From positions 1 through 45,176 of IMG/VR virus record IMGVR_UViG_3300029826_000004: 45,176 bases of DNA; one strand, written 5' to 3'. The position numbers and the translations under genes were made by a program. The notes below the pieces were generated by a model, which was not told the DNA's origin, made no database searches, and was given only the letters and a program-made list of their open reading frames with translations. Positions 1 through 45,176 of this stretch are shown here, one piece after another (the first letter of the stretch is position 1; every line of letters begins with the position of its first letter). The stretch comes from a virus.

Positions 1-966
1 GGTAATGTAGGAACAGAGGCCGATTTCATAGCTTCATTAACCGGTCCGGCCGGTGCTGACGGAGTTGATGGGACTAATGGTACTGATGGCCTTTCAGCGT
101 ATCAAATCTGGTTAGCTCTTGGAAACTCGGGAACCGAACAGGATTTTATTAACTCGTTAACTCCTCAATCTGGTGATATGTCTGCCGGTTATTTCTTTGA
201 CAATACCGGTGGCCAGACGATCGGAGCTAGTGCCGTTGTTATCAATCTGGACACGGCACCGGTTAACGTCGGTGGAATTTTATCTATTCTGAATGATGAA
301 ATAACCGTTTCTCAGGCAGGCCAATACCTCATTGATTTTCGTGTTGGAGGTGCATTGGCTTCCGGTACACGAACGGGATTTTTAGCTTATCTGGAAAAAG
401 ATTCCGGATCTGGTTTTTCTGAAATCCCGGGAACTAGAACGTCGGCCTATCAACGTGTGGTCGGTGAAATTATGGGGGATGCGTCCGGGGCTGTCATTGT
501 TACGTTGGCCGCTGGTGATAAGGTAAGACTTATGGCCATACAAACGACAGCGAGCGTCTCAACAGTCGCAGGATATTCCGGGATGGGCCTTATATTATTA
601 ACCGGTGCCGTTGGGCCATCCGGTCCGGCCGGTGCTAACGGAACAGACGGGGTAAATTCAATTAATATGTCAGACGGTGCCGGTGCTCCTTCAGCCGGAT
701 TAGGTGTAGATGGGGACTGGTATTTGAATGACACAACCGGCGATTTATATCATAAAGAATCTGGATCATGGATTCTAAAGGCTAACTTAATGGGACCATC
801 CGGAAGCGGATTGCCAACAGGAGGAACGGCGGGGCAAATGATCAGGAAAAACTCTTCAACGGATCAGGATGCGAGTTGGACCGATTTCGAATGGCAGGGA
901 ACACAGGCCGCGTGGGATGCTCTCGGAACGTATGATAATAATGTTACTTATTATATCCCATTGTAA
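1..966 (+). CDS. Collagen-like tail fibre protein, 3' part
   Basis: The frame is open from base 1, so the gene is cut at its 5' end; 321 residues are visible. It has Gly-X-Y collagen-like stretches near visible residues 14-29 and again around 205-215, flanking a compact middle domain. Before the first stretch and after it are the phage fibre motifs GNVGTEADFIASLTGPAG and LGNSGTEQDFINSL. The C-terminus has a GDWYLNDTTGDLY segment and ends in an aromatic TYYIPL tail, a common ending in fibre genes. It is probably a trimeric adsorption or structural fibre; the receptor cannot be read from sequence. The next gene starts inside its stop codon. I am confident of the fibre class, not of its exact place on the virion. 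Confidence 0.75.
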   Translation, partial: GNVGTEADFIASLTGPAGADGVDGTNGTDGLSAYQIWLALGNSGTEQDFINSLTPQSGDMSAGYFFDNTGGQTIGASAVVINLDTAPVNVGGILSILNDEITVSQAGQYLIDFRVGGALASGTRTGFLAYLEKDSGSGFSEIPGTRTSAYQRVVGEIMGDASGAVIVTLAAGDKVRLMAIQTTASVSTVAGYSGMGLILLTGAVGPSGPAGANGTDGVNSINMSDGAGAPSAGLGVDGDWYLNDTTGDLYHKESGSWILKANLMGPSGSGLPTGGTAGQMIRKNSSTDQDASWTDFEWQGTQAAWDALGTYDNNVTYYIPL

Positions 967-1574
967 TGACACTGTATCGAGGAAGCTCAGAAATATCAAA
1001 GGTATATCGCGGTTCAACTGAGATAGGTAAAATTTATAAAGGATCTCAGTTGATTTTCGATAAGACAGGACCATCCGATCCCGTTGCAGGGTTAACGGCT
1101 GACTATGTGATGGATGTAAACAACACAAGTGACAGTTTGTTTGCAAATACTTATTGGACGGGAGGCGATTTTACGTTTTGGTGGGACGTTCCTCAAAGTA
1201 CTTGGGCTTATTATCCCGGATTTACATTTTTCCAATGGGGTGGATTTAATTATGGTGACTATATCAACGTAACGATCAAAACAGATTTTACACTCCGTAT
1301 TACACTCCGTTGCGGTCATAGTACATACACAAAAACCATCGAAACAGCTCAACAGTACACTACTGCTCCAACACGTATCGTTTATTCTCTTTCTTGGACT
1401 CAAAACAAGTGGGGAATTTGGGTGGACGGTGTGCTGGATTCAATCGGAAAACCTGCAATGGACGTGGGAGCTCAGTTAACTGACGATCGTTATTCTGGTT
1501 GGAATCTTTACTCAGGTGATGGGAGTCTGTATGGAACGTTTTACATTGCAAATGAAAAAAGTCCGTTATTATGA
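966..1574 (+). CDS. Putative tail appendage protein
   Basis: 202 residues; its ATG shares the last base of the upstream stop (TAATG), implying translational coupling to the fibre gene. The N-terminus carries three near-repeats of the form YRGSxEIxKxY (YRGSSEISKVY, YRGSTEIGKIY, YKGSQLIF), a pattern typical of short phage tail/baseplate accessory proteins. The remainder is rich in Trp, Tyr and Thr and predicted beta, ending in a concanavalin-like WGIWVDGVLD segment. A carbohydrate-binding or fibre-tip role is plausible but is inferred only from composition and position. No catalytic motif was seen. Confidence 0.6.
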   Translation: MTLYRGSSEISKVYRGSTEIGKIYKGSQLIFDKTGPSDPVAGLTADYVMDVNNTSDSLFANTYWTGGDFTFWWDVPQSTWAYYPGFTFFQWGGFNYGDYINVTIKTDFTLRITLRCGHSTYTKTIETAQQYTTAPTRIVYSLSWTQNKWGIWVDGVLDSIGKPAMDVGAQLTDDRYSGWNLYSGDGSLYGTFYIANEKSPLL

Positions 1575-2023
1575 GAAAGTATTGTTTTGTGGAAAATGGG
1601 ATAGCACGACCCGAGGTTGAATATCCTGTCAATGTGAAACATCCTGAACTTTATACACGTCAGGACATGGAAAATTTAGGATATTACCCTTTCGAATATC
1701 CGCTAATCGATCAACGGTTTCAGGTGTATTCGGATCCGGCTTGGGATGCTGAAACAAAGACGGTTGTTTTTGGCGTCGAAGTAATTACATTAACGGTTAG
1801 TGAAGCTCAACAACGGCGGATCATGGAAATAAGGAACAGGGCAAAAGTATTGCTTTCTCAAACTGACTGGTATTATATTCGATTTACTGAAACAGGTGAT
1901 TTTATTCCGGCTCCGGTTGGTAATGAAAGAGCCGCTATCAGGGCGCAATGTAACGTTGAAGAAAACCAGATTATGGCCTTGACAGATATTGTTAAAATCC
2001 TTACATTTGATTCGTCTTTGTAA
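1571..2023 (+). CDS. Tail fibre assembly-like protein
   Basis: 150 residues; the start overlaps the previous stop by four bases (ATGA). The C-terminal half carries RAKVLLSQTDWYYIRFTETGDFIPA followed by a helical region, which resembles the small proteins encoded directly after tail fibre genes and often annotated as fibre assembly chaperones (motif LLSQTDWxxxRxxETG). It is the last gene of the fibre block and is followed by a terminator hairpin at 2058. Function is from motif resemblance and position; it could also be a structural component. Confidence 0.55.
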   Translation: MRKYCFVENGIARPEVEYPVNVKHPELYTRQDMENLGYYPFEYPLIDQRFQVYSDPAWDAETKTVVFGVEVITLTVSEAQQRRIMEIRNRAKVLLSQTDWYYIRFTETGDFIPAPVGNERAAIRAQCNVEENQIMALTDIVKILTFDSSL

Positions 2024-2057
2024 GTTTTTTTATCTTCCGTAAGAATCTTGATCGGTG

Positions 2058-2090
2058 CCCGGCGTTGTTTAACGTCGGGTTTTCTATTTT
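2058..2090 (+). terminator. Rho-independent terminator
   Basis: The 9-bp stem CCCGGCGTT / AACGTCGGG (one G-U pair) closes a GTTT loop and is followed by TTTTCTATTTT. It separates the fibre genes from the tail chaperone/tape measure genes. Confidence 0.8.
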
Positions 2091-2098
2091 ATTGAAAA
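2084..2098 (+). repeat. 15-bp repeat copy 1 (see 40173)
   Basis: CTATTTTATTGAAAA occurs here and again at 40173-40187, each time starting in the T-tract of a terminator hairpin and ending just ahead of a structural gene start. It may be a leader or translation-initiation element; function is unknown. Confidence 0.5.
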
Positions 2099-2102
2099 GA
2101 CA

Positions 2103-2672
2103 ATGGAGAATATCGATCTCGAATTGATTAACGAATTGTTACAAGCGGAGGCGGATGCAGTGACCGACCGGCCAATATCGCTCCCGTTTGTTGGCAAGGA
2201 TAATTCGATGCTCCCGGACAAAAAAACAATCACTGAGATTGTTATTACACCTCTTAAGGTGGGGACCGTTTTCCGAATTACCCCTATGTTAATGAAGATA
2301 TCCACTGAGGATTTAAATAAAATGGTGACCAATAAAGATCGGAAGTTTGATCCTGAAGCTCCGAAGCTATTCGCAAAGTATGGTCCACTCCTTATGGATA
2401 TTATTTGCACAGGTATCCACAATAAAAAAACTCCTTATCCGGACTGGTTTAAAAGTTTCTTAATTGAAAATTGCGAATGGAAGGATGTGCATATTCTTAT
2501 GAATGCGATCCTTTTTCGCATGGGTTCGACACATTTTTACAACTCTACCATCAAAATTTCAAAGGTGGGCCCGACGAGCGAAGAGGAGTTAATAGCCCTT
2601 CAGAAAAACCTAAATACTTGGAAAAAAAATGCGCTGATAATAACGGAAGAATCAGCGCATTCGCAATTGTAA
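2103..2672 (+). CDS. Tail assembly chaperone (gpG-like)
   Basis: 189 residues. It sits directly upstream of the tape measure gene, where siphoviruses encode the gpG-type chaperone that keeps the tape measure soluble. It is an acidic, mostly helical protein with no recognisable catalytic motif. Near its end the run of eight A bases at 2622-2629 is followed at once by a perfect 9-bp hairpin (2630-2659), and a second frame remains open to 2854, the usual organisation of a lambda G/GT programmed frameshift. The start is the ATG at 2103, just after the terminator and A-rich leader. The role is inferred from position and frameshift architecture rather than direct sequence recognition. Confidence 0.65.
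   Translation: MENIDLELINELLQAEADAVTDRPISLPFVGKDNSMLPDKKTITEIVITPLKVGTVFRITPMLMKISTEDLNKMVTNKDRKFDPEAPKLFAKYGPLLMDIICTGIHNKKTPYPDWFKSFLIENCEWKDVHILMNAILFRMGSTHFYNSTIKISKVGPTSEEELIALQKNLNTWKKNALIITEESAHSQL
2624..2659 (+). promoter_or_regulatory. Probable -1 ribosomal frameshift site
   Basis: In the reading frame of the upstream gene the heptamer at 2624-2630 is A AAA AAT, a plausible X XXY YYZ slip site. The stem TGCGCTGAT (2630-2638) / ATCAGCGCA (2651-2659) is perfect with a 12-nt loop. The shift needed to enter the downstream frame is exactly -1. A caveat is the almost absent spacer between slip site and stem; 5-8 nt is more usual. Confidence 0.6.
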
Positions 2673-2854
2673 CAATGGCGGCCCGAACGTTTCAGTTTAC
2701 CCCTGATTTCACCCTTTGGTCAATGACATGGCAGGGATTAAACGCGATGTTTTCAGAGTTGAATTATATGCAGGATCCGGATAATGACGAAAAAAAATCT
2801 CTTGGGAGTGAGTTGGACGCTGTTAGGAATATCCCGGGGATAAAAATTGACTAA
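2627..2854 (+). CDS. Frameshift-dependent chaperone extension (gpT-like)
   Basis: This -1 frame is open across the slip site and continues 75 codons, giving a fusion of about 250 residues with the chaperone at 2103. The segment after 2675 (starting MAARTFQFTPDF) looks protein-like, with a Trp-rich helix (WSMTWQGLNAMF), while no independent leader is evident. An ATG at 2675 could start a separate 59-residue protein, so the frameshift is likely but not proven. The stop lies just before the tape measure ATG at 2856, as expected for a GT-type fusion that bridges chaperone and tape measure. Confidence 0.55.
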   Translation, partial: KCADNNGRISAFAIVTMAARTFQFTPDFTLWSMTWQGLNAMFSELNYMQDPDNDEKKSLGSELDAVRNIPGIKID

Positions 2855-2855
2855 A

Positions 2856-5800
2856 ATGGGAATTCAGAATCAGGATGGAAGTTTATTCTTTGCAACAGGA
2901 ATAGATAATACTGGATTAATGGCTGGGGGAGCTCAGGCAATGGGTATTCTCAAAAAACTTGGCCGTCAGGTAACCGGACTTGATATTTTTGCCGGCTTGG
3001 GAGTTTCTATGGGAATCGCGGCCGGAAAAGTCGTTAGTGCCTCCCGGGATATGGCCCGAGAGTTTGAAATGGCAATGAAAGAAGTTGAAACCATCTCAGA
3101 CGCAACACAGGCAAATTTTAGCGGAATCAGCGATGCAATTATAAAAATGTCAACCGAGGGACCGGATGGGGCTAAAGAGTTGGCGAAGGCATATTATCAG
3201 GTCGTCAGTGCCGGATACGATGGGGCTGACGGTCTTGAATTATTAGATAAGGCTTCGAGAGCTGCAGTTGCCGGATTGACGGATGTAAAGGTTTCAGCCG
3301 ATGCATTAACCACTGTTATGAATGCATGGGGTTATTCTGCAAAAGACGCTGAACATATTACAGACATCTTCTTTCAGACGGTTAAGAGAGGTAAAACGAC
3401 ATTCGGAGAAATGGCAACCTCTATTAGTCAGGTCGCACCGTTAGCGGCCGCGCTCGGAATATCTTTTGACGAGGTTTCGGCCGCGATAGCTACACTAACC
3501 AAGCAGGGAACGACAACGAGCATGGCGATTACTCAAATACGTCAGGCGATGATAGCCCTTAATGATAACCTTGGCGATGGCTGGGGAGAAACAATGACAT
3601 TCCAAGAGGCATTGCAAAAACTCCGGGATATGTCGGGAGGATCGAACCAGAAATTAAAGGAAATGGTTGGTCGAATTGAGGGGGTTAACGCTATACTTGC
3701 AACCACTGGTGATAAGGCTAAAATGGCCGCTGAAGACTTAAGGGCGATGGGTGATGTTGCCGGGGCCACAACTAAGGCTTTCAATTATATGGCTGAAGCC
3801 GACGTAAACATGTGGAAGCGGATTGGCAATAAATACATCGCTCTCGGGTTGCGTATGGGTTCATCGATTGTAAAAGGGATCCAAAATGCGGGTGTTCCTG
3901 ACTTACTCGAATCACTGGCCGACATCGCTCTATCAAAAGCGGATGAGCTCACAGGTCAGGCGGCTGATATTGAAAGGACACGTGTCGAACTCGAAAATTT
4001 AGTTTTCTCTTTGAATAAGAGTAACCTGAAAGAAGATGAGAGAAAAAGGATTCTCGAACGTATCAAAGAAATCTCTCCCGACATTGCTGAAGGAATAAAA
4101 AAGGAGGGTGATAATTATGTTGTATCAACGGAGGCTTTGGTAGCGTTTAATAACCAAAAACTTAATGAGATTGTTTTGGCTAAAGAATTACAGCGTGTTC
4201 AGGCTTTTAATGCAATAGCAGACGCAAAGCAACGTGAGGCCGACGAGAAGCGGGTACAGGTCCAACGGTCTTTCGTTAACGCTTATATGCAGCTGGGAAA
4301 GGTTAGTGAGGATGACGCCAATGTCATGAAAGCCCTGCTTGATGGCTCTATTGAACTCGGGACTTCATTGGAGGAGGTTTCTAAGCGATTTGGAGAAAGT
4401 ACAGCCACATTCTTGAATCAGGCCGGTTTACAGATATCAACCACACAAAAGGATTTTCTCAATTTTCAATTAAAGGCTATTAACCAATTGCTTCAGCGTA
4501 ACGGTCTTTCTTTAGAGGCTGTTGGAATTGGAGAGGATGAATTAAAAGTCATTAAAGCCGTTAACGTCCTACTTACTGAGCAGGGGAGAGCCCAAAAGTA
4601 TGCAAAGGATATTATGGAACGACGAGCTGAACTGGCCAAAATTTTAGGTATTTCATTAGATGAGCTCCAAAAGAAAGCCCCACCAGAAAACGGCGGGGGG
4701 GGTGGTGCCGAAAAAGAAACCATCCGGACATATAAGGCGATAGAGGATGAAATAAAAGCCGTCCAGACTAAAATGGAAACTGCATCCAAAGCAGAATATG
4801 AAATATTAAATATTCGCTTACAGCTCCTAAAAAACGAGAAAAAGGCATGGGATGACCTTGCAGACGCTATTGAAAAAACGAGCCAAAAAATGACGCCTAT
4901 TGCTCCCGGGGCGGTACGTATGACCACAACAGAGGATATACGTACTTATTTCAATCAGCAAAGACTGGACATTATGCAGTCGAGAAATAAACTTCTCGGT
5001 CAAACCGGTGATGATTCTGAACGACAGAGAATAATGGCCGAATTTGATCGGGCACTAGACGCGATCGATCGTGAGGAGCAAATGGCTACTAAACTGAATA
5101 ATTCAACGCTTAAAACGTTTGGCTTAGAGGTTGATAAAATCAATTCACATGTTCGGGACCTCATTAATAATTTAGGTAAGCTGGGTAACTCCAAAGAGGG
5201 AGCCCAAAAACTTGCAGATGGGTTTTTCAAAGCCGCCGGTGCCGCCTCCGAACTCTCTCGTTTTGCCGGGACGTTTAATTCAGAGTTGGCCGATGGGATC
5301 AATAATCTCGCTGAATTGAGTCAGGGCATTGGAAACGTTTTAATGGGATATTCCAGCGGGGATCCTTTCCAGATAGTTGCGGGACTAGCTCAGGTTGGGA
5401 CGGTGATCGGAGAGGCCCTTCAAACTGCATCTCAATTCGAGCAAGTGATGACTAAGATTAACTCTGTCATCGAACTGCAGAATTATAATCTTCAACATCA
5501 GGCGGACATCATTAATGCCATGGTTGGAACCGAAAAAATTAGCGGAACCATCCAATTACTGAGCGATGTAACCGATTCAATGCATGAGATTCAGGATCAG
5601 ATAACAAAAGGTTTTACTGTTGTCGGGGATCGAAAAGCTTCTACATGGCTGGGACGGCTATTTGGACAAAAGGACACTGATACCATGAAGTGGTTTGGTG
5701 GGGACATAGAAGAGCTCAGAAAATTTTATGAACTGATGATAAAAAATCAGGGAGAGGGGTATGATTTCCACGGAAAGGATCAGGAAATTAAAAAGATTCT

Positions 5801-6449
5801 TGATCAGTATGATGAGCTGATGGCTAAACAAAAGGAACTGGTTGATCAGATTGAAGAGCCGTTAACAGGTACGACATGGCAGGCATTGGCCGATGACGTT
5901 GCTCAGATGTTCGAAAGCATGAATAATTCAAGTCAAGATTTCGCTGACTCGCTGGAAACGAATATCCGGAAAGCTCTTATTAATGCATTCAAAATACAAT
6001 TTTTAGAGGCCCAATTTAAAGCCCTTAATCAGCAGTTTGCATTAGACATAGCCGACGGTATTTCAGCTGAAGATATCGCTAAGTATTCAAAAGAATTTAA
6101 CAATATCATTGCTAATGCACAACAGGGATGGGAGGCTTTTGTCCAGATCGCAGCTCAGGCAGGGATTGACCTTACAAAAGGCATGGCTGATTCAGCCAAT
6201 ACTCTGACCGGTCAAGTTCAGCAATCAATTACTGAAGATACCGGAACAGAGTTAGTTGGATTATGGAATAGAACCAGTTTAGACATCCGGGCCCAGCTGG
6301 AAGTGATGAGGATCCACTCAACATATTTTGAGCAAATAGCTATTTATACCGGAGCGACTTCAAATAATACCGCTGCCCTTGCCGAAATATTGGAAATCAT
6401 GAGGGCTTTGAATGTTACTGTAACCAATCGCAGGGATAACGGATATTAA
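2856..6449 (+). CDS. Tail tape measure protein
   Basis: 1197 residues, the second-longest gene. Residues from about 70 to 240 match the TP901-type tape measure core: repeated blocks of Ala-rich helix with the pattern AYYQVVSAGYDGADGLELLDKA, then MNAWGYSAKDAEHITDIFFQTVKRGKTTFGEMA in family style. The rest is long coiled-coil, with a Gly-rich linker near residue 615-620. Tape measure length sets tail length, so a long tail is expected. An in-frame TTG at 2847 lies upstream, but the ATG at 2856 gives the N-terminus MGIQNQDGSLFFATGID expected for this family and is preferred. It is preceded by the chaperone pair and followed by the Dit-like gene, the standard siphovirus order. Confidence 0.93.
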   Translation: MGIQNQDGSLFFATGIDNTGLMAGGAQAMGILKKLGRQVTGLDIFAGLGVSMGIAAGKVVSASRDMAREFEMAMKEVETISDATQANFSGISDAIIKMSTEGPDGAKELAKAYYQVVSAGYDGADGLELLDKASRAAVAGLTDVKVSADALTTVMNAWGYSAKDAEHITDIFFQTVKRGKTTFGEMATSISQVAPLAAALGISFDEVSAAIATLTKQGTTTSMAITQIRQAMIALNDNLGDGWGETMTFQEALQKLRDMSGGSNQKLKEMVGRIEGVNAILATTGDKAKMAAEDLRAMGDVAGATTKAFNYMAEADVNMWKRIGNKYIALGLRMGSSIVKGIQNAGVPDLLESLADIALSKADELTGQAADIERTRVELENLVFSLNKSNLKEDERKRILERIKEISPDIAEGIKKEGDNYVVSTEALVAFNNQKLNEIVLAKELQRVQAFNAIADAKQREADEKRVQVQRSFVNAYMQLGKVSEDDANVMKALLDGSIELGTSLEEVSKRFGESTATFLNQAGLQISTTQKDFLNFQLKAINQLLQRNGLSLEAVGIGEDELKVIKAVNVLLTEQGRAQKYAKDIMERRAELAKILGISLDELQKKAPPENGGGGGAEKETIRTYKAIEDEIKAVQTKMETASKAEYEILNIRLQLLKNEKKAWDDLADAIEKTSQKMTPIAPGAVRMTTTEDIRTYFNQQRLDIMQSRNKLLGQTGDDSERQRIMAEFDRALDAIDREEQMATKLNNSTLKTFGLEVDKINSHVRDLINNLGKLGNSKEGAQKLADGFFKAAGAASELSRFAGTFNSELADGINNLAELSQGIGNVLMGYSSGDPFQIVAGLAQVGTVIGEALQTASQFEQVMTKINSVIELQNYNLQHQADIINAMVGTEKISGTIQLLSDVTDSMHEIQDQITKGFTVVGDRKASTWLGRLFGQKDTDTMKWFGGDIEELRKFYELMIKNQGEGYDFHGKDQEIKKILDQYDELMAKQKELVDQIEEPLTGTTWQALADDVAQMFESMNNSSQDFADSLETNIRKALINAFKIQFLEAQFKALNQQFALDIADGISAEDIAKYSKEFNNIIANAQQGWEAFVQIAAQAGIDLTKGMADSANTLTGQVQQSITEDTGTELVGLWNRTSLDIRAQLEVMRIHSTYFEQIAIYTGATSNNTAALAEILEIMRALNVTVTNRRDNGY

Positions 6450-6459
6450 ACTAAACGAA

Positions 6460-7275
6460 ATGAGTAATTATTCAATCAATGGTAACGATATCTATTCAAC
6501 TTACGGCGTGATTCCATCCGCAATCGATGATTCTGATTATGCTGTTAGTGGTATGTTTGACATCCCGCCTAGAGACGGTGACACGGAGCATGATTGGGGT
6601 AATGAAACGGAAACATTTTTAGACGCTGAAGATATTGTTTTCAAGGGCCGTGAAATCAATTTCGAGGGGCATATAAAGGGATCTACCTATGCTGCACTGA
6701 TTTCCTCTGTCAATACTTTCCTGAGTGCCATAACATCCGGATCCTTTATTTTTGCAACTCAATTTGGAAGTTTTACTGTCTATGTTAAGGGATCGATTAG
6801 CGTTAAGACTTTTAAGAACGAATTATTATCAACTATTCGATTCACAATGTATCAACCGGACGTCGCCTTCACGGCCACGTTACCGGCAACGCTTGGAAGT
6901 CTCGGGAGCAAAATAGATGACTATGGTTTATTCCAGAATTTTGGGATTCACATAGAAAACAGGCCCGGTCAGTTTGATCTGCCTGAACGTATTGAGATAC
7001 AGACAACGGACTTTTATCCCGTTACTCAGTACCGGAAATTAAAATACATGGAAATAAAAGGTTTTGTTGAGGCGTCTGGTTTCTCAGATCTCACTACAAA
7101 AATGCAGAGATTTCAAAGGTTATTGACGAATCCGGGATCCAAGGTATTCACGTTTTCAGATAATACGACATTCACCTTTTATGTTCGAGACGGTTTGACT
7201 GTTACATCCATTCGAAAAAATGGGAGCCAGCTGATCGCTTCGTTTAACTTAAAGATAAGGGAGGCCAATCCATGA
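6460..7275 (+). CDS. Distal tail (Dit)-like protein
   Basis: 271 residues, located immediately after the tape measure and overlapping the hub gene by four bases (ATGA). The N-terminal half is beta-rich (FKGREINFEGHIKGS), the pattern of siphovirus Dit/tail-component proteins that form the hexameric hub between tail tube and tip. The second half (YRKLKYMEIKGFVEASGF, then FTFYVRDGLTVTSI) seems to be a second beta domain. No carbohydrate-binding insertion is evident. The assignment rests mainly on position and fold-like pattern. Confidence 0.65.
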   Translation: MSNYSINGNDIYSTYGVIPSAIDDSDYAVSGMFDIPPRDGDTEHDWGNETETFLDAEDIVFKGREINFEGHIKGSTYAALISSVNTFLSAITSGSFIFATQFGSFTVYVKGSISVKTFKNELLSTIRFTMYQPDVAFTATLPATLGSLGSKIDDYGLFQNFGIHIENRPGQFDLPERIEIQTTDFYPVTQYRKLKYMEIKGFVEASGFSDLTTKMQRFQRLLTNPGSKVFTFSDNTTFTFYVRDGLTVTSIRKNGSQLIASFNLKIREANP

Positions 7276-10200
7276 AAATTTATCGGGGTGCATCTGAAAT
7301 ATACGATTTGGTAACCGACGAAAGAACCATCCTCAAAAGGGCTTTAATGGGAGAGGATAAGATCACTATGAATGTGACGGTTCCGGGAATATTAGACCTT
7401 CAGGTTGGCGATTATACTACATTTCAGGGGCGGGAATATACTCTTAACCGTCCGGCTGTTTGGTCATTCGTAAACGAACAGGATCGACGTTATACCGCTG
7501 AATTTGAGGGTTCAATTTACAGGCTACTGGATAAACAGATCATGTTGAACGGCAAAGGCCAATTTACTCTCGTCGGGACGCTCGAGGATTTTGTTGATTT
7601 GATCGTTTCAAACATAAACACTATCGATTCCGGATGGACCAAAGGAACCGTTTACGCGACTGGCAGAAAGACGTTAACCTATAACAGTCAAAGTTGCAGG
7701 GAGGTACTAACGGACCTTGCAACTAAATTTTCGGCTGAATTTGATGTTGACGGCAAAACGATAAATTTCCCGGAACGGGTTGAAACGGCCACGGCGTTAA
7801 GTTTTGAACGCGGTAAAGGTAAGGGTTTATACCAGTTAAAACGTTCCAATGTGGATGACTCGAATACGGTTACCCGCGTCTATGGATTTGGATCGAGTCG
7901 AAACCTTGATTATTCATACAGGAATGGTGAAAATCAACTTGTTTTTGAAAATCCAGACACAACGCGGTATCTTCAGAACACTAGTGAATACAGTCGTATT
8001 GTCGAAAAGATTGTGACGTTTGAGGACATATATCCTCATTTTGAGGGAAGCGTTTCAGGCGTTTCTGTCGATCATCTATCTTTCTCATGCCCTGCCATTG
8101 ATTTTGATTTGAATAGTTACCTGTTATCCGGGGTTACAGCAAAAGTTGTTTTCCTGACTGGTGATTTGATGAATATCCCTCTCGAAATTTCTATGTATAA
8201 TGACAGCACAAAGACGATAACCGTGAAGTCTGTTATTCAGGAGGGGGATGTTGTGATGCCCGGGGCTGTATTCTATCCGCAAATCGGTGATATTTTTACT
8301 CTCATCGATATTAAAATGCCTCAGGCTTATATTGACGCTGCAGAGTTGGACCTGAAAAATACAACTCAAAAGTGGTTAGATATTTATTCACAACTTCGCG
8401 TTAAGTATGGCCTTGAACTCGATCCGAGGTATTTACGGAATAATGCAATAACTCTTGACATCGGCCATGTTGTCGGAGTGATTGACACGCCGGCGGGCGT
8501 TAATAAACAGATTCGAATTGTTGGAATTGAATTGCCTGTTAACAGCGAATATCAGGTAAAGGCGGAAATATCGAATTATAAAGAAGAGATCTGGCAAAAG
8601 GAAATTTCTACAAGGCTGAAAGACACGTTACAGGTGGCCACGGATGCAAAGACATCCACGACAAACCCGACAACCCGGATTCTTCATTTTTGGTATGATC
8701 CTGACAATTCAATGCTGAAAGCGGATGTTGACATGGACATAACCGGAAACTTATTTGTTCATGGCCGAATTGAAGCGGATGAGGATGTTTGGGCCTACGT
8801 TGCCGGGGCTGTATCATCCGACATATTCGCGGCCTTAACTGTCAATTATCCATTAAATAAGCCTTCATCCTCAGTAATTGAGTTATTAATTGGTGCCGGT
8901 CTGATAATAAATCCCACAACCCACGCTCTCGAGCTTGACGGCGGAGCTGTTGACTTAACTAATTATTATACAAAAACCGACATGCAGACATCTGGTTCGG
9001 CTGTCGTTCACATGGATAATGTCAGCGGACTCAATACTGCATTGGCAGGGAAAGAGCCATTAATAACAAAGTCCACTGGATACGCTTATTATAACGGGAC
9101 GGCTTGGTCATTTAAGAACGAGACATATGAACCGGCGTTTTCTAAAAATTCGGCATTCAATAAGGCATTCGGAACCACTGCCGGGACGGTATCGGAAGGA
9201 AATCACAATCACGACGGAGTTTATCTGGCTCTTGGTGGTACGGCCTTAACTGCCTCAAAATGGTTGACGGCTCGCACTATAACGCTCATTGGCGACGCCT
9301 CCGGGAGTACGTCTATTGATGGATCTGCCAATGTAAATATAACGGTAGTTGTAGCAAATGATTCTCACACCCACGACACCAGATACTACACGGAAACAGA
9401 AAGCGATGCACGTTTTCTTGGAATTAGTGCAAACGCTGTCAGTGCATCCAAATGGGCCACGGCTCGGACCATAACACTTGGAGGGGATCTCACTGGTAAT
9501 GTTGTGATGGATGGATCCGCGAACGTGACGCTTTCCGCTCAGGTTGTAGATGACTCACATATTCATGATGGGCGTTATTATACCGAGGCTGAAACCGATG
9601 CAAAATATTTAACGACAACAGGATTAACGAGCTCTTTCTCTCATGCCTCAAACTTGGCGGTCGGTTGGTACACTATCGCGGTCAATCTTGGCGATCGGGC
9701 GATCGGTCGTTTTGCCGTTAGAGATACATCCTCTGGAAATCATCAAACACTCGTATTTTATGCAAGTCATCATTTTGGAGCTGGAACTGCTTTAACCCTG
9801 TTACATCATTCTTATTACGGGGGAACTCCGGTGAGATACATAAGAATAAAAAAGGGGGGAACCTATGACGGAGCAATGTTGCAGATTTATATTGACGGGG
9901 CAACAAATACACTTACAGTGGCCCTCTTGGGGGATAATATGACTTTGTCAGGATGGAATTTGAGGGATTTCATTCCGGATGCAACAGATCCGGGAGGCGT
10001 TTCCAATTTTGCCAGCTTAGTAACAACGGGGGCCCAAATAGATCTCGATCAGGCCGTCAACGGCGGAACCGTTGTGGGTGGAAAACTTTACGCAGGCGGA
10101 ACCGTGACTCAATACGAGGTATATCATGCCGGAAACTTTAACAATGCCGCAACGAGTTTTTCGGCTAATAACATAACAGCGGCCGGTTGGATCTCTGAGG

Positions 10201-11504
10201 GAGGGACTTTACTTAGTTCGAAATATCTTGGGATTAATGCAAATGCCGTGTCATCATCCGCTTGGAACGCGGTCCGGACCATCACTCTCGGAGGTGATGC
10301 AACAGGAAATATAAGTTTTTCAGGTCCGGGAGCCGGAACGCTGACGGTGTCCGTTGTTGACGATTCTCATAATCATTCTGTTATAGGATCAAAAGGGGAT
10401 TTGGCTGCCGAAACGCTTAGAGCCGTTCATGCAACTGGCATTTATACCTATAATGTCAATAATTCAACTCTTGGAGATTCAACACCAGCGGCCTATTGGT
10501 CTGTTTTAGGATTTGGACAAGGCGCGGGGGGAATGGCGGAGATTGGCGTTAGTTGGACGAGTCCGGCTTCTGATATTTGGTTTCGTTCCCTTCGAGATAC
10601 AACTGATAATTGGTGGACTTGGAAAAAAATATTCCATTCCGGAAACTTTAATTTATCAACTGTTGATTTGCTGGGAAATAATATCGGGGCAACATCGAAC
10701 ATAACCGCCGGTGGCGATATAACTTGCGGAGTCGGAGGCGCTTTGGTCGTTGCTCAAACAGCTGGAAACGATACAACAACGGGATTATCACTCTATTCGA
10801 ATGCGGCTAACGCAGCGACATACGGTATTCAATTTTTAAGTACGTCGAACTCAACTTATGGGACACATGGTTCTGTTACAGGTGATTGGGCGATGTATTT
10901 CAATATGTATAACTCCTCAACACGGGGATGGATATTCAGAGCAAGCGGATCCGGTGGGGTTGCGAGTATTAGTGTCGGAGGTGTTTTCACAATTGCAACT
11001 GTGACGGCTACAACCGTTAACATCAATGGAATATCGCTTACAAAAGATGCATCAAATGAGTTGCATGTTTCGGCCGGGATGTTTGTTGCTGGGGCCATCG
11101 ATGCCACAGGTGAAATCACTGCATTCACAACAGCCACTACGTCAGACGGAAGACTTAAAGATGAGGTTGAGGTCGATCTATTGATTCCTTTAAGGTCCGG
11201 GCGTCCTATTGCATTCCATTGGAACGAGCTGGCTGTTGAGGTTCAGGGGGCTGACAGGTCTCAAATACACTATTCATTCATTGCTCAGGAGGTAAATGAG
11301 TTTATGCCCGGGGCCGTGAAACTAGGATTCTCTTTGTATTATCACCTTGCTAAAGAGGAGTTTATAGCTCCACTGGTTGCTGGGTGGCAGTACCATGAAA
11401 AAAAGAGAAAAAAGGCTGACAAAGAGCGTAAAACGCTTAAAAAACAGTTACTTGATGCCTATTCAAGACTTCAGCGTATTGAAATGACGTTAAACTTAAT
11501 ATAA
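7272..11504 (+). CDS. Tail hub/fibre fusion with S74 self-cleaving chaperone
   Basis: 1410 residues, the largest gene. Residues 1 to about 450 resemble the tail-associated hub (Tal/gp27-like) with an LQVGDYTTFQGREYTLN segment and repeated beta elements. Residues about 560-1130 are a fibre shaft with three divergent copies of a module containing WxxxRTITLxGDxxG and DSHxHD motifs (starting near 656, 722 and 992), plus two HxGNFN motifs. The HxH motifs resemble metal-binding knots of fibre trimers. The C-terminus carries SDGRLK: Ser1291 and Lys1296 have the Ser-Lys spacing of the S74 intramolecular chaperone, which trims itself off after trimer folding, releasing about 120 residues ending in a coiled coil. 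Hub and receptor-binding fibre are therefore one polypeptide. Confidence 0.8.
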   Translation: MKIYRGASEIYDLVTDERTILKRALMGEDKITMNVTVPGILDLQVGDYTTFQGREYTLNRPAVWSFVNEQDRRYTAEFEGSIYRLLDKQIMLNGKGQFTLVGTLEDFVDLIVSNINTIDSGWTKGTVYATGRKTLTYNSQSCREVLTDLATKFSAEFDVDGKTINFPERVETATALSFERGKGKGLYQLKRSNVDDSNTVTRVYGFGSSRNLDYSYRNGENQLVFENPDTTRYLQNTSEYSRIVEKIVTFEDIYPHFEGSVSGVSVDHLSFSCPAIDFDLNSYLLSGVTAKVVFLTGDLMNIPLEISMYNDSTKTITVKSVIQEGDVVMPGAVFYPQIGDIFTLIDIKMPQAYIDAAELDLKNTTQKWLDIYSQLRVKYGLELDPRYLRNNAITLDIGHVVGVIDTPAGVNKQIRIVGIELPVNSEYQVKAEISNYKEEIWQKEISTRLKDTLQVATDAKTSTTNPTTRILHFWYDPDNSMLKADVDMDITGNLFVHGRIEADEDVWAYVAGAVSSDIFAALTVNYPLNKPSSSVIELLIGAGLIINPTTHALELDGGAVDLTNYYTKTDMQTSGSAVVHMDNVSGLNTALAGKEPLITKSTGYAYYNGTAWSFKNETYEPAFSKNSAFNKAFGTTAGTVSEGNHNHDGVYLALGGTALTASKWLTARTITLIGDASGSTSIDGSANVNITVVVANDSHTHDTRYYTETESDARFLGISANAVSASKWATARTITLGGDLTGNVVMDGSANVTLSAQVVDDSHIHDGRYYTEAETDAKYLTTTGLTSSFSHASNLAVGWYTIAVNLGDRAIGRFAVRDTSSGNHQTLVFYASHHFGAGTALTLLHHSYYGGTPVRYIRIKKGGTYDGAMLQIYIDGATNTLTVALLGDNMTLSGWNLRDFIPDATDPGGVSNFASLVTTGAQIDLDQAVNGGTVVGGKLYAGGTVTQYEVYHAGNFNNAATSFSANNITAAGWISEGGTLLSSKYLGINANAVSSSAWNAVRTITLGGDATGNISFSGPGAGTLTVSVVDDSHNHSVIGSKGDLAAETLRAVHATGIYTYNVNNSTLGDSTPAAYWSVLGFGQGAGGMAEIGVSWTSPASDIWFRSLRDTTDNWWTWKKIFHSGNFNLSTVDLLGNNIGATSNITAGGDITCGVGGALVVAQTAGNDTTTGLSLYSNAANAATYGIQFLSTSNSTYGTHGSVTGDWAMYFNMYNSSTRGWIFRASGSGGVASISVGGVFTIATVTATTVNINGISLTKDASNELHVSAGMFVAGAIDATGEITAFTTATTSDGRLKDEVEVDLLIPLRSGRPIAFHWNELAVEVQGADRSQIHYSFIAQEVNEFMPGAVKLGFSLYYHLAKEEFIAPLVAGWQYHEKKRKKADKERKTLKKQLLDAYSRLQRIEMTLNLI

Positions 11505-12559
11505 TGAGCACGCCTTTCTTAATTCATACATACGCCGGTTTTTCCGAGGCTGACATAGTGGCCCGGGCTTCAAATACGTGTGACTTAACAGCCAACGGTG
11601 ACGGGACCGTTGGAGGCACGAATTATACTACGACGAGAGTTAAGTCCGTCCTTGGGGAGTCAACGACAGGAATTGCTGCATTGGATAACAGTAATAACGT
11701 TAACAAGTGGAGCGGGTTTTCTCCGTTTGATGTTGCATTCTCGGGAGGTCAAATAACTTTTACAAATAATACTATTGGTAAAACAGGTAACATGATTGGA
11801 TACAATCACAATGCCTTGCCGGCTGCAGTTCTCTCAAAAGTTACATCGCGAACGGTTTATCCCGGGGACACTCAGGTTGATATCAGTTGCACGTTAAGAA
11901 TGGGTGAAATCAACTGGTATGCAGCCGGGGCGAAATATGTTGCTTTGGAAATTTACGATACGAACGGCACCACGTTATTAGGGAGGGCTTTGTCCGATCT
12001 CCAATCGGCAAGTTATGGCACTCAAAGCCTGTTTCTTCAGTACATGCTCAGTCTTGGCAGTCATTCATCGTCTTGGACGGTGTACGCTAAAATTGTGTTC
12101 CTCAACTCGTCATATGCTCAACTGGCTTATTTTAACGGCGAAAGTTATTCGTATAGTGTCTCATTAAATTGGGCGACTTTGCCAACCTTGAATTTTGCAA
12201 TGACTCCAAACCTTCCATATACAACTTACACCAGTTACAAAGGTCCCAGCTCTGCAATCAATTTAAGTGCTCAGACTGTTGCAATTTATGTGGGTATTGA
12301 CACAACGGGGGATGGAAACTTTAATCCGCTGACCTGTTGGATGTATATTTCCAAAGGATCAACGTATTATTACTACGATAATGCTTCTGGCACTTGGGTT
12401 TCTTGGAACTCTAATAATACGACGCCTCCGCCAACAACGGCAAGGATAACAACATATAGTGGATCTGCTTATTGGTCCGTTACGAAATCTTTGCCTTTCT
12501 CTGTTGGTTACGGTGATACCGTATATGTTCATTTTGGGGATGTCCCGAGGCCGATTTAG
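11504..12559 (+). CDS. Putative tail appendage protein
   Basis: 351 residues; its ATG overlaps the stop of the hub/fibre gene (TAATG), so it is probably co-translated with it. It is rich in Ser, Thr, Tyr and Asn, low in charge and predicted all-beta, with several Trp-containing strands and a Pro/Thr linker near residue 310 (NNTTPPPTT). This is the composition of minor fibre or receptor-binding proteins. No enzymatic motif was found and I do not recognise the family. A virion adhesin or accessory baseplate component is the best guess from context. Confidence 0.5.
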   Translation: MSTPFLIHTYAGFSEADIVARASNTCDLTANGDGTVGGTNYTTTRVKSVLGESTTGIAALDNSNNVNKWSGFSPFDVAFSGGQITFTNNTIGKTGNMIGYNHNALPAAVLSKVTSRTVYPGDTQVDISCTLRMGEINWYAAGAKYVALEIYDTNGTTLLGRALSDLQSASYGTQSLFLQYMLSLGSHSSSWTVYAKIVFLNSSYAQLAYFNGESYSYSVSLNWATLPTLNFAMTPNLPYTTYTSYKGPSSAINLSAQTVAIYVGIDTTGDGNFNPLTCWMYISKGSTYYYYDNASGTWVSWNSNNTTPPPTTARITTYSGSAYWSVTKSLPFSVGYGDTVYVHFGDVPRPI

Positions 12560-12585
12560 TTCTCTACTTTATAATAAATATCAAT

Positions 12586-13002
12586 ATGAAAACACTTAGT
12601 TTAAAACTATCAGAGCGTTTGGTAATTGCATCATTTTTACCAGAAAAAGAGAGTATGTTCGTTCAGCGTATTGCAAACGCTATTCTCGAGAAAGTCGAAT
12701 TTGATAAAGAAGAGGAGGATCTTATGGGGCCCGTCTTCCTTCAAAACCCGGCCGGCGTTTTAATGGTCCGGCCAGATACCGACTATGAACGAGATTACCT
12801 TTTCGAGGATGTGGAGTTTAACCTCCTCAAAGAAAACGTAAGCAAGGCGGATGAAAAAAAACAAATTACTCAAAGAATATTCTCACTTGCTGAGAAAATC
12901 ATAAAGGAATCTGATCGGGCTATGCACGTCGAAGGGGATCTAAAAACAGATAATCCCTCTCCTAAATCCAATCTCAGAATAGAGGAAGAACAGCCCGACT
13001 AA
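12586..13002 (+). CDS. Hypothetical protein
   Basis: 138 residues, charged, largely helical, with acidic and Lys-rich C-terminus; no signal peptide or membrane segment. It begins with KLSERLVIASFLPEKESMFVQRIANAILEKVEF, a helical start also seen in small Bacteroidota phage proteins I cannot name. It follows the tail genes and precedes the membrane-protein cluster, so it may be the last structural gene or the first of the lysis region. An upstream TACTTTAT (12565) resembles a -7 box but lacks a convincing -33 partner. Confidence 0.55.
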   Translation: MKTLSLKLSERLVIASFLPEKESMFVQRIANAILEKVEFDKEEEDLMGPVFLQNPAGVLMVRPDTDYERDYLFEDVEFNLLKENVSKADEKKQITQRIFSLAEKIIKESDRAMHVEGDLKTDNPSPKSNLRIEEEQPD

Positions 13003-13029
13003 AAAAATACCCCTTTAACCTTTTCCGGA

Positions 13030-13326
13030 ATGACAAATCCGAGTACCGAATTAGACTGGGCGGCTATTGGCACATTCGTTGCCGTCATTGTCTCTGTTAC
13101 TATTGCAATCATATCCCACAGAACCAGAACAAACACAAAACTTGAAGGGTTTAACGTAAGGATAACAGTTATGGAAACAGGTATGAAGACAATGAAAGAA
13201 GATATTGAAAAATTGGACGAGAAAAAGGCAAACACCGAGCTCGTCAAAAATCAATACGAAAACATGATGAGTCAATTGGCCGATATAAAAAAGATTTTGG
13301 AACACAAAAACAATACTGGTGGATAA
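13030..13326 (+). CDS. Small membrane-anchored coiled-coil protein
   Basis: 98 residues. One hydrophobic segment at about residues 10-29 (AAIGTFVAVIVSVTIAII) is followed by a basic stretch and a heptad-type coiled coil to the end. This topology fits a small inner-membrane protein such as a lysis accessory (spanin-like or haemolysin XhlA-like, though XhlA has the reverse order). It overlaps the DUF5675 gene by eight bases. The lysis assignment comes from its neighbours, not from a recognised domain. Confidence 0.5.
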   Translation: MTNPSTELDWAAIGTFVAVIVSVTIAIISHRTRTNTKLEGFNVRITVMETGMKTMKEDIEKLDEKKANTELVKNQYENMMSQLADIKKILEHKNNTGG

Positions 13327-13732
13327 TTTTCTGAATCGACTTCATCAGGGAGATCAGGGCACCTTAGGGATTATCACTATTCCGGATGTCAATTGGTCTT
13401 GTTATGACATGGAATTGCCTTGGCGGGAAAATGCCCGGGGACTCTCCTGTATCAAAACGGGGGATTACTTTTGTGAGCTGTATTCATCTAAAAAGTTTGG
13501 AAAGGTTTATATCGTTACTAATGTTGAAGGCCGATCCGGAATACTCACTCATTGGGGGAATTGGGCTGGGGACCGTCTAAAGGGTTTTATTACAAATTCT
13601 CTCGGATGCATCCTTTTGGGATACAGGCCTGTAATTATGAAAAATCAATTAGCCGTGACGAATAGCAGATCAACATTCGATCAATTTATGCGAGTTATGG
13701 CCGGTAATAACTTTAATTTACGAATCCGATGA
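13319..13732 (+). CDS. DUF5675 family protein
   Basis: 137 residues starting at GTG 13319, within the preceding gene. It matches the DUF5675 pattern: an N-terminal LxRLHQGDQGTLG strand, CYDMELPW, a central RSGILTHWGNWAGD segment, then GCILLGYR and a final NSRSTFDQF helix. The H-x-GN and GCI motifs are reminiscent of the L,D-transpeptidase His/Cys arrangement, so a cell-wall-active role is possible but unproven. It lies among membrane proteins where an endolysin would be expected and overlaps the next gene by four bases. No classical lysozyme or amidase was found in the window. Confidence 0.6.
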   Translation: MDNFLNRLHQGDQGTLGIITIPDVNWSCYDMELPWRENARGLSCIKTGDYFCELYSSKKFGKVYIVTNVEGRSGILTHWGNWAGDRLKGFITNSLGCILLGYRPVIMKNQLAVTNSRSTFDQFMRVMAGNNFNLRIR

Positions 13733-14307
13733 TCTTAAGCGCATTATTAGGCACCGGGACCGGACTCTTGGGATCCCTTGCCACTAACATTTTCAATCTC
13801 TTCACACAGAAGCAAAAAAACAAACATGAGATCGAACTCATAAAGGCCCGTATTGATGAGAAAAGGGTTGAGAATGAGTTACAAATCCAGTCGGTACAAA
13901 TACAGGCAAATATATCCCGCGAAAAGGCCGATGCAGATATTTACGCTCTCAGTCAGAAATACGGAAATCAGACAGCGGCACCGTCTGAGTTAATCGCGAA
14001 ACTTTTCGATTCTCCTTGGACAATGCCATTCGGAGCACTGATAACCTTTCTTTTAGGTTTGGTTGACGTCGTTCGGGCCGCAATTCGTCCGGGTGTAACC
14101 ATCGTTTTAATTCTCATGGTTGGATATATGGGATATCAGAATTATGAGATTATACAGCAAAATACAACCATGGTAACGGCCCTTGAAATCGGCAGCTATA
14201 TTGATCAGATTATTTACATGACTTTCTCAGTCGTTTCTTGGTGGTTTGGTGATCGTCGTATGGCTAAGTTTACAAATCGTTTGGATGACGGAAATAAAAG
14301 GCACTGA
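13729..14307 (+). CDS. Holin-like membrane protein
   Basis: 192 residues. A Gly/Leu-rich N-terminal helix (LLGTGTGLLGSLATNIFNLF) precedes a long charged coiled coil (residues about 28-75). Two hydrophobic segments follow (about 115-138 and 160-178), ending in WWFGDR and a polar tail. The arrangement resembles phage proteins of the three-transmembrane holin group, which end in a wxFGxR-type motif. It sits between the DUF5675 gene and a second membrane protein. Holin function is an inference from topology and context; a head-completion or minor structural role cannot be excluded. Confidence 0.5.
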   Translation: MILSALLGTGTGLLGSLATNIFNLFTQKQKNKHEIELIKARIDEKRVENELQIQSVQIQANISREKADADIYALSQKYGNQTAAPSELIAKLFDSPWTMPFGALITFLLGLVDVVRAAIRPGVTIVLILMVGYMGYQNYEIIQQNTTMVTALEIGSYIDQIIYMTFSVVSWWFGDRRMAKFTNRLDDGNKRH

Positions 14308-14531
14308 TGGCACTCAAATTAAAGAAAAAACCTAATATCTATTTTCTGGTTGAAGTTATTTATTGGGTGGACTTAAACCAGTCCCGGAATAGGATCCAGC
14401 GTTCAAAAAAGATGCTGGTTATTGCTCAAAACAGGGAACATGCAAGCAAGGCGGCTGAAACGGATGTTTCCAAGACGTCAGGATATGATGGCCTTGTTAA
14501 TGTCACGGTTTTCGATACCATTTTGGCATGA
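14307..14531 (+). CDS. Hypothetical small basic protein
   Basis: 74 residues. Its ATG shares a base with the preceding stop (TGATG). It is a soluble, alpha/beta-like protein with a Lys-rich N-terminus and an aromatic strand (IYFLVEVIYWVDL). I do not recognise it. Strict overlap with the holin-like gene suggests co-translation with it. Confidence 0.5.
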   Translation: MALKLKKKPNIYFLVEVIYWVDLNQSRNRIQRSKKMLVIAQNREHASKAAETDVSKTSGYDGLVNVTVFDTILA

Positions 14532-14561
14532 TCTACTTTATATAAATCAATACTAATTGAT

Positions 14562-14996
14562 ATGAAAAAACTGATTTTCTTTTTAGTCTTACTCCTGTCT
14601 TTTCCCGTTCTGGCTGTTTGCCAAACGCTGGATGTAAACATTGACGGAGCTCCGTTGTCGGGGTATTACGAATCCCTAACAGCACTTGCCGCTTTGTCTG
14701 TCTTTATTACTGGCAGACTAAAAGCCTTATTTAAATTTGACAAAGAGAAACAACGTACTAGGTTCCTTAACCAGCTCGTTAGTTGGGGCTCTGCATTCGT
14801 CATATTACTCCCGGGACTGTATTTTAAATGGGGTATTTTTGAAAATGGAATGGCTTGGTATGATGTCCTTTTTTACGGGCTAAACGTCGCATTAGTATCA
14901 AATGGAGTGAGCTCGGTTGGGAATTGGCCATATATAAAACTTGGATGGGAGAAAGTGAAATCTCTCTATCAGGCATTGGTCCAGAAAAAAGAATAA
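14562..14996 (+). CDS. Membrane protein with signal peptide, holin candidate
   Basis: 144 residues. The N-terminus (MKKLIFFLVLLLSFPVLAVCQT) is a clear signal sequence, or a first membrane helix; the Cys at 20 is not in a good lipobox because Val precedes it. Further hydrophobic segments lie at about 42-52, 75-90 and 103-120, with positively charged connecting loops. It is the last gene before a strong terminator and therefore ends the late/lysis transcription unit. Membrane topology supports a holin-type role; no family was recognised with certainty. Confidence 0.55.
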   Translation: MKKLIFFLVLLLSFPVLAVCQTLDVNIDGAPLSGYYESLTALAALSVFITGRLKALFKFDKEKQRTRFLNQLVSWGSAFVILLPGLYFKWGIFENGMAWYDVLFYGLNVALVSNGVSSVGNWPYIKLGWEKVKSLYQALVQKKE

Positions 14997-15049
14997 TTTT
15001 TCACCTGTGTTTCTATACGCTTATTTTTTCATGTATTGTTTTTGAGTTG

Positions 15050-15077
15050 GCTCCGTTTCACGACGGAGCTTTTTTTT
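15050..15077 (+). terminator. Strong rho-independent terminator
   Basis: Perfect 7-bp stem GCTCCGT / ACGGAGC with a 6-nt loop followed by eight T bases. It ends the lysis/tail unit. Confidence 0.9.
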
Positions 15078-15105
15078 GTTCGAGACATAAATTTTATGTT
15101 TTTTA

Positions 15106-15136
15106 TTTGTTTTAATTGAAAAATGGCCTACTTTAG
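15106..15136 (+). promoter_or_regulatory. Bacteroidota-type promoter
   Basis: TTTG at 15106-15109, a 19-nt spacer, then TACTTTAG at 15129-15136, close to the Bacteroidota consensus TTTG / TAnnTTTG. It lies directly after a terminator and about 22 bases before the ATG at 15159, so it probably drives the recombination/replication genes. Confidence 0.65.
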
Positions 15137-15158
15137 ACACAATATTTAAATCAATAAA

Positions 15159-15449
15159 ATGAGCGACGAAACGCAAATTATAGGTATTTCCAAAGGTGAA
15201 TTAGCCGATCTGGTGGCCTTTATTGTTAAGATGACAGTTAATAAGATGTTAACCGATCTCGGGATGCAGTCGGATATTATGACTCAAAGCGAGATAAGGA
15301 AAAATTTAGGACGGAAAGCTCTCGAAAAAATCACTTCAGACAACAGCGTTAAGTGGTATCCACTATATGATATTGGAAGAGGTAGAGGTAACGAGCTTTA
15401 TTGTTCTAAAGAGGATTTTATTAAATGGTTATACGCTAATCCAATATGA
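15159..15449 (+). CDS. Putative small DNA-binding protein
   Basis: 96 residues, first gene of the early-type operon. The segment TQSEIRKNLGRKALEKI followed by a short beta turn and YCSKEDFIKWLYAN resembles the winged-helix/excisionase-like arrangement of small regulators, where the last helix begins after a conserved strand. The resemblance is weak and no database family is claimed. Four bases overlap the next gene (ATGA). Position after a promoter is consistent with a regulatory protein. Confidence 0.45.
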   Translation: MSDETQIIGISKGELADLVAFIVKMTVNKMLTDLGMQSDIMTQSEIRKNLGRKALEKITSDNSVKWYPLYDIGRGRGNELYCSKEDFIKWLYANPI

Positions 15450-15637
15450 CACTAAGAACCCCACTCAGAGGATTTTGCCCCGATCCAACCGACGAACCTT
15501 TAATCAGATACATTAAAGAGGAATGTCCAGAATGTGGCAGCAAAAAGATCGTACAGGATCAAATATCCGGTAAATGGGTATGTTTCGAGTGCGATAAAGA
15601 GGGGGATTATGATGATTTTCACCAAAACGTTTATTAA
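15446..15637 (+). CDS. Small zinc-ribbon protein
   Basis: 63 residues. Two CxxC knuckles are visible, CPECGSK (around residue 28) and CFEC (around 47), separated by a short beta hairpin (IVQDQISGKWV), the layout of a treble-clef/zinc-ribbon. Such small proteins bind zinc and often nucleic acid or protein partners. It is coupled to its neighbours on both sides. Specific function unknown. Confidence 0.6.
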   Translation: MTLRTPLRGFCPDPTDEPLIRYIKEECPECGSKKIVQDQISGKWVCFECDKEGDYDDFHQNVY

Positions 15638-15638
15638 T

Positions 15639-15845
15639 ATGAATGCAACGGCACAATCAGGGATATGGACCCACAACCTCCCCGGCGTGGATATCACTAT
15701 CGATTGTAATTTCAATCGAATCATAGTTAAGCCTGAGGGCATGAATCCGACGGTTCTACGATACGATCATGAGCCAACACTGGCCGATCTGGAAAAGGTA
15801 AAAATATCGTTAGTTAATTATGGGCTAATTGGTCCGGATGACTAA
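15639..15845 (+). CDS. Hypothetical protein
   Basis: 68 residues using the ATG at 15639, one base after the previous stop. In-frame ATGs at 15609 and 15612 lie inside the upstream gene and are less likely. Beta-rich start (GVDITIDCNFNRIIVKP) with a C-terminal helix. No family recognised. It is the last gene before a hairpin at 15850. Confidence 0.45.
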   Translation: MNATAQSGIWTHNLPGVDITIDCNFNRIIVKPEGMNPTVLRYDHEPTLADLEKVKISLVNYGLIGPDD

Positions 15846-15849
15846 ATAA

Positions 15850-15877
15850 AAAGAGCGGATCGGGCGATCCACTCTTT
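15850..15877 (+). terminator. Possible weak terminator hairpin
   Basis: AAAGAG-C-GGATC / GATCC-A-CTCTTT forms a stem with one C/A mismatch and a short loop. The T-tract is only three bases, so termination may be partial, with the symmetrical A/T ends permitting either direction. Confidence 0.45.
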
Positions 15878-15950
15878 AGACTAAACCTAACAACATAAAC
15901 ATCTAAATTAACCTCAATCGAATATACGGAAATTTAAACTCTAAACAAAG

Positions 15951-16601
15951 ATGAGCGGTGAATTAATTTACAAACAACTATCTCTGATAATGAATGCGGT
16001 GGATCCTATTTTAAAGGCACGCCGTAATGAGCAACAGGGATATAACTTTCGGGGTATCGATGACATCTATAACTCCCTTCATGGACTTTTTAAGGACAAT
16101 CATGTTATCATAACGTCCAACGTTTTAGAAAGCCGTCGCGAAGAAAGGACTTCAACTCGTGGCGGTGTCCTCATTTATACGATTCTGAAGTGTGAGTTTT
16201 CATTTTATGCAGAGGACGGGAGTTCGGTGAAATCAATCACTGAAGGCGAAGCGATGGATAGTGGCGATAAATCCACGAATAAAGCAATGTCAGCGGCCCT
16301 TAAGTATGCCCTCATGCAAATGTTTTTAATTCCTACCAGTGGCAATAACGACAGTGAAAACGAGAGTCCCGAGCCTGCACCACGACAACAGCCGAAACAA
16401 TCATCCAAGCAAACTAAGACACAACCGTCACATGAGGAGGTTGATAAGCGTTTGGGCGATCTGGCTATCGCATACGCAAAGGCTTCAAATATTGAGGAGG
16501 TCCAGCAACTTTGGACTAAGAATAAAGACTTGCAGAAAAACCCTGCACATCTTAAATTGAAAGACACAGCTAAAGCGAGACTGACCAATGGGAGCAAGTA
16601 A
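15951..16601 (+). CDS. erf: ERF-family single-strand annealing protein
   Basis: 216 residues. The core (residues about 10-128) matches the ERF superfamily: AVDPILKARRNEQQGYNFRGIDDIYN, then the signature GEAMDSGDKSTNKAMSAALKYALMQMFLIPT. ERF proteins anneal complementary single strands in phage recombination and genome circularisation. A Gln/Ser/Pro-rich linker (about 133-160) leads to a C-terminal helical domain that is typically a protein-interaction tail. Next to it is a PD-(D/E)XK exonuclease, the usual two-component recombination partner. Assignment is firm. Confidence 0.9.
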   Translation: MSGELIYKQLSLIMNAVDPILKARRNEQQGYNFRGIDDIYNSLHGLFKDNHVIITSNVLESRREERTSTRGGVLIYTILKCEFSFYAEDGSSVKSITEGEAMDSGDKSTNKAMSAALKYALMQMFLIPTSGNNDSENESPEPAPRQQPKQSSKQTKTQPSHEEVDKRLGDLAIAYAKASNIEEVQQLWTKNKDLQKNPAHLKLKDTAKARLTNGSK

Positions 16602-16743
16602 GGAATTATTTATCCAGATAAGAGAGGCTGAAATTGCGAAAGAAGATCGTAACTTAGTTAAAACTGAAATAGATAACCTATGGAATCAGAACAGGAAAAC
16701 ACAACCACGCAAATCGGATTTGAGGAAGAAATCGCAAAAATAA
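16588..16743 (+). CDS. Small overlapping protein between ERF and exonuclease
   Basis: 51 residues, too short to be caught by a 60-residue cutoff. Its ATG lies inside the ERF 3' end (14-bp overlap) and its TAA overlaps the ATG of the exonuclease at 16743 (TAATG). It is charged, helical and basic (MGASKELFIQIREAE at the start; RKSDLRKKSQK at the end). The two tight overlaps are the main evidence that it is translated. Function unknown; it may couple translation of the exonuclease. Confidence 0.5.
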   Translation: MGASKELFIQIREAEIAKEDRNLVKTEIDNLWNQNRKTQPRKSDLRKKSQK

Positions 16744-17489
16744 TGAATAAAGAGAAGGCCCTGAGTTTTTCAGCTCTGAAGTCTTTTCTTCAGTCCCCAA
16801 AACATTTTTACAGGTATAAGACTGAAAAGAGAACCACAAAAGCGATGGATGAGGGGGCTGTTTTCCATATGGCCATTTTACAGCCGGATCTATTCGTACA
16901 AAAATATTGGGTGCTGGATGACCAAGAAATAATTAAAGAGATTGGTGGCGGAAACCCGAGAGGTACAAAGGCTTATAAAGAATGGAAACAACAACAGATC
17001 GACAGTCATCCGGACATGGAAATATTGAGTCAAGAGGATTATGACCAATATATTGAAATGGGGAAATATCTCCGTATAAATTCCGCCACAAAGGACCTGA
17101 TAAACGGGCTTATTGAAACCGAAAAGTATTTTGAGTTTGAACATAATGGCTTCAAAATTCTCGGATACATAGACGGAGAGGGGATGGATTATTTAATCGA
17201 TTTGAAAAAGGTTTCGAATGCAGATTTTAAGAAAGTGAAATGGGTGATTTGGGACATGCTTTATGACATGCAGGCCGGAATTTATACGTATGCCTCCGAA
17301 ATTGAAAATTATTACCTCATCTTCATCGATAATGACATAAATGTTCAGGTGGTTAAAATCGGCCGGGAAACACTAGAGGCTGGATTTAACAAGTTTGATG
17401 TGGCCACTCAGGAATTTAGACGGTGTGCGGAGGAGGATCTTTTCCAATCATCTTACGAGTTTTACAATCACGGATATATCGAAATTTAA
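16743..17489 (+). CDS. PD-(D/E)XK exonuclease (RecE/DUF3799-like)
   Basis: 248 residues from the ATG at 16743; an upstream in-frame ATG at 16680 is possible, but the TAATG overlap and the family N-terminus (LSFSALKSFLQSPKHFYRY) favour 16743. Downstream motifs are EGAVFHMAILQPDLF, then GYIDGEGMDYLIDLKK, the Asp and Asp-x-Lys catalytic core, and QAGIYTYA. This is the fold of RecE/Cas4-like 5'-3' exonucleases that resect double-strand ends for the neighbouring annealase. The pair forms a lambda Red-type recombination system. Confidence 0.8.
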   Translation: MNKEKALSFSALKSFLQSPKHFYRYKTEKRTTKAMDEGAVFHMAILQPDLFVQKYWVLDDQEIIKEIGGGNPRGTKAYKEWKQQQIDSHPDMEILSQEDYDQYIEMGKYLRINSATKDLINGLIETEKYFEFEHNGFKILGYIDGEGMDYLIDLKKVSNADFKKVKWVIWDMLYDMQAGIYTYASEIENYYLIFIDNDINVQVVKIGRETLEAGFNKFDVATQEFRRCAEEDLFQSSYEFYNHGYIEI

Positions 17490-17530
17490 GCCCACTGGCT
17501 TATATGTATAATCAATCTAAATTGTTTATA

Positions 17531-17986
17531 ATGACTGAAAAAGAAGAAATCAGAAAGCAGATCGTCGATCCCGAGTTGCCGGAAGATATGAAAATCAAGT
17601 ACCTTGAAAACTCATGTTATTCTATCAAGGATGATTATTCATTCACGGTTGAACTGAGTGAAGAGGAGCTCGCAAAAGTTAAAACTGACTTAGCTCAGGA
17701 CTCGATCGAGCTGGCCGACCTAGAAGAAAAATTCAAGGCCATTAAAAAAGAGTTTTCCGAAGATATTAAGGAGCGCAAGGCCCGTATCAAAGAGACGGTC
17801 AATGAACTCCGATTTAAAGCAAGGCCCGGGAGAGGTCGTGTATTCCAATTCGACTATCAGGATGAGGGCATGATGGGAATTTATAATGAAGATGGCCGTC
17901 TCGTAAATGTCAGGCCACTGGAACCGATTGAAAGACAACGTTCCATAATGTCAATTACTGGCCGGAACGAAGCAGCTAACCAATAA
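17531..17986 (+). CDS. Hypothetical coiled-coil protein
   Basis: 151 residues from the ATG at 17531. An acidic N-terminal portion is followed by a long Lys/Glu heptad coiled coil (residues about 45-100), then a small beta-rich C-terminus (GRVFQFDYQDEGMMGIYNEDGR). I do not recognise the family. It lies between the exonuclease and another unknown gene in the recombination block, so an accessory role in recombination or replication is only a contextual guess. Confidence 0.5.
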   Translation: MTEKEEIRKQIVDPELPEDMKIKYLENSCYSIKDDYSFTVELSEEELAKVKTDLAQDSIELADLEEKFKAIKKEFSEDIKERKARIKETVNELRFKARPGRGRVFQFDYQDEGMMGIYNEDGRLVNVRPLEPIERQRSIMSITGRNEAANQ

Positions 17987-17996
17987 AATTTTATGT

Positions 17997-18704
17997 ATGG
18001 AAACAAAAGTTCATGTAACTCCGAACGAGAAAGGTGAATTAATCATCCTTCAGGGAAATGCAATTCCCCATTATGATCCCGTCAAACTTGACCTTTCAGG
18101 GATATTAAACACAATCACCGAGTTTATAACAATTCGTGTTGGCGAAATTGACTGGCTTAAATGCAACATGTGTGTTGACAGGAGCGGTAAAATTATTACC
18201 CTGACGATCAATGAGTCAGATCATTTTTTCGGCACTGTTAAAGGCGTGTTAGAGATGCATCCGGATTACCTTAAGTTTGATATAAACAGGGGTAAATGGT
18301 GGCCGCAACGTGATTTTGGCGAGTTTGTGAAAATGAACCGGGCCCTATTCGCAGATCGTCAGGCTGCAATGAGTCTCGTTAATGAGCTCATGAATCTGGA
18401 TCTCAAAACGGAGAAGGAGCTGAAAAAATCAGATAATAACCGAGGGGACTTTGAACGGGTTATTAAGCAGAAAGTGATTAAGAGTAATATCCCGGAACAG
18501 CTCACGTTAAACGTTCCACTTTTTAAGGGATCCCCAAGACAATCAATCATCGTTGAAATATACGTTAATCCGGATAATTTTTCGGTCCAGCTCGTTTCTC
18601 CTGAAGCCGCCGAAAAAGTTCAGGAGGTTCGGGATAAGGTTTTCGATGAAGTGATCGGAAAGGTCCGGGAAATGGTTCCAACGTTACTCATATACGAAAA
18701 ATAG
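17997..18704 (+). CDS. Hypothetical protein of the recombination block
   Basis: 235 residues, mixed alpha/beta. Central segment: HPDYLKFDINRGKWWPQRDFGEFVKMNRALFAD; C-terminal beta region: QSIIVEIYVNPDNFSVQLVSPEA. The pattern recalls single-domain phage proteins encoded beside annealases (the YfdQ/DUF2303 type has a comparable layout), but I cannot confirm membership. It ends just before the structured RNA at 18710. Its role is probably in DNA metabolism, by location only. Confidence 0.5.
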   Translation: METKVHVTPNEKGELIILQGNAIPHYDPVKLDLSGILNTITEFITIRVGEIDWLKCNMCVDRSGKIITLTINESDHFFGTVKGVLEMHPDYLKFDINRGKWWPQRDFGEFVKMNRALFADRQAAMSLVNELMNLDLKTEKELKKSDNNRGDFERVIKQKVIKSNIPEQLTLNVPLFKGSPRQSIIVEIYVNPDNFSVQLVSPEAAEKVQEVRDKVFDEVIGKVREMVPTLLIYEK

Positions 18705-18709
18705 GAAGG

Positions 18710-18926
18710 GGGTGTACTAATGACTTAGCTAAAAATTGAAGGTACAGTTAGCACATAAGCCGGGATGACTCCGTTAATGTCATGCGTTCTTATAAAAATG
18801 AATACCAAGGTGCCCGGGCCACGTCCCCGGGCGAACGCGGGGATAGCTCAGTTGGTAGAGCGTTTCGGGGCAAGCGTTAAAGCTACCACGGAAAGGTCAG
18901 AGGTTCAAATCCTTTTCCCTACACTC
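18710..18926 (+). ncRNA. Candidate structured non-coding RNA
   Basis: This 265-base gene-free stretch (18705-18969) holds consecutive helices: GCTAA/TTAGC (18728-18732 / 18748-18752), ATGAC/GTCAT (18765-18769 / 18779-18783), GCGTTC/GAACGC (18784-18789 / 18833-18838) enclosing the GC-rich GCCCGGG/CCCGGGC (18812-18818 / 18826-18832), then a tRNA-like element (18837-18923). The ends GGGTGTA (18710-18716) and TACACTC (18920-18926) can pair, with one G-U. Helices were found by eye; none was energy-evaluated. Identity is unknown: a novel phage RNA, a decayed tRNA with leader, or a tRNA-like regulatory RNA. Confidence 0.5.
18837..18923 (+). tRNA. tRNA-like element with enlarged anticodon loop
   Basis: A tRNA frame is evident: acceptor GCGGGGA, TA, D-arm GCTCAGTTGGTAGAGC, variable loop AGGTC and T-arm AGAGG-TTCAAAT-CCTTT with the invariant TTC. 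The acceptor 3' strand TCCCTAC leaves one mismatch (position 2-71) and one G-U. The anticodon stem TTTCG / CGGAA pairs (one G-U), but the loop between is 21 bases (18868-18888) rather than 7, so no anticodon can be assigned. No CCA is encoded. It may be a pseudo-tRNA or a tRNA mimic. Confidence 0.5.
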
Positions 18927-18969
18927 AGAAAATTTTGTTAACTTAATTGAACATCTAAAACAAAAAATT

Positions 18970-19431
18970 ATGTCAGAAAAAAATGAATTATCAAACCAGC
19001 TATTATCCGTTATTGAAAAAAACCTCCCCGCTCAAACTGTTGGGATCATAAGGGATCAATTAAATAAGCTTCAAAGCTTAGAGGTTTTATACGAAAACCG
19101 AGGCGTCGTTATCGAGTCCAATGAAAAGCGAATTAAAGAGCTCTCGGAGCAATTAAAAAACCAGCAAGACATTGAGGAATTAGCACTCAGGGCCACTAAG
19201 GAAATGGAGGAAGCTATCCAGATTAAAAACGATTTTGCTGTAAAAGAAGCCAATCTGAAGGCTGATGAAGCTCAGAAACGAAGTGACGGTATTTTTGAGC
19301 TCGCGAAAATTGCTTTCCGAAATCCGGTACTTAAGCATAATTATAATCTGCATTCAATGCCTATTTGGGGAAATGATGGATCTGTCGCTCCCGGCGGCAA
19401 AAACGGAACAGTAACAGAAGAATTGGAATAA
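18970..19431 (+). CDS. Hypothetical coiled-coil protein
   Basis: 153 residues. The central region (about 30-110) is almost continuous heptad coiled coil rich in Glu, Lys, Gln, starting after a short helical N-terminal part. The C-terminus ends with GNDGSVAPGGKNGTVTEELE, likely disordered. No membrane segment and no known domain. The first gene after the structured RNA. See the +1-frame continuation noted at 19433. Confidence 0.5.
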   Translation: MSEKNELSNQLLSVIEKNLPAQTVGIIRDQLNKLQSLEVLYENRGVVIESNEKRIKELSEQLKNQQDIEELALRATKEMEEAIQIKNDFAVKEANLKADEAQKRSDGIFELAKIAFRNPVLKHNYNLHSMPIWGNDGSVAPGGKNGTVTEELE

Positions 19432-19432
19432 C

Positions 19433-19579
19433 CATCCACCTCCCCCGATCATAATTCAGGAACATAGGGACATACTTAGGTATGCGAGATCATTCAACGT
19501 GATCAGCAATGAGCGATGTTTTGGTTCGGGGGAGGAGCTATATGAATATTTTAGAATCCTGAGAAATGAGCCGAGTTAA
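19433..19579 (+). other. Open frame without ATG, possible small gene or frameshift
   Basis: Immediately after the stop at 19431 a different frame stays open to TAA at 19577. It reads HPPPPIIIQEHRDILRY and ends GEELYEYFRILRNEPS, which looks protein-like, and its end overlaps the next gene by 14 bases, as real neighbours here do. It has no ATG; a GTG lies at 19499 (26 residues). It could be reached by a +1 shift at the upstream stop, or be a remnant of a longer gene. Confidence 0.35.
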
Positions 19580-19955
19580 TTTCAATAGAAATGAGGATGA
19601 TCTACATCTTGCGGTGGCCGGATTTATCCGATCCAAATATCCGAAAGCTGAGTTTAATGTTGACATGTCGGGATTTAAACTTCCGCCAAAACTTGCGAAT
19701 AAGGCAAAGAATTTAAGATCTCGCAGGGCATGGCCTGATCTTTTCATGCCTGAACCCCGGAAGGGATATCACGGGCTTTATGTTGAGTTGAAAATTGAAG
19801 GAACTCAACTAAAGAGAAAGAATGGGAATTGGTCAACGAGTCACATAGCTGAACAGGCTGAAATGTTGAATCTTTTGTCCATGCGAGGGTACAAGGCTGT
19901 TTTTGCCGTCGGAATAGACGAGGCAATGCGTATTATCAATCAGTATTTAACCTAA
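19566..19955 (+). CDS. VRR-NUC domain nuclease
   Basis: 129 residues. It has the VRR-NUC layout: N-terminal helix, RRAWPDLFMPEP (catalytic Asp near 59), GLYVELKIEGTQ (the Glu-x-Lys pair near 75), then a conserved Gln in AEQAEMLNLLSMRGYKAVFAVG. VRR-NUC proteins are PD-(D/E)XK nucleases that act on branched DNA, and in phages often serve as Holliday junction resolvase-like enzymes. Position between recombination and replication genes fits. All motif residues are present, so it should be active. Confidence 0.8.
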   Translation: MSRVNFNRNEDDLHLAVAGFIRSKYPKAEFNVDMSGFKLPPKLANKAKNLRSRRAWPDLFMPEPRKGYHGLYVELKIEGTQLKRKNGNWSTSHIAEQAEMLNLLSMRGYKAVFAVGIDEAMRIINQYLT

Positions 19956-19959
19956 ACCA

Positions 19960-20682
19960 ATGGGACGCAAAATAAAAGACGGATTAGATTATTTCCCGTT
20001 TGATGTTGGGACTCCCAACGACAGAGACATCCGTAAGCTTGTCCGAAAACACGGTCCGGAAGGTATCGGGATATATGTGTATATCCTTTTTCGCGTGTAT
20101 AAGGAAAAGGGGTATTATCTCGAATTTGATGAGGAAATATATCAGGATCTAACAGATGACTTTTTGCAGTCGATCAGTATTGAACAGGTTAAGATTATAA
20201 TTGAATCCTGTCTCTCTATCGGACTGTTTGACAGTGAAATGTTTAATAATTTTCATATCTTAACCAGCAAGGGCATTCAAGAACGTTATCAGGAGGTCAA
20301 AAAATATCTAAAGGGCGCAATAAAAGATGAATACCTTATTAGACCTCACTCTCATAAAAAGAGTGAAAAAACGAGCCCAAAACAGGGCAAGGATGAGAAA
20401 CCAGCCCACTATGTCAAACCCGAAGATGTCATCCCGATAACTCCCAAGGCCGACATAAAAAAAATCCTGAGTAATTTTTTAGCAAACAGGGCTCTTGTGC
20501 GAATGTATGCGAATGACTATAAAATAACAGAGCGGAAGGTTATGGATACGGCCACGAAATTTGCTGCAAGGGCTGACGTTGAGGAAATAATTACGGACGC
20601 GAACCATTTCAAGAATGCCCTAAAAAAACAGCTAGAAAAGTGCCGTCCCACTCAATCGGATGACAGCGTTAAACATTTATAG
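19960..20682 (+). CDS. DUF4373 replication protein
   Basis: 240 residues. The N-terminal 100 residues match DUF4373 (Lin1244/Lin1753-type): DYFPFDVGTPNDRDIRKL, then GPEGIGIYVYILFRVYKEKGYYLEFD, a winged-helix-like unit common in phage replication genes. A basic, Lys/Pro-rich linker leads to a C-terminal helical segment (TERKVMDTATKFAARAD). It precedes the DnaB gene by three bases. Probably an origin-binding or helicase-loading protein; the role comes from family context and operon position. Confidence 0.75.
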   Translation: MGRKIKDGLDYFPFDVGTPNDRDIRKLVRKHGPEGIGIYVYILFRVYKEKGYYLEFDEEIYQDLTDDFLQSISIEQVKIIIESCLSIGLFDSEMFNNFHILTSKGIQERYQEVKKYLKGAIKDEYLIRPHSHKKSEKTSPKQGKDEKPAHYVKPEDVIPITPKADIKKILSNFLANRALVRMYANDYKITERKVMDTATKFAARADVEEIITDANHFKNALKKQLEKCRPTQSDDSVKHL

Positions 20683-20685
20683 TTT

Positions 20686-22188
20686 ATGGAACCGAGTAAA
20701 AAAAGAAACCCACGAAATACCTCTGCAATGGTCAATCTTCAGTATGGAAAGATACCTCCTCAGGCTGTTGACGTTGAAGAGGCTGTAATTGGAGCATTAA
20801 TGCTGGAACGCGACGCCTATTTGGACGTCTCGAACAGTCTTACACCTGAAATGTTTTATAAGGAATCTCATCAAAAAATTTATACCACTATTCTTTCTAT
20901 GACAGCCCGGGGCGGGGTTGTTGACCTTTTAACCGTTACCAATGAATTAAAAAATACCGGATTACTTGAAGAGGTTGGCGGCCCTGTCGAAATTACACGC
21001 CTCACTTCGAAAGTGGCGTCAGCTGCACACATAGAATTCCATGCCCGTATTATTCAGGGGAAATACATCCGTCGGAAATTAATAGAGCTGTCGAATAAGA
21101 TACAAAATGAGTCATACGACGAATCTAACGACATAGACGATCTCTATGAGGGCTTTCAGGCGTCCGTTCTATCCCTGTTCAGCCCTTCAACTAATACCAT
21201 AAAGACATTCGCTGAAGCGTCCGACGAGGTTGTAAATGTCATGATGAGGAACTTAAAATCTGACAGTGGAATGGCTGGATTGCCGACGGGATTTAAACGA
21301 TTCGATAGTTTTTCAGGTGGGCTACAAAATACGGACCTCATTGTCATCGCGGCCGAAACGTCACAGGGTAAAACGGCAATGGCTGTAACGATAGCGAATA
21401 ATCTTTTACACAGCCATAGGGTGCCTATTGGAGTTGTCTCTCTCGAAATGTCAGCAATGCAGCTAACAGCCAGATTCATAGCTCAGGATAGCGGCGTCGT
21501 TGGAAAAGATATTTTGATGAAAAAGCTCCCGGTGGAATTAGTTGATCACGTCGGAGAACACATATCTAAAATGAGAGATTTCCCTGTTTATTTTGATGAG
21601 GATAGCAATAACCACATAGAGCAGATTTGCAACGTCTTTCGTCGTATGGTGATGAAGTACGGGATCCGCATTGGAATAGTTGATTACATCCAATTAGCAA
21701 CCGGTCCTAAAAGTGAAGGACGAGAGGAAGAGGTTGGAGCCATATCCCGGGCCCTTAAAAACGTCGCAAAAGAGTTAAACATTCCAATCATCGCACTCAG
21801 TCAGCTCAGGAGAGATCGCGATCCTAAACCAACATTGAACAGGTTAAGGGCGTCAGGTCAGATAGAAGAGGCGGCCGACCTTGTTATTTTGATTTGGCGG
21901 CCCTCAACATATGGGATTAGTTCGATCGAGACAGATGACGAAACATACGATTCCAAAGGGAAAGCAGAGGTCCTAATTGCAAAGGGGCGGAATATCGGAA
22001 AAGCTGACTTTATTTTAGGGTTTGATGAGGCAACCGGGAAATTTTACGATCTGGAAACCATCCCTAAATATGAAATACCTCAAAGCGTGACATCGCCTGA
22101 AATACAATTTGATCCAACTGCAGCATTAGAAAGCAATAACGAATTTGATAAACCGGGTAATTCATTAGATGATGATACCCCATTTTAA
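20686..22188 (+). CDS. dnaB: Replicative DNA helicase (DnaB-like)
   Basis: 500 residues, full length for DnaB. The N-terminal domain starts PPQAVDVEEAVIGALMLERDAY. The RecA-type C-terminal domain has Walker A ETSQGKTA (Lys229), the MSAMQLTARF helix in which DnaB usually has Met-Ser, Walker B IGIVDYIQLATGP, an RRDRDPKPTLNRLRASGQIEEAAD segment and LVILIWRP. It unwinds the phage replication fork as a hexamer. It lies in an operon with DUF4373 and DnaA-like genes. The assignment is firm. Confidence 0.95.
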   Translation: MEPSKKRNPRNTSAMVNLQYGKIPPQAVDVEEAVIGALMLERDAYLDVSNSLTPEMFYKESHQKIYTTILSMTARGGVVDLLTVTNELKNTGLLEEVGGPVEITRLTSKVASAAHIEFHARIIQGKYIRRKLIELSNKIQNESYDESNDIDDLYEGFQASVLSLFSPSTNTIKTFAEASDEVVNVMMRNLKSDSGMAGLPTGFKRFDSFSGGLQNTDLIVIAAETSQGKTAMAVTIANNLLHSHRVPIGVVSLEMSAMQLTARFIAQDSGVVGKDILMKKLPVELVDHVGEHISKMRDFPVYFDEDSNNHIEQICNVFRRMVMKYGIRIGIVDYIQLATGPKSEGREEEVGAISRALKNVAKELNIPIIALSQLRRDRDPKPTLNRLRASGQIEEAADLVILIWRPSTYGISSIETDDETYDSKGKAEVLIAKGRNIGKADFILGFDEATGKFYDLETIPKYEIPQSVTSPEIQFDPTAALESNNEFDKPGNSLDDDTPF

Positions 22189-22204
22189 ACTAACCTTTAT
22201 CGAT

Positions 22205-22561
22205 ATGACTTATTTAAACAAAAAAGAAACGAAAAAGGATCCGAAGTACTGGCAGCTACATAAGGCTAAGATTATAGCCTGTAATTTGTGGAATATCCCG
22301 GTTGAGGACCTTAATAAAGAAACGCGAAAGACTGAATATGTTCATGCTCGCTGTTTCGTGATGTATTACAGTTATACCGTTATGGATAAAACATTCAAGG
22401 AGGCCGGCGAGGAAGTAGGGAAAGACCATGCTACTTGCCTGAGGGCTCTGAGGAGGACAATCCCGGATCGCTATGCAACTGACATCGGTTTCAGAGAGAA
22501 AATGGATTCGTTTTGTAAATTTCTAAAAACGGAAACACCTGAGATTAGGGTTCTAAAATAA
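22205..22561 (+). CDS. DnaA domain IV-like DNA-binding protein
   Basis: 118 residues from the ATG at 22205; an in-frame ATG at 22169 would overlap the helicase gene. The segment HARCFVMYYSYTVMDKTF, then AGEEVGKDHATCLRALRR closely follows the DnaA C-terminal helix-turn-helix (MYLxRxxT...IGxxFGxRDHSTV). The AAA+ ATPase domains of DnaA are absent, so this is a stand-alone DNA-binding module. Next to DnaB, it may bind phage origin repeats or modulate host DnaA. Domain resemblance is seen; the role is inferred. Confidence 0.65.
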   Translation: MTYLNKKETKKDPKYWQLHKAKIIACNLWNIPVEDLNKETRKTEYVHARCFVMYYSYTVMDKTFKEAGEEVGKDHATCLRALRRTIPDRYATDIGFREKMDSFCKFLKTETPEIRVLK

Positions 22562-22573
22562 AAAAAGGCCCGA

Positions 22574-22622
22574 CATACGACGGACCCGAGCGGCAACTCA
22601 AAAATAACATTTCCGTCGTATG
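22574..22622 (+). promoter_or_regulatory. 11-bp inverted repeat covering a start codon
   Basis: CATACGACGGA (22574-22584) and TCCGTCGTATG (22612-22622) are perfectly complementary, separated by 27 bases. The ATG of the next gene (22620-22622) is the last three bases of the right arm. In RNA this hairpin would hide the start codon; in DNA it could be an operator. No T-tract follows, so it is not a terminator. Confidence 0.65.
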
Positions 22623-23243
22623 GATCTCAAAGACTTAAATAATTATATGCACATTCGCTATGACAGGTGGTTTGAATACTCTCGGTATCGTTGCAATGAA
22701 ACAGGAATGAAGGGCCACGAAGGAGATATTTTGAACTACGTGTTACTGGATATTCTCGAGAAAAAACAGAAAAAAGCTCTCGAGCTATTACAGCAAAAAG
22801 TGAAGCGGAGAAAAAAGTCCGGAGCTGAAACAGATGAAGAGATAACTAAACTAGACACCTACATCATGAAGGCGATCACATATAGCTGTATTTATCCAAC
22901 ATCCTCATATCGATTGAAGTATGAGGACCTCCCGGCGGACCGAAACATTTGTCCGGCGTCATTGAAGTTGATCGATACTGAGTATGACGTCGAGATGCTC
23001 GACCGCGCTACTGATAAAAAAGAAAATGAAAGAATGTTGATTATAACAATTCTAAATTCTCTTATGCTAAGTGATAAGGCTAAAACGATATTCCGATTTG
23101 TCTTCGATGGAAATCCATTAACCGAATGGCCCGGGGATGAGTCCTCTTCAAAATTGAGACGAACCTATAAGGCTGTATCCAAGATGATCGTCGAGGCCAC
23201 GGATCGGAATAAAAAAAATCTCTTTAACAGTATTGTTCTATGA
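22620..23243 (+). CDS. Possible sigma-like transcription regulator
   Basis: 207 residues. The N-terminal region (MHIRYDRWFEYSRYRCNETGMKGHEGDILNYVLLDILEKKQ) and the following helical part (ITKLDTYIMKAITYSC) resemble sigma region 2-type small regulators found in Bacteroidota phages, where a GDILxxVLLxILE helix pair is characteristic. The C-terminus has a basic helix (LRRTYKAVSKMIVEATDRNKKN). Resemblance is partial and no domain assignment can be confirmed. Its start codon lies inside a perfect hairpin, suggesting regulated translation. It overlaps the next gene by four bases. Confidence 0.4.
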   Translation: MDLKDLNNYMHIRYDRWFEYSRYRCNETGMKGHEGDILNYVLLDILEKKQKKALELLQQKVKRRKKSGAETDEEITKLDTYIMKAITYSCIYPTSSYRLKYEDLPADRNICPASLKLIDTEYDVEMLDRATDKKENERMLIITILNSLMLSDKAKTIFRFVFDGNPLTEWPGDESSSKLRRTYKAVSKMIVEATDRNKKNLFNSIVL

Positions 23244-23530
23244 AATGGAGTGAATTAAAAGATTTCTGTGACACTTTAGAAGAATGGCAGCTAGAGAAAG
23301 ATGTCATCCTTTGGAGAGAAGACGAGGCTGTAAGCAGAATCGCGGCCGAAAAGTTATCCGAGCCACACTACATTGACCCCGACGAGTTCGAAGAGGGTTG
23401 TTATCCTCTCAGTGAGGCTGCAAGGCCGGAAGATGAGCTTAAAATGGTTTATGACGCCGGACATCCTATTTTATGGGAAGACTTTACGAATGATAATAAA
23501 ACCAAAACAGATGGAAACGAACAATCCTAA
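23240..23530 (+). CDS. Conserved hypothetical protein
   Basis: 96 residues, very acidic (Glu, Asp). It begins MKWSELKDFCDTLEEWQL and then has DVILWREDEAVSRI and HYIDPDEFEEGCYPLSEA, a motif set that I associate with small conserved Bacteroidota phage proteins of unknown function. No catalytic motif. The strongly negative charge would be compatible with DNA mimicry or protein binding, but this is speculation. Confidence 0.55.
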   Translation: MKWSELKDFCDTLEEWQLEKDVILWREDEAVSRIAAEKLSEPHYIDPDEFEEGCYPLSEAARPEDELKMVYDAGHPILWEDFTNDNKTKTDGNEQS

Positions 23531-23747
23531 AAGTGAGATGAATTTGCAACGAATTATCGGGATGCTCATTGGAATTGTAGCATTGGGTTTAACGTATTAC
23601 TGGTTTTCATGGAAACTGGTACTCGTTATCTTTTTATCTATTTATGGTAATAATCTCGAACAGGCAGGACGATTTAAAGCTATTGCCCGAAGCATCGCTG
23701 AAAATGTGCACTCAATTAAGGATAGACTTCGCGATTTATTTCCCTAA
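23511..23747 (+). CDS. Small two-helix membrane protein
   Basis: 78 residues from the ATG at 23511, overlapping the previous gene by 20 bases; MNLQR at 23538 is an alternative start. Two hydrophobic segments (IIGMLIGIVALGLTYYW, then WKLVLVIFLSIYG) are followed by an amphipathic, basic C-terminal helix. A small inner-membrane protein in the replication region could act in host takeover or superinfection exclusion. The family is unknown. Confidence 0.5.
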   Translation: METNNPKSEMNLQRIIGMLIGIVALGLTYYWFSWKLVLVIFLSIYGNNLEQAGRFKAIARSIAENVHSIKDRLRDLFP

Positions 23748-23910
23748 TAGTCTGTTCCGCTGTTCCGTGAAACCGTCTGGAAAAAACGGTGACCTTGGAG
23801 AATGGGAATATAAGGACCGAAAAAAGGGATGGATCCCTGTTCGATGGGATACTCTAAAAATAAGATTAAACCAAGATTATTTATATCCATACTTAAAATC
23901 AATACTATGA
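23704..23910 (+). CDS. Hypothetical small protein, start uncertain
   Basis: About 68 residues with the ATG at 23704, which overlaps the membrane protein gene by 44 bases; the only later candidate is a GTG at 23766 (47 residues). The C-terminal part (CSVKPSGKNGDLGEWEYKDR, then KGWIPVRWDTLKIRL) is clearly protein-like and Trp-rich. Its TGA overlaps the ATG of the next gene (ATGA), which supports real translation of this frame. Function unknown. Confidence 0.4.
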   Translation: MCTQLRIDFAIYFPNSLFRCSVKPSGKNGDLGEWEYKDRKKGWIPVRWDTLKIRLNQDYLYPYLKSIL

Positions 23911-24176
23911 AATCTAAACGTTTTGACGAGGTTAATATTGAGGTTGCCAAGAATCAGCCACAATATGAGACAATCTTTGCAAACATCGATTACAGTCAGC
24001 CTATGACGCTACCGGTAACTGCCTGTTTTGAGCTCACAGAGGCCGAAATTGAGGACATCAAGAGAGACGGGGTGCTATGGCTCACTCAACTTACTTTCGG
24101 TAGAAATTACATGCCTATTCTCCTCAGTACGATTAAGCCTAAAATGTTTGTTCCGCCTTTAAAGTCAGAAGAATGA
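23907..24176 (+). CDS. Hypothetical protein
   Basis: 89 residues using the ATG at 23907 that overlaps the upstream stop (ATGA). Soluble alpha/beta protein; central ACFELTEAEIEDIKRDGVLWLTQLTFG. It overlaps the next gene by four bases. This tight chain from 23240 to 24706 suggests a single co-translated operon. No family recognised. Confidence 0.5.
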   Translation: MKSKRFDEVNIEVAKNQPQYETIFANIDYSQPMTLPVTACFELTEAEIEDIKRDGVLWLTQLTFGRNYMPILLSTIKPKMFVPPLKSEE

Positions 24177-24706
24177 AAAGATTAGTGCTTTGCCCGGGGT
24201 GTGGTGCCGTCATCCCGGGGCACATAACAGAAACCGAATGCTCGAGAGTAAAAAAACTATTCCCAAGTACGTTACACTGGAATCATGTTGGCTGTTCTGA
24301 CGGATTTACAATGGATGCGGATGAAATAACTATTTTAATGGCCCTATCTATTCGTCAGCCTTGGGCGTGGATGATTGTGGAGGGATTTAAAAAGATTGAA
24401 AACAGGAATAAACTGAAGGGATTCAGAGGCCCGTTTTTGGTCCACGCTCCACACTCATTTGACGCGGCCGGGTATGATTGGATTCTCAGGAATGCCGTAC
24501 GGCTAGGTCTGGAAGATGTTGAAATACCGGGACCTCTCAGATATCAACACGGCGGAATAGTAGGAATTGGGGAAATAGTCGATTGTGTTACCCGGTCATC
24601 CGATCCATGGTTCTCAGGTCCTAACGGGCTGGTAATTGAAAATGCAAAACGTATCCCATTTATCCCGACACCCGGGAAATTAAGTTTCTTTTATCCTAAA
24701 ATTTAG
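24173..24706 (+). CDS. ASCH domain protein with Cys-rich N-terminus
   Basis: 177 residues. Residues about 56-177 form an ASCH domain: ALSIRQPWAWMIVEGFKKIENRN, FRGPFLVHAP and GIVGIGEIVDCV, the RNA/nucleotide-binding fold related to PUA. The first 55 residues carry CPGCG and two later Cys and look like a separate zinc-binding segment; an internal ATG at 24338 would give the ASCH domain alone. ASCH proteins bind RNA or modified bases, and in phages may work on translation or nucleotide modification. Domain identification is good; cellular role inferred. Confidence 0.75.
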   Translation: MKRLVLCPGCGAVIPGHITETECSRVKKLFPSTLHWNHVGCSDGFTMDADEITILMALSIRQPWAWMIVEGFKKIENRNKLKGFRGPFLVHAPHSFDAAGYDWILRNAVRLGLEDVEIPGPLRYQHGGIVGIGEIVDCVTRSSDPWFSGPNGLVIENAKRIPFIPTPGKLSFFYPKI

Positions 24707-24709
24707 GTT

Positions 24710-25033
24710 ATGAATAAATCAGAAGCCCGGAAGATTGCCGGCACTATCACCAATGAGCAAATAGCTCAAATGCTTAAAAAAGCAAAAGAAGAAATCACTG
24801 ATTGGTCCGCTGGTAGTACAGTGAATCAGTCCTTATCATTGGGTGCAGCATGGAATATTCTTGCAAAGGATTTTGACCCTTCAAAGGAGTTACATTTTTT
24901 ACATAAAATGAATCTTGTTAGGGAGTTCGGCAGATACTTACCTAAGGACATTGATAAGCCTGAAAAAAAACGACGGCGGAAGCGGATCCCGTCGGTCCAT
25001 CAAGAACCCATTTTCAAAAGTCATAGGCGATGA
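24710..25033 (+). CDS. Conserved hypothetical protein
   Basis: 107 residues. N-terminal ITNEQIAQMLKKAKEEITDWS and VNQSLSLGAAWNILAKDFD form a motif pair I recall from Bacteroidota phage hypotheticals; the C-terminus is very basic (KPEKKRRRKRIPSVHQEP), compatible with nucleic acid binding. It overlaps the zinc-finger gene by four bases. Function unknown. Confidence 0.5.
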   Translation: MNKSEARKIAGTITNEQIAQMLKKAKEEITDWSAGSTVNQSLSLGAAWNILAKDFDPSKELHFLHKMNLVREFGRYLPKDIDKPEKKRRRKRIPSVHQEPIFKSHRR

Positions 25034-25272
25034 CAATCCAAGGTAAATTATTTGATGTTCCTGCACGTCCTGATCCTTTCCCGGGGCGTGTTTGCCGTGA
25101 GTGTGGCCACTTTTACCGTCACCGATACCGGCCCGACAAATACAAATACTGCAATGCAGAGCGTCAGGCAAACACCTTTTTAGGTCATAAGAAGGTCGGA
25201 GCATTGCAAAAAGCCTGTAACTTATTTATTGAGGACGAAAGCTATGGAAAGAAGCAGAAGGCAAAAAATTAA
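25030..25272 (+). CDS. Small Cys-rich putative zinc-binding protein
   Basis: 80 residues. VCRECGHFYRHRYRPDKYKYCNAERQ contains CxxC plus a later Cys and His residues, and a final Cys near residue 65, a four-ligand zinc-binding arrangement. Common size and layout for Bacteroidota phage accessory proteins. Overlaps the preceding gene by four bases. Role not known. Confidence 0.55.
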   Translation: MTIQGKLFDVPARPDPFPGRVCRECGHFYRHRYRPDKYKYCNAERQANTFLGHKKVGALQKACNLFIEDESYGKKQKAKN

Positions 25273-25321
25273 ACCCTAATTGTCCCGGGTGAAAGGGATG
25301 AATAACCAATAAACTTATATT

Positions 25322-25591
25322 ATGAGTTGGTCAATTGATTTAATGGGTAAACCTGAAAATGTAGCCATTGCACTGACAGCTGAAAGCGTAAAAATGTCGG
25401 GCGATTCAAAAGCCGAATACGACGCGGCGTTGCCTCACATGGTTGGACTGGTTCAGCAAAACTATGGTAATTCTAGTGTTGTAATTCATGTTACAGCCAA
25501 TGGAAGTGGTTATGTCGCTATCGATGACACGAATACGGGGAATAGGTCGTGTAACGTTAAAATCGAAACGATTTATACTGAGCTGGTATGA
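25322..25591 (+). CDS. Conserved hypothetical protein
   Basis: 89 residues, alpha/beta. MSWSIDLMGKPENVAIAL and AEYDAALPHMVGLVQQNYG, then a Gly-rich beta hairpin (HVTANGSGYVAIDD). The sequence resembles a small conserved protein of Bacteroidota phages without assigned function. It is preceded by a 49-bp gap with no convincing promoter and overlaps the DUF488 gene by four bases. Confidence 0.5.
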   Translation: MSWSIDLMGKPENVAIALTAESVKMSGDSKAEYDAALPHMVGLVQQNYGNSSVVIHVTANGSGYVAIDDTNTGNRSCNVKIETIYTELV

Positions 25592-25998
25592 TTTTCCCGA
25601 CTATCTACACCGGAAATTTTGCAAATGCCAAAAAGTACCTCAAAAAGGGGTACTCTTTGGTTAGCATTGCACTTGGTCCGCCAAAAACATTTAAAGGGCA
25701 TGACTATAAAAAACTGGCTCCTCAGGCATATATGATTGGATTGCCCGAAACGACATACATTGCAGAATACCGTAAAAGGATTCTAAATAACCTCAGTCCA
25801 CGTGATGTTATGTTTGAATTGTCTGATATTTCTACTTTAGATAAAGGAAGGCCGTTAGTTTTATTATGCTACGAGAAGAAAGGCGATTTTTGTCATAGAC
25901 AGCTCGTTGCGGAATGGCTGACCCGGAATTTGAATATTGAAGTTTTGGAGCTCGGAGATCTATCCGATCAGGAACCGAGCCAATTAGGATTATTTTAA
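25588..25998 (+). CDS. DUF488 family protein
   Basis: 136 residues. The signature is the C-terminal part: LVLLCYEKKGDFCHRQLVAEWL (Cys94, Cys102, His103, Arg104), the conserved heart of DUF488, a fold believed to be nucleic-acid associated. The N-terminus IYTGNFANAKKYLKKGYSLVSIALG matches the usual start. In phages DUF488 proteins often occur near nucleotide or DNA modification genes, which is the case here (the modification island begins at 26008). Biochemical activity is not established. Confidence 0.7.
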   Translation: MIFPTIYTGNFANAKKYLKKGYSLVSIALGPPKTFKGHDYKKLAPQAYMIGLPETTYIAEYRKRILNNLSPRDVMFELSDISTLDKGRPLVLLCYEKKGDFCHRQLVAEWLTRNLNIEVLELGDLSDQEPSQLGLF

Positions 25999-26007
25999 AC
26001 AACTGAC

Positions 26008-26703
26008 ATGAAAATCAATGACTTAAAGCGGAATGAAAACAATCCGCGGGGTATTAAACCCGAGAGACTTCGCAAGCTGATTAGCTCTATTATTGAATTT
26101 CCTCAAATGATGGCCCTTAGGCCTCTCGTTTACAACGGTGCAAATGCAGTGCTGGGAGGTAATATGAGACTCGAGGCCGTGAAGGGCATTCAAAAGATGG
26201 GACCGGATGAAGTGAAAAAGATCCTTGAAGAAAAGAAAAAGCCTGAAAACTTTAAGTTATTGGCTCCTCTCTTTTCTGGTGATATGCCTGCCGGCTGGAC
26301 CGTTAGCGCGGCTATCCTGACGCCTGAACAGGAAAAACGATTCATTATTGCTGACAATGTCGAGTACGGAGAATGGGATTGGGATATGTTGGCTAATGAA
26401 TGGGAGGCCCGTGAGCTTAATGAATGGGGACTTGGTGCATGGGAGATTGATGAATCTGATGAAATTGAATTACCACAAAGCCATTATAATGGTCCGGTTA
26501 GTGGTGATGCAGGCGGAACGTCACTGGATAACTTCACTCCCGAAACGCAGCCTAAACAAAGTATTGCGGCCGTGAATGAAAATGATATCCGGAAAGGTGC
26601 TGAATCAATCCACAATACAATTAACAGCACACTGGACACGGTTAAAATCGTTTGCCCTCACTGTAATAAAGAGTTTGAAATAGAGAAAAAAGAGGTCCTA
26701 TGA
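26008..26703 (+). CDS. ParB/Srx-like protein of the modification island
   Basis: 231 residues. The N-terminal part matches ParB-type nuclease-like domains paired with phage methyltransferases: LKRNENNPRGIKPERLRKLISS, RPLVYNGANAVLGGNMRLEAV. The region IADNVEYGEWDWDMLANEW, then LNEWGL is the typical C-terminal motif of ParB-like partners of DNA methyltransferases. A Cys pair CPHC near the end suggests a metal-binding tail. It overlaps the methyltransferase gene by four bases. It probably binds DNA near the modification machinery; catalysis is not proven. Confidence 0.75.
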   Translation: MKINDLKRNENNPRGIKPERLRKLISSIIEFPQMMALRPLVYNGANAVLGGNMRLEAVKGIQKMGPDEVKKILEEKKKPENFKLLAPLFSGDMPAGWTVSAAILTPEQEKRFIIADNVEYGEWDWDMLANEWEARELNEWGLGAWEIDESDEIELPQSHYNGPVSGDAGGTSLDNFTPETQPKQSIAAVNENDIRKGAESIHNTINSTLDTVKIVCPHCNKEFEIEKKEVL

Positions 26704-27524
26704 ATTTGACATTCCAAAAGGTGGCCGCGTCTCTGATTAATGCAGACTATAAATTTGCCAAGACGATGCCTGAACATCCCCATTTTTACACGTTAAAAGA
26801 AAAGTGGACCTCTGACATCCCATTTGAGGAAGTGGTAAAATTTATGAGGGAAAATAGCACTACGGAGCAATTTAAGGGCCAGAACTACCAGATGTTTTAC
26901 CTCAATCAATATAAATATTGGACAATGGGGGCACCGCTCGATCAGACAATTCTCATTAACCGGGCTAAAAACGTGTTCACAAATGAATATGATAATATCG
27001 CTGAAGATTATGACGCTATGTTCACAGACGAAAGCAGCGAAAAAGAGGAACGAGACTTGTTTTCACTACTGGATGTATCAGGTGAAGTACTTGACGTGGG
27101 TTGCGGAAACGGGATGCTCCTGAAGAATGTTATCATAAGTCCGAGCATGTATATTGGACTCGATCCCTCAAACGAAATGCTTAATCTCTTGAAAAAACAC
27201 TATCCGGCTTATTCTAACCGTGTGTTTAATTGTCCATTTGAACACTTCCATTCAACGGGCAAGTACGATACAATTCTTGCTCTGTTTGGCACTGCAAGCT
27301 ATATAAGTCGTGAGGCAATTTCAAGAATTAAACACCTCCTAACACCTTCCGGGAAGGCATATTTAATGTTTTACCGGGATGGATATTTCCCTGTTTCGCA
27401 TAAAGAAACTAATCTTTGGATGGACTGGATTCGTTACCCCGGGGCCAATTATAGCCGTTTTGGATGGGGGAATGTAAAACAGGAGGTATTTACAAATTAT
27501 GACTTGATAACCATAACTAACTAA
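26700..27524 (+). CDS. SAM-dependent class I methyltransferase
   Basis: 274 residues. Motif I is VLDVGCGNGMLL (near residue 130), followed by motif II-like YIGLDPSNEMLNLLKK and the motif IV-region CPFEHFHSTGKYDTILALFG. This is the Rossmann fold of small-molecule or protein methyltransferases; the DNA-methylase DPPY motif is missing. An extra N-terminal domain of about 100 residues precedes the fold. It lies between a ParB-like gene and a DNA methyltransferase, so a role in making or completing a modified base is possible. Substrate unknown. Confidence 0.75.
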   Translation: MNLTFQKVAASLINADYKFAKTMPEHPHFYTLKEKWTSDIPFEEVVKFMRENSTTEQFKGQNYQMFYLNQYKYWTMGAPLDQTILINRAKNVFTNEYDNIAEDYDAMFTDESSEKEERDLFSLLDVSGEVLDVGCGNGMLLKNVIISPSMYIGLDPSNEMLNLLKKHYPAYSNRVFNCPFEHFHSTGKYDTILALFGTASYISREAISRIKHLLTPSGKAYLMFYRDGYFPVSHKETNLWMDWIRYPGANYSRFGWGNVKQEVFTNYDLITITN

Positions 27525-27525
27525 T

Positions 27526-28155
27526 ATGAACGACGTTATTGAAATAAAATCACATCGAGTCATGCATTCGGACCTAATGTTCTCTGATTTTCAGGACTTA
27601 ATGCGAAACGATATTGCTGACATCATGTATTCGGATCCTCCTTGGGGGGAGGGCAATCTTAAATACTGGCAAACAATCAACAACCGTCAGACGGGAGCAG
27701 ATAAAAACCCGGTAAACTATTCGAAATTTCTTTGGCGGATTTTCGATATCGCAAAGACACATGTGAAGCCGGAAGGTATGGTATTTATTGAATACGGTAT
27801 TGCATGGCATAACAATGTAAAAATGACGGCCGCCAAACACGGTTTTCATAATCTCGGGACGATTCGTTTGAATTATCGCTCAGGAGTCAAATTTCTTCCG
27901 CTTGATCTGCATTTATTTAGTCAGACTCCTGTTCTAATAAAGGACAATTACATTGACTCGGTTCGGGATACCCACGGTTTTGAAACCTTAAAGCAGGCAA
28001 TCACTCCTTTTGTATCCCCGGGAATGAAGATTCTCGATCCGTGTTGCGGGATGGGTTATACAGCTCAATTCGCTGTTGATAATGGCCTAACGTTCTTCGG
28101 AAACGAACTTAACCGTTCGAGACTCAATAAAACAATTAAACGGCTATCTAAATGA
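27526..28155 (+). CDS. DNA methyltransferase (DPPW, beta-type order)
   Basis: 209 residues. The catalytic motif IV DPPW (Asp37-Trp40) comes first and the SAM-binding motif I DPCCGMGYT (near 171) near the C-terminus, the order of beta-class amino methyltransferases that make N6-adenine or N4-cytosine. No large target-recognition domain is visible, so the protein is small and may need a partner for specificity. It follows a second methyltransferase and overlaps the PAPS-reductase-like gene by four bases. It is probably active against host restriction or as an epigenetic mark. Confidence 0.8.
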   Translation: MNDVIEIKSHRVMHSDLMFSDFQDLMRNDIADIMYSDPPWGEGNLKYWQTINNRQTGADKNPVNYSKFLWRIFDIAKTHVKPEGMVFIEYGIAWHNNVKMTAAKHGFHNLGTIRLNYRSGVKFLPLDLHLFSQTPVLIKDNYIDSVRDTHGFETLKQAITPFVSPGMKILDPCCGMGYTAQFAVDNGLTFFGNELNRSRLNKTIKRLSK

Positions 28156-29300
28156 AAATTTATAACGAAACGAATGTTTATGATGCGGCTCTGAGTCGCA
28201 TCCGTTTTTTATTCGATGAGTTCCCGACGGTCATAGTAGGATTCTCAGGCGGTAAGGATTCAACGGTATGTTTAAATCTGGCTTTAAAGGTTGCAGAGGA
28301 AAAAAACCGCCTTCCGCTGAAGGTCATGTTTATTGACCAAGAGGCAGAATGGAACCATGTTATTGAGTACATCCGGGGCGTTATGAATAACCCGAAAATT
28401 GATCCGATATGGCTTCAGGTCCCAATTAAGTTATTCAATAGTACGTCATCCGAAACCCCATGGTTGCAGTGCTGGGAACCCGGCCGTAAATGGATGAGGG
28501 AAAAGGAACCGAACAGCATACATGAGAACAGATTTGGCACTGACAGATTCGCTAAGATGTTTGAGCAATATGTTAAAACGGAATTTCCCGGGGAAAAAGT
28601 ATGCTATGTTTCGGGCGTCAGGGCGGAGGAATCACCAGCCCGTTACACCACTCTCACATACACGGCAAAATATAAACATATTACTTGGGCCAAAAGACTG
28701 AGTAAAACACATGAGCATTTTACCTTCTATCCCCTTTATGATTGGTGGTATTCAGATATCTGGAAGGCAATCCACGATAATCATTGGCCGTATTGTCCAA
28801 TTTATGATTTCATGTTCCAGCGTGGCGTTAAGATTCAAGAAATGAGAGTCTCGAATGTGCACCACGAAACAGCTACGAAGTCGCTTTATATCCTTCAGGA
28901 AATAGAGCCGGATACATGGCAGCGGCTGACTTCTCGCTTGCATGGCATAAACACGGCCGGCCAATTAAAACACGACGCCTTTCACGTAAAGGAAATCCCG
29001 TTCATGTTCAAAAGCTGGCCTGAGTACAGGGATTATCTTCTTGAACATTTAATTACGGACCCGGATATAAAACAAAAATTTGAATTGAAGTTTTTCCGGA
29101 TGGCCATAAAATATCGCGGAATGAAGTGCAAAGAGGAAATGTTCAAAGAACAGGTTAATACCATCCTATCGAATGACTTTTATTTCACGAAACTTAGTAA
29201 TTGGGAAATGAGGCCTATGGTTAACGATTGGCGGAAGTACAAAAAGGGAATCGACCATCCGAACCACTCGAAAAATAAATACATAACTGGAAAAAAATGA
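28152..29300 (+). CDS. ibrA: PAPS-reductase-family protein (IbrA-like)
   Basis: 382 residues. The PP-loop motif SGGKDS (residues 32-37) starts a PAPS reductase/ATP-pyrophosphatase fold (VGFSGGKDSTVCLNLAL, then MFIDQEAEW). GVRAEESPAR and YPLYDWWYSDIWKAI, with PICPIYDFMF-type features (PYCPIYDFM), match the IbrA/DUF3440 group, which lacks the assimilatory role. The partner ParB-like gene overlaps by four bases downstream, reproducing the IbrA-IbrB pair described in E. coli. The enzymatic reaction in phages is unknown; adenylation or sulfur transfer onto DNA or protein are possibilities. Confidence 0.75.
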   Translation: MKIYNETNVYDAALSRIRFLFDEFPTVIVGFSGGKDSTVCLNLALKVAEEKNRLPLKVMFIDQEAEWNHVIEYIRGVMNNPKIDPIWLQVPIKLFNSTSSETPWLQCWEPGRKWMREKEPNSIHENRFGTDRFAKMFEQYVKTEFPGEKVCYVSGVRAEESPARYTTLTYTAKYKHITWAKRLSKTHEHFTFYPLYDWWYSDIWKAIHDNHWPYCPIYDFMFQRGVKIQEMRVSNVHHETATKSLYILQEIEPDTWQRLTSRLHGINTAGQLKHDAFHVKEIPFMFKSWPEYRDYLLEHLITDPDIKQKFELKFFRMAIKYRGMKCKEEMFKEQVNTILSNDFYFTKLSNWEMRPMVNDWRKYKKGIDHPNHSKNKYITGKK

Positions 29301-29977
29301 ATCAGCAAGACTACACAACACAGCTGGCCATCCTGAAAAGGGCATTCGCTAATCTCTATGGCTCGGTAGATGATAAGGTAAAATTCGTAAACGACATGAG
29401 AGGCTTTATTTCGCAGGAAATGAGCCCGGTTAAAAATCAGCCGGTGGATTTCGTTATGTGGGTTCCTATCGATATGGTTGAACCGAACGACTACAATCCG
29501 AACAGCGTCGCAAAGGTTGAAATGAAGCTCCTTTATACCTCAATATTATATGACGGTTACACTCAACCGGTGGTTACAATATGGGACCCGAATCGGAAGA
29601 AATTTATCATTGTTGACGGATTTCACAGGTACTTTATTTGCAATACGAATATGGACATATACGAAAAGAATAACGGGTTATTGCCTATTGTCGTACTGAA
29701 AAAAGACATAAACGATCGCATGGCCTCAACTGTGAGACATAACCGGGCCCGTGGAAAACACTCCGTACAGGGAATGAGTCACATGGTTTTTAAAATGCTG
29801 AACAACGGGTGGAGTGATACTGAGATTTGCAATCAACTTGGAATGGAGGCGGAAGAGTTGTTAAAACTGAAGCACATAACAGGCTTTTCCAAGCTATTCG
29901 AAAATGCAGAATATCGAAAATCATGGGAAACAAAACGGATGATCAGACTGAGGCACGAACAGGCCGATTCTGAGTAG
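29297..29977 (+). CDS. ibrB: ParB-family partner (IbrB-like)
   Basis: 226 residues. The ParB/Srx domain is evident: VPIDMVEPNDYNPNSV, then the key IVDGFHRYFIC (Asp107-Gly-Phe-His-Arg111), ending with RHNRARGKHSVQGMSHMV, a helix-turn-helix-like region with LGMEAEELLKLKHITG. Pairing with a PAPS-reductase-type gene by a four-base overlap is the hallmark of IbrB. ParB/Srx proteins bind nucleotide and DNA; this family is linked to DNA-associated functions and gene regulation. It is the second ParB-like protein in the island. Confidence 0.75.
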   Translation: MNQQDYTTQLAILKRAFANLYGSVDDKVKFVNDMRGFISQEMSPVKNQPVDFVMWVPIDMVEPNDYNPNSVAKVEMKLLYTSILYDGYTQPVVTIWDPNRKKFIIVDGFHRYFICNTNMDIYEKNNGLLPIVVLKKDINDRMASTVRHNRARGKHSVQGMSHMVFKMLNNGWSDTEICNQLGMEAEELLKLKHITGFSKLFENAEYRKSWETKRMIRLRHEQADSE

Positions 29978-30009
29978 CTATTTTGTCCCCATAACTATTT
30001 TAGCCAAAT

Positions 30010-30573
30010 ATGCCACAAAATACTACTGAAATAATACTCAAAAGGAGGGAAATAATCGCGGGGTTGTACCTGAAAGGAGTCCCTCAATACGTGATCGCTG
30101 AGGAAGTGCAAAGTCGCATGGATATTAGCTGTTCACGACAACAGGTAACCGCCGACATTCATGTTCTTATTGAAGAATGGCGGGAGTCAGCCAAACGTGA
30201 TATTGAAACCGCAAAAATGCAGGAATTGGCCAAAATAGACTCTCTCGAGCGTGAATATTGGGAGGCATGGGAGAAGTCTAAAACCGATTATAAACAGCGG
30301 TATGTCAAGCGAAAAGGGGTAAACATGACCGATGATGAGCGTGAGAGATTCATTGCGGATGAGGAAGAGCGAGGCCAAAAGGAAATGATCATTTTTGGAG
30401 ATCCGCGATTCCTTCAAGGGGTGCAATGGTGTATAAATAAGAGATGTGAGATTTTCGGAGTGAATGCTCCTATTGAAATCACCTCAACAATAAAGGGAGG
30501 TTTCCCGGATTATACAGATGACGAGCTCAGGGATTCAGTAACAACGTTTTTGGAACAAAAAAGAAAGAAATGA
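30010..30573 (+). CDS. terS: Terminase small subunit
   Basis: 187 residues. An N-terminal helix-turn-helix region (ILKRREIIAGLYLKGVPQ, then VIAEEVQSRMDI) is followed by a helical oligomerisation part (KIDSLEREYWEAWEKSK) and GDPRFLQGVQWCINKRCEIFG, a motif I associate with small terminases. Immediately followed by the large subunit with a four-base overlap. It recognises the packaging site on phage DNA. Assignment relies on motif and on the neighbour. Confidence 0.8.
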   Translation: MPQNTTEIILKRREIIAGLYLKGVPQYVIAEEVQSRMDISCSRQQVTADIHVLIEEWRESAKRDIETAKMQELAKIDSLEREYWEAWEKSKTDYKQRYVKRKGVNMTDDERERFIADEEERGQKEMIIFGDPRFLQGVQWCINKRCEIFGVNAPIEITSTIKGGFPDYTDDELRDSVTTFLEQKRKK

Positions 30574-32054
30574 AGGCACCAATAGAGGACATGCGAAAGG
30601 CTCAATTTGAGTTATTGGTCCGGGAGGCCCGGGCCGGTAATTTCCTTGCGTATTGTCTTTTTATGGATGCTCCTTTTTTCCTTAAGCGTAAGATCCTGTT
30701 TAAAATCATAGAAGCGTTTCAATCTGTTCATGATGCCTTTAAACGAGGTGAATCGATATCTGTTGCATGTTCGTTACCTCCCCGGGCCGGAAAGTCTTAT
30801 ATCACATCGTTATTTGTAACATTCATGCTGGGGCACTTCCCGAATGAATCAGTTATGAGAAATGCATGTACCGGAACGCTTTATAATAAGTTTTCATACG
30901 ATGCCCGTGAGATTGTCAAAAAAGAACAATACCGGATGGTATTCCCGGACGTCCGGATGTCTCGAAAACAGAACTTAGGGGGGTGGTCGCTCGAATCTGC
31001 AAAACAGGTTAGCTATTTTGGTGCGGGCGTTAGTGGAACAATTATCGGATTCGGAGCGTCAATGCTTTCAATCACTGATGACCTGTTCAAAGATTTCGAG
31101 GCCGCAATGTCAGCAACTATAAATGATACCACGTGGCGTTGGAAGGAGGGAGCACATGACTCCCGGACTGAGAAAAACTGTTGTAAAATAGACATTGGGA
31201 CCCGGTGGTCTATGAATGACGTGATTGGCCGGATGGAAGCGAACGGGGAATATGATATCATTGTACGTATCCCGGCACTTATTGAAGATGAGGACTCAGG
31301 CGAAATGGTTAGCTTTTGTGAGGATGTTCATTCAACTGATTATTATCTGAAGCTGCAGGCCACGATCGATCAAATGATCTTTATGGCTGAATATATGCAG
31401 GATCCAATAGAGGTTGCAGGATTGCTCTATCCGAAATCAGAACTCAACTTTTTCACGATGGCAGAGCTGGCCGGGAAAAATCCAGACGGGAAAGTCGGTG
31501 CTGTTGATGTTGCTGACGAGGGAACTGATTACCTGTCGAATCCCATTGGATACATATTCGGGGATAAGGTATTTATAACCGATTGGGTTTATAATCAGTC
31601 ACCTGTTGAAGTTAACGAAGGAGAGGTTGCAGGCAAGATTATTGAACACCAGATCCAGAATGAGCTAATTGAGAGTAATAATGGTGGCCGTCTGTTTTCG
31701 ATCATGGTGGATCGAATCCTGAAACAAGATAAGCAGGATAACAAAACGAAACATCAGGCAAATATTGAAGCGAGGCCGACGGTTTCAAATAAAATGACCC
31801 GGATGATCATGAGGGCGGGTATTATTAAGAAACACTTTTATTTCCGCTCTGACGTGCCTTTAAATAGCGAATACGCAAAGGCAATGCATGACCTCACTAC
31901 TTTTTTAAGGACCGGCGGGAATGCTCATGATGACGCGCCTGACGGTATAACTATTTTGGCTGAATACCTTGAATATCTTGGAGTTTTGTCTATGTATATA
32001 GAGGATGAATCCCAGCGGTCAGCAGATGTGAAACGAGAGTTCGGATTCTATTAA
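30570..32054 (+). CDS. terL: Terminase large subunit
   Basis: 494 residues, complete. ATPase: Walker A PPRAGKS (Pro70-Ser76, Lys75), Walker B MLSITDD (Asp170/Asp171). Nuclease: first acidic residue in GAVDVADEGTDY (Asp313) and the last in HDDAPDG (Asp454, Asp455, Asp458). It pumps DNA into the prohead and cuts the concatemer. Normally the portal follows directly; here about 8 kb of unrelated genes intervene, starting with promoter copy 1 at 32077. Confidence 0.95.
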   Translation: MKAPIEDMRKAQFELLVREARAGNFLAYCLFMDAPFFLKRKILFKIIEAFQSVHDAFKRGESISVACSLPPRAGKSYITSLFVTFMLGHFPNESVMRNACTGTLYNKFSYDAREIVKKEQYRMVFPDVRMSRKQNLGGWSLESAKQVSYFGAGVSGTIIGFGASMLSITDDLFKDFEAAMSATINDTTWRWKEGAHDSRTEKNCCKIDIGTRWSMNDVIGRMEANGEYDIIVRIPALIEDEDSGEMVSFCEDVHSTDYYLKLQATIDQMIFMAEYMQDPIEVAGLLYPKSELNFFTMAELAGKNPDGKVGAVDVADEGTDYLSNPIGYIFGDKVFITDWVYNQSPVEVNEGEVAGKIIEHQIQNELIESNNGGRLFSIMVDRILKQDKQDNKTKHQANIEARPTVSNKMTRMIMRAGIIKKHFYFRSDVPLNSEYAKAMHDLTTFLRTGGNAHDDAPDGITILAEYLEYLGVLSMYIEDESQRSADVKREFGFY

Positions 32055-32076
32055 ATGATTTTTTTCGCGTCAGCTA

Positions 32077-32107
32077 TTGCATATATAAATTTATTGCACT
32101 AGCTTTA
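32077..32107 (+). promoter_or_regulatory. Promoter family, copy 1
   Basis: TTG, exactly 20 bases, then TAGCTTTA. It is followed within five bases by the conserved ATGTTAAACGTAATAC leader. It heads the first accessory cassette after the terminase. Confidence 0.75.
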
Positions 32108-32135
32108 TATCATGTTAAACGTAATACATGACGCG

Positions 32136-32594
32136 ATGAATCCAAAAACAATCACAAAAGAGAAGGCGATGACGCCGGGACATATCCGGAAGGATGTTTC
32201 TAAACTGAGACAGATGAAAAAATACTATGTCCGGATCGGTCACGAAAAAAGCATTAATGCCGTTGATAAGGCACTCCACTACTACAATGAAATGAATAAG
32301 ACTCATCAGGATATTATGGCCAATAGGCCTATCCGAGTTGATTTCTATGCTGACTCATATCAATACCGGGAACCGTTGTTTTTCACAGTTGACGGACTTT
32401 TCCAGTACACAATATTGCTTTCAAACATTCGTCGAATCATAGGTGAAGACGTTCAAAAGTCACCGTGTTCAGGAATGCACGAAACGTTTTGGGCCACACT
32501 CTCGTTTTTCCATACTTCGACAATGACGTATGACGAAAAATTTGAGGCCCGAATTAAGGTAAACACTTCCGAACTCAAAGGAGGTGCTTTTTAA
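32136..32594 (+). CDS. Hypothetical protein, first accessory gene
   Basis: 152 residues from the ATG at 32136; an in-frame ATG at 32112 belongs to the conserved leader and is probably at or near the transcription start. Helical N-terminus, then a beta-rich middle (PIRVDFYADSYQYREPLFFTVDGLFQYT) and GMHETFWATLSFFHTST. No membrane segment. It is the only gene between promoter copy 1 and terminator 32613, so it may be an independent cassette. Family unknown. Confidence 0.5.
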   Translation: MNPKTITKEKAMTPGHIRKDVSKLRQMKKYYVRIGHEKSINAVDKALHYYNEMNKTHQDIMANRPIRVDFYADSYQYREPLFFTVDGLFQYTILLSNIRRIIGEDVQKSPCSGMHETFWATLSFFHTSTMTYDEKFEARIKVNTSELKGGAF

Positions 32595-32612
32595 TCGCTG
32601 TCGTTTAACATG

Positions 32613-32637
32613 AAGGGCCTCACTCGGGGCCCTTTTT
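32613..32637 (+). terminator. Rho-independent terminator
   Basis: Perfect 7-bp stem AAGGGCC / GGCCCTT with an 8-nt loop and a short T-run. It isolates the first accessory gene. Confidence 0.75.
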
Positions 32638-32670
32638 AAACGGAAATACATACCTAACAATATTGACATC

Positions 32671-33006
32671 ATGAAAAAAATAATTGAATTAAGCGAGAAT
32701 AAATACGCCGTGTTGGAGGTGTACCGTCGATTCATATCATCCGCCGTTGAAGCCATATCTAAGGATCGGCCGGATAAAAATGAAAAAGATTGGGAGGCTT
32801 TTGCGAAAATGGTGACGCTGCATGATAATCCTTCCTTATATTCAGTGGTAACGAATCCCATTCGTATTATCGCGCATTCATACACAGCTGAATCGATAAC
32901 GCTATCAGCTAACGATTTGGCAAAGATACTATATGAAAGGAGTTTATTGACTAAAGAAGTGAGCAATGAACCAATGACTCTATATGAGTATTACTACGAT
33001 GAATAA
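32671..33006 (+). CDS. Hypothetical protein
   Basis: 111 residues, mostly helical, starting MKKIIELSENKYAVLEVYRRF. The middle part has a VVTNPIRIIAHSYTAESITL strand and the end is acidic with an YEYYYDE tail. It lies between two terminators, yet no copy of the promoter family is seen in front of it, so it may rely on readthrough. Family unknown. Confidence 0.5.
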   Translation: MKKIIELSENKYAVLEVYRRFISSAVEAISKDRPDKNEKDWEAFAKMVTLHDNPSLYSVVTNPIRIIAHSYTAESITLSANDLAKILYERSLLTKEVSNEPMTLYEYYYDE

Positions 33007-33010
33007 AGAG

Positions 33011-33033
33011 GTCCCTCCCGGGACTTTTTTTTT
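33011..33033 (+). terminator. Rho-independent terminator
   Basis: GTCCC / GGGAC with a 4-nt TCCC loop, followed by nine T bases; A-rich upstream bases can extend the stem. Directly upstream of promoter copy 2. Confidence 0.85.
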
Positions 33034-33057
33034 ATTCAAAAATATAAAGTTAATCGC

Positions 33058-33088
33058 TTGCTTTTATAAAACTATTCATTTAACTTTA
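33058..33088 (+). promoter_or_regulatory. Promoter family, copy 2
   Basis: TTG, 20 bases, TAACTTTA, then the leader ATGTTAAACGTAATAC at 33094-33109. It follows a terminator, so it starts a new unit. Confidence 0.8.
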
Positions 33089-33117
33089 TATCAATGTTAA
33101 ACGTAATACATAAGACA

Positions 33118-33777
33118 ATGAACTCAACAGGCAATTTTTTAGTAAACACGGACCATATCAATAGGTCAATCGAGAACATCAAGAAATTTAAACCTGAGGA
33201 CGTTGAAATGCTTCAGGAGGTCTATGAGATTTGCCTATTTGGAAATGTTGATCCGCGAATCATCGCAGCGATGGAAGCAAAACTACAAGAACTCGGAAGC
33301 GATAAGTTTATCCACGGGCCGGCTGAAGACTCAACCACTGCCGAAAAGGTCATGAGAATTATTTCCAGCAAACGGACTGATGACGTCGAGAGAAAATATG
33401 AGGTATTCAAATTTGATCAGGTCTTTGAAACCGAAGAGGAGTTATTAGCCAGTGGGCTTATGGAACGTATTTGGGAGGGATTTCAAGGAATGCACACTCA
33501 GATCGCCGTTTGGAAAAGGTTTAAATTTATCCGGGCTTTCACCGTTAAACGTGACCCAAAGAATAATTTTGGACGTGACTTTGATCTCTATCGTTTTTAC
33601 GAGACTGATGAAGGTTTGAAGCTAGTCAAAAAGATCGAAATACACGCCTGTATCGATAATTCTCCAATGAGAGAAGCATGGATTTATCCTGACTCTATGA
33701 TTTTCACTGAACACTATTATCAAAAATCAGCTCAATCACGCCGTATTCTGGCAAGTGCCGGGGTTGTGGTGTGCTAA
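33118..33777 (+). CDS. Hypothetical protein
   Basis: 219 residues from the ATG at 33118 (the in-frame ATG at 33094 is part of the conserved promoter leader). Helical N-terminal half with several coiled segments, then WEGFQGMHTQIAVWKRFKFIRAF and a beta C-terminal part. It resembles the neighbour at 32136 only in the GMH-aromatic pattern, which is too short for homology. Unknown function; first gene in the unit 33118-35183. Confidence 0.5.
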   Translation: MNSTGNFLVNTDHINRSIENIKKFKPEDVEMLQEVYEICLFGNVDPRIIAAMEAKLQELGSDKFIHGPAEDSTTAEKVMRIISSKRTDDVERKYEVFKFDQVFETEEELLASGLMERIWEGFQGMHTQIAVWKRFKFIRAFTVKRDPKNNFGRDFDLYRFYETDEGLKLVKKIEIHACIDNSPMREAWIYPDSMIFTEHYYQKSAQSRRILASAGVVVC

Positions 33778-33787
33778 TAACAATCAT

Positions 33788-34138
33788 ATGAATAAAGAGG
33801 ATATGTATGCGGAGATTGCCAATTTAGCAGGGCATATCTCCGCTCTCATACAAGAATTGAAAGACAAGAAGGAGGAATATGCAAAGCTTTTCGCTCCTAT
33901 CAAACCCGGTGACCGGGTACGGTATAAACAAGGATGGCAAGGCTCAACATCGAATGGTATCGTTGAGGAGGTCAGCGTAAAAGAAAAGGATGTTTTTAAT
34001 TACTTGGTTATTCTATATAATCAGGATTGGAAAAAGTCAAAGAAAACGCGCCGTATCTGGATCGACCCACAGAGGAGTATTTTCTGGAATGAAACCATTG
34101 AAAAAATTAGCGATGAAACTTCGACTAACATTGATTAA
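33788..34138 (+). CDS. Hypothetical protein with SH3-like segment
   Basis: 116 residues from the ATG at 33788. A short coiled-coil start (EIANLAGHISALIQELKDKKEEYAKL) leads to a beta barrel-like section: PGDRVRYKQGWQGSTSNGIVEEVSV, typical for small SH3/KOW-type folds. Its 3' end is overlapped by the next gene by 26 bases. No enzymatic motif. Function unknown. Confidence 0.5.
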   Translation: MNKEDMYAEIANLAGHISALIQELKDKKEEYAKLFAPIKPGDRVRYKQGWQGSTSNGIVEEVSVKEKDVFNYLVILYNQDWKKSKKTRRIWIDPQRSIFWNETIEKISDETSTNID

Positions 34139-34415
34139 GGAATACGAGATCTTATTGCAATTTAAGGATGACGTAACGGGGCAAAGAGTGAAAGTGATCC
34201 TCTTGTGTTATCCTCAGTCTTGCAGGGTTGAAGCAGTGCCCGAATCGAATAAGAAGGTATTTTTTCTCGAGGGCACTCTGACCGGGAGCAATATCCAAGA
34301 TTTAGGATTCGGTGAAGTTTATGCTCTTAAAATCGCGATGAATCAGGAGCAATTCACGACTGCAATAGAATCGAAATACTTTGATTACGAAATACTAAAC
34401 GAACATGGACATTAG
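34113..34415 (+). CDS. Hypothetical protein
   Basis: 100 residues from the ATG at 34113; an ATG at 34089 (8 residues longer) is also possible. Beta-rich, MKLRLTLIKEYEILLQFKDD and VILLCYPQSCRVEAVPES. It overlaps the following gene by 11 bases. No domain was recognised. The start choice favours the smaller overlap. Confidence 0.45.
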   Translation: MKLRLTLIKEYEILLQFKDDVTGQRVKVILLCYPQSCRVEAVPESNKKVFFLEGTLTGSNIQDLGFGEVYALKIAMNQEQFTTAIESKYFDYEILNEHGH

Positions 34416-34917
34416 AATTAAAAACTATCTCGGGACCGGATTATTAGTAAAGGATTTAATCACGTTTCACGAAAAGGAATTGAAAGGGATACACATTCTC
34501 CCTAAAAATGACATTCATCTGATTGTGTCAGATAAGCAAGGAGTCGAATACACCGCTCCAATTGACGAGTTTGTGCCAGTCATGAAGCCGTTAACTGCAA
34601 TGCTTGATCCTGTGATGGAAAATGACATTGAAAACACGCTACTTTTCCATATGTTTTTACACGCAACGGGAGAAATAAGGGCCATACCGGAAGGAACGGA
34701 ATTTTCGAATTTATACGGGAGCAATTTTGTCGGTATATCTGTTCAAAATCACTCTTACGGGTTTCATTATCTTTTTTTGTATTATGTAGGAATCGGTTTT
34801 TCTCTCAGTAATTACGGAAAGCCTATGCATATGGGGTATCCTGACAAGATATTTGAACTCGCTTATAAGTATCACATAGACCTTTTCGGCTGGCTTGACG
34901 AATTAAAAAAACAATAA
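34405..34917 (+). CDS. Hypothetical protein
   Basis: 170 residues. An N-terminal beta domain (MDIRIKNYLGTGLLVKDL, then KNDIHLIVSDKQGVEYTA) and an aromatic-rich C-terminal half (GFHYLFLYYVGIGFSLSNYG) with conserved small motif YPDKIFELAYKYHIDLF. The pattern recalls widespread but unnamed phage proteins. No signal peptide. It ends two bases before the next gene. Confidence 0.5.
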   Translation: MDIRIKNYLGTGLLVKDLITFHEKELKGIHILPKNDIHLIVSDKQGVEYTAPIDEFVPVMKPLTAMLDPVMENDIENTLLFHMFLHATGEIRAIPEGTEFSNLYGSNFVGISVQNHSYGFHYLFLYYVGIGFSLSNYGKPMHMGYPDKIFELAYKYHIDLFGWLDELKKQ

Positions 34918-34919
34918 AA

Positions 34920-35183
34920 ATGAGTCGGCCTGAGTTTCCAAATTTCAGTCCTTTGACGCCGGAAATAATTCAAAGGATTCGAGCCGAACAGCAGTCGTAT
35001 GACCAAGACCCCGACAGATACGAAGAGGCTAGGCGATTGGCACAAGAAGAATGCGATCGTGCTTATGAGGCCGCTATTGAAGATGACTATATGAGGGCCA
35101 GACAAGAATATTACGAGAGAACAGTTAAACGTTCAGATGAGGACCCCGACGCTGTTGACGAAAATTTTGACCTCCCATTTTAA
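34920..35183 (+). CDS. Acidic hypothetical protein
   Basis: 87 residues, strongly charged, with long Glu/Arg helices (RRLAQEECDRAYEAAIEDDY, in about residues 38-57) and ending NFDLPF. Acidic C-terminal DLPF tail resembles that of single-strand-binding proteins in some phages, but nothing else of SSB is present. Last gene before promoter copy 3. Confidence 0.5.
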   Translation: MSRPEFPNFSPLTPEIIQRIRAEQQSYDQDPDRYEEARRLAQEECDRAYEAAIEDDYMRARQEYYERTVKRSDEDPDAVDENFDLPF

Positions 35184-35200
35184 AATATAAAGATATTCGC

Positions 35201-35231
35201 TTGTGTTTATAAAACTATTGGACTATCTTTA
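35201..35231 (+). promoter_or_regulatory. Promoter family, copy 3
   Basis: TTG, 20 bases, TATCTTTA, then ATGTTAAACCTAATAC at 35236-35251. Here the leader ATG opens a nine-codon frame that ends in TGA overlapping the next ATG, so the leader is not part of the gene. Confidence 0.8.
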
Positions 35232-35258
35232 TAAAATGTTAAACCTAATACGAGTAAA

Positions 35259-35843
35259 ATGAGAACATTAAAATTAACCCAAGAACAGGCGATTGAATCC
35301 TTTATTCGAATGCATGAGGGCGCAACGATGGAAGAATCTGGAACCCTTAAAATTATCACCTACATTAGCCGCCGGAATATGCCATGTATGGCCATTTTCC
35401 ACGGGAAATCTGCAAAGATGGATGTGAACTATGCCTATCGCACCACGACGGATCGCGATGAAGCCATTGAACGCTATAAGCAGGCAGATAAGAAACGGAC
35501 CGACTACAAAGAAAGGATGAAGGCCGAAAGACGTGAATTTAAACACTCATTACAGAAAGGTAGTATTCTCGTTTCGTCATGGGGTTATGAACAGACAAAC
35601 GTTAATTATTACGAAGTGACACATGTCATCTCTGATCGGACTGTTGAGATCCGGGAAATCCACAAAAGTATTGATCAGAAAGGGCCGATGTCAGGTCATG
35701 CAGTTCCTTGCCCCGGTGAATTTAAGGATGACTTTGAACCTAAGCGTTGTCTCGTTTCATACGGGAACAGCGTAAAAGTGAACGACTATCGTTCGGCCCA
35801 TGTTTGGGATGGAACTCCAAATTACGTTTCATGGTATGCTTAA
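35259..35843 (+). CDS. Conserved hypothetical protein
   Basis: 194 residues. N-terminal helix, a beta middle part, a Lys/Arg-rich stretch (KADKKRTDYKERMKAERREF in family style, about 76-95) and a C-terminal module starting GSILVSSWGYEQTNVNYYEV, a pattern common to small phage proteins of unknown function. No catalytic residues recognised. Twelve bases separate it from the next gene. Confidence 0.5.
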   Translation: MRTLKLTQEQAIESFIRMHEGATMEESGTLKIITYISRRNMPCMAIFHGKSAKMDVNYAYRTTTDRDEAIERYKQADKKRTDYKERMKAERREFKHSLQKGSILVSSWGYEQTNVNYYEVTHVISDRTVEIREIHKSIDQKGPMSGHAVPCPGEFKDDFEPKRCLVSYGNSVKVNDYRSAHVWDGTPNYVSWYA

Positions 35844-35854
35844 TATTTGAAGAC

Positions 35855-36073
35855 ATGGAAGACGAATTTAACATTAAAGACATTCAGGACATCCGAATTA
35901 TTATCGTTGCCAATGGGAAACGGTATGCACTTACACCCAAAAAAGAACTGGATCCAGATGTATGCAGGGACTTCAGAATAACCATTGGAACAGCCGCTTT
36001 ATTATACCATAGGGTTGTACTTCCCTCACTGGATGACCTTAAAAAACAAATCGAAAACGATACAGAAAAATGA
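35855..36073 (+). CDS. Hypothetical small protein
   Basis: 72 residues from the ATG at 35855 (an ATG at 35831 lies within the upstream gene). Mixed alpha/beta; IRIIIVANGKRYALTPKKEL. Overlaps the ATPase-like gene by four bases (ATGA), so the two are probably co-translated. Function unknown; may be a partner of the ATPase-like protein. Confidence 0.5.
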   Translation: MEDEFNIKDIQDIRIIIVANGKRYALTPKKELDPDVCRDFRITIGTAALLYHRVVLPSLDDLKKQIENDTEK

Positions 36074-37350
36074 GCTATCTAAAAATCGGTAATAAGGGAA
36101 AGGTTGCAATAGAGGCCTTTTCTCTCATAGGTGCCTCAACCAAACGGAACGATATAACCAAAATAGGAGAGTTCGGTTCTGGTAATAAATATGCATTTGC
36201 ATACCTCCTGAGGAATGGATATAGTCTTCAGGTCTTCTCAGGCATGGACCGGCTGTTTTTCTCAACCAAGGAAAAGGAGTTCCGGGATGAAAAATTTGAC
36301 GTTATCACGATTAACGGTCAGGAGACTTCAATAACAACAACGCTCGGGCCAAAGTGGACCTTATGGCAGGCGATCCGTGAGCTGTATTCAAATGCAATGG
36401 ATGAAGGGCTCACGTTCTTTGAAAAGGTGGATTCAGTGATCCATATTGACGCTGACGAAACAGCAATTTTCATTGGAATTAATGACGATCTCGAGGATTT
36501 GATACTCAACATGGACGAGTACATCCTAATCGGAAAAGAACCTCTGTTTTCGTGCGATTATGGGGCTATCTATCCAAAAGTTGGAAGCAAAGCCAGAATT
36601 TACCGCCGGGGAATCAAAGTTTTTGAAACGAACGACACTAGTCTATTTGACTATGATCTCTACCAAGTTGAAATCAATGAAAGTCGTGTTGTTCAATACT
36701 CTTGGGAGGTCCCGGAAACGATTTGGAACATACTCTATTCATGCGATCGTAAAGACGTCATCCGAAAAGTCCTCAACGATATAAACATCAAAACTCACAT
36801 TGAGCGAAAAATAAATGATTCATTTATTTCGCCACGAAGCGATAAAATGTCATCTGCATGGTTTGAGGTGTTGGAAAGCCGCCAAGTATTCACTGAGGAC
36901 CTATCCGGCTGGTTGAGTGATGAAGAGAGGGTAAAAACAGACTTTCTGCCTTCACGTTTATATTCGGCCCTAATTGCAAGGCTCGGGGACCATATTAAGC
37001 CAAAGTCTATGAAAATATCCGATTCCGGACTTCCTTATGAAGAGGTCACAATGTCGGATACACGTGCGAAACGCTTATCTGATGTTATCGACTTCATACA
37101 TGACAAGAGCTTTGAACTCGACTATAAGATTAAGGTGGTGGATTTCAAGAATAAAAAAGTGTTGGGATCTATTGACAAGGATAACGGGCTGATATTGCTG
37201 GATATTATCACTCTTGACAAGGGATTTGATGAGACTCTTAACACAATCATTGAGGAATACATCCATTTAAAATATGGCGTTATTGACGAAAGTCGCGGAT
37301 TCCAAACTGCAGTTATAACCGAGTTCGTAAAATACATGAGGGACCATTGA
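36070..37350 (+). CDS. GHKL-like ATP-binding protein with permuted motifs
   Basis: 426 residues. The N-terminus has IGEFGSGNKYAFAYLLRNG (Gly33-Lys40), reminiscent of the G2 box GxFGxGxK, and then RELYSNAMDEG (Glu104-Asn108-Asp111), resembling the N box ExxxNAxDE. In normal GHKL ATPases the N box precedes the G boxes. Near the C-terminus TIIEEYIHLKYG resembles a degenerate HExxH zinc motif with Glu in place of the first His. The combination suggests an ATP-binding regulator with an inactive peptidase-like end. Ends with a terminator at 37371. The role in the phage is unknown. Confidence 0.6.
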   Translation: MSYLKIGNKGKVAIEAFSLIGASTKRNDITKIGEFGSGNKYAFAYLLRNGYSLQVFSGMDRLFFSTKEKEFRDEKFDVITINGQETSITTTLGPKWTLWQAIRELYSNAMDEGLTFFEKVDSVIHIDADETAIFIGINDDLEDLILNMDEYILIGKEPLFSCDYGAIYPKVGSKARIYRRGIKVFETNDTSLFDYDLYQVEINESRVVQYSWEVPETIWNILYSCDRKDVIRKVLNDINIKTHIERKINDSFISPRSDKMSSAWFEVLESRQVFTEDLSGWLSDEERVKTDFLPSRLYSALIARLGDHIKPKSMKISDSGLPYEEVTMSDTRAKRLSDVIDFIHDKSFELDYKIKVVDFKNKKVLGSIDKDNGLILLDIITLDKGFDETLNTIIEEYIHLKYGVIDESRGFQTAVITEFVKYMRDH

Positions 37351-37370
37351 CCCCTCATTCGCTATATTTC

Positions 37371-37399
37371 ACAGGGGCTTCGCGGTCCCTGTTTTTTTT
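37371..37399 (+). terminator. Rho-independent terminator
   Basis: 8-bp stem ACAGGGGC / GTCCCTGT (one G-U) with loop TTCGCG and eight T bases. It precedes promoter copy 4. Confidence 0.9.
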
Positions 37400-37420
37400 C
37401 TCAAATATAAACATAATCGC

Positions 37421-37451
37421 TTGTTTTTATAATCTTATTGGATTAACTTTA
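37421..37451 (+). promoter_or_regulatory. Promoter family, copy 4
   Basis: TTG, 20 bases, TAACTTTA, followed by ATGTTAAACGAATAAAA. The leader ATG frame stops after four codons, showing that the conserved leader is an RNA/DNA element rather than coding sequence. Confidence 0.8.
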
Positions 37452-37480
37452 TATCATGTTAAACGAATAAAATTATAGCG

Positions 37481-37768
37481 ATGGAAACAAGAATCGTTCA
37501 TCACACCACGGAACTAAAAGAAAAGTGCTCTAATTGCAATCGACCTTTTATCATGAATTGGTACGATAAGGATGAAAAGAGTGGATGTTCTGAGACAGAA
37601 TATAAAGGGCCGAAAGGTCTGGTATGCTTCGAGTGCAAAACAGCTCTTAATAACGGGCTCCCTCCTCTATCCCTTTGGGATCATAATGAGATCCTCCGCC
37701 GAGGAATAACTAAAGAGCAATACTATTCAGAACACGGATATAACATACCTCACAGTCATGACAACTAA
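37481..37768 (+). CDS. Zinc-ribbon type protein
   Basis: 95 residues. CSNC (near residue 17) and CFEC (near 50) form two CxxC knuckles around an insert of about 30 residues. Remaining sequence is helical, ending in His-rich HGYNIPHSHDN. Overlaps the next gene by 11 bases. Zinc binding is likely; role unknown. Confidence 0.55.
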   Translation: METRIVHHTTELKEKCSNCNRPFIMNWYDKDEKSGCSETEYKGPKGLVCFECKTALNNGLPPLSLWDHNEILRRGITKEQYYSEHGYNIPHSHDN

Positions 37769-38876
37769 TGTAGTACACTTCAGCGTAACGGGCGAAGCAA
37801 TGACGAGCCTTTTCAGGGACTTTTGGGTTGAGGGCCGACACCACTTTGCAATAACCGGATTACTCGAGGGACTCCACGGAATGACGGAAGAAATAGCCAT
37901 CGCGATTGTTACCGGTCAAATGAAACTTACGGGGGTTGATGAGTTGGGACTTGAGGAAGACAACGAAAGCACACATTCCGGGATTCCTCTATCGTTAGAT
38001 TATGCATGGACGAAGGCCGTAAAAGATTACCTACAATATTTCGCAGATGTTTCAATGCTACAACGGAGGCTGGTATTTCTGACACGTCAGGCCTCTTCAG
38101 CCGGTTCTAATTACAGACGAAACTCAGATTATTCTGAATTTAGTCAGCGAACAGACTATAAGAGCTACCAACGCAAGAAAGAACTCTTGGCTGAATGTGC
38201 AGATGCTATTGGATTCATTGGGAAACTGGTTGGCAAAAGTTTTAAAGACGTCCCGATCGATACAGCCCCTATTTATCCCTCTGGAATTAGTGAAGAATAC
38301 GGGAATACGTATAATCCAATTGAGCAAGGCGCAATTCTTGACGATCAGGAATATCCAAACGATACAAGTCCATTTACGGTTGAATTGCCGAGCTCTGATA
38401 TGGTCCAAAAGTTTATTGAAGACTCTATAAGGCTAGACAAGGAGTCTGAAAAAGGAATCGAACCGGTTAACATTGAAGACGGTTATGATGCTGGATGGCT
38501 GGCACCGGATGGGACATATTACGGATTGAACGGGGAAATAGCAAATATGCTGCATAATCGAATAGCTGATTCGCTGGTTGAGGCCGGTATTATTCCAAAT
38601 ACTCACGACGAAGGAGAAAATCCTGATAACTGGCTTTTAAAACATGGGTGGATCAGACAACACGGAAATTGGATACTTTACGATGGGTATATAATTGCAC
38701 AACTCGGTAAAAAAGAGATCCCAATTTCTGAAGAGCAGAAAGAAGCATTGAGAAAATTTGCTTATAAATGTCATAAGGGGATCTTATCGCTGGGATACAA
38801 ACGGATTAACGTGACGGGAACTATGCTTATGATGATCGATCCACTGCAATTTAGAAATAAATTTTTCTCCCTATGA
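37758..38876 (+). CDS. Hypothetical multi-domain protein
   Basis: 372 residues. The N-terminal third is helical (FHFSVTGEAMTSLF-type start, VHFSVTGEAMTSLF), the middle a low-complexity, Ser/Tyr-rich linker. The C-terminal module begins DAGWLAPDGTYYGLNGEIAN and has LLKHGWIRQHGNWILY and ISEEQKEALRKFAYK, resembling the AWLSPDG domain seen in many phage accessory proteins. No enzyme motif. Its TGA is shared with the ATG of the small gene at 38873. Confidence 0.5.
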   Translation: MTTNVVHFSVTGEAMTSLFRDFWVEGRHHFAITGLLEGLHGMTEEIAIAIVTGQMKLTGVDELGLEEDNESTHSGIPLSLDYAWTKAVKDYLQYFADVSMLQRRLVFLTRQASSAGSNYRRNSDYSEFSQRTDYKSYQRKKELLAECADAIGFIGKLVGKSFKDVPIDTAPIYPSGISEEYGNTYNPIEQGAILDDQEYPNDTSPFTVELPSSDMVQKFIEDSIRLDKESEKGIEPVNIEDGYDAGWLAPDGTYYGLNGEIANMLHNRIADSLVEAGIIPNTHDEGENPDNWLLKHGWIRQHGNWILYDGYIIAQLGKKEIPISEEQKEALRKFAYKCHKGILSLGYKRINVTGTMLMMIDPLQFRNKFFSL

Positions 38877-39028
38877 AAAACAAACATGGCAATGGGATTG
38901 GTTTAAGATTTTGGGTATCTATGAGGCGGAAGGATGATTGCCTGTTTTCAAGACGGAACGGATACACCGGGAAACTTTTTCTCGGGTATTCCGTTTGCGT
39001 CCGACTGTTTGGTAAAAATATATTGTAA
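38873..39028 (+). CDS. Small basic protein
   Basis: 51 residues; begins in the stop codon of the preceding gene (ATGA). It is Arg/Lys/Phe-rich (LRFWVSMRRKDDCLFSRRNG) with two Cys, suggesting a small basic protein, perhaps nucleic-acid binding. The coupling overlap and end six bases before promoter copy 5 support that it is real, but no homologue is recognised. Confidence 0.45.
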   Translation: MKNKHGNGIGLRFWVSMRRKDDCLFSRRNGYTGKLFLGYSVCVRLFGKNIL

Positions 39029-39033
39029 AACGC

Positions 39034-39064
39034 TTGACAATATAAATCATAACCATTAACTTTA
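39034..39064 (+). promoter_or_regulatory. Promoter family, copy 5
   Basis: TTG, 20 bases, TAACTTTA. The leader is divergent (no ATG; AATTTAATACC). It is the most diverged copy but keeps the exact spacing. Confidence 0.75.
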
Positions 39065-39090
39065 TAGAAGTAAAATTTAATACCTCAACC

Positions 39091-39285
39091 ATGATTAACA
39101 AAGACGAAATTTACGAAGGTGTTCGAATCAGATTTAACTACGAACTTGGTCAATATGAAGGAACCGTGTCATTTGTGAACGGTGACGAAATCGAAGTGAA
39201 TAGCGACAGTGAAATTTGGGCTTACGGACTAAATTTAGGAAATGTCGTTTCAATCACGAATGAGGATGTGCTCGAAACATTATAA
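39091..39285 (+). CDS. Small SH3-like hypothetical protein
   Basis: 64 residues. EGVRIRFNYELGQYEGTVSFVNGDEIEVNSD has the alternation of short strands and turns typical of small SH3/KOW barrels. It is followed by a signal-peptide protease gene in the same cassette. Function unknown. Confidence 0.5.
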   Translation: MINKDEIYEGVRIRFNYELGQYEGTVSFVNGDEIEVNSDSEIWAYGLNLGNVVSITNEDVLETL

Positions 39286-39306
39286 TTAACTCTTAAACCT
39301 ACAACG

Positions 39307-39750
39307 ATGAAAAGATTAACGATTTTGGTCCTCATGCTCCTCTCTATTAATGTTCGGGCGGTGACCGTTAAAGATTACACGAAATATGACCTCACAGAGA
39401 TCATGGTTTTCGCAAGCAGTTATTTAAACCTCCCGGATACAATTACAGTGATTGTGTCAACCAGCCACGGAAACATAGCCGGATTTCCATCCGTGACCCA
39501 AAAGGTTACCGAGCATATCTATACGATATTGATCGATGAAAATATGAGCCGTATCGAGGCCGAAAAAACGATTGTTCATGAACTGGCACACGTCAAACAA
39601 TTTGTTACGGGCGATCTCGTTATTTTGGATGCGATGCATTTTATCTATAAAGGGAAAAAGCATGAAATCAATCCGAAATATCACTATGATGAACCACAGG
39701 AGAGGGACGCCAGAAATGTCGCACATACAATTTACTTCAAATACAGATGA
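39307..39750 (+). CDS. Exported HExxH metallopeptidase-like protein
   Basis: 147 residues. The N-terminus (MKRLTILVLMLLSINVRA) is a signal peptide with a plausible cleavage after RA near residue 18. HELAH at His91-His95 is the zincin motif, and a downstream DEPQERDAR (Glu129 or Glu132) could be the third ligand. It should act in the periplasm of a Gram-negative host. Substrate unknown: it might trim a cell-wall or outer-membrane component, or be a moron. It stands next to the portal gene, unusual for a protease of this type. Confidence 0.65.
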   Translation: MKRLTILVLMLLSINVRAVTVKDYTKYDLTEIMVFASSYLNLPDTITVIVSTSHGNIAGFPSVTQKVTEHIYTILIDENMSRIEAEKTIVHELAHVKQFVTGDLVILDAMHFIYKGKKHEINPKYHYDEPQERDARNVAHTIYFKYR

Positions 39751-39751
39751 C

Positions 39752-40123
39752 ATGACCCAAAAAATCGTTAACACATTGAATATTGGTGATATGCTGTACC
39801 ACGCAAAGCAAGACAAGGTTATCCCTTATCCTGTCACCAAAATAAAGAAATCAGACAAGGGTATTGAGGTGTCTGTCAATCCCGCAAACCGGAAAGATTA
39901 CTCTTTTATGTATGATGATTGCCAAAAAACGGCGGCCATCTCAACGACTGTAAGGTTTGGTAGAGATTCAGTTTTATATGTCCGGGAGGAAGACGCGATC
40001 GCTGATATGTGGAAACAACGGAGATTGAGATATGCTGAATTGAGGCAGGCCGCTGAAGATGCTCTGATTGCCGCGAATACTTTTTACGTTGATTTTATTT
40101 TACCGGGGATTCCCGGCGGGTAG
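39752..40123 (+). CDS. Hypothetical protein
   Basis: 123 residues from the ATG at 39752; earlier in-frame ATGs would overlap the peptidase gene. Beta-rich N-terminus (GDMLYHAKQDKVIPYPVTKIK, in about residues 12-32) and a helical Ala-rich C-terminus (RYAELRQAAEDALIAANTF). No recognised family. It is last in the accessory block before the portal terminator. Confidence 0.5.
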   Translation: MTQKIVNTLNIGDMLYHAKQDKVIPYPVTKIKKSDKGIEVSVNPANRKDYSFMYDDCQKTAAISTTVRFGRDSVLYVREEDAIADMWKQRRLRYAELRQAAEDALIAANTFYVDFILPGIPGG

Positions 40124-40152
40124 GTTTAAGTTTTCATTTTTTGCTTAGTAGG

Positions 40153-40180
40153 GGGATCGGTTGCCGGTCCCTCTATTTTA
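40153..40180 (+). terminator. Rho-independent terminator
   Basis: GGGATCGG / CCGGTCCC (one wobble) with loop TTG, followed by TCTATTTTA. Ends the accessory block just before the portal gene. Confidence 0.75.
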
Positions 40181-40187
40181 TTGAAAA
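40173..40187 (+). repeat. 15-bp repeat copy 2 (see 2084)
   Basis: CTATTTTATTGAAAA is repeated exactly from 2084-2098, again bridging a terminator T-tract and a structural gene (portal ATG 40195). Confidence 0.5.
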
Positions 40188-40194
40188 CAATGCT

Positions 40195-41652
40195 ATGCCA
40201 TCATTCAAAGATTTATATCAGGCAAAAAAATCTGATTTCACACAGGTAATTGCCATTTTCAAAGATACCCGGGATGACAGAGACCCCGAATCTTACTATA
40301 ATGAATACAAAGGTGACAGAACCAGACGTCCGGGAGCTATTGGTTACAGGAAACCCAAAACAGTTGGTGAAGGATCCGACGCTATTACAATCATCCCGGC
40401 TAAGATAGTTTTTAACTTCCCGAAAAAAATTGTGCAAACTGCAGTCGCTTTTTTGTGTGGTGGTGATATGATATTAACCTTTGCAATCGATGATGATTCA
40501 GCTGATTTATTCAAGGCCATTTTTACGGAAGAAATGAAAATGCAATCGATCATCAAGGAATTTACTCGGGTTGCAATGGTCGAAACAAAGGCGGCTATGA
40601 TATTTTTTCCTCAGGAAAAGATCCCGTACATTATTGAAGGCACAACCATAACATCAAACATGAAACTGAGGGCTAAAGTGCTCGATCATACGTCTGGAAT
40701 CTTTTATCCTCATTTTGATGATTACGGTGATCTGGATGCATTTTTCTGGAAAACTCAATCGACGGATGAAAGCGGCAATCCCATATCAATTATTAGGATT
40801 TATACTGAGGACTATGAAATTATTGCCACTGAAGTAGGTGGGAAATACGAAGTAAAACAGCAGGCTAATCTGTTCGGAAAAATACCGGTTGTTTATGTGG
40901 ACCGTGACCAACCCGAATGGGAGGATGTTGTTGAAATGATGGACCGCTTTGAAATGAGGATCTCGAGGGTTAGCGATACGAATGACTATTTCAGTGAACC
41001 CATGTTAATGCTGATGGGGAAGCCGGTTAAACTCCCGAGTAAGGATACAATGGGGAAAGTGGTACAATTTGACATGCAAACCGGGATAGATGGGAAACCT
41101 GTTACCGGCGATGCAAAATACCTGACATGGGACCAATTCCCCGAATCGATACGGTTAGAACTCGAGACTCTTTGGAATGGCATTTATTCCGGCACCAATA
41201 CCCCGGACCTGTCATTCGATAATGTCAAAGGGCTCGGTGCGAATATCAGCGGATATGCACTGAAAATGATGATGCTGGATGCAATCATAAAGGCAAACGA
41301 AAATAGAGAGGTGTTTGGAAAAGCATATTCTCGTATATTGAAGGTTGTTAGGGCTGGTGTCAGTGGAATCATTTCCCCAAAATTTAAAACAGCTCTTGAT
41401 AAAAACAGTGTATCCGTTAAGTTTTCCAATCCTTTGCCGGATGACGTGAAAGAAGCGGTTGAAGTTATCATGACGGCCACGGGAAACGAACCGATATTAT
41501 CACAGGAGGGAGGCGTTCTTATTTCTCCATTGACGAAAAATAAAGACGAATTCCAGCGCATTCAGTCAGAGGCTACGACCCGGGCAAAGAATGAGCAATC
41601 TGCACAATTTGGATCATTTAATACCGGGGACAATAATCCGCCGGTACAATAA
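40195..41652 (+). CDS. Portal protein (SPP1 gp6-like)
   Basis: 485 residues from the ATG at 40195. It follows the SPP1 gp6-like portal pattern: SYYNEYKGDR, NFPKKIVQTAVAFLCGG, a stretch of strands, then the helical part ending NISGYALKMMMLDAIIKANENRE and the KVVRAGVSGIIS helix. Portals form the dodecameric vertex for DNA packaging. Terminase and portal usually lie together, but here are separated by the accessory block. Position before the head morphogenesis gene agrees. Confidence 0.85.
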   Translation: MPSFKDLYQAKKSDFTQVIAIFKDTRDDRDPESYYNEYKGDRTRRPGAIGYRKPKTVGEGSDAITIIPAKIVFNFPKKIVQTAVAFLCGGDMILTFAIDDDSADLFKAIFTEEMKMQSIIKEFTRVAMVETKAAMIFFPQEKIPYIIEGTTITSNMKLRAKVLDHTSGIFYPHFDDYGDLDAFFWKTQSTDESGNPISIIRIYTEDYEIIATEVGGKYEVKQQANLFGKIPVVYVDRDQPEWEDVVEMMDRFEMRISRVSDTNDYFSEPMLMLMGKPVKLPSKDTMGKVVQFDMQTGIDGKPVTGDAKYLTWDQFPESIRLELETLWNGIYSGTNTPDLSFDNVKGLGANISGYALKMMMLDAIIKANENREVFGKAYSRILKVVRAGVSGIISPKFKTALDKNSVSVKFSNPLPDDVKEAVEVIMTATGNEPILSQEGGVLISPLTKNKDEFQRIQSEATTRAKNEQSAQFGSFNTGDNNPPVQ

Positions 41653-41661
41653 AACAATAAC

Positions 41662-42018
41662 ATGAAAAAATTAGCACAAAGAACATTAGAGAAATTCCTG
41701 AATGCTTGGCAAAAAGAGGATTATTTTGCCATGTTCAAACACTCACAGATTACTTGGTCCCACTCCCGATCTAAACATGCAATAGAGGCCCTGTTTGGAG
41801 GCAGGAAATTAGAATCATATGAAATTATTGCAGTGGCCCGGGGTGGTGATGCTCTTTTAAAATTCTCATGCCACTTAAAACTGGCAGGACGCGAACCGGT
41901 GAATTTTATTGCAAACGTCATTAGGGAAACTGGACCATATCAGCCTAATGAAACGGCCGGGAGGTGTGGCGTTAATCCTCTGACATTATTAAAACCGGTT
42001 GAAAGTGAAGTACACTGA
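41662..42018 (+). CDS. NTF2-like hypothetical protein
   Basis: 118 residues. LEKFLNAWQKEDYFAMFKHSQITW and FGGRKLESYEIIAVARGGDALLKFSC recall the helix-plus-curved-sheet pattern of NTF2/SnoaL-like domains. It lies between portal and head morphogenesis genes, with its end overlapping the latter by about 20 bases. A virion-assembly role is inferred from location. No catalytic dyad could be assigned. Confidence 0.45.
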   Translation: MKKLAQRTLEKFLNAWQKEDYFAMFKHSQITWSHSRSKHAIEALFGGRKLESYEIIAVARGGDALLKFSCHLKLAGREPVNFIANVIRETGPYQPNETAGRCGVNPLTLLKPVESEVH

Positions 42019-43063
42019 TAAATTAGCGTTCGCAAATAGACAGCTAGTTCAGAAAATACTGGCTCAAAATCCTTATTTATCATCGCTATTTAATCAGCTG
42101 ATCAATTCCGTCGCTCCCGAATTACGGAAATATAGAAAATATACCGGTCGAAGCGTATGGTATCGAAACTCTTCGATCGAAAAATCTATTGAGCGTAAGC
42201 TCATACAGTTTCAGGCGGCTTTGCAGCAATACATCCAATCGCAGCAATCTGAAGCATGGGCCCTTTCCAATAGCGCAAATGACAGCGTTTTCAGATCGTA
42301 CATTCGCGGGATGTCAGTTAGTGATACCGTTCGCGTTGGGCTTTTCGATCGGAATATGCAGGCCTTAACGTCGTTTCAAAACCGGGTTGATAGTGGCATG
42401 AATCTATCACGGAGGGTTTGGAATATAACCGAGGGGACCAAATCACAGCTAGAGTTTTATCTTGAAAGTGGTATTTCTCAGGGCCGGTCAGCGGCCAATA
42501 TTTCGCAGGACGTAAGACAGATTTTGAATAATCCGGATAAACGATTCAGGAGAATTAAAAATCCTGAGACGGGAAAGCTCGTACTCTCGCAGCCAATGGC
42601 AAACTATCATCCCGGGAGAGGTGAATATCGTTCCGCCTTCAAAAACGCTCTCAGATTAACTTCAACAGAGACGAATTTAGCCTATCGGATGGCCGATCAT
42701 GAGCGTTGGGGAGGGATTGACTTTGTAATGGGGATCGATGTCAATTTATCCGGGAGCCATCCCAAATTTGATATTTGTGACAGCATGGCCGGCCGCTATC
42801 CAAAGAATTTTGTTTTCGGAGGTTGGCACCCGGCTTGCATCTGTTATGCAACCCCTGTATTATTACCTCCAGATGCATTCGTGAAATACCTTGAAAACGA
42901 CCATATCGATATGAGGTATGCAACCCGATCTCTTCCATCCTCTGCCGTTAAGTATGTTCATGACCATAAAAAAGAGATAGCCGGCGGCGTCTCAACTCCT
43001 TACTGGTATCGCGATAACTTCACAACCAAAGGAACTCCCAAAAAATCAGTTTATTATAAGTGA
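41999..43063 (+). CDS. Head morphogenesis protein (Mu gpF-like)
   Basis: 354 residues from TTG at 41999; a GTG at 42005 would give two residues fewer and is equally plausible. The diagnostic region is C-terminal: ICDSMAGRYPKNFVFGGWHPACICYATPVLL, the Cys/His-rich motif (CD...GWHPxCxC) of the Mu gpF/SPP1 gp7 minor head protein family. The N-terminal part is helical with a YLESGISQGRSAANISQDV segment common to the family. It is ejected or bound at the portal in related phages. Its stop codon lies in the 43060 hairpin. Confidence 0.85.
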   Translation: MKVKYTDKLAFANRQLVQKILAQNPYLSSLFNQLINSVAPELRKYRKYTGRSVWYRNSSIEKSIERKLIQFQAALQQYIQSQQSEAWALSNSANDSVFRSYIRGMSVSDTVRVGLFDRNMQALTSFQNRVDSGMNLSRRVWNITEGTKSQLEFYLESGISQGRSAANISQDVRQILNNPDKRFRRIKNPETGKLVLSQPMANYHPGRGEYRSAFKNALRLTSTETNLAYRMADHERWGGIDFVMGIDVNLSGSHPKFDICDSMAGRYPKNFVFGGWHPACICYATPVLLPPDAFVKYLENDHIDMRYATRSLPSSAVKYVHDHKKEIAGGVSTPYWYRDNFTTKGTPKKSVYYK

Positions 43064-43110
43064 ATTATATAATCCAACACGTTTGTTGTATATAATTTCA
43101 CGCCTTTTTT
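43060..43110 (+). terminator. Terminator with long A/T-rich stem
   Basis: An imperfect inverted repeat (GTGAATTATATA... / ...TATATAATTTCAC, with inner CAACA/TGTTG) is followed by TTTTTT. It overlaps the stop codon of the head morphogenesis gene and ends the head unit. Confidence 0.7.
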
Positions 43111-43151
43111 GTAAATATTTTAACATATAACGTTATTTTATTCGTTTTATA

Positions 43152-43182
43152 TTGCATATATAAAACTATTGGTTTAACTTTA
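43152..43182 (+). promoter_or_regulatory. Promoter family, copy 6
   Basis: TTG, 20 bases, TAACTTTA, then ATGTTAAACGTAATAC at 43187-43202, identical to copies 1 and 2. It follows a terminator. Confidence 0.8.
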
Positions 43183-43210
43183 TACCATGTTAAACGTAAT
43201 ACTTAAGGCG

Positions 43211-43465
43211 ATGAATGATACAACTAGAGCAATCCTGACCCAATTATTAGAAAATTATCGATGGGTAACAATCAGGGCAATTCACCAGATCGGCGCGTGG
43301 AGTGAATCAAGAAACTACACGATCGAGCGTGTCGAAGAGTATGAATCAGTTCGAAAATTCGAGGAGCGAAAAAATGAATCCTTTGCGAAACTTTACGGCA
43401 AGGGAAATCAAAAGGCGTCGCTCTTTTTTGAGGCGTCAGCAACGATTGAAAAAATAAATGCTTAA
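43211..43465 (+). CDS. Hypothetical small helical protein
   Basis: 84 residues from the ATG at 43211 (in-frame leader ATG at 43187). Helical, with RAILTQLLENYRWVTIRAI, a charged centre and a Gly-Lys linker. No recognised family. First gene in the last cassette. Confidence 0.5.
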   Translation: MNDTTRAILTQLLENYRWVTIRAIHQIGAWSESRNYTIERVEEYESVRKFEERKNESFAKLYGKGNQKASLFFEASATIEKINA

Positions 43466-43484
43466 CCCAATAACAATTTAAAAC

Positions 43485-44360
43485 ATGGAAACACAACCGA
43501 ATTTTAAAACGGATTTTACTCTCTCAAAGTATTGGGAGCAAATCAACCGGGCACATTCAAATATTTCATTCAGTCCAGAACGAAGGGCCGACATGTACGT
43601 CCGGGACTATTCCGAGGAACTCGATGAAGATTTAGCCCAGCTGGGGGAAAATCAGGGTAATTACAAGGAGAAGTATGAACGCTATTTTTCAGCGTGGATG
43701 AGTGCGAAAGGAAACTGTATCTCATCCGCAATCACCGGCCCCGCTAATTTCCCGGTCCGGAAAGCTGAAAAAGCGAATAATTCCGAACGCAATCGATATG
43801 ATGAGTTCAGACATTGGCGTGAAAAGTACTTCAAAGCCGTTAATCGCGTTCGCACTCCCAGCCCTGAGGAGGATTTGGAAAACCTTTATAAAGAGCTGGA
43901 CGGATATCTCATCTTAAATGAGAATATCAAAGAATGGAATAAGTCTATCCGAAAATATAAAAACGGTAAGATGACCATTGAGGAAATGAGGGACCAACTT
44001 AAAAAAGACGGTATAACAGACCGATGGATGACTGCCATTCTTCGAAACGTTACATACAGCTATTGGCATGGATTAGGCTCCTTCGCTACTAAGATTCGGA
44101 AACTAAGAGAACGGGCTGAAGCACTCAAATCACGTATTCAGCGAAAAGAAGAGTGGACCGACATCGAGTTTGAAGGTGGGCGGATTACAGTTGAGGATGA
44201 CCGGGTAAAAATTTACCACGACGAAAAGCCAAGCCCGGAAATTATCGGGGCACTGAAACGCCACGGATTCAGGTGGTCCCCTTATTGGGGGGCATGGTCC
44301 AGAAAACACACCGGTCAGGCCGTGTATGATGCAAAAATGATTGTAAACTTAAAATCATAA
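43485..44360 (+). CDS. Hypothetical protein with GFRWSPYWGAW motif
   Basis: 291 residues. The N-terminal two-thirds is charged and helical, including several coiled segments. The C-terminus reads VEDDRVKIYHDEKP, then RHGFRWSPYWGAWSRKHT, a small module present in mobile-element and phage proteins (for example near DUF3560-type or large polyvalent proteins), where it ends with GFRWSP. It may be a nucleic-acid or protein binding piece. Whole-protein function unknown. Confidence 0.55.
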   Translation: METQPNFKTDFTLSKYWEQINRAHSNISFSPERRADMYVRDYSEELDEDLAQLGENQGNYKEKYERYFSAWMSAKGNCISSAITGPANFPVRKAEKANNSERNRYDEFRHWREKYFKAVNRVRTPSPEEDLENLYKELDGYLILNENIKEWNKSIRKYKNGKMTIEEMRDQLKKDGITDRWMTAILRNVTYSYWHGLGSFATKIRKLRERAEALKSRIQRKEEWTDIEFEGGRITVEDDRVKIYHDEKPSPEIIGALKRHGFRWSPYWGAWSRKHTGQAVYDAKMIVNLKS

Positions 44361-44364
44361 CATC

Positions 44365-44907
44365 ATGATGTACCCGGAAATACCAATTATAAACCTCCAA
44401 ACAGGAGAGTATGATAACGGGGTATTAACTCATATTTATACCGTTACCACTCAGGCAATAGAGCCCGAAATTTTTAAGGTTATTGTGACAACCGAGCTGT
44501 TATCAGGATTCACTCAAATAGTGAAAATTACAACCCTAGTTACAGGGGATCCCGTCAGTGATATTACACGTGAATACATATCCAACTGTGTTAATTCGTT
44601 CCACGTGGAACAGATAAGGCATGACAAGGACGAGCTTTTCGAAAATGTTATAATAGGGATTCTGAATCTGTTACTGACTAGTGATTTGAATTTAAATCAA
44701 TCCTGTGAACTCGTGTTAAATGCCTATTTTCAAACGGTCGGAGGAAGGGCTACTAATCTATTGCTTAATCATTTATCTAACTGCATGAATGCAGATCCGG
44801 ATGAGATAATACATAAAGGGATTGCAAAGGTCCGTCCTGCATATTTAAAAACATTGATTGAAAAAGTACGGGATTTTGCAATGGATAAAATAAATAGAAA
44901 TGCTTAA
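44365..44907 (+). CDS. Hypothetical protein
   Basis: 180 residues, starting MMYPEIPIINLQTGEYDNG. Beta-rich N-terminus, long helical middle and C-terminus (IHKGIAKVRPAYLKTLIEK). It overlaps the next gene by eight bases. No membrane segment, no motif. Family unknown. Confidence 0.5.
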   Translation: MMYPEIPIINLQTGEYDNGVLTHIYTVTTQAIEPEIFKVIVTTELLSGFTQIVKITTLVTGDPVSDITREYISNCVNSFHVEQIRHDKDELFENVIIGILNLLLTSDLNLNQSCELVLNAYFQTVGGRATNLLLNHLSNCMNADPDEIIHKGIAKVRPAYLKTLIEKVRDFAMDKINRNA

Positions 44908-45121
44908 ATTAAGCAAGTTGTTGAAAAACATGCTCCTTGAAATGGTTGTCACGGATACGATGAAAGGCGATTCCGACCGGACCGCAAAACAGATAGCTCA
45001 CTATCTGGATCTATCCGATGACAATCGGGAGGCCTTAAGGCTCGAATTATCTAAAGCAGAGATAAAAGCCCGAATACTAATTGAGAAAGTTGTTATTAAA
45101 AATATACCTAACCTGAGATGA
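44900..45121 (+). CDS. Hypothetical small protein
   Basis: 73 residues, mostly helical and charged. LKLSKLLKNMLLEMVVTDT at the start and YLDLSDDNREALRLELSKAE in the middle look like small regulatory or adaptor proteins. Its TGA overlaps the next ATG (ATGA). Confidence 0.45.
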   Translation: MLKLSKLLKNMLLEMVVTDTMKGDSDRTAKQIAHYLDLSDDNREALRLELSKAEIKARILIEKVVIKNIPNLR

Positions 45122-45176
45122 TTGAAATTATTAAATTCACCGACTATCAAATGACGAATTTTATGATGTCATCTAT
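45118..45176 (+). CDS. 5' end of a gene cut by the window
   Basis: The ATG at 45118 overlaps the previous stop. Nineteen codons (MIEIIKFTDYQMTNFMMSS) are visible and the frame is open at the edge. Too short to classify. Confidence 0.5.
   Translation, partial: MIEIIKFTDYQMTNFMMSS

Follow-up and report, generated by a model that had tools for sequence, protein, structure and literature searches.

Six paralogous, putative sigma-A-type promoters precede separate moron-like accessory cassettes in a phage with a likely Bacteroidales host

Moron loci of temperate phages consist of extra genes set between conserved structural genes, with a promoter and sometimes a terminator of their own, and are transcribed autonomously, commonly in lysogeny. 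The promoter early stem-loop (PeSL) elements of T4-like phages, reportedly treated by Arbiol (2010) and Comeau (2014), are multiple dispersed host-type promoters, some of them fused to a terminator stem-loop, which flank orphan genes in variable regions. The PeSL cassettes of T4-like phages are described in PMC4503421. The element described here, repeated six times in one phage record, may work in a way that resembles both PeSLs and moron promoters. As with PeSLs, its multiple copies are scattered among the orphan genes of a variable region, where two inserts are absent or much shorter in relatives; as with morons, extra genes stand between genes that are adjacent in relatives. The phage differs from those carrying PeSLs in not being T4-like, a stem-loop accompanies two to three of the six copies, and no shuffling between phages was found. 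We have not filed the element as a PeSL member because such shuffling was not demonstrated and half of the copies lack a stem-loop. It differs from moron loci in that several unrelated cassettes share a single promoter family, and in that no integrase was seen among the proteins scanned (a subset of ORFs).

The window analysed is the whole stretch of 45,176 nucleotides, part of a record of 53,901 bases. The contig ends (1-161 and record positions 53698-53901) share tail-fibre-like repeats of 85-98% identity, which may mean that the record is circular or that it was broken within a repeat. A pattern count in the window recovered TTG-N20-TAnCTTTA at every one of the six sites named in the original prediction (32077, 33058, 35201, 37421, 39034 and 43152), all on the + strand and all with a spacer of exactly 20 bases. 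The window holds seven matches in total against 0.14 expected, with a maximum of 1 in 100 dinucleotide shuffles; the seventh, at 18878-18908 on the - strand, is a chance match within a tRNA gene. That gene (18837-18923; Rfam 47 bits) was missed by ARAGORN. The check that had been proposed, a position-weight scan across all 53,901 bases of the record, scored the six copies at 46-75 bits and the rest of the record at about 19 or less, and found no further full copy. The highest of these other scores belong to the opposite strands of three copies, those of 33058 and 37421 reaching about 19 and 15 bits. Nor does the motif occur at similar density in host-type sequence: three Bacteroidales genomes (~13.3 Mb, both strands) contained 94 matches versus 81 for a reversed-pattern control, at most a slight enrichment, which amounts to about 0.4 per 54 kb against the six seen here.

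The best other forward site in the scan is a partial one beyond the window, at 45694 (2.6 bits; TTG-N19-TAACTTTA). A second partial site with the same -7 box, at 46402 (N21), stands 5′ of a likely Y RNA gene. Record positions 46402-48164 (L008:1402-3164) include a gene for a Ro60/TROVE-type RNA-binding protein (Pfam TROVE E 4e-14; phrog_850). Before this gene lies a non-coding stretch of ~260 nt that has a promoter-like site of its own, a strong terminator and two tandem GGTGGCGG..GAGTTACTTCG..AACATCTC repeats. This putative Y RNA stretch gave no Rfam match; the region is likely to be a phage Ro60-Y RNA module.

In self-comparison, the six copies align pairwise over 51-95 nt at 69-86% identity (E 7e-15 to 8e-4) and form one paralogous family with a unit of ~60-95 nt. 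Mean pairwise identity is 1.0 for TTG, 0.94 for TATAAA, 0.92 for the -7 box and 0.78 for the first nine leader bases, against 0.37-0.40 for the variable spacer ends and 0.26-0.27, the random level, for the flanks outside the block. Conserved islands split by variable gaps argue for selection on a promoter rather than for recent copying alone. They also bear on the suggestion that these are short repeats maintained as recombination seams by homologous exchange of cassettes, with little or no transcriptional role. Such seams would be consistent with where the copies lie, on the borders of cassettes within two insertion hotspots, and with the Erf-like and exonuclease VIII-like genes that the phage encodes, but conservation falls in promoter-spaced islands and is not continuous, orientation is the same in all copies and the distance to the ATG is nearly constant. 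We regard this suggestion as highly improbable.

The finer description of the shared block needed amendment. The inner TATAAA, put forward as common to all copies, is present in five, with TATAAT in 37421. CTATTG, likewise said to be shared, has exact copies in 35201 and 43152 alone; 33058 has CTATTC, 32077 and 37421 have TTATTG, and the hexamer is absent from 39034. A leader common to five copies was recovered with small departures, as 33058 has one extra A before it and that of 37421 is one base short (ATGTTAAACGAATA). The leader of 39034 has diverged and lacks an ATG (AGTAAAATTTAATAC).

The host is likely to belong to the Bacteroidales, since relatives of the terminase large subunit (TerL), at 42-50% identity, sit in genomes of that order (Bacteroides ihuae, Phocaeicola plebeius, a Tannerellaceae MAG and a Dysgonomonas MAG). 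In the three Bacteroidales genomes, which are among those just named, the canonical pattern TTG-N20-TAnCTTTG is enriched (187 versus 75 for the reversed control), as is TTG-N19-TAnCTTTG (225 versus 52). Phage relatives prefer TTG-N19-TAnnTTTG (69 versus 18 for the reversed control) and show no enrichment of the TTTA form (194 versus 180). A spacing of 20 is thus normal, and the odd feature of the six copies is the A at -5. Compared with the Bacteroidota sigma-A promoter (-33 TTTG/-7 TAnnTTTG), the expected match was found in all six copies for TTG at -33, for TAnCTTT at -12 to -5 and for the spacing, which lies within the enriched range of 19-20; the spacer is A/T-rich and the predicted start falls on A. 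The copies depart from it in the last -7 base, which is A in 6/6 where the consensus has G, and in having a conserved TATAAA within the spacer and a common leader. The sites fit Bacteroidota -33/-7 promoters, as had been proposed, and the reading that we prefer is that of sigma-A-type promoters with A for G at -5, although this base, together with the scarcely enriched TTTA form, makes promoter strength or even activity uncertain.

Invariant spacing, inner conservation and a shared leader had been taken to suggest a phage-specific regulon. We do not follow this argument, because the invariant spacing and common leader are explained by shared descent, and N19 and N20 are both normal in Bacteroidales. 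A regulon would have a phage sigma factor, activator or repressor read the TATAAA/CTATTG block together with the -5 A, and perhaps the leader too, switching the cassettes on jointly. The positive evidence that makes it possible consists of the conserved inner block, a partial symmetry and the A at -5: the identity of TATAAA exceeds what a plain -33/-7 promoter needs, the unusual -5 A is common to all copies, 33058 and 37421 are quasi-palindromes with a strong reverse-strand match, and copy 35201 has matched changes in both arms (TATAAAGATA/TATCTTTATA). The best symmetry centre, however, is common to copies 2-4 only and lies elsewhere in copy 6, and copies 1 and 5 show no symmetry above background; a consistent operator palindrome was rejected on the differing centres. 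No phage sigma factor, dedicated activator or matching regulator was recognised among the proteins scanned (a subset of ORFs), and common descent accounts for the shared features. Such joint control appears unlikely. It is decidedly unlikely, in our judgement, that the sites form a phage-specific promoter class of Bacteroidota viruses (TTG-N20-TAnCTTTA, inner TATAAA, AUG-initial leader) at which host polymerase needs a phage factor, with a mobile promoter(-terminator) unit recruiting genes into the packaging/head region.

Returning to the sites as sigma-A-type promoters, we predicted starts by placing the -7 box at -12 to -5, the span that it occupies in flavobacteria (PMC9723704). Copy 1 (32077-32107, + strand) runs from the -33 TTG to the -7 TAGCTTTA directly after the TerL stop codon, with a predicted start at 32112 and the gene ATG at 32136; its predicted 24-nt 5′ UTR (32112-32135) begins ATGTTAAACGTAATAC and is unstructured. 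The other copies, on the same strand, have predicted starts at 33093 (copy 2, 33058-33088; gene ATG 33118), 35236 (copy 3, 35201-35231; gene ATG 35259), 37456 (copy 4, 37421-37451; gene ATG 37481), 39069 (copy 5, 39034-39064, the most diverged and without a leader ATG; gene ATG 39091) and 43187 (copy 6, 43152-43182; gene ATG 43211). The predicted start is an A in 6/6 copies, each followed by a gene ATG, which gives predicted 5′ UTRs of 24, 25, 23, 25, 22 and 24 nt for copies 1-6. Leaders are less structured than shuffles in five of the six, and RNA structure in the leader was rejected as a candidate on the grounds that the leaders are predicted to be unstructured. Unstructured leaders fit translation initiation in Bacteroidetes (PMC6847099).

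The view that the leader is not conserved as protein was upheld, since genes start at the downstream ATG 22-25 nt on and the leader frame is not kept; a leader peptide as conserved product was rejected on frame. The accompanying statement that the leader frame stops at once in copies 3 and 4 applies to 37421 (4 codons, MLNE*) but not to 35201, where the frame extends to 8 codons (MLNLIRVK*) and ends in a TGA that overlaps the following ATG. That overlap could be taken to mean that the ATGTTAAAC leader is translated, either from a 5′-terminal AUG as a leaderless start or as a short upstream peptide tuning the gene, a reading compatible with a promoter. The predicted start is also the A of the leader ATG in four of the five ATG-bearing copies, although in Bacteroidetes AUG triplets are depleted around start codons (PMC6847099). 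Against translation, the distances from leader ATG to gene ATG (24, 24, 23, 25 and 24 nt) do not keep frame and 39034 has no leader ATG, and we consider it quite improbable. If the box spans -12 to -5, the leader would be an unstructured 5′ UTR and not a peptide.

All six copies fall in two lineage-specific inserts. Insert 1, of ~8.1 kb, separates the TerL gene (30570-32054, +) from the portal protein ORF (40141-41652, +), an interval of 66-1,899 bp in relatives having both genes. Insert 2, of ~5.3 kb, follows the head morphogenesis gene (41999-43063, +); the head-to-scaffold gap in relatives is 148-2,814 bp. In L009 (MT835752), a relative with the same gene order, the TerL, portal and head genes lie next to one another, and comparison with syntenic relatives confirmed that the copies lie within accessory cassettes, as had been proposed. 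On the other side of the TerL gene, 28152-29300 belongs to a known class of auxiliary gene: it encodes a phage PAPS-reductase/DUF3440 protein and adjoins ParB-like genes.

The cassette ORFs are all on the + strand, and most match no family of known function. Cassette 1 has ORFs at 32136-32594 (no family match) and 32671-33006, and cassette 2 has several, from 33118-33777 up to 35183. Cassette 3 comprises 35259-35843 (phrog_37844, unknown function) and 36070-37350 (phrog_8203), which has homologues in Pseudomonas and Bordetella phages, one of them annotated as an ATP-binding protein. The 426-aa product of 36070-37350 has ~30% identity to these phage proteins and, by eye, GHKL-ATPase-like motifs (GEFGSGNKYAF, ELYSNAMDEG). 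Cassette 4 (37481-38876) contains 37481-37768 and 37758-38876 (phrog_11532); cassette 5 (39091-39750) contains 39091-39285 and 39307-39750, the latter with a weak IrrE/M78-like metallopeptidase match; and cassette 6 (43211-44360) contains 43211-43465 and 43485-44360, a primase-like phrog_19458. Anti-phage defence genes were rejected on PADLOC matches that were weak only. Cassette proteins compared with one another showed no paralogy, which excludes gene duplication as the origin of the copies and suggests that the promoter spread without genes.

Some of the cassettes end in predicted terminators. An intrinsic-terminator-like hairpin at 32612-32640 (+; AAGGGCC..GGCCCTTTTT; -17.1 kcal/mol, z -3.8) ends the first ORF. 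Terminators are fused to promoter copy 2 (33005-33033, +; -13.4 kcal/mol, z -3.1) and copy 4 (37371-37398, +; -13.7 kcal/mol, z -5.5), and these two copies align with each other, terminator included, in self-comparison. An A+U-rich stem-loop with a T-run lies 5′ of copy 6 (43062-43110, +; -8.1 kcal/mol, z -3.5). The terminator-promoter composite is clearly seen in 33058 and 37421, is likely for 43152 and is absent in 32077, 35201 and 39034, so that a stem-loop stands directly upstream in 3/6 copies only. Elsewhere in the window, a strong terminator-like hairpin at 15052-15077 (TCCGTTTCACGACGGAGCTTTTTTTT) ends a sub-threshold GcvB-like match and is possibly a small RNA or an operon end.

Exact-pattern and position-weight searches of viral contigs and TerL relatives, sets that may omit very near records, gave no true copy of the motif; the best chance matches score about 22 versus 36-59 for real copies. 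Comparison of the element with phage records by blastn returned short chance matches only. No relative searched has the motif, and the same element was not found beside different genes in related phages. Some relatives (L018, L039) have, between TerL and portal, a single promoter-ORF insert whose promoter-like site is of the canonical TTTG form, and L018 also has a terminator; this junction therefore looks like a moron hotspot of the phage group. Promoter repeats of the same kind were not found in relatives. One of them, L057, has a 110-bp intergenic repeat of another kind (L057:4687-4795 and 5882-5992), 5′ of two genes and followed at its first copy by a TTACCTTTATATA promoter-like stretch, which is perhaps another reused regulatory block.

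The six sites are probably paralogous sigma-A-type promoters with a short 5′ UTR, each 5′ of a separate accessory cassette in a moron-like arrangement, at two hotspots of insertion within the late region. The host RNA polymerase would recognise TTG (-33) and TAnCTTTA (-12 to -5), and transcription would start at the A five bases past the -7 box, giving a 22-25-nt unstructured leader, with translation beginning at the downstream ATG. In some cassettes an intrinsic terminator would directly abut the promoter of the following one, and each cassette would be expressed independently of late transcription, as in morons. The promoter, or promoter plus terminator, may have spread without the genes by recombination between short homologous stretches, carried out by the Erf-like annealing protein and exonuclease that the phage encodes, a plausible route by analogy with that proposed for the PeSLs of T4-like phages.

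Expression of the genes in these cassettes should be separate from that of the late genes, which makes them candidates for host takeover, defence and counter-defence; such genes are nearly all unnamed in this phage group. The finding would extend reusable promoter-terminator units from T4-like phages to phages of Bacteroidota, and would supply a promoter and leader set for testing in Bacteroides genetics.
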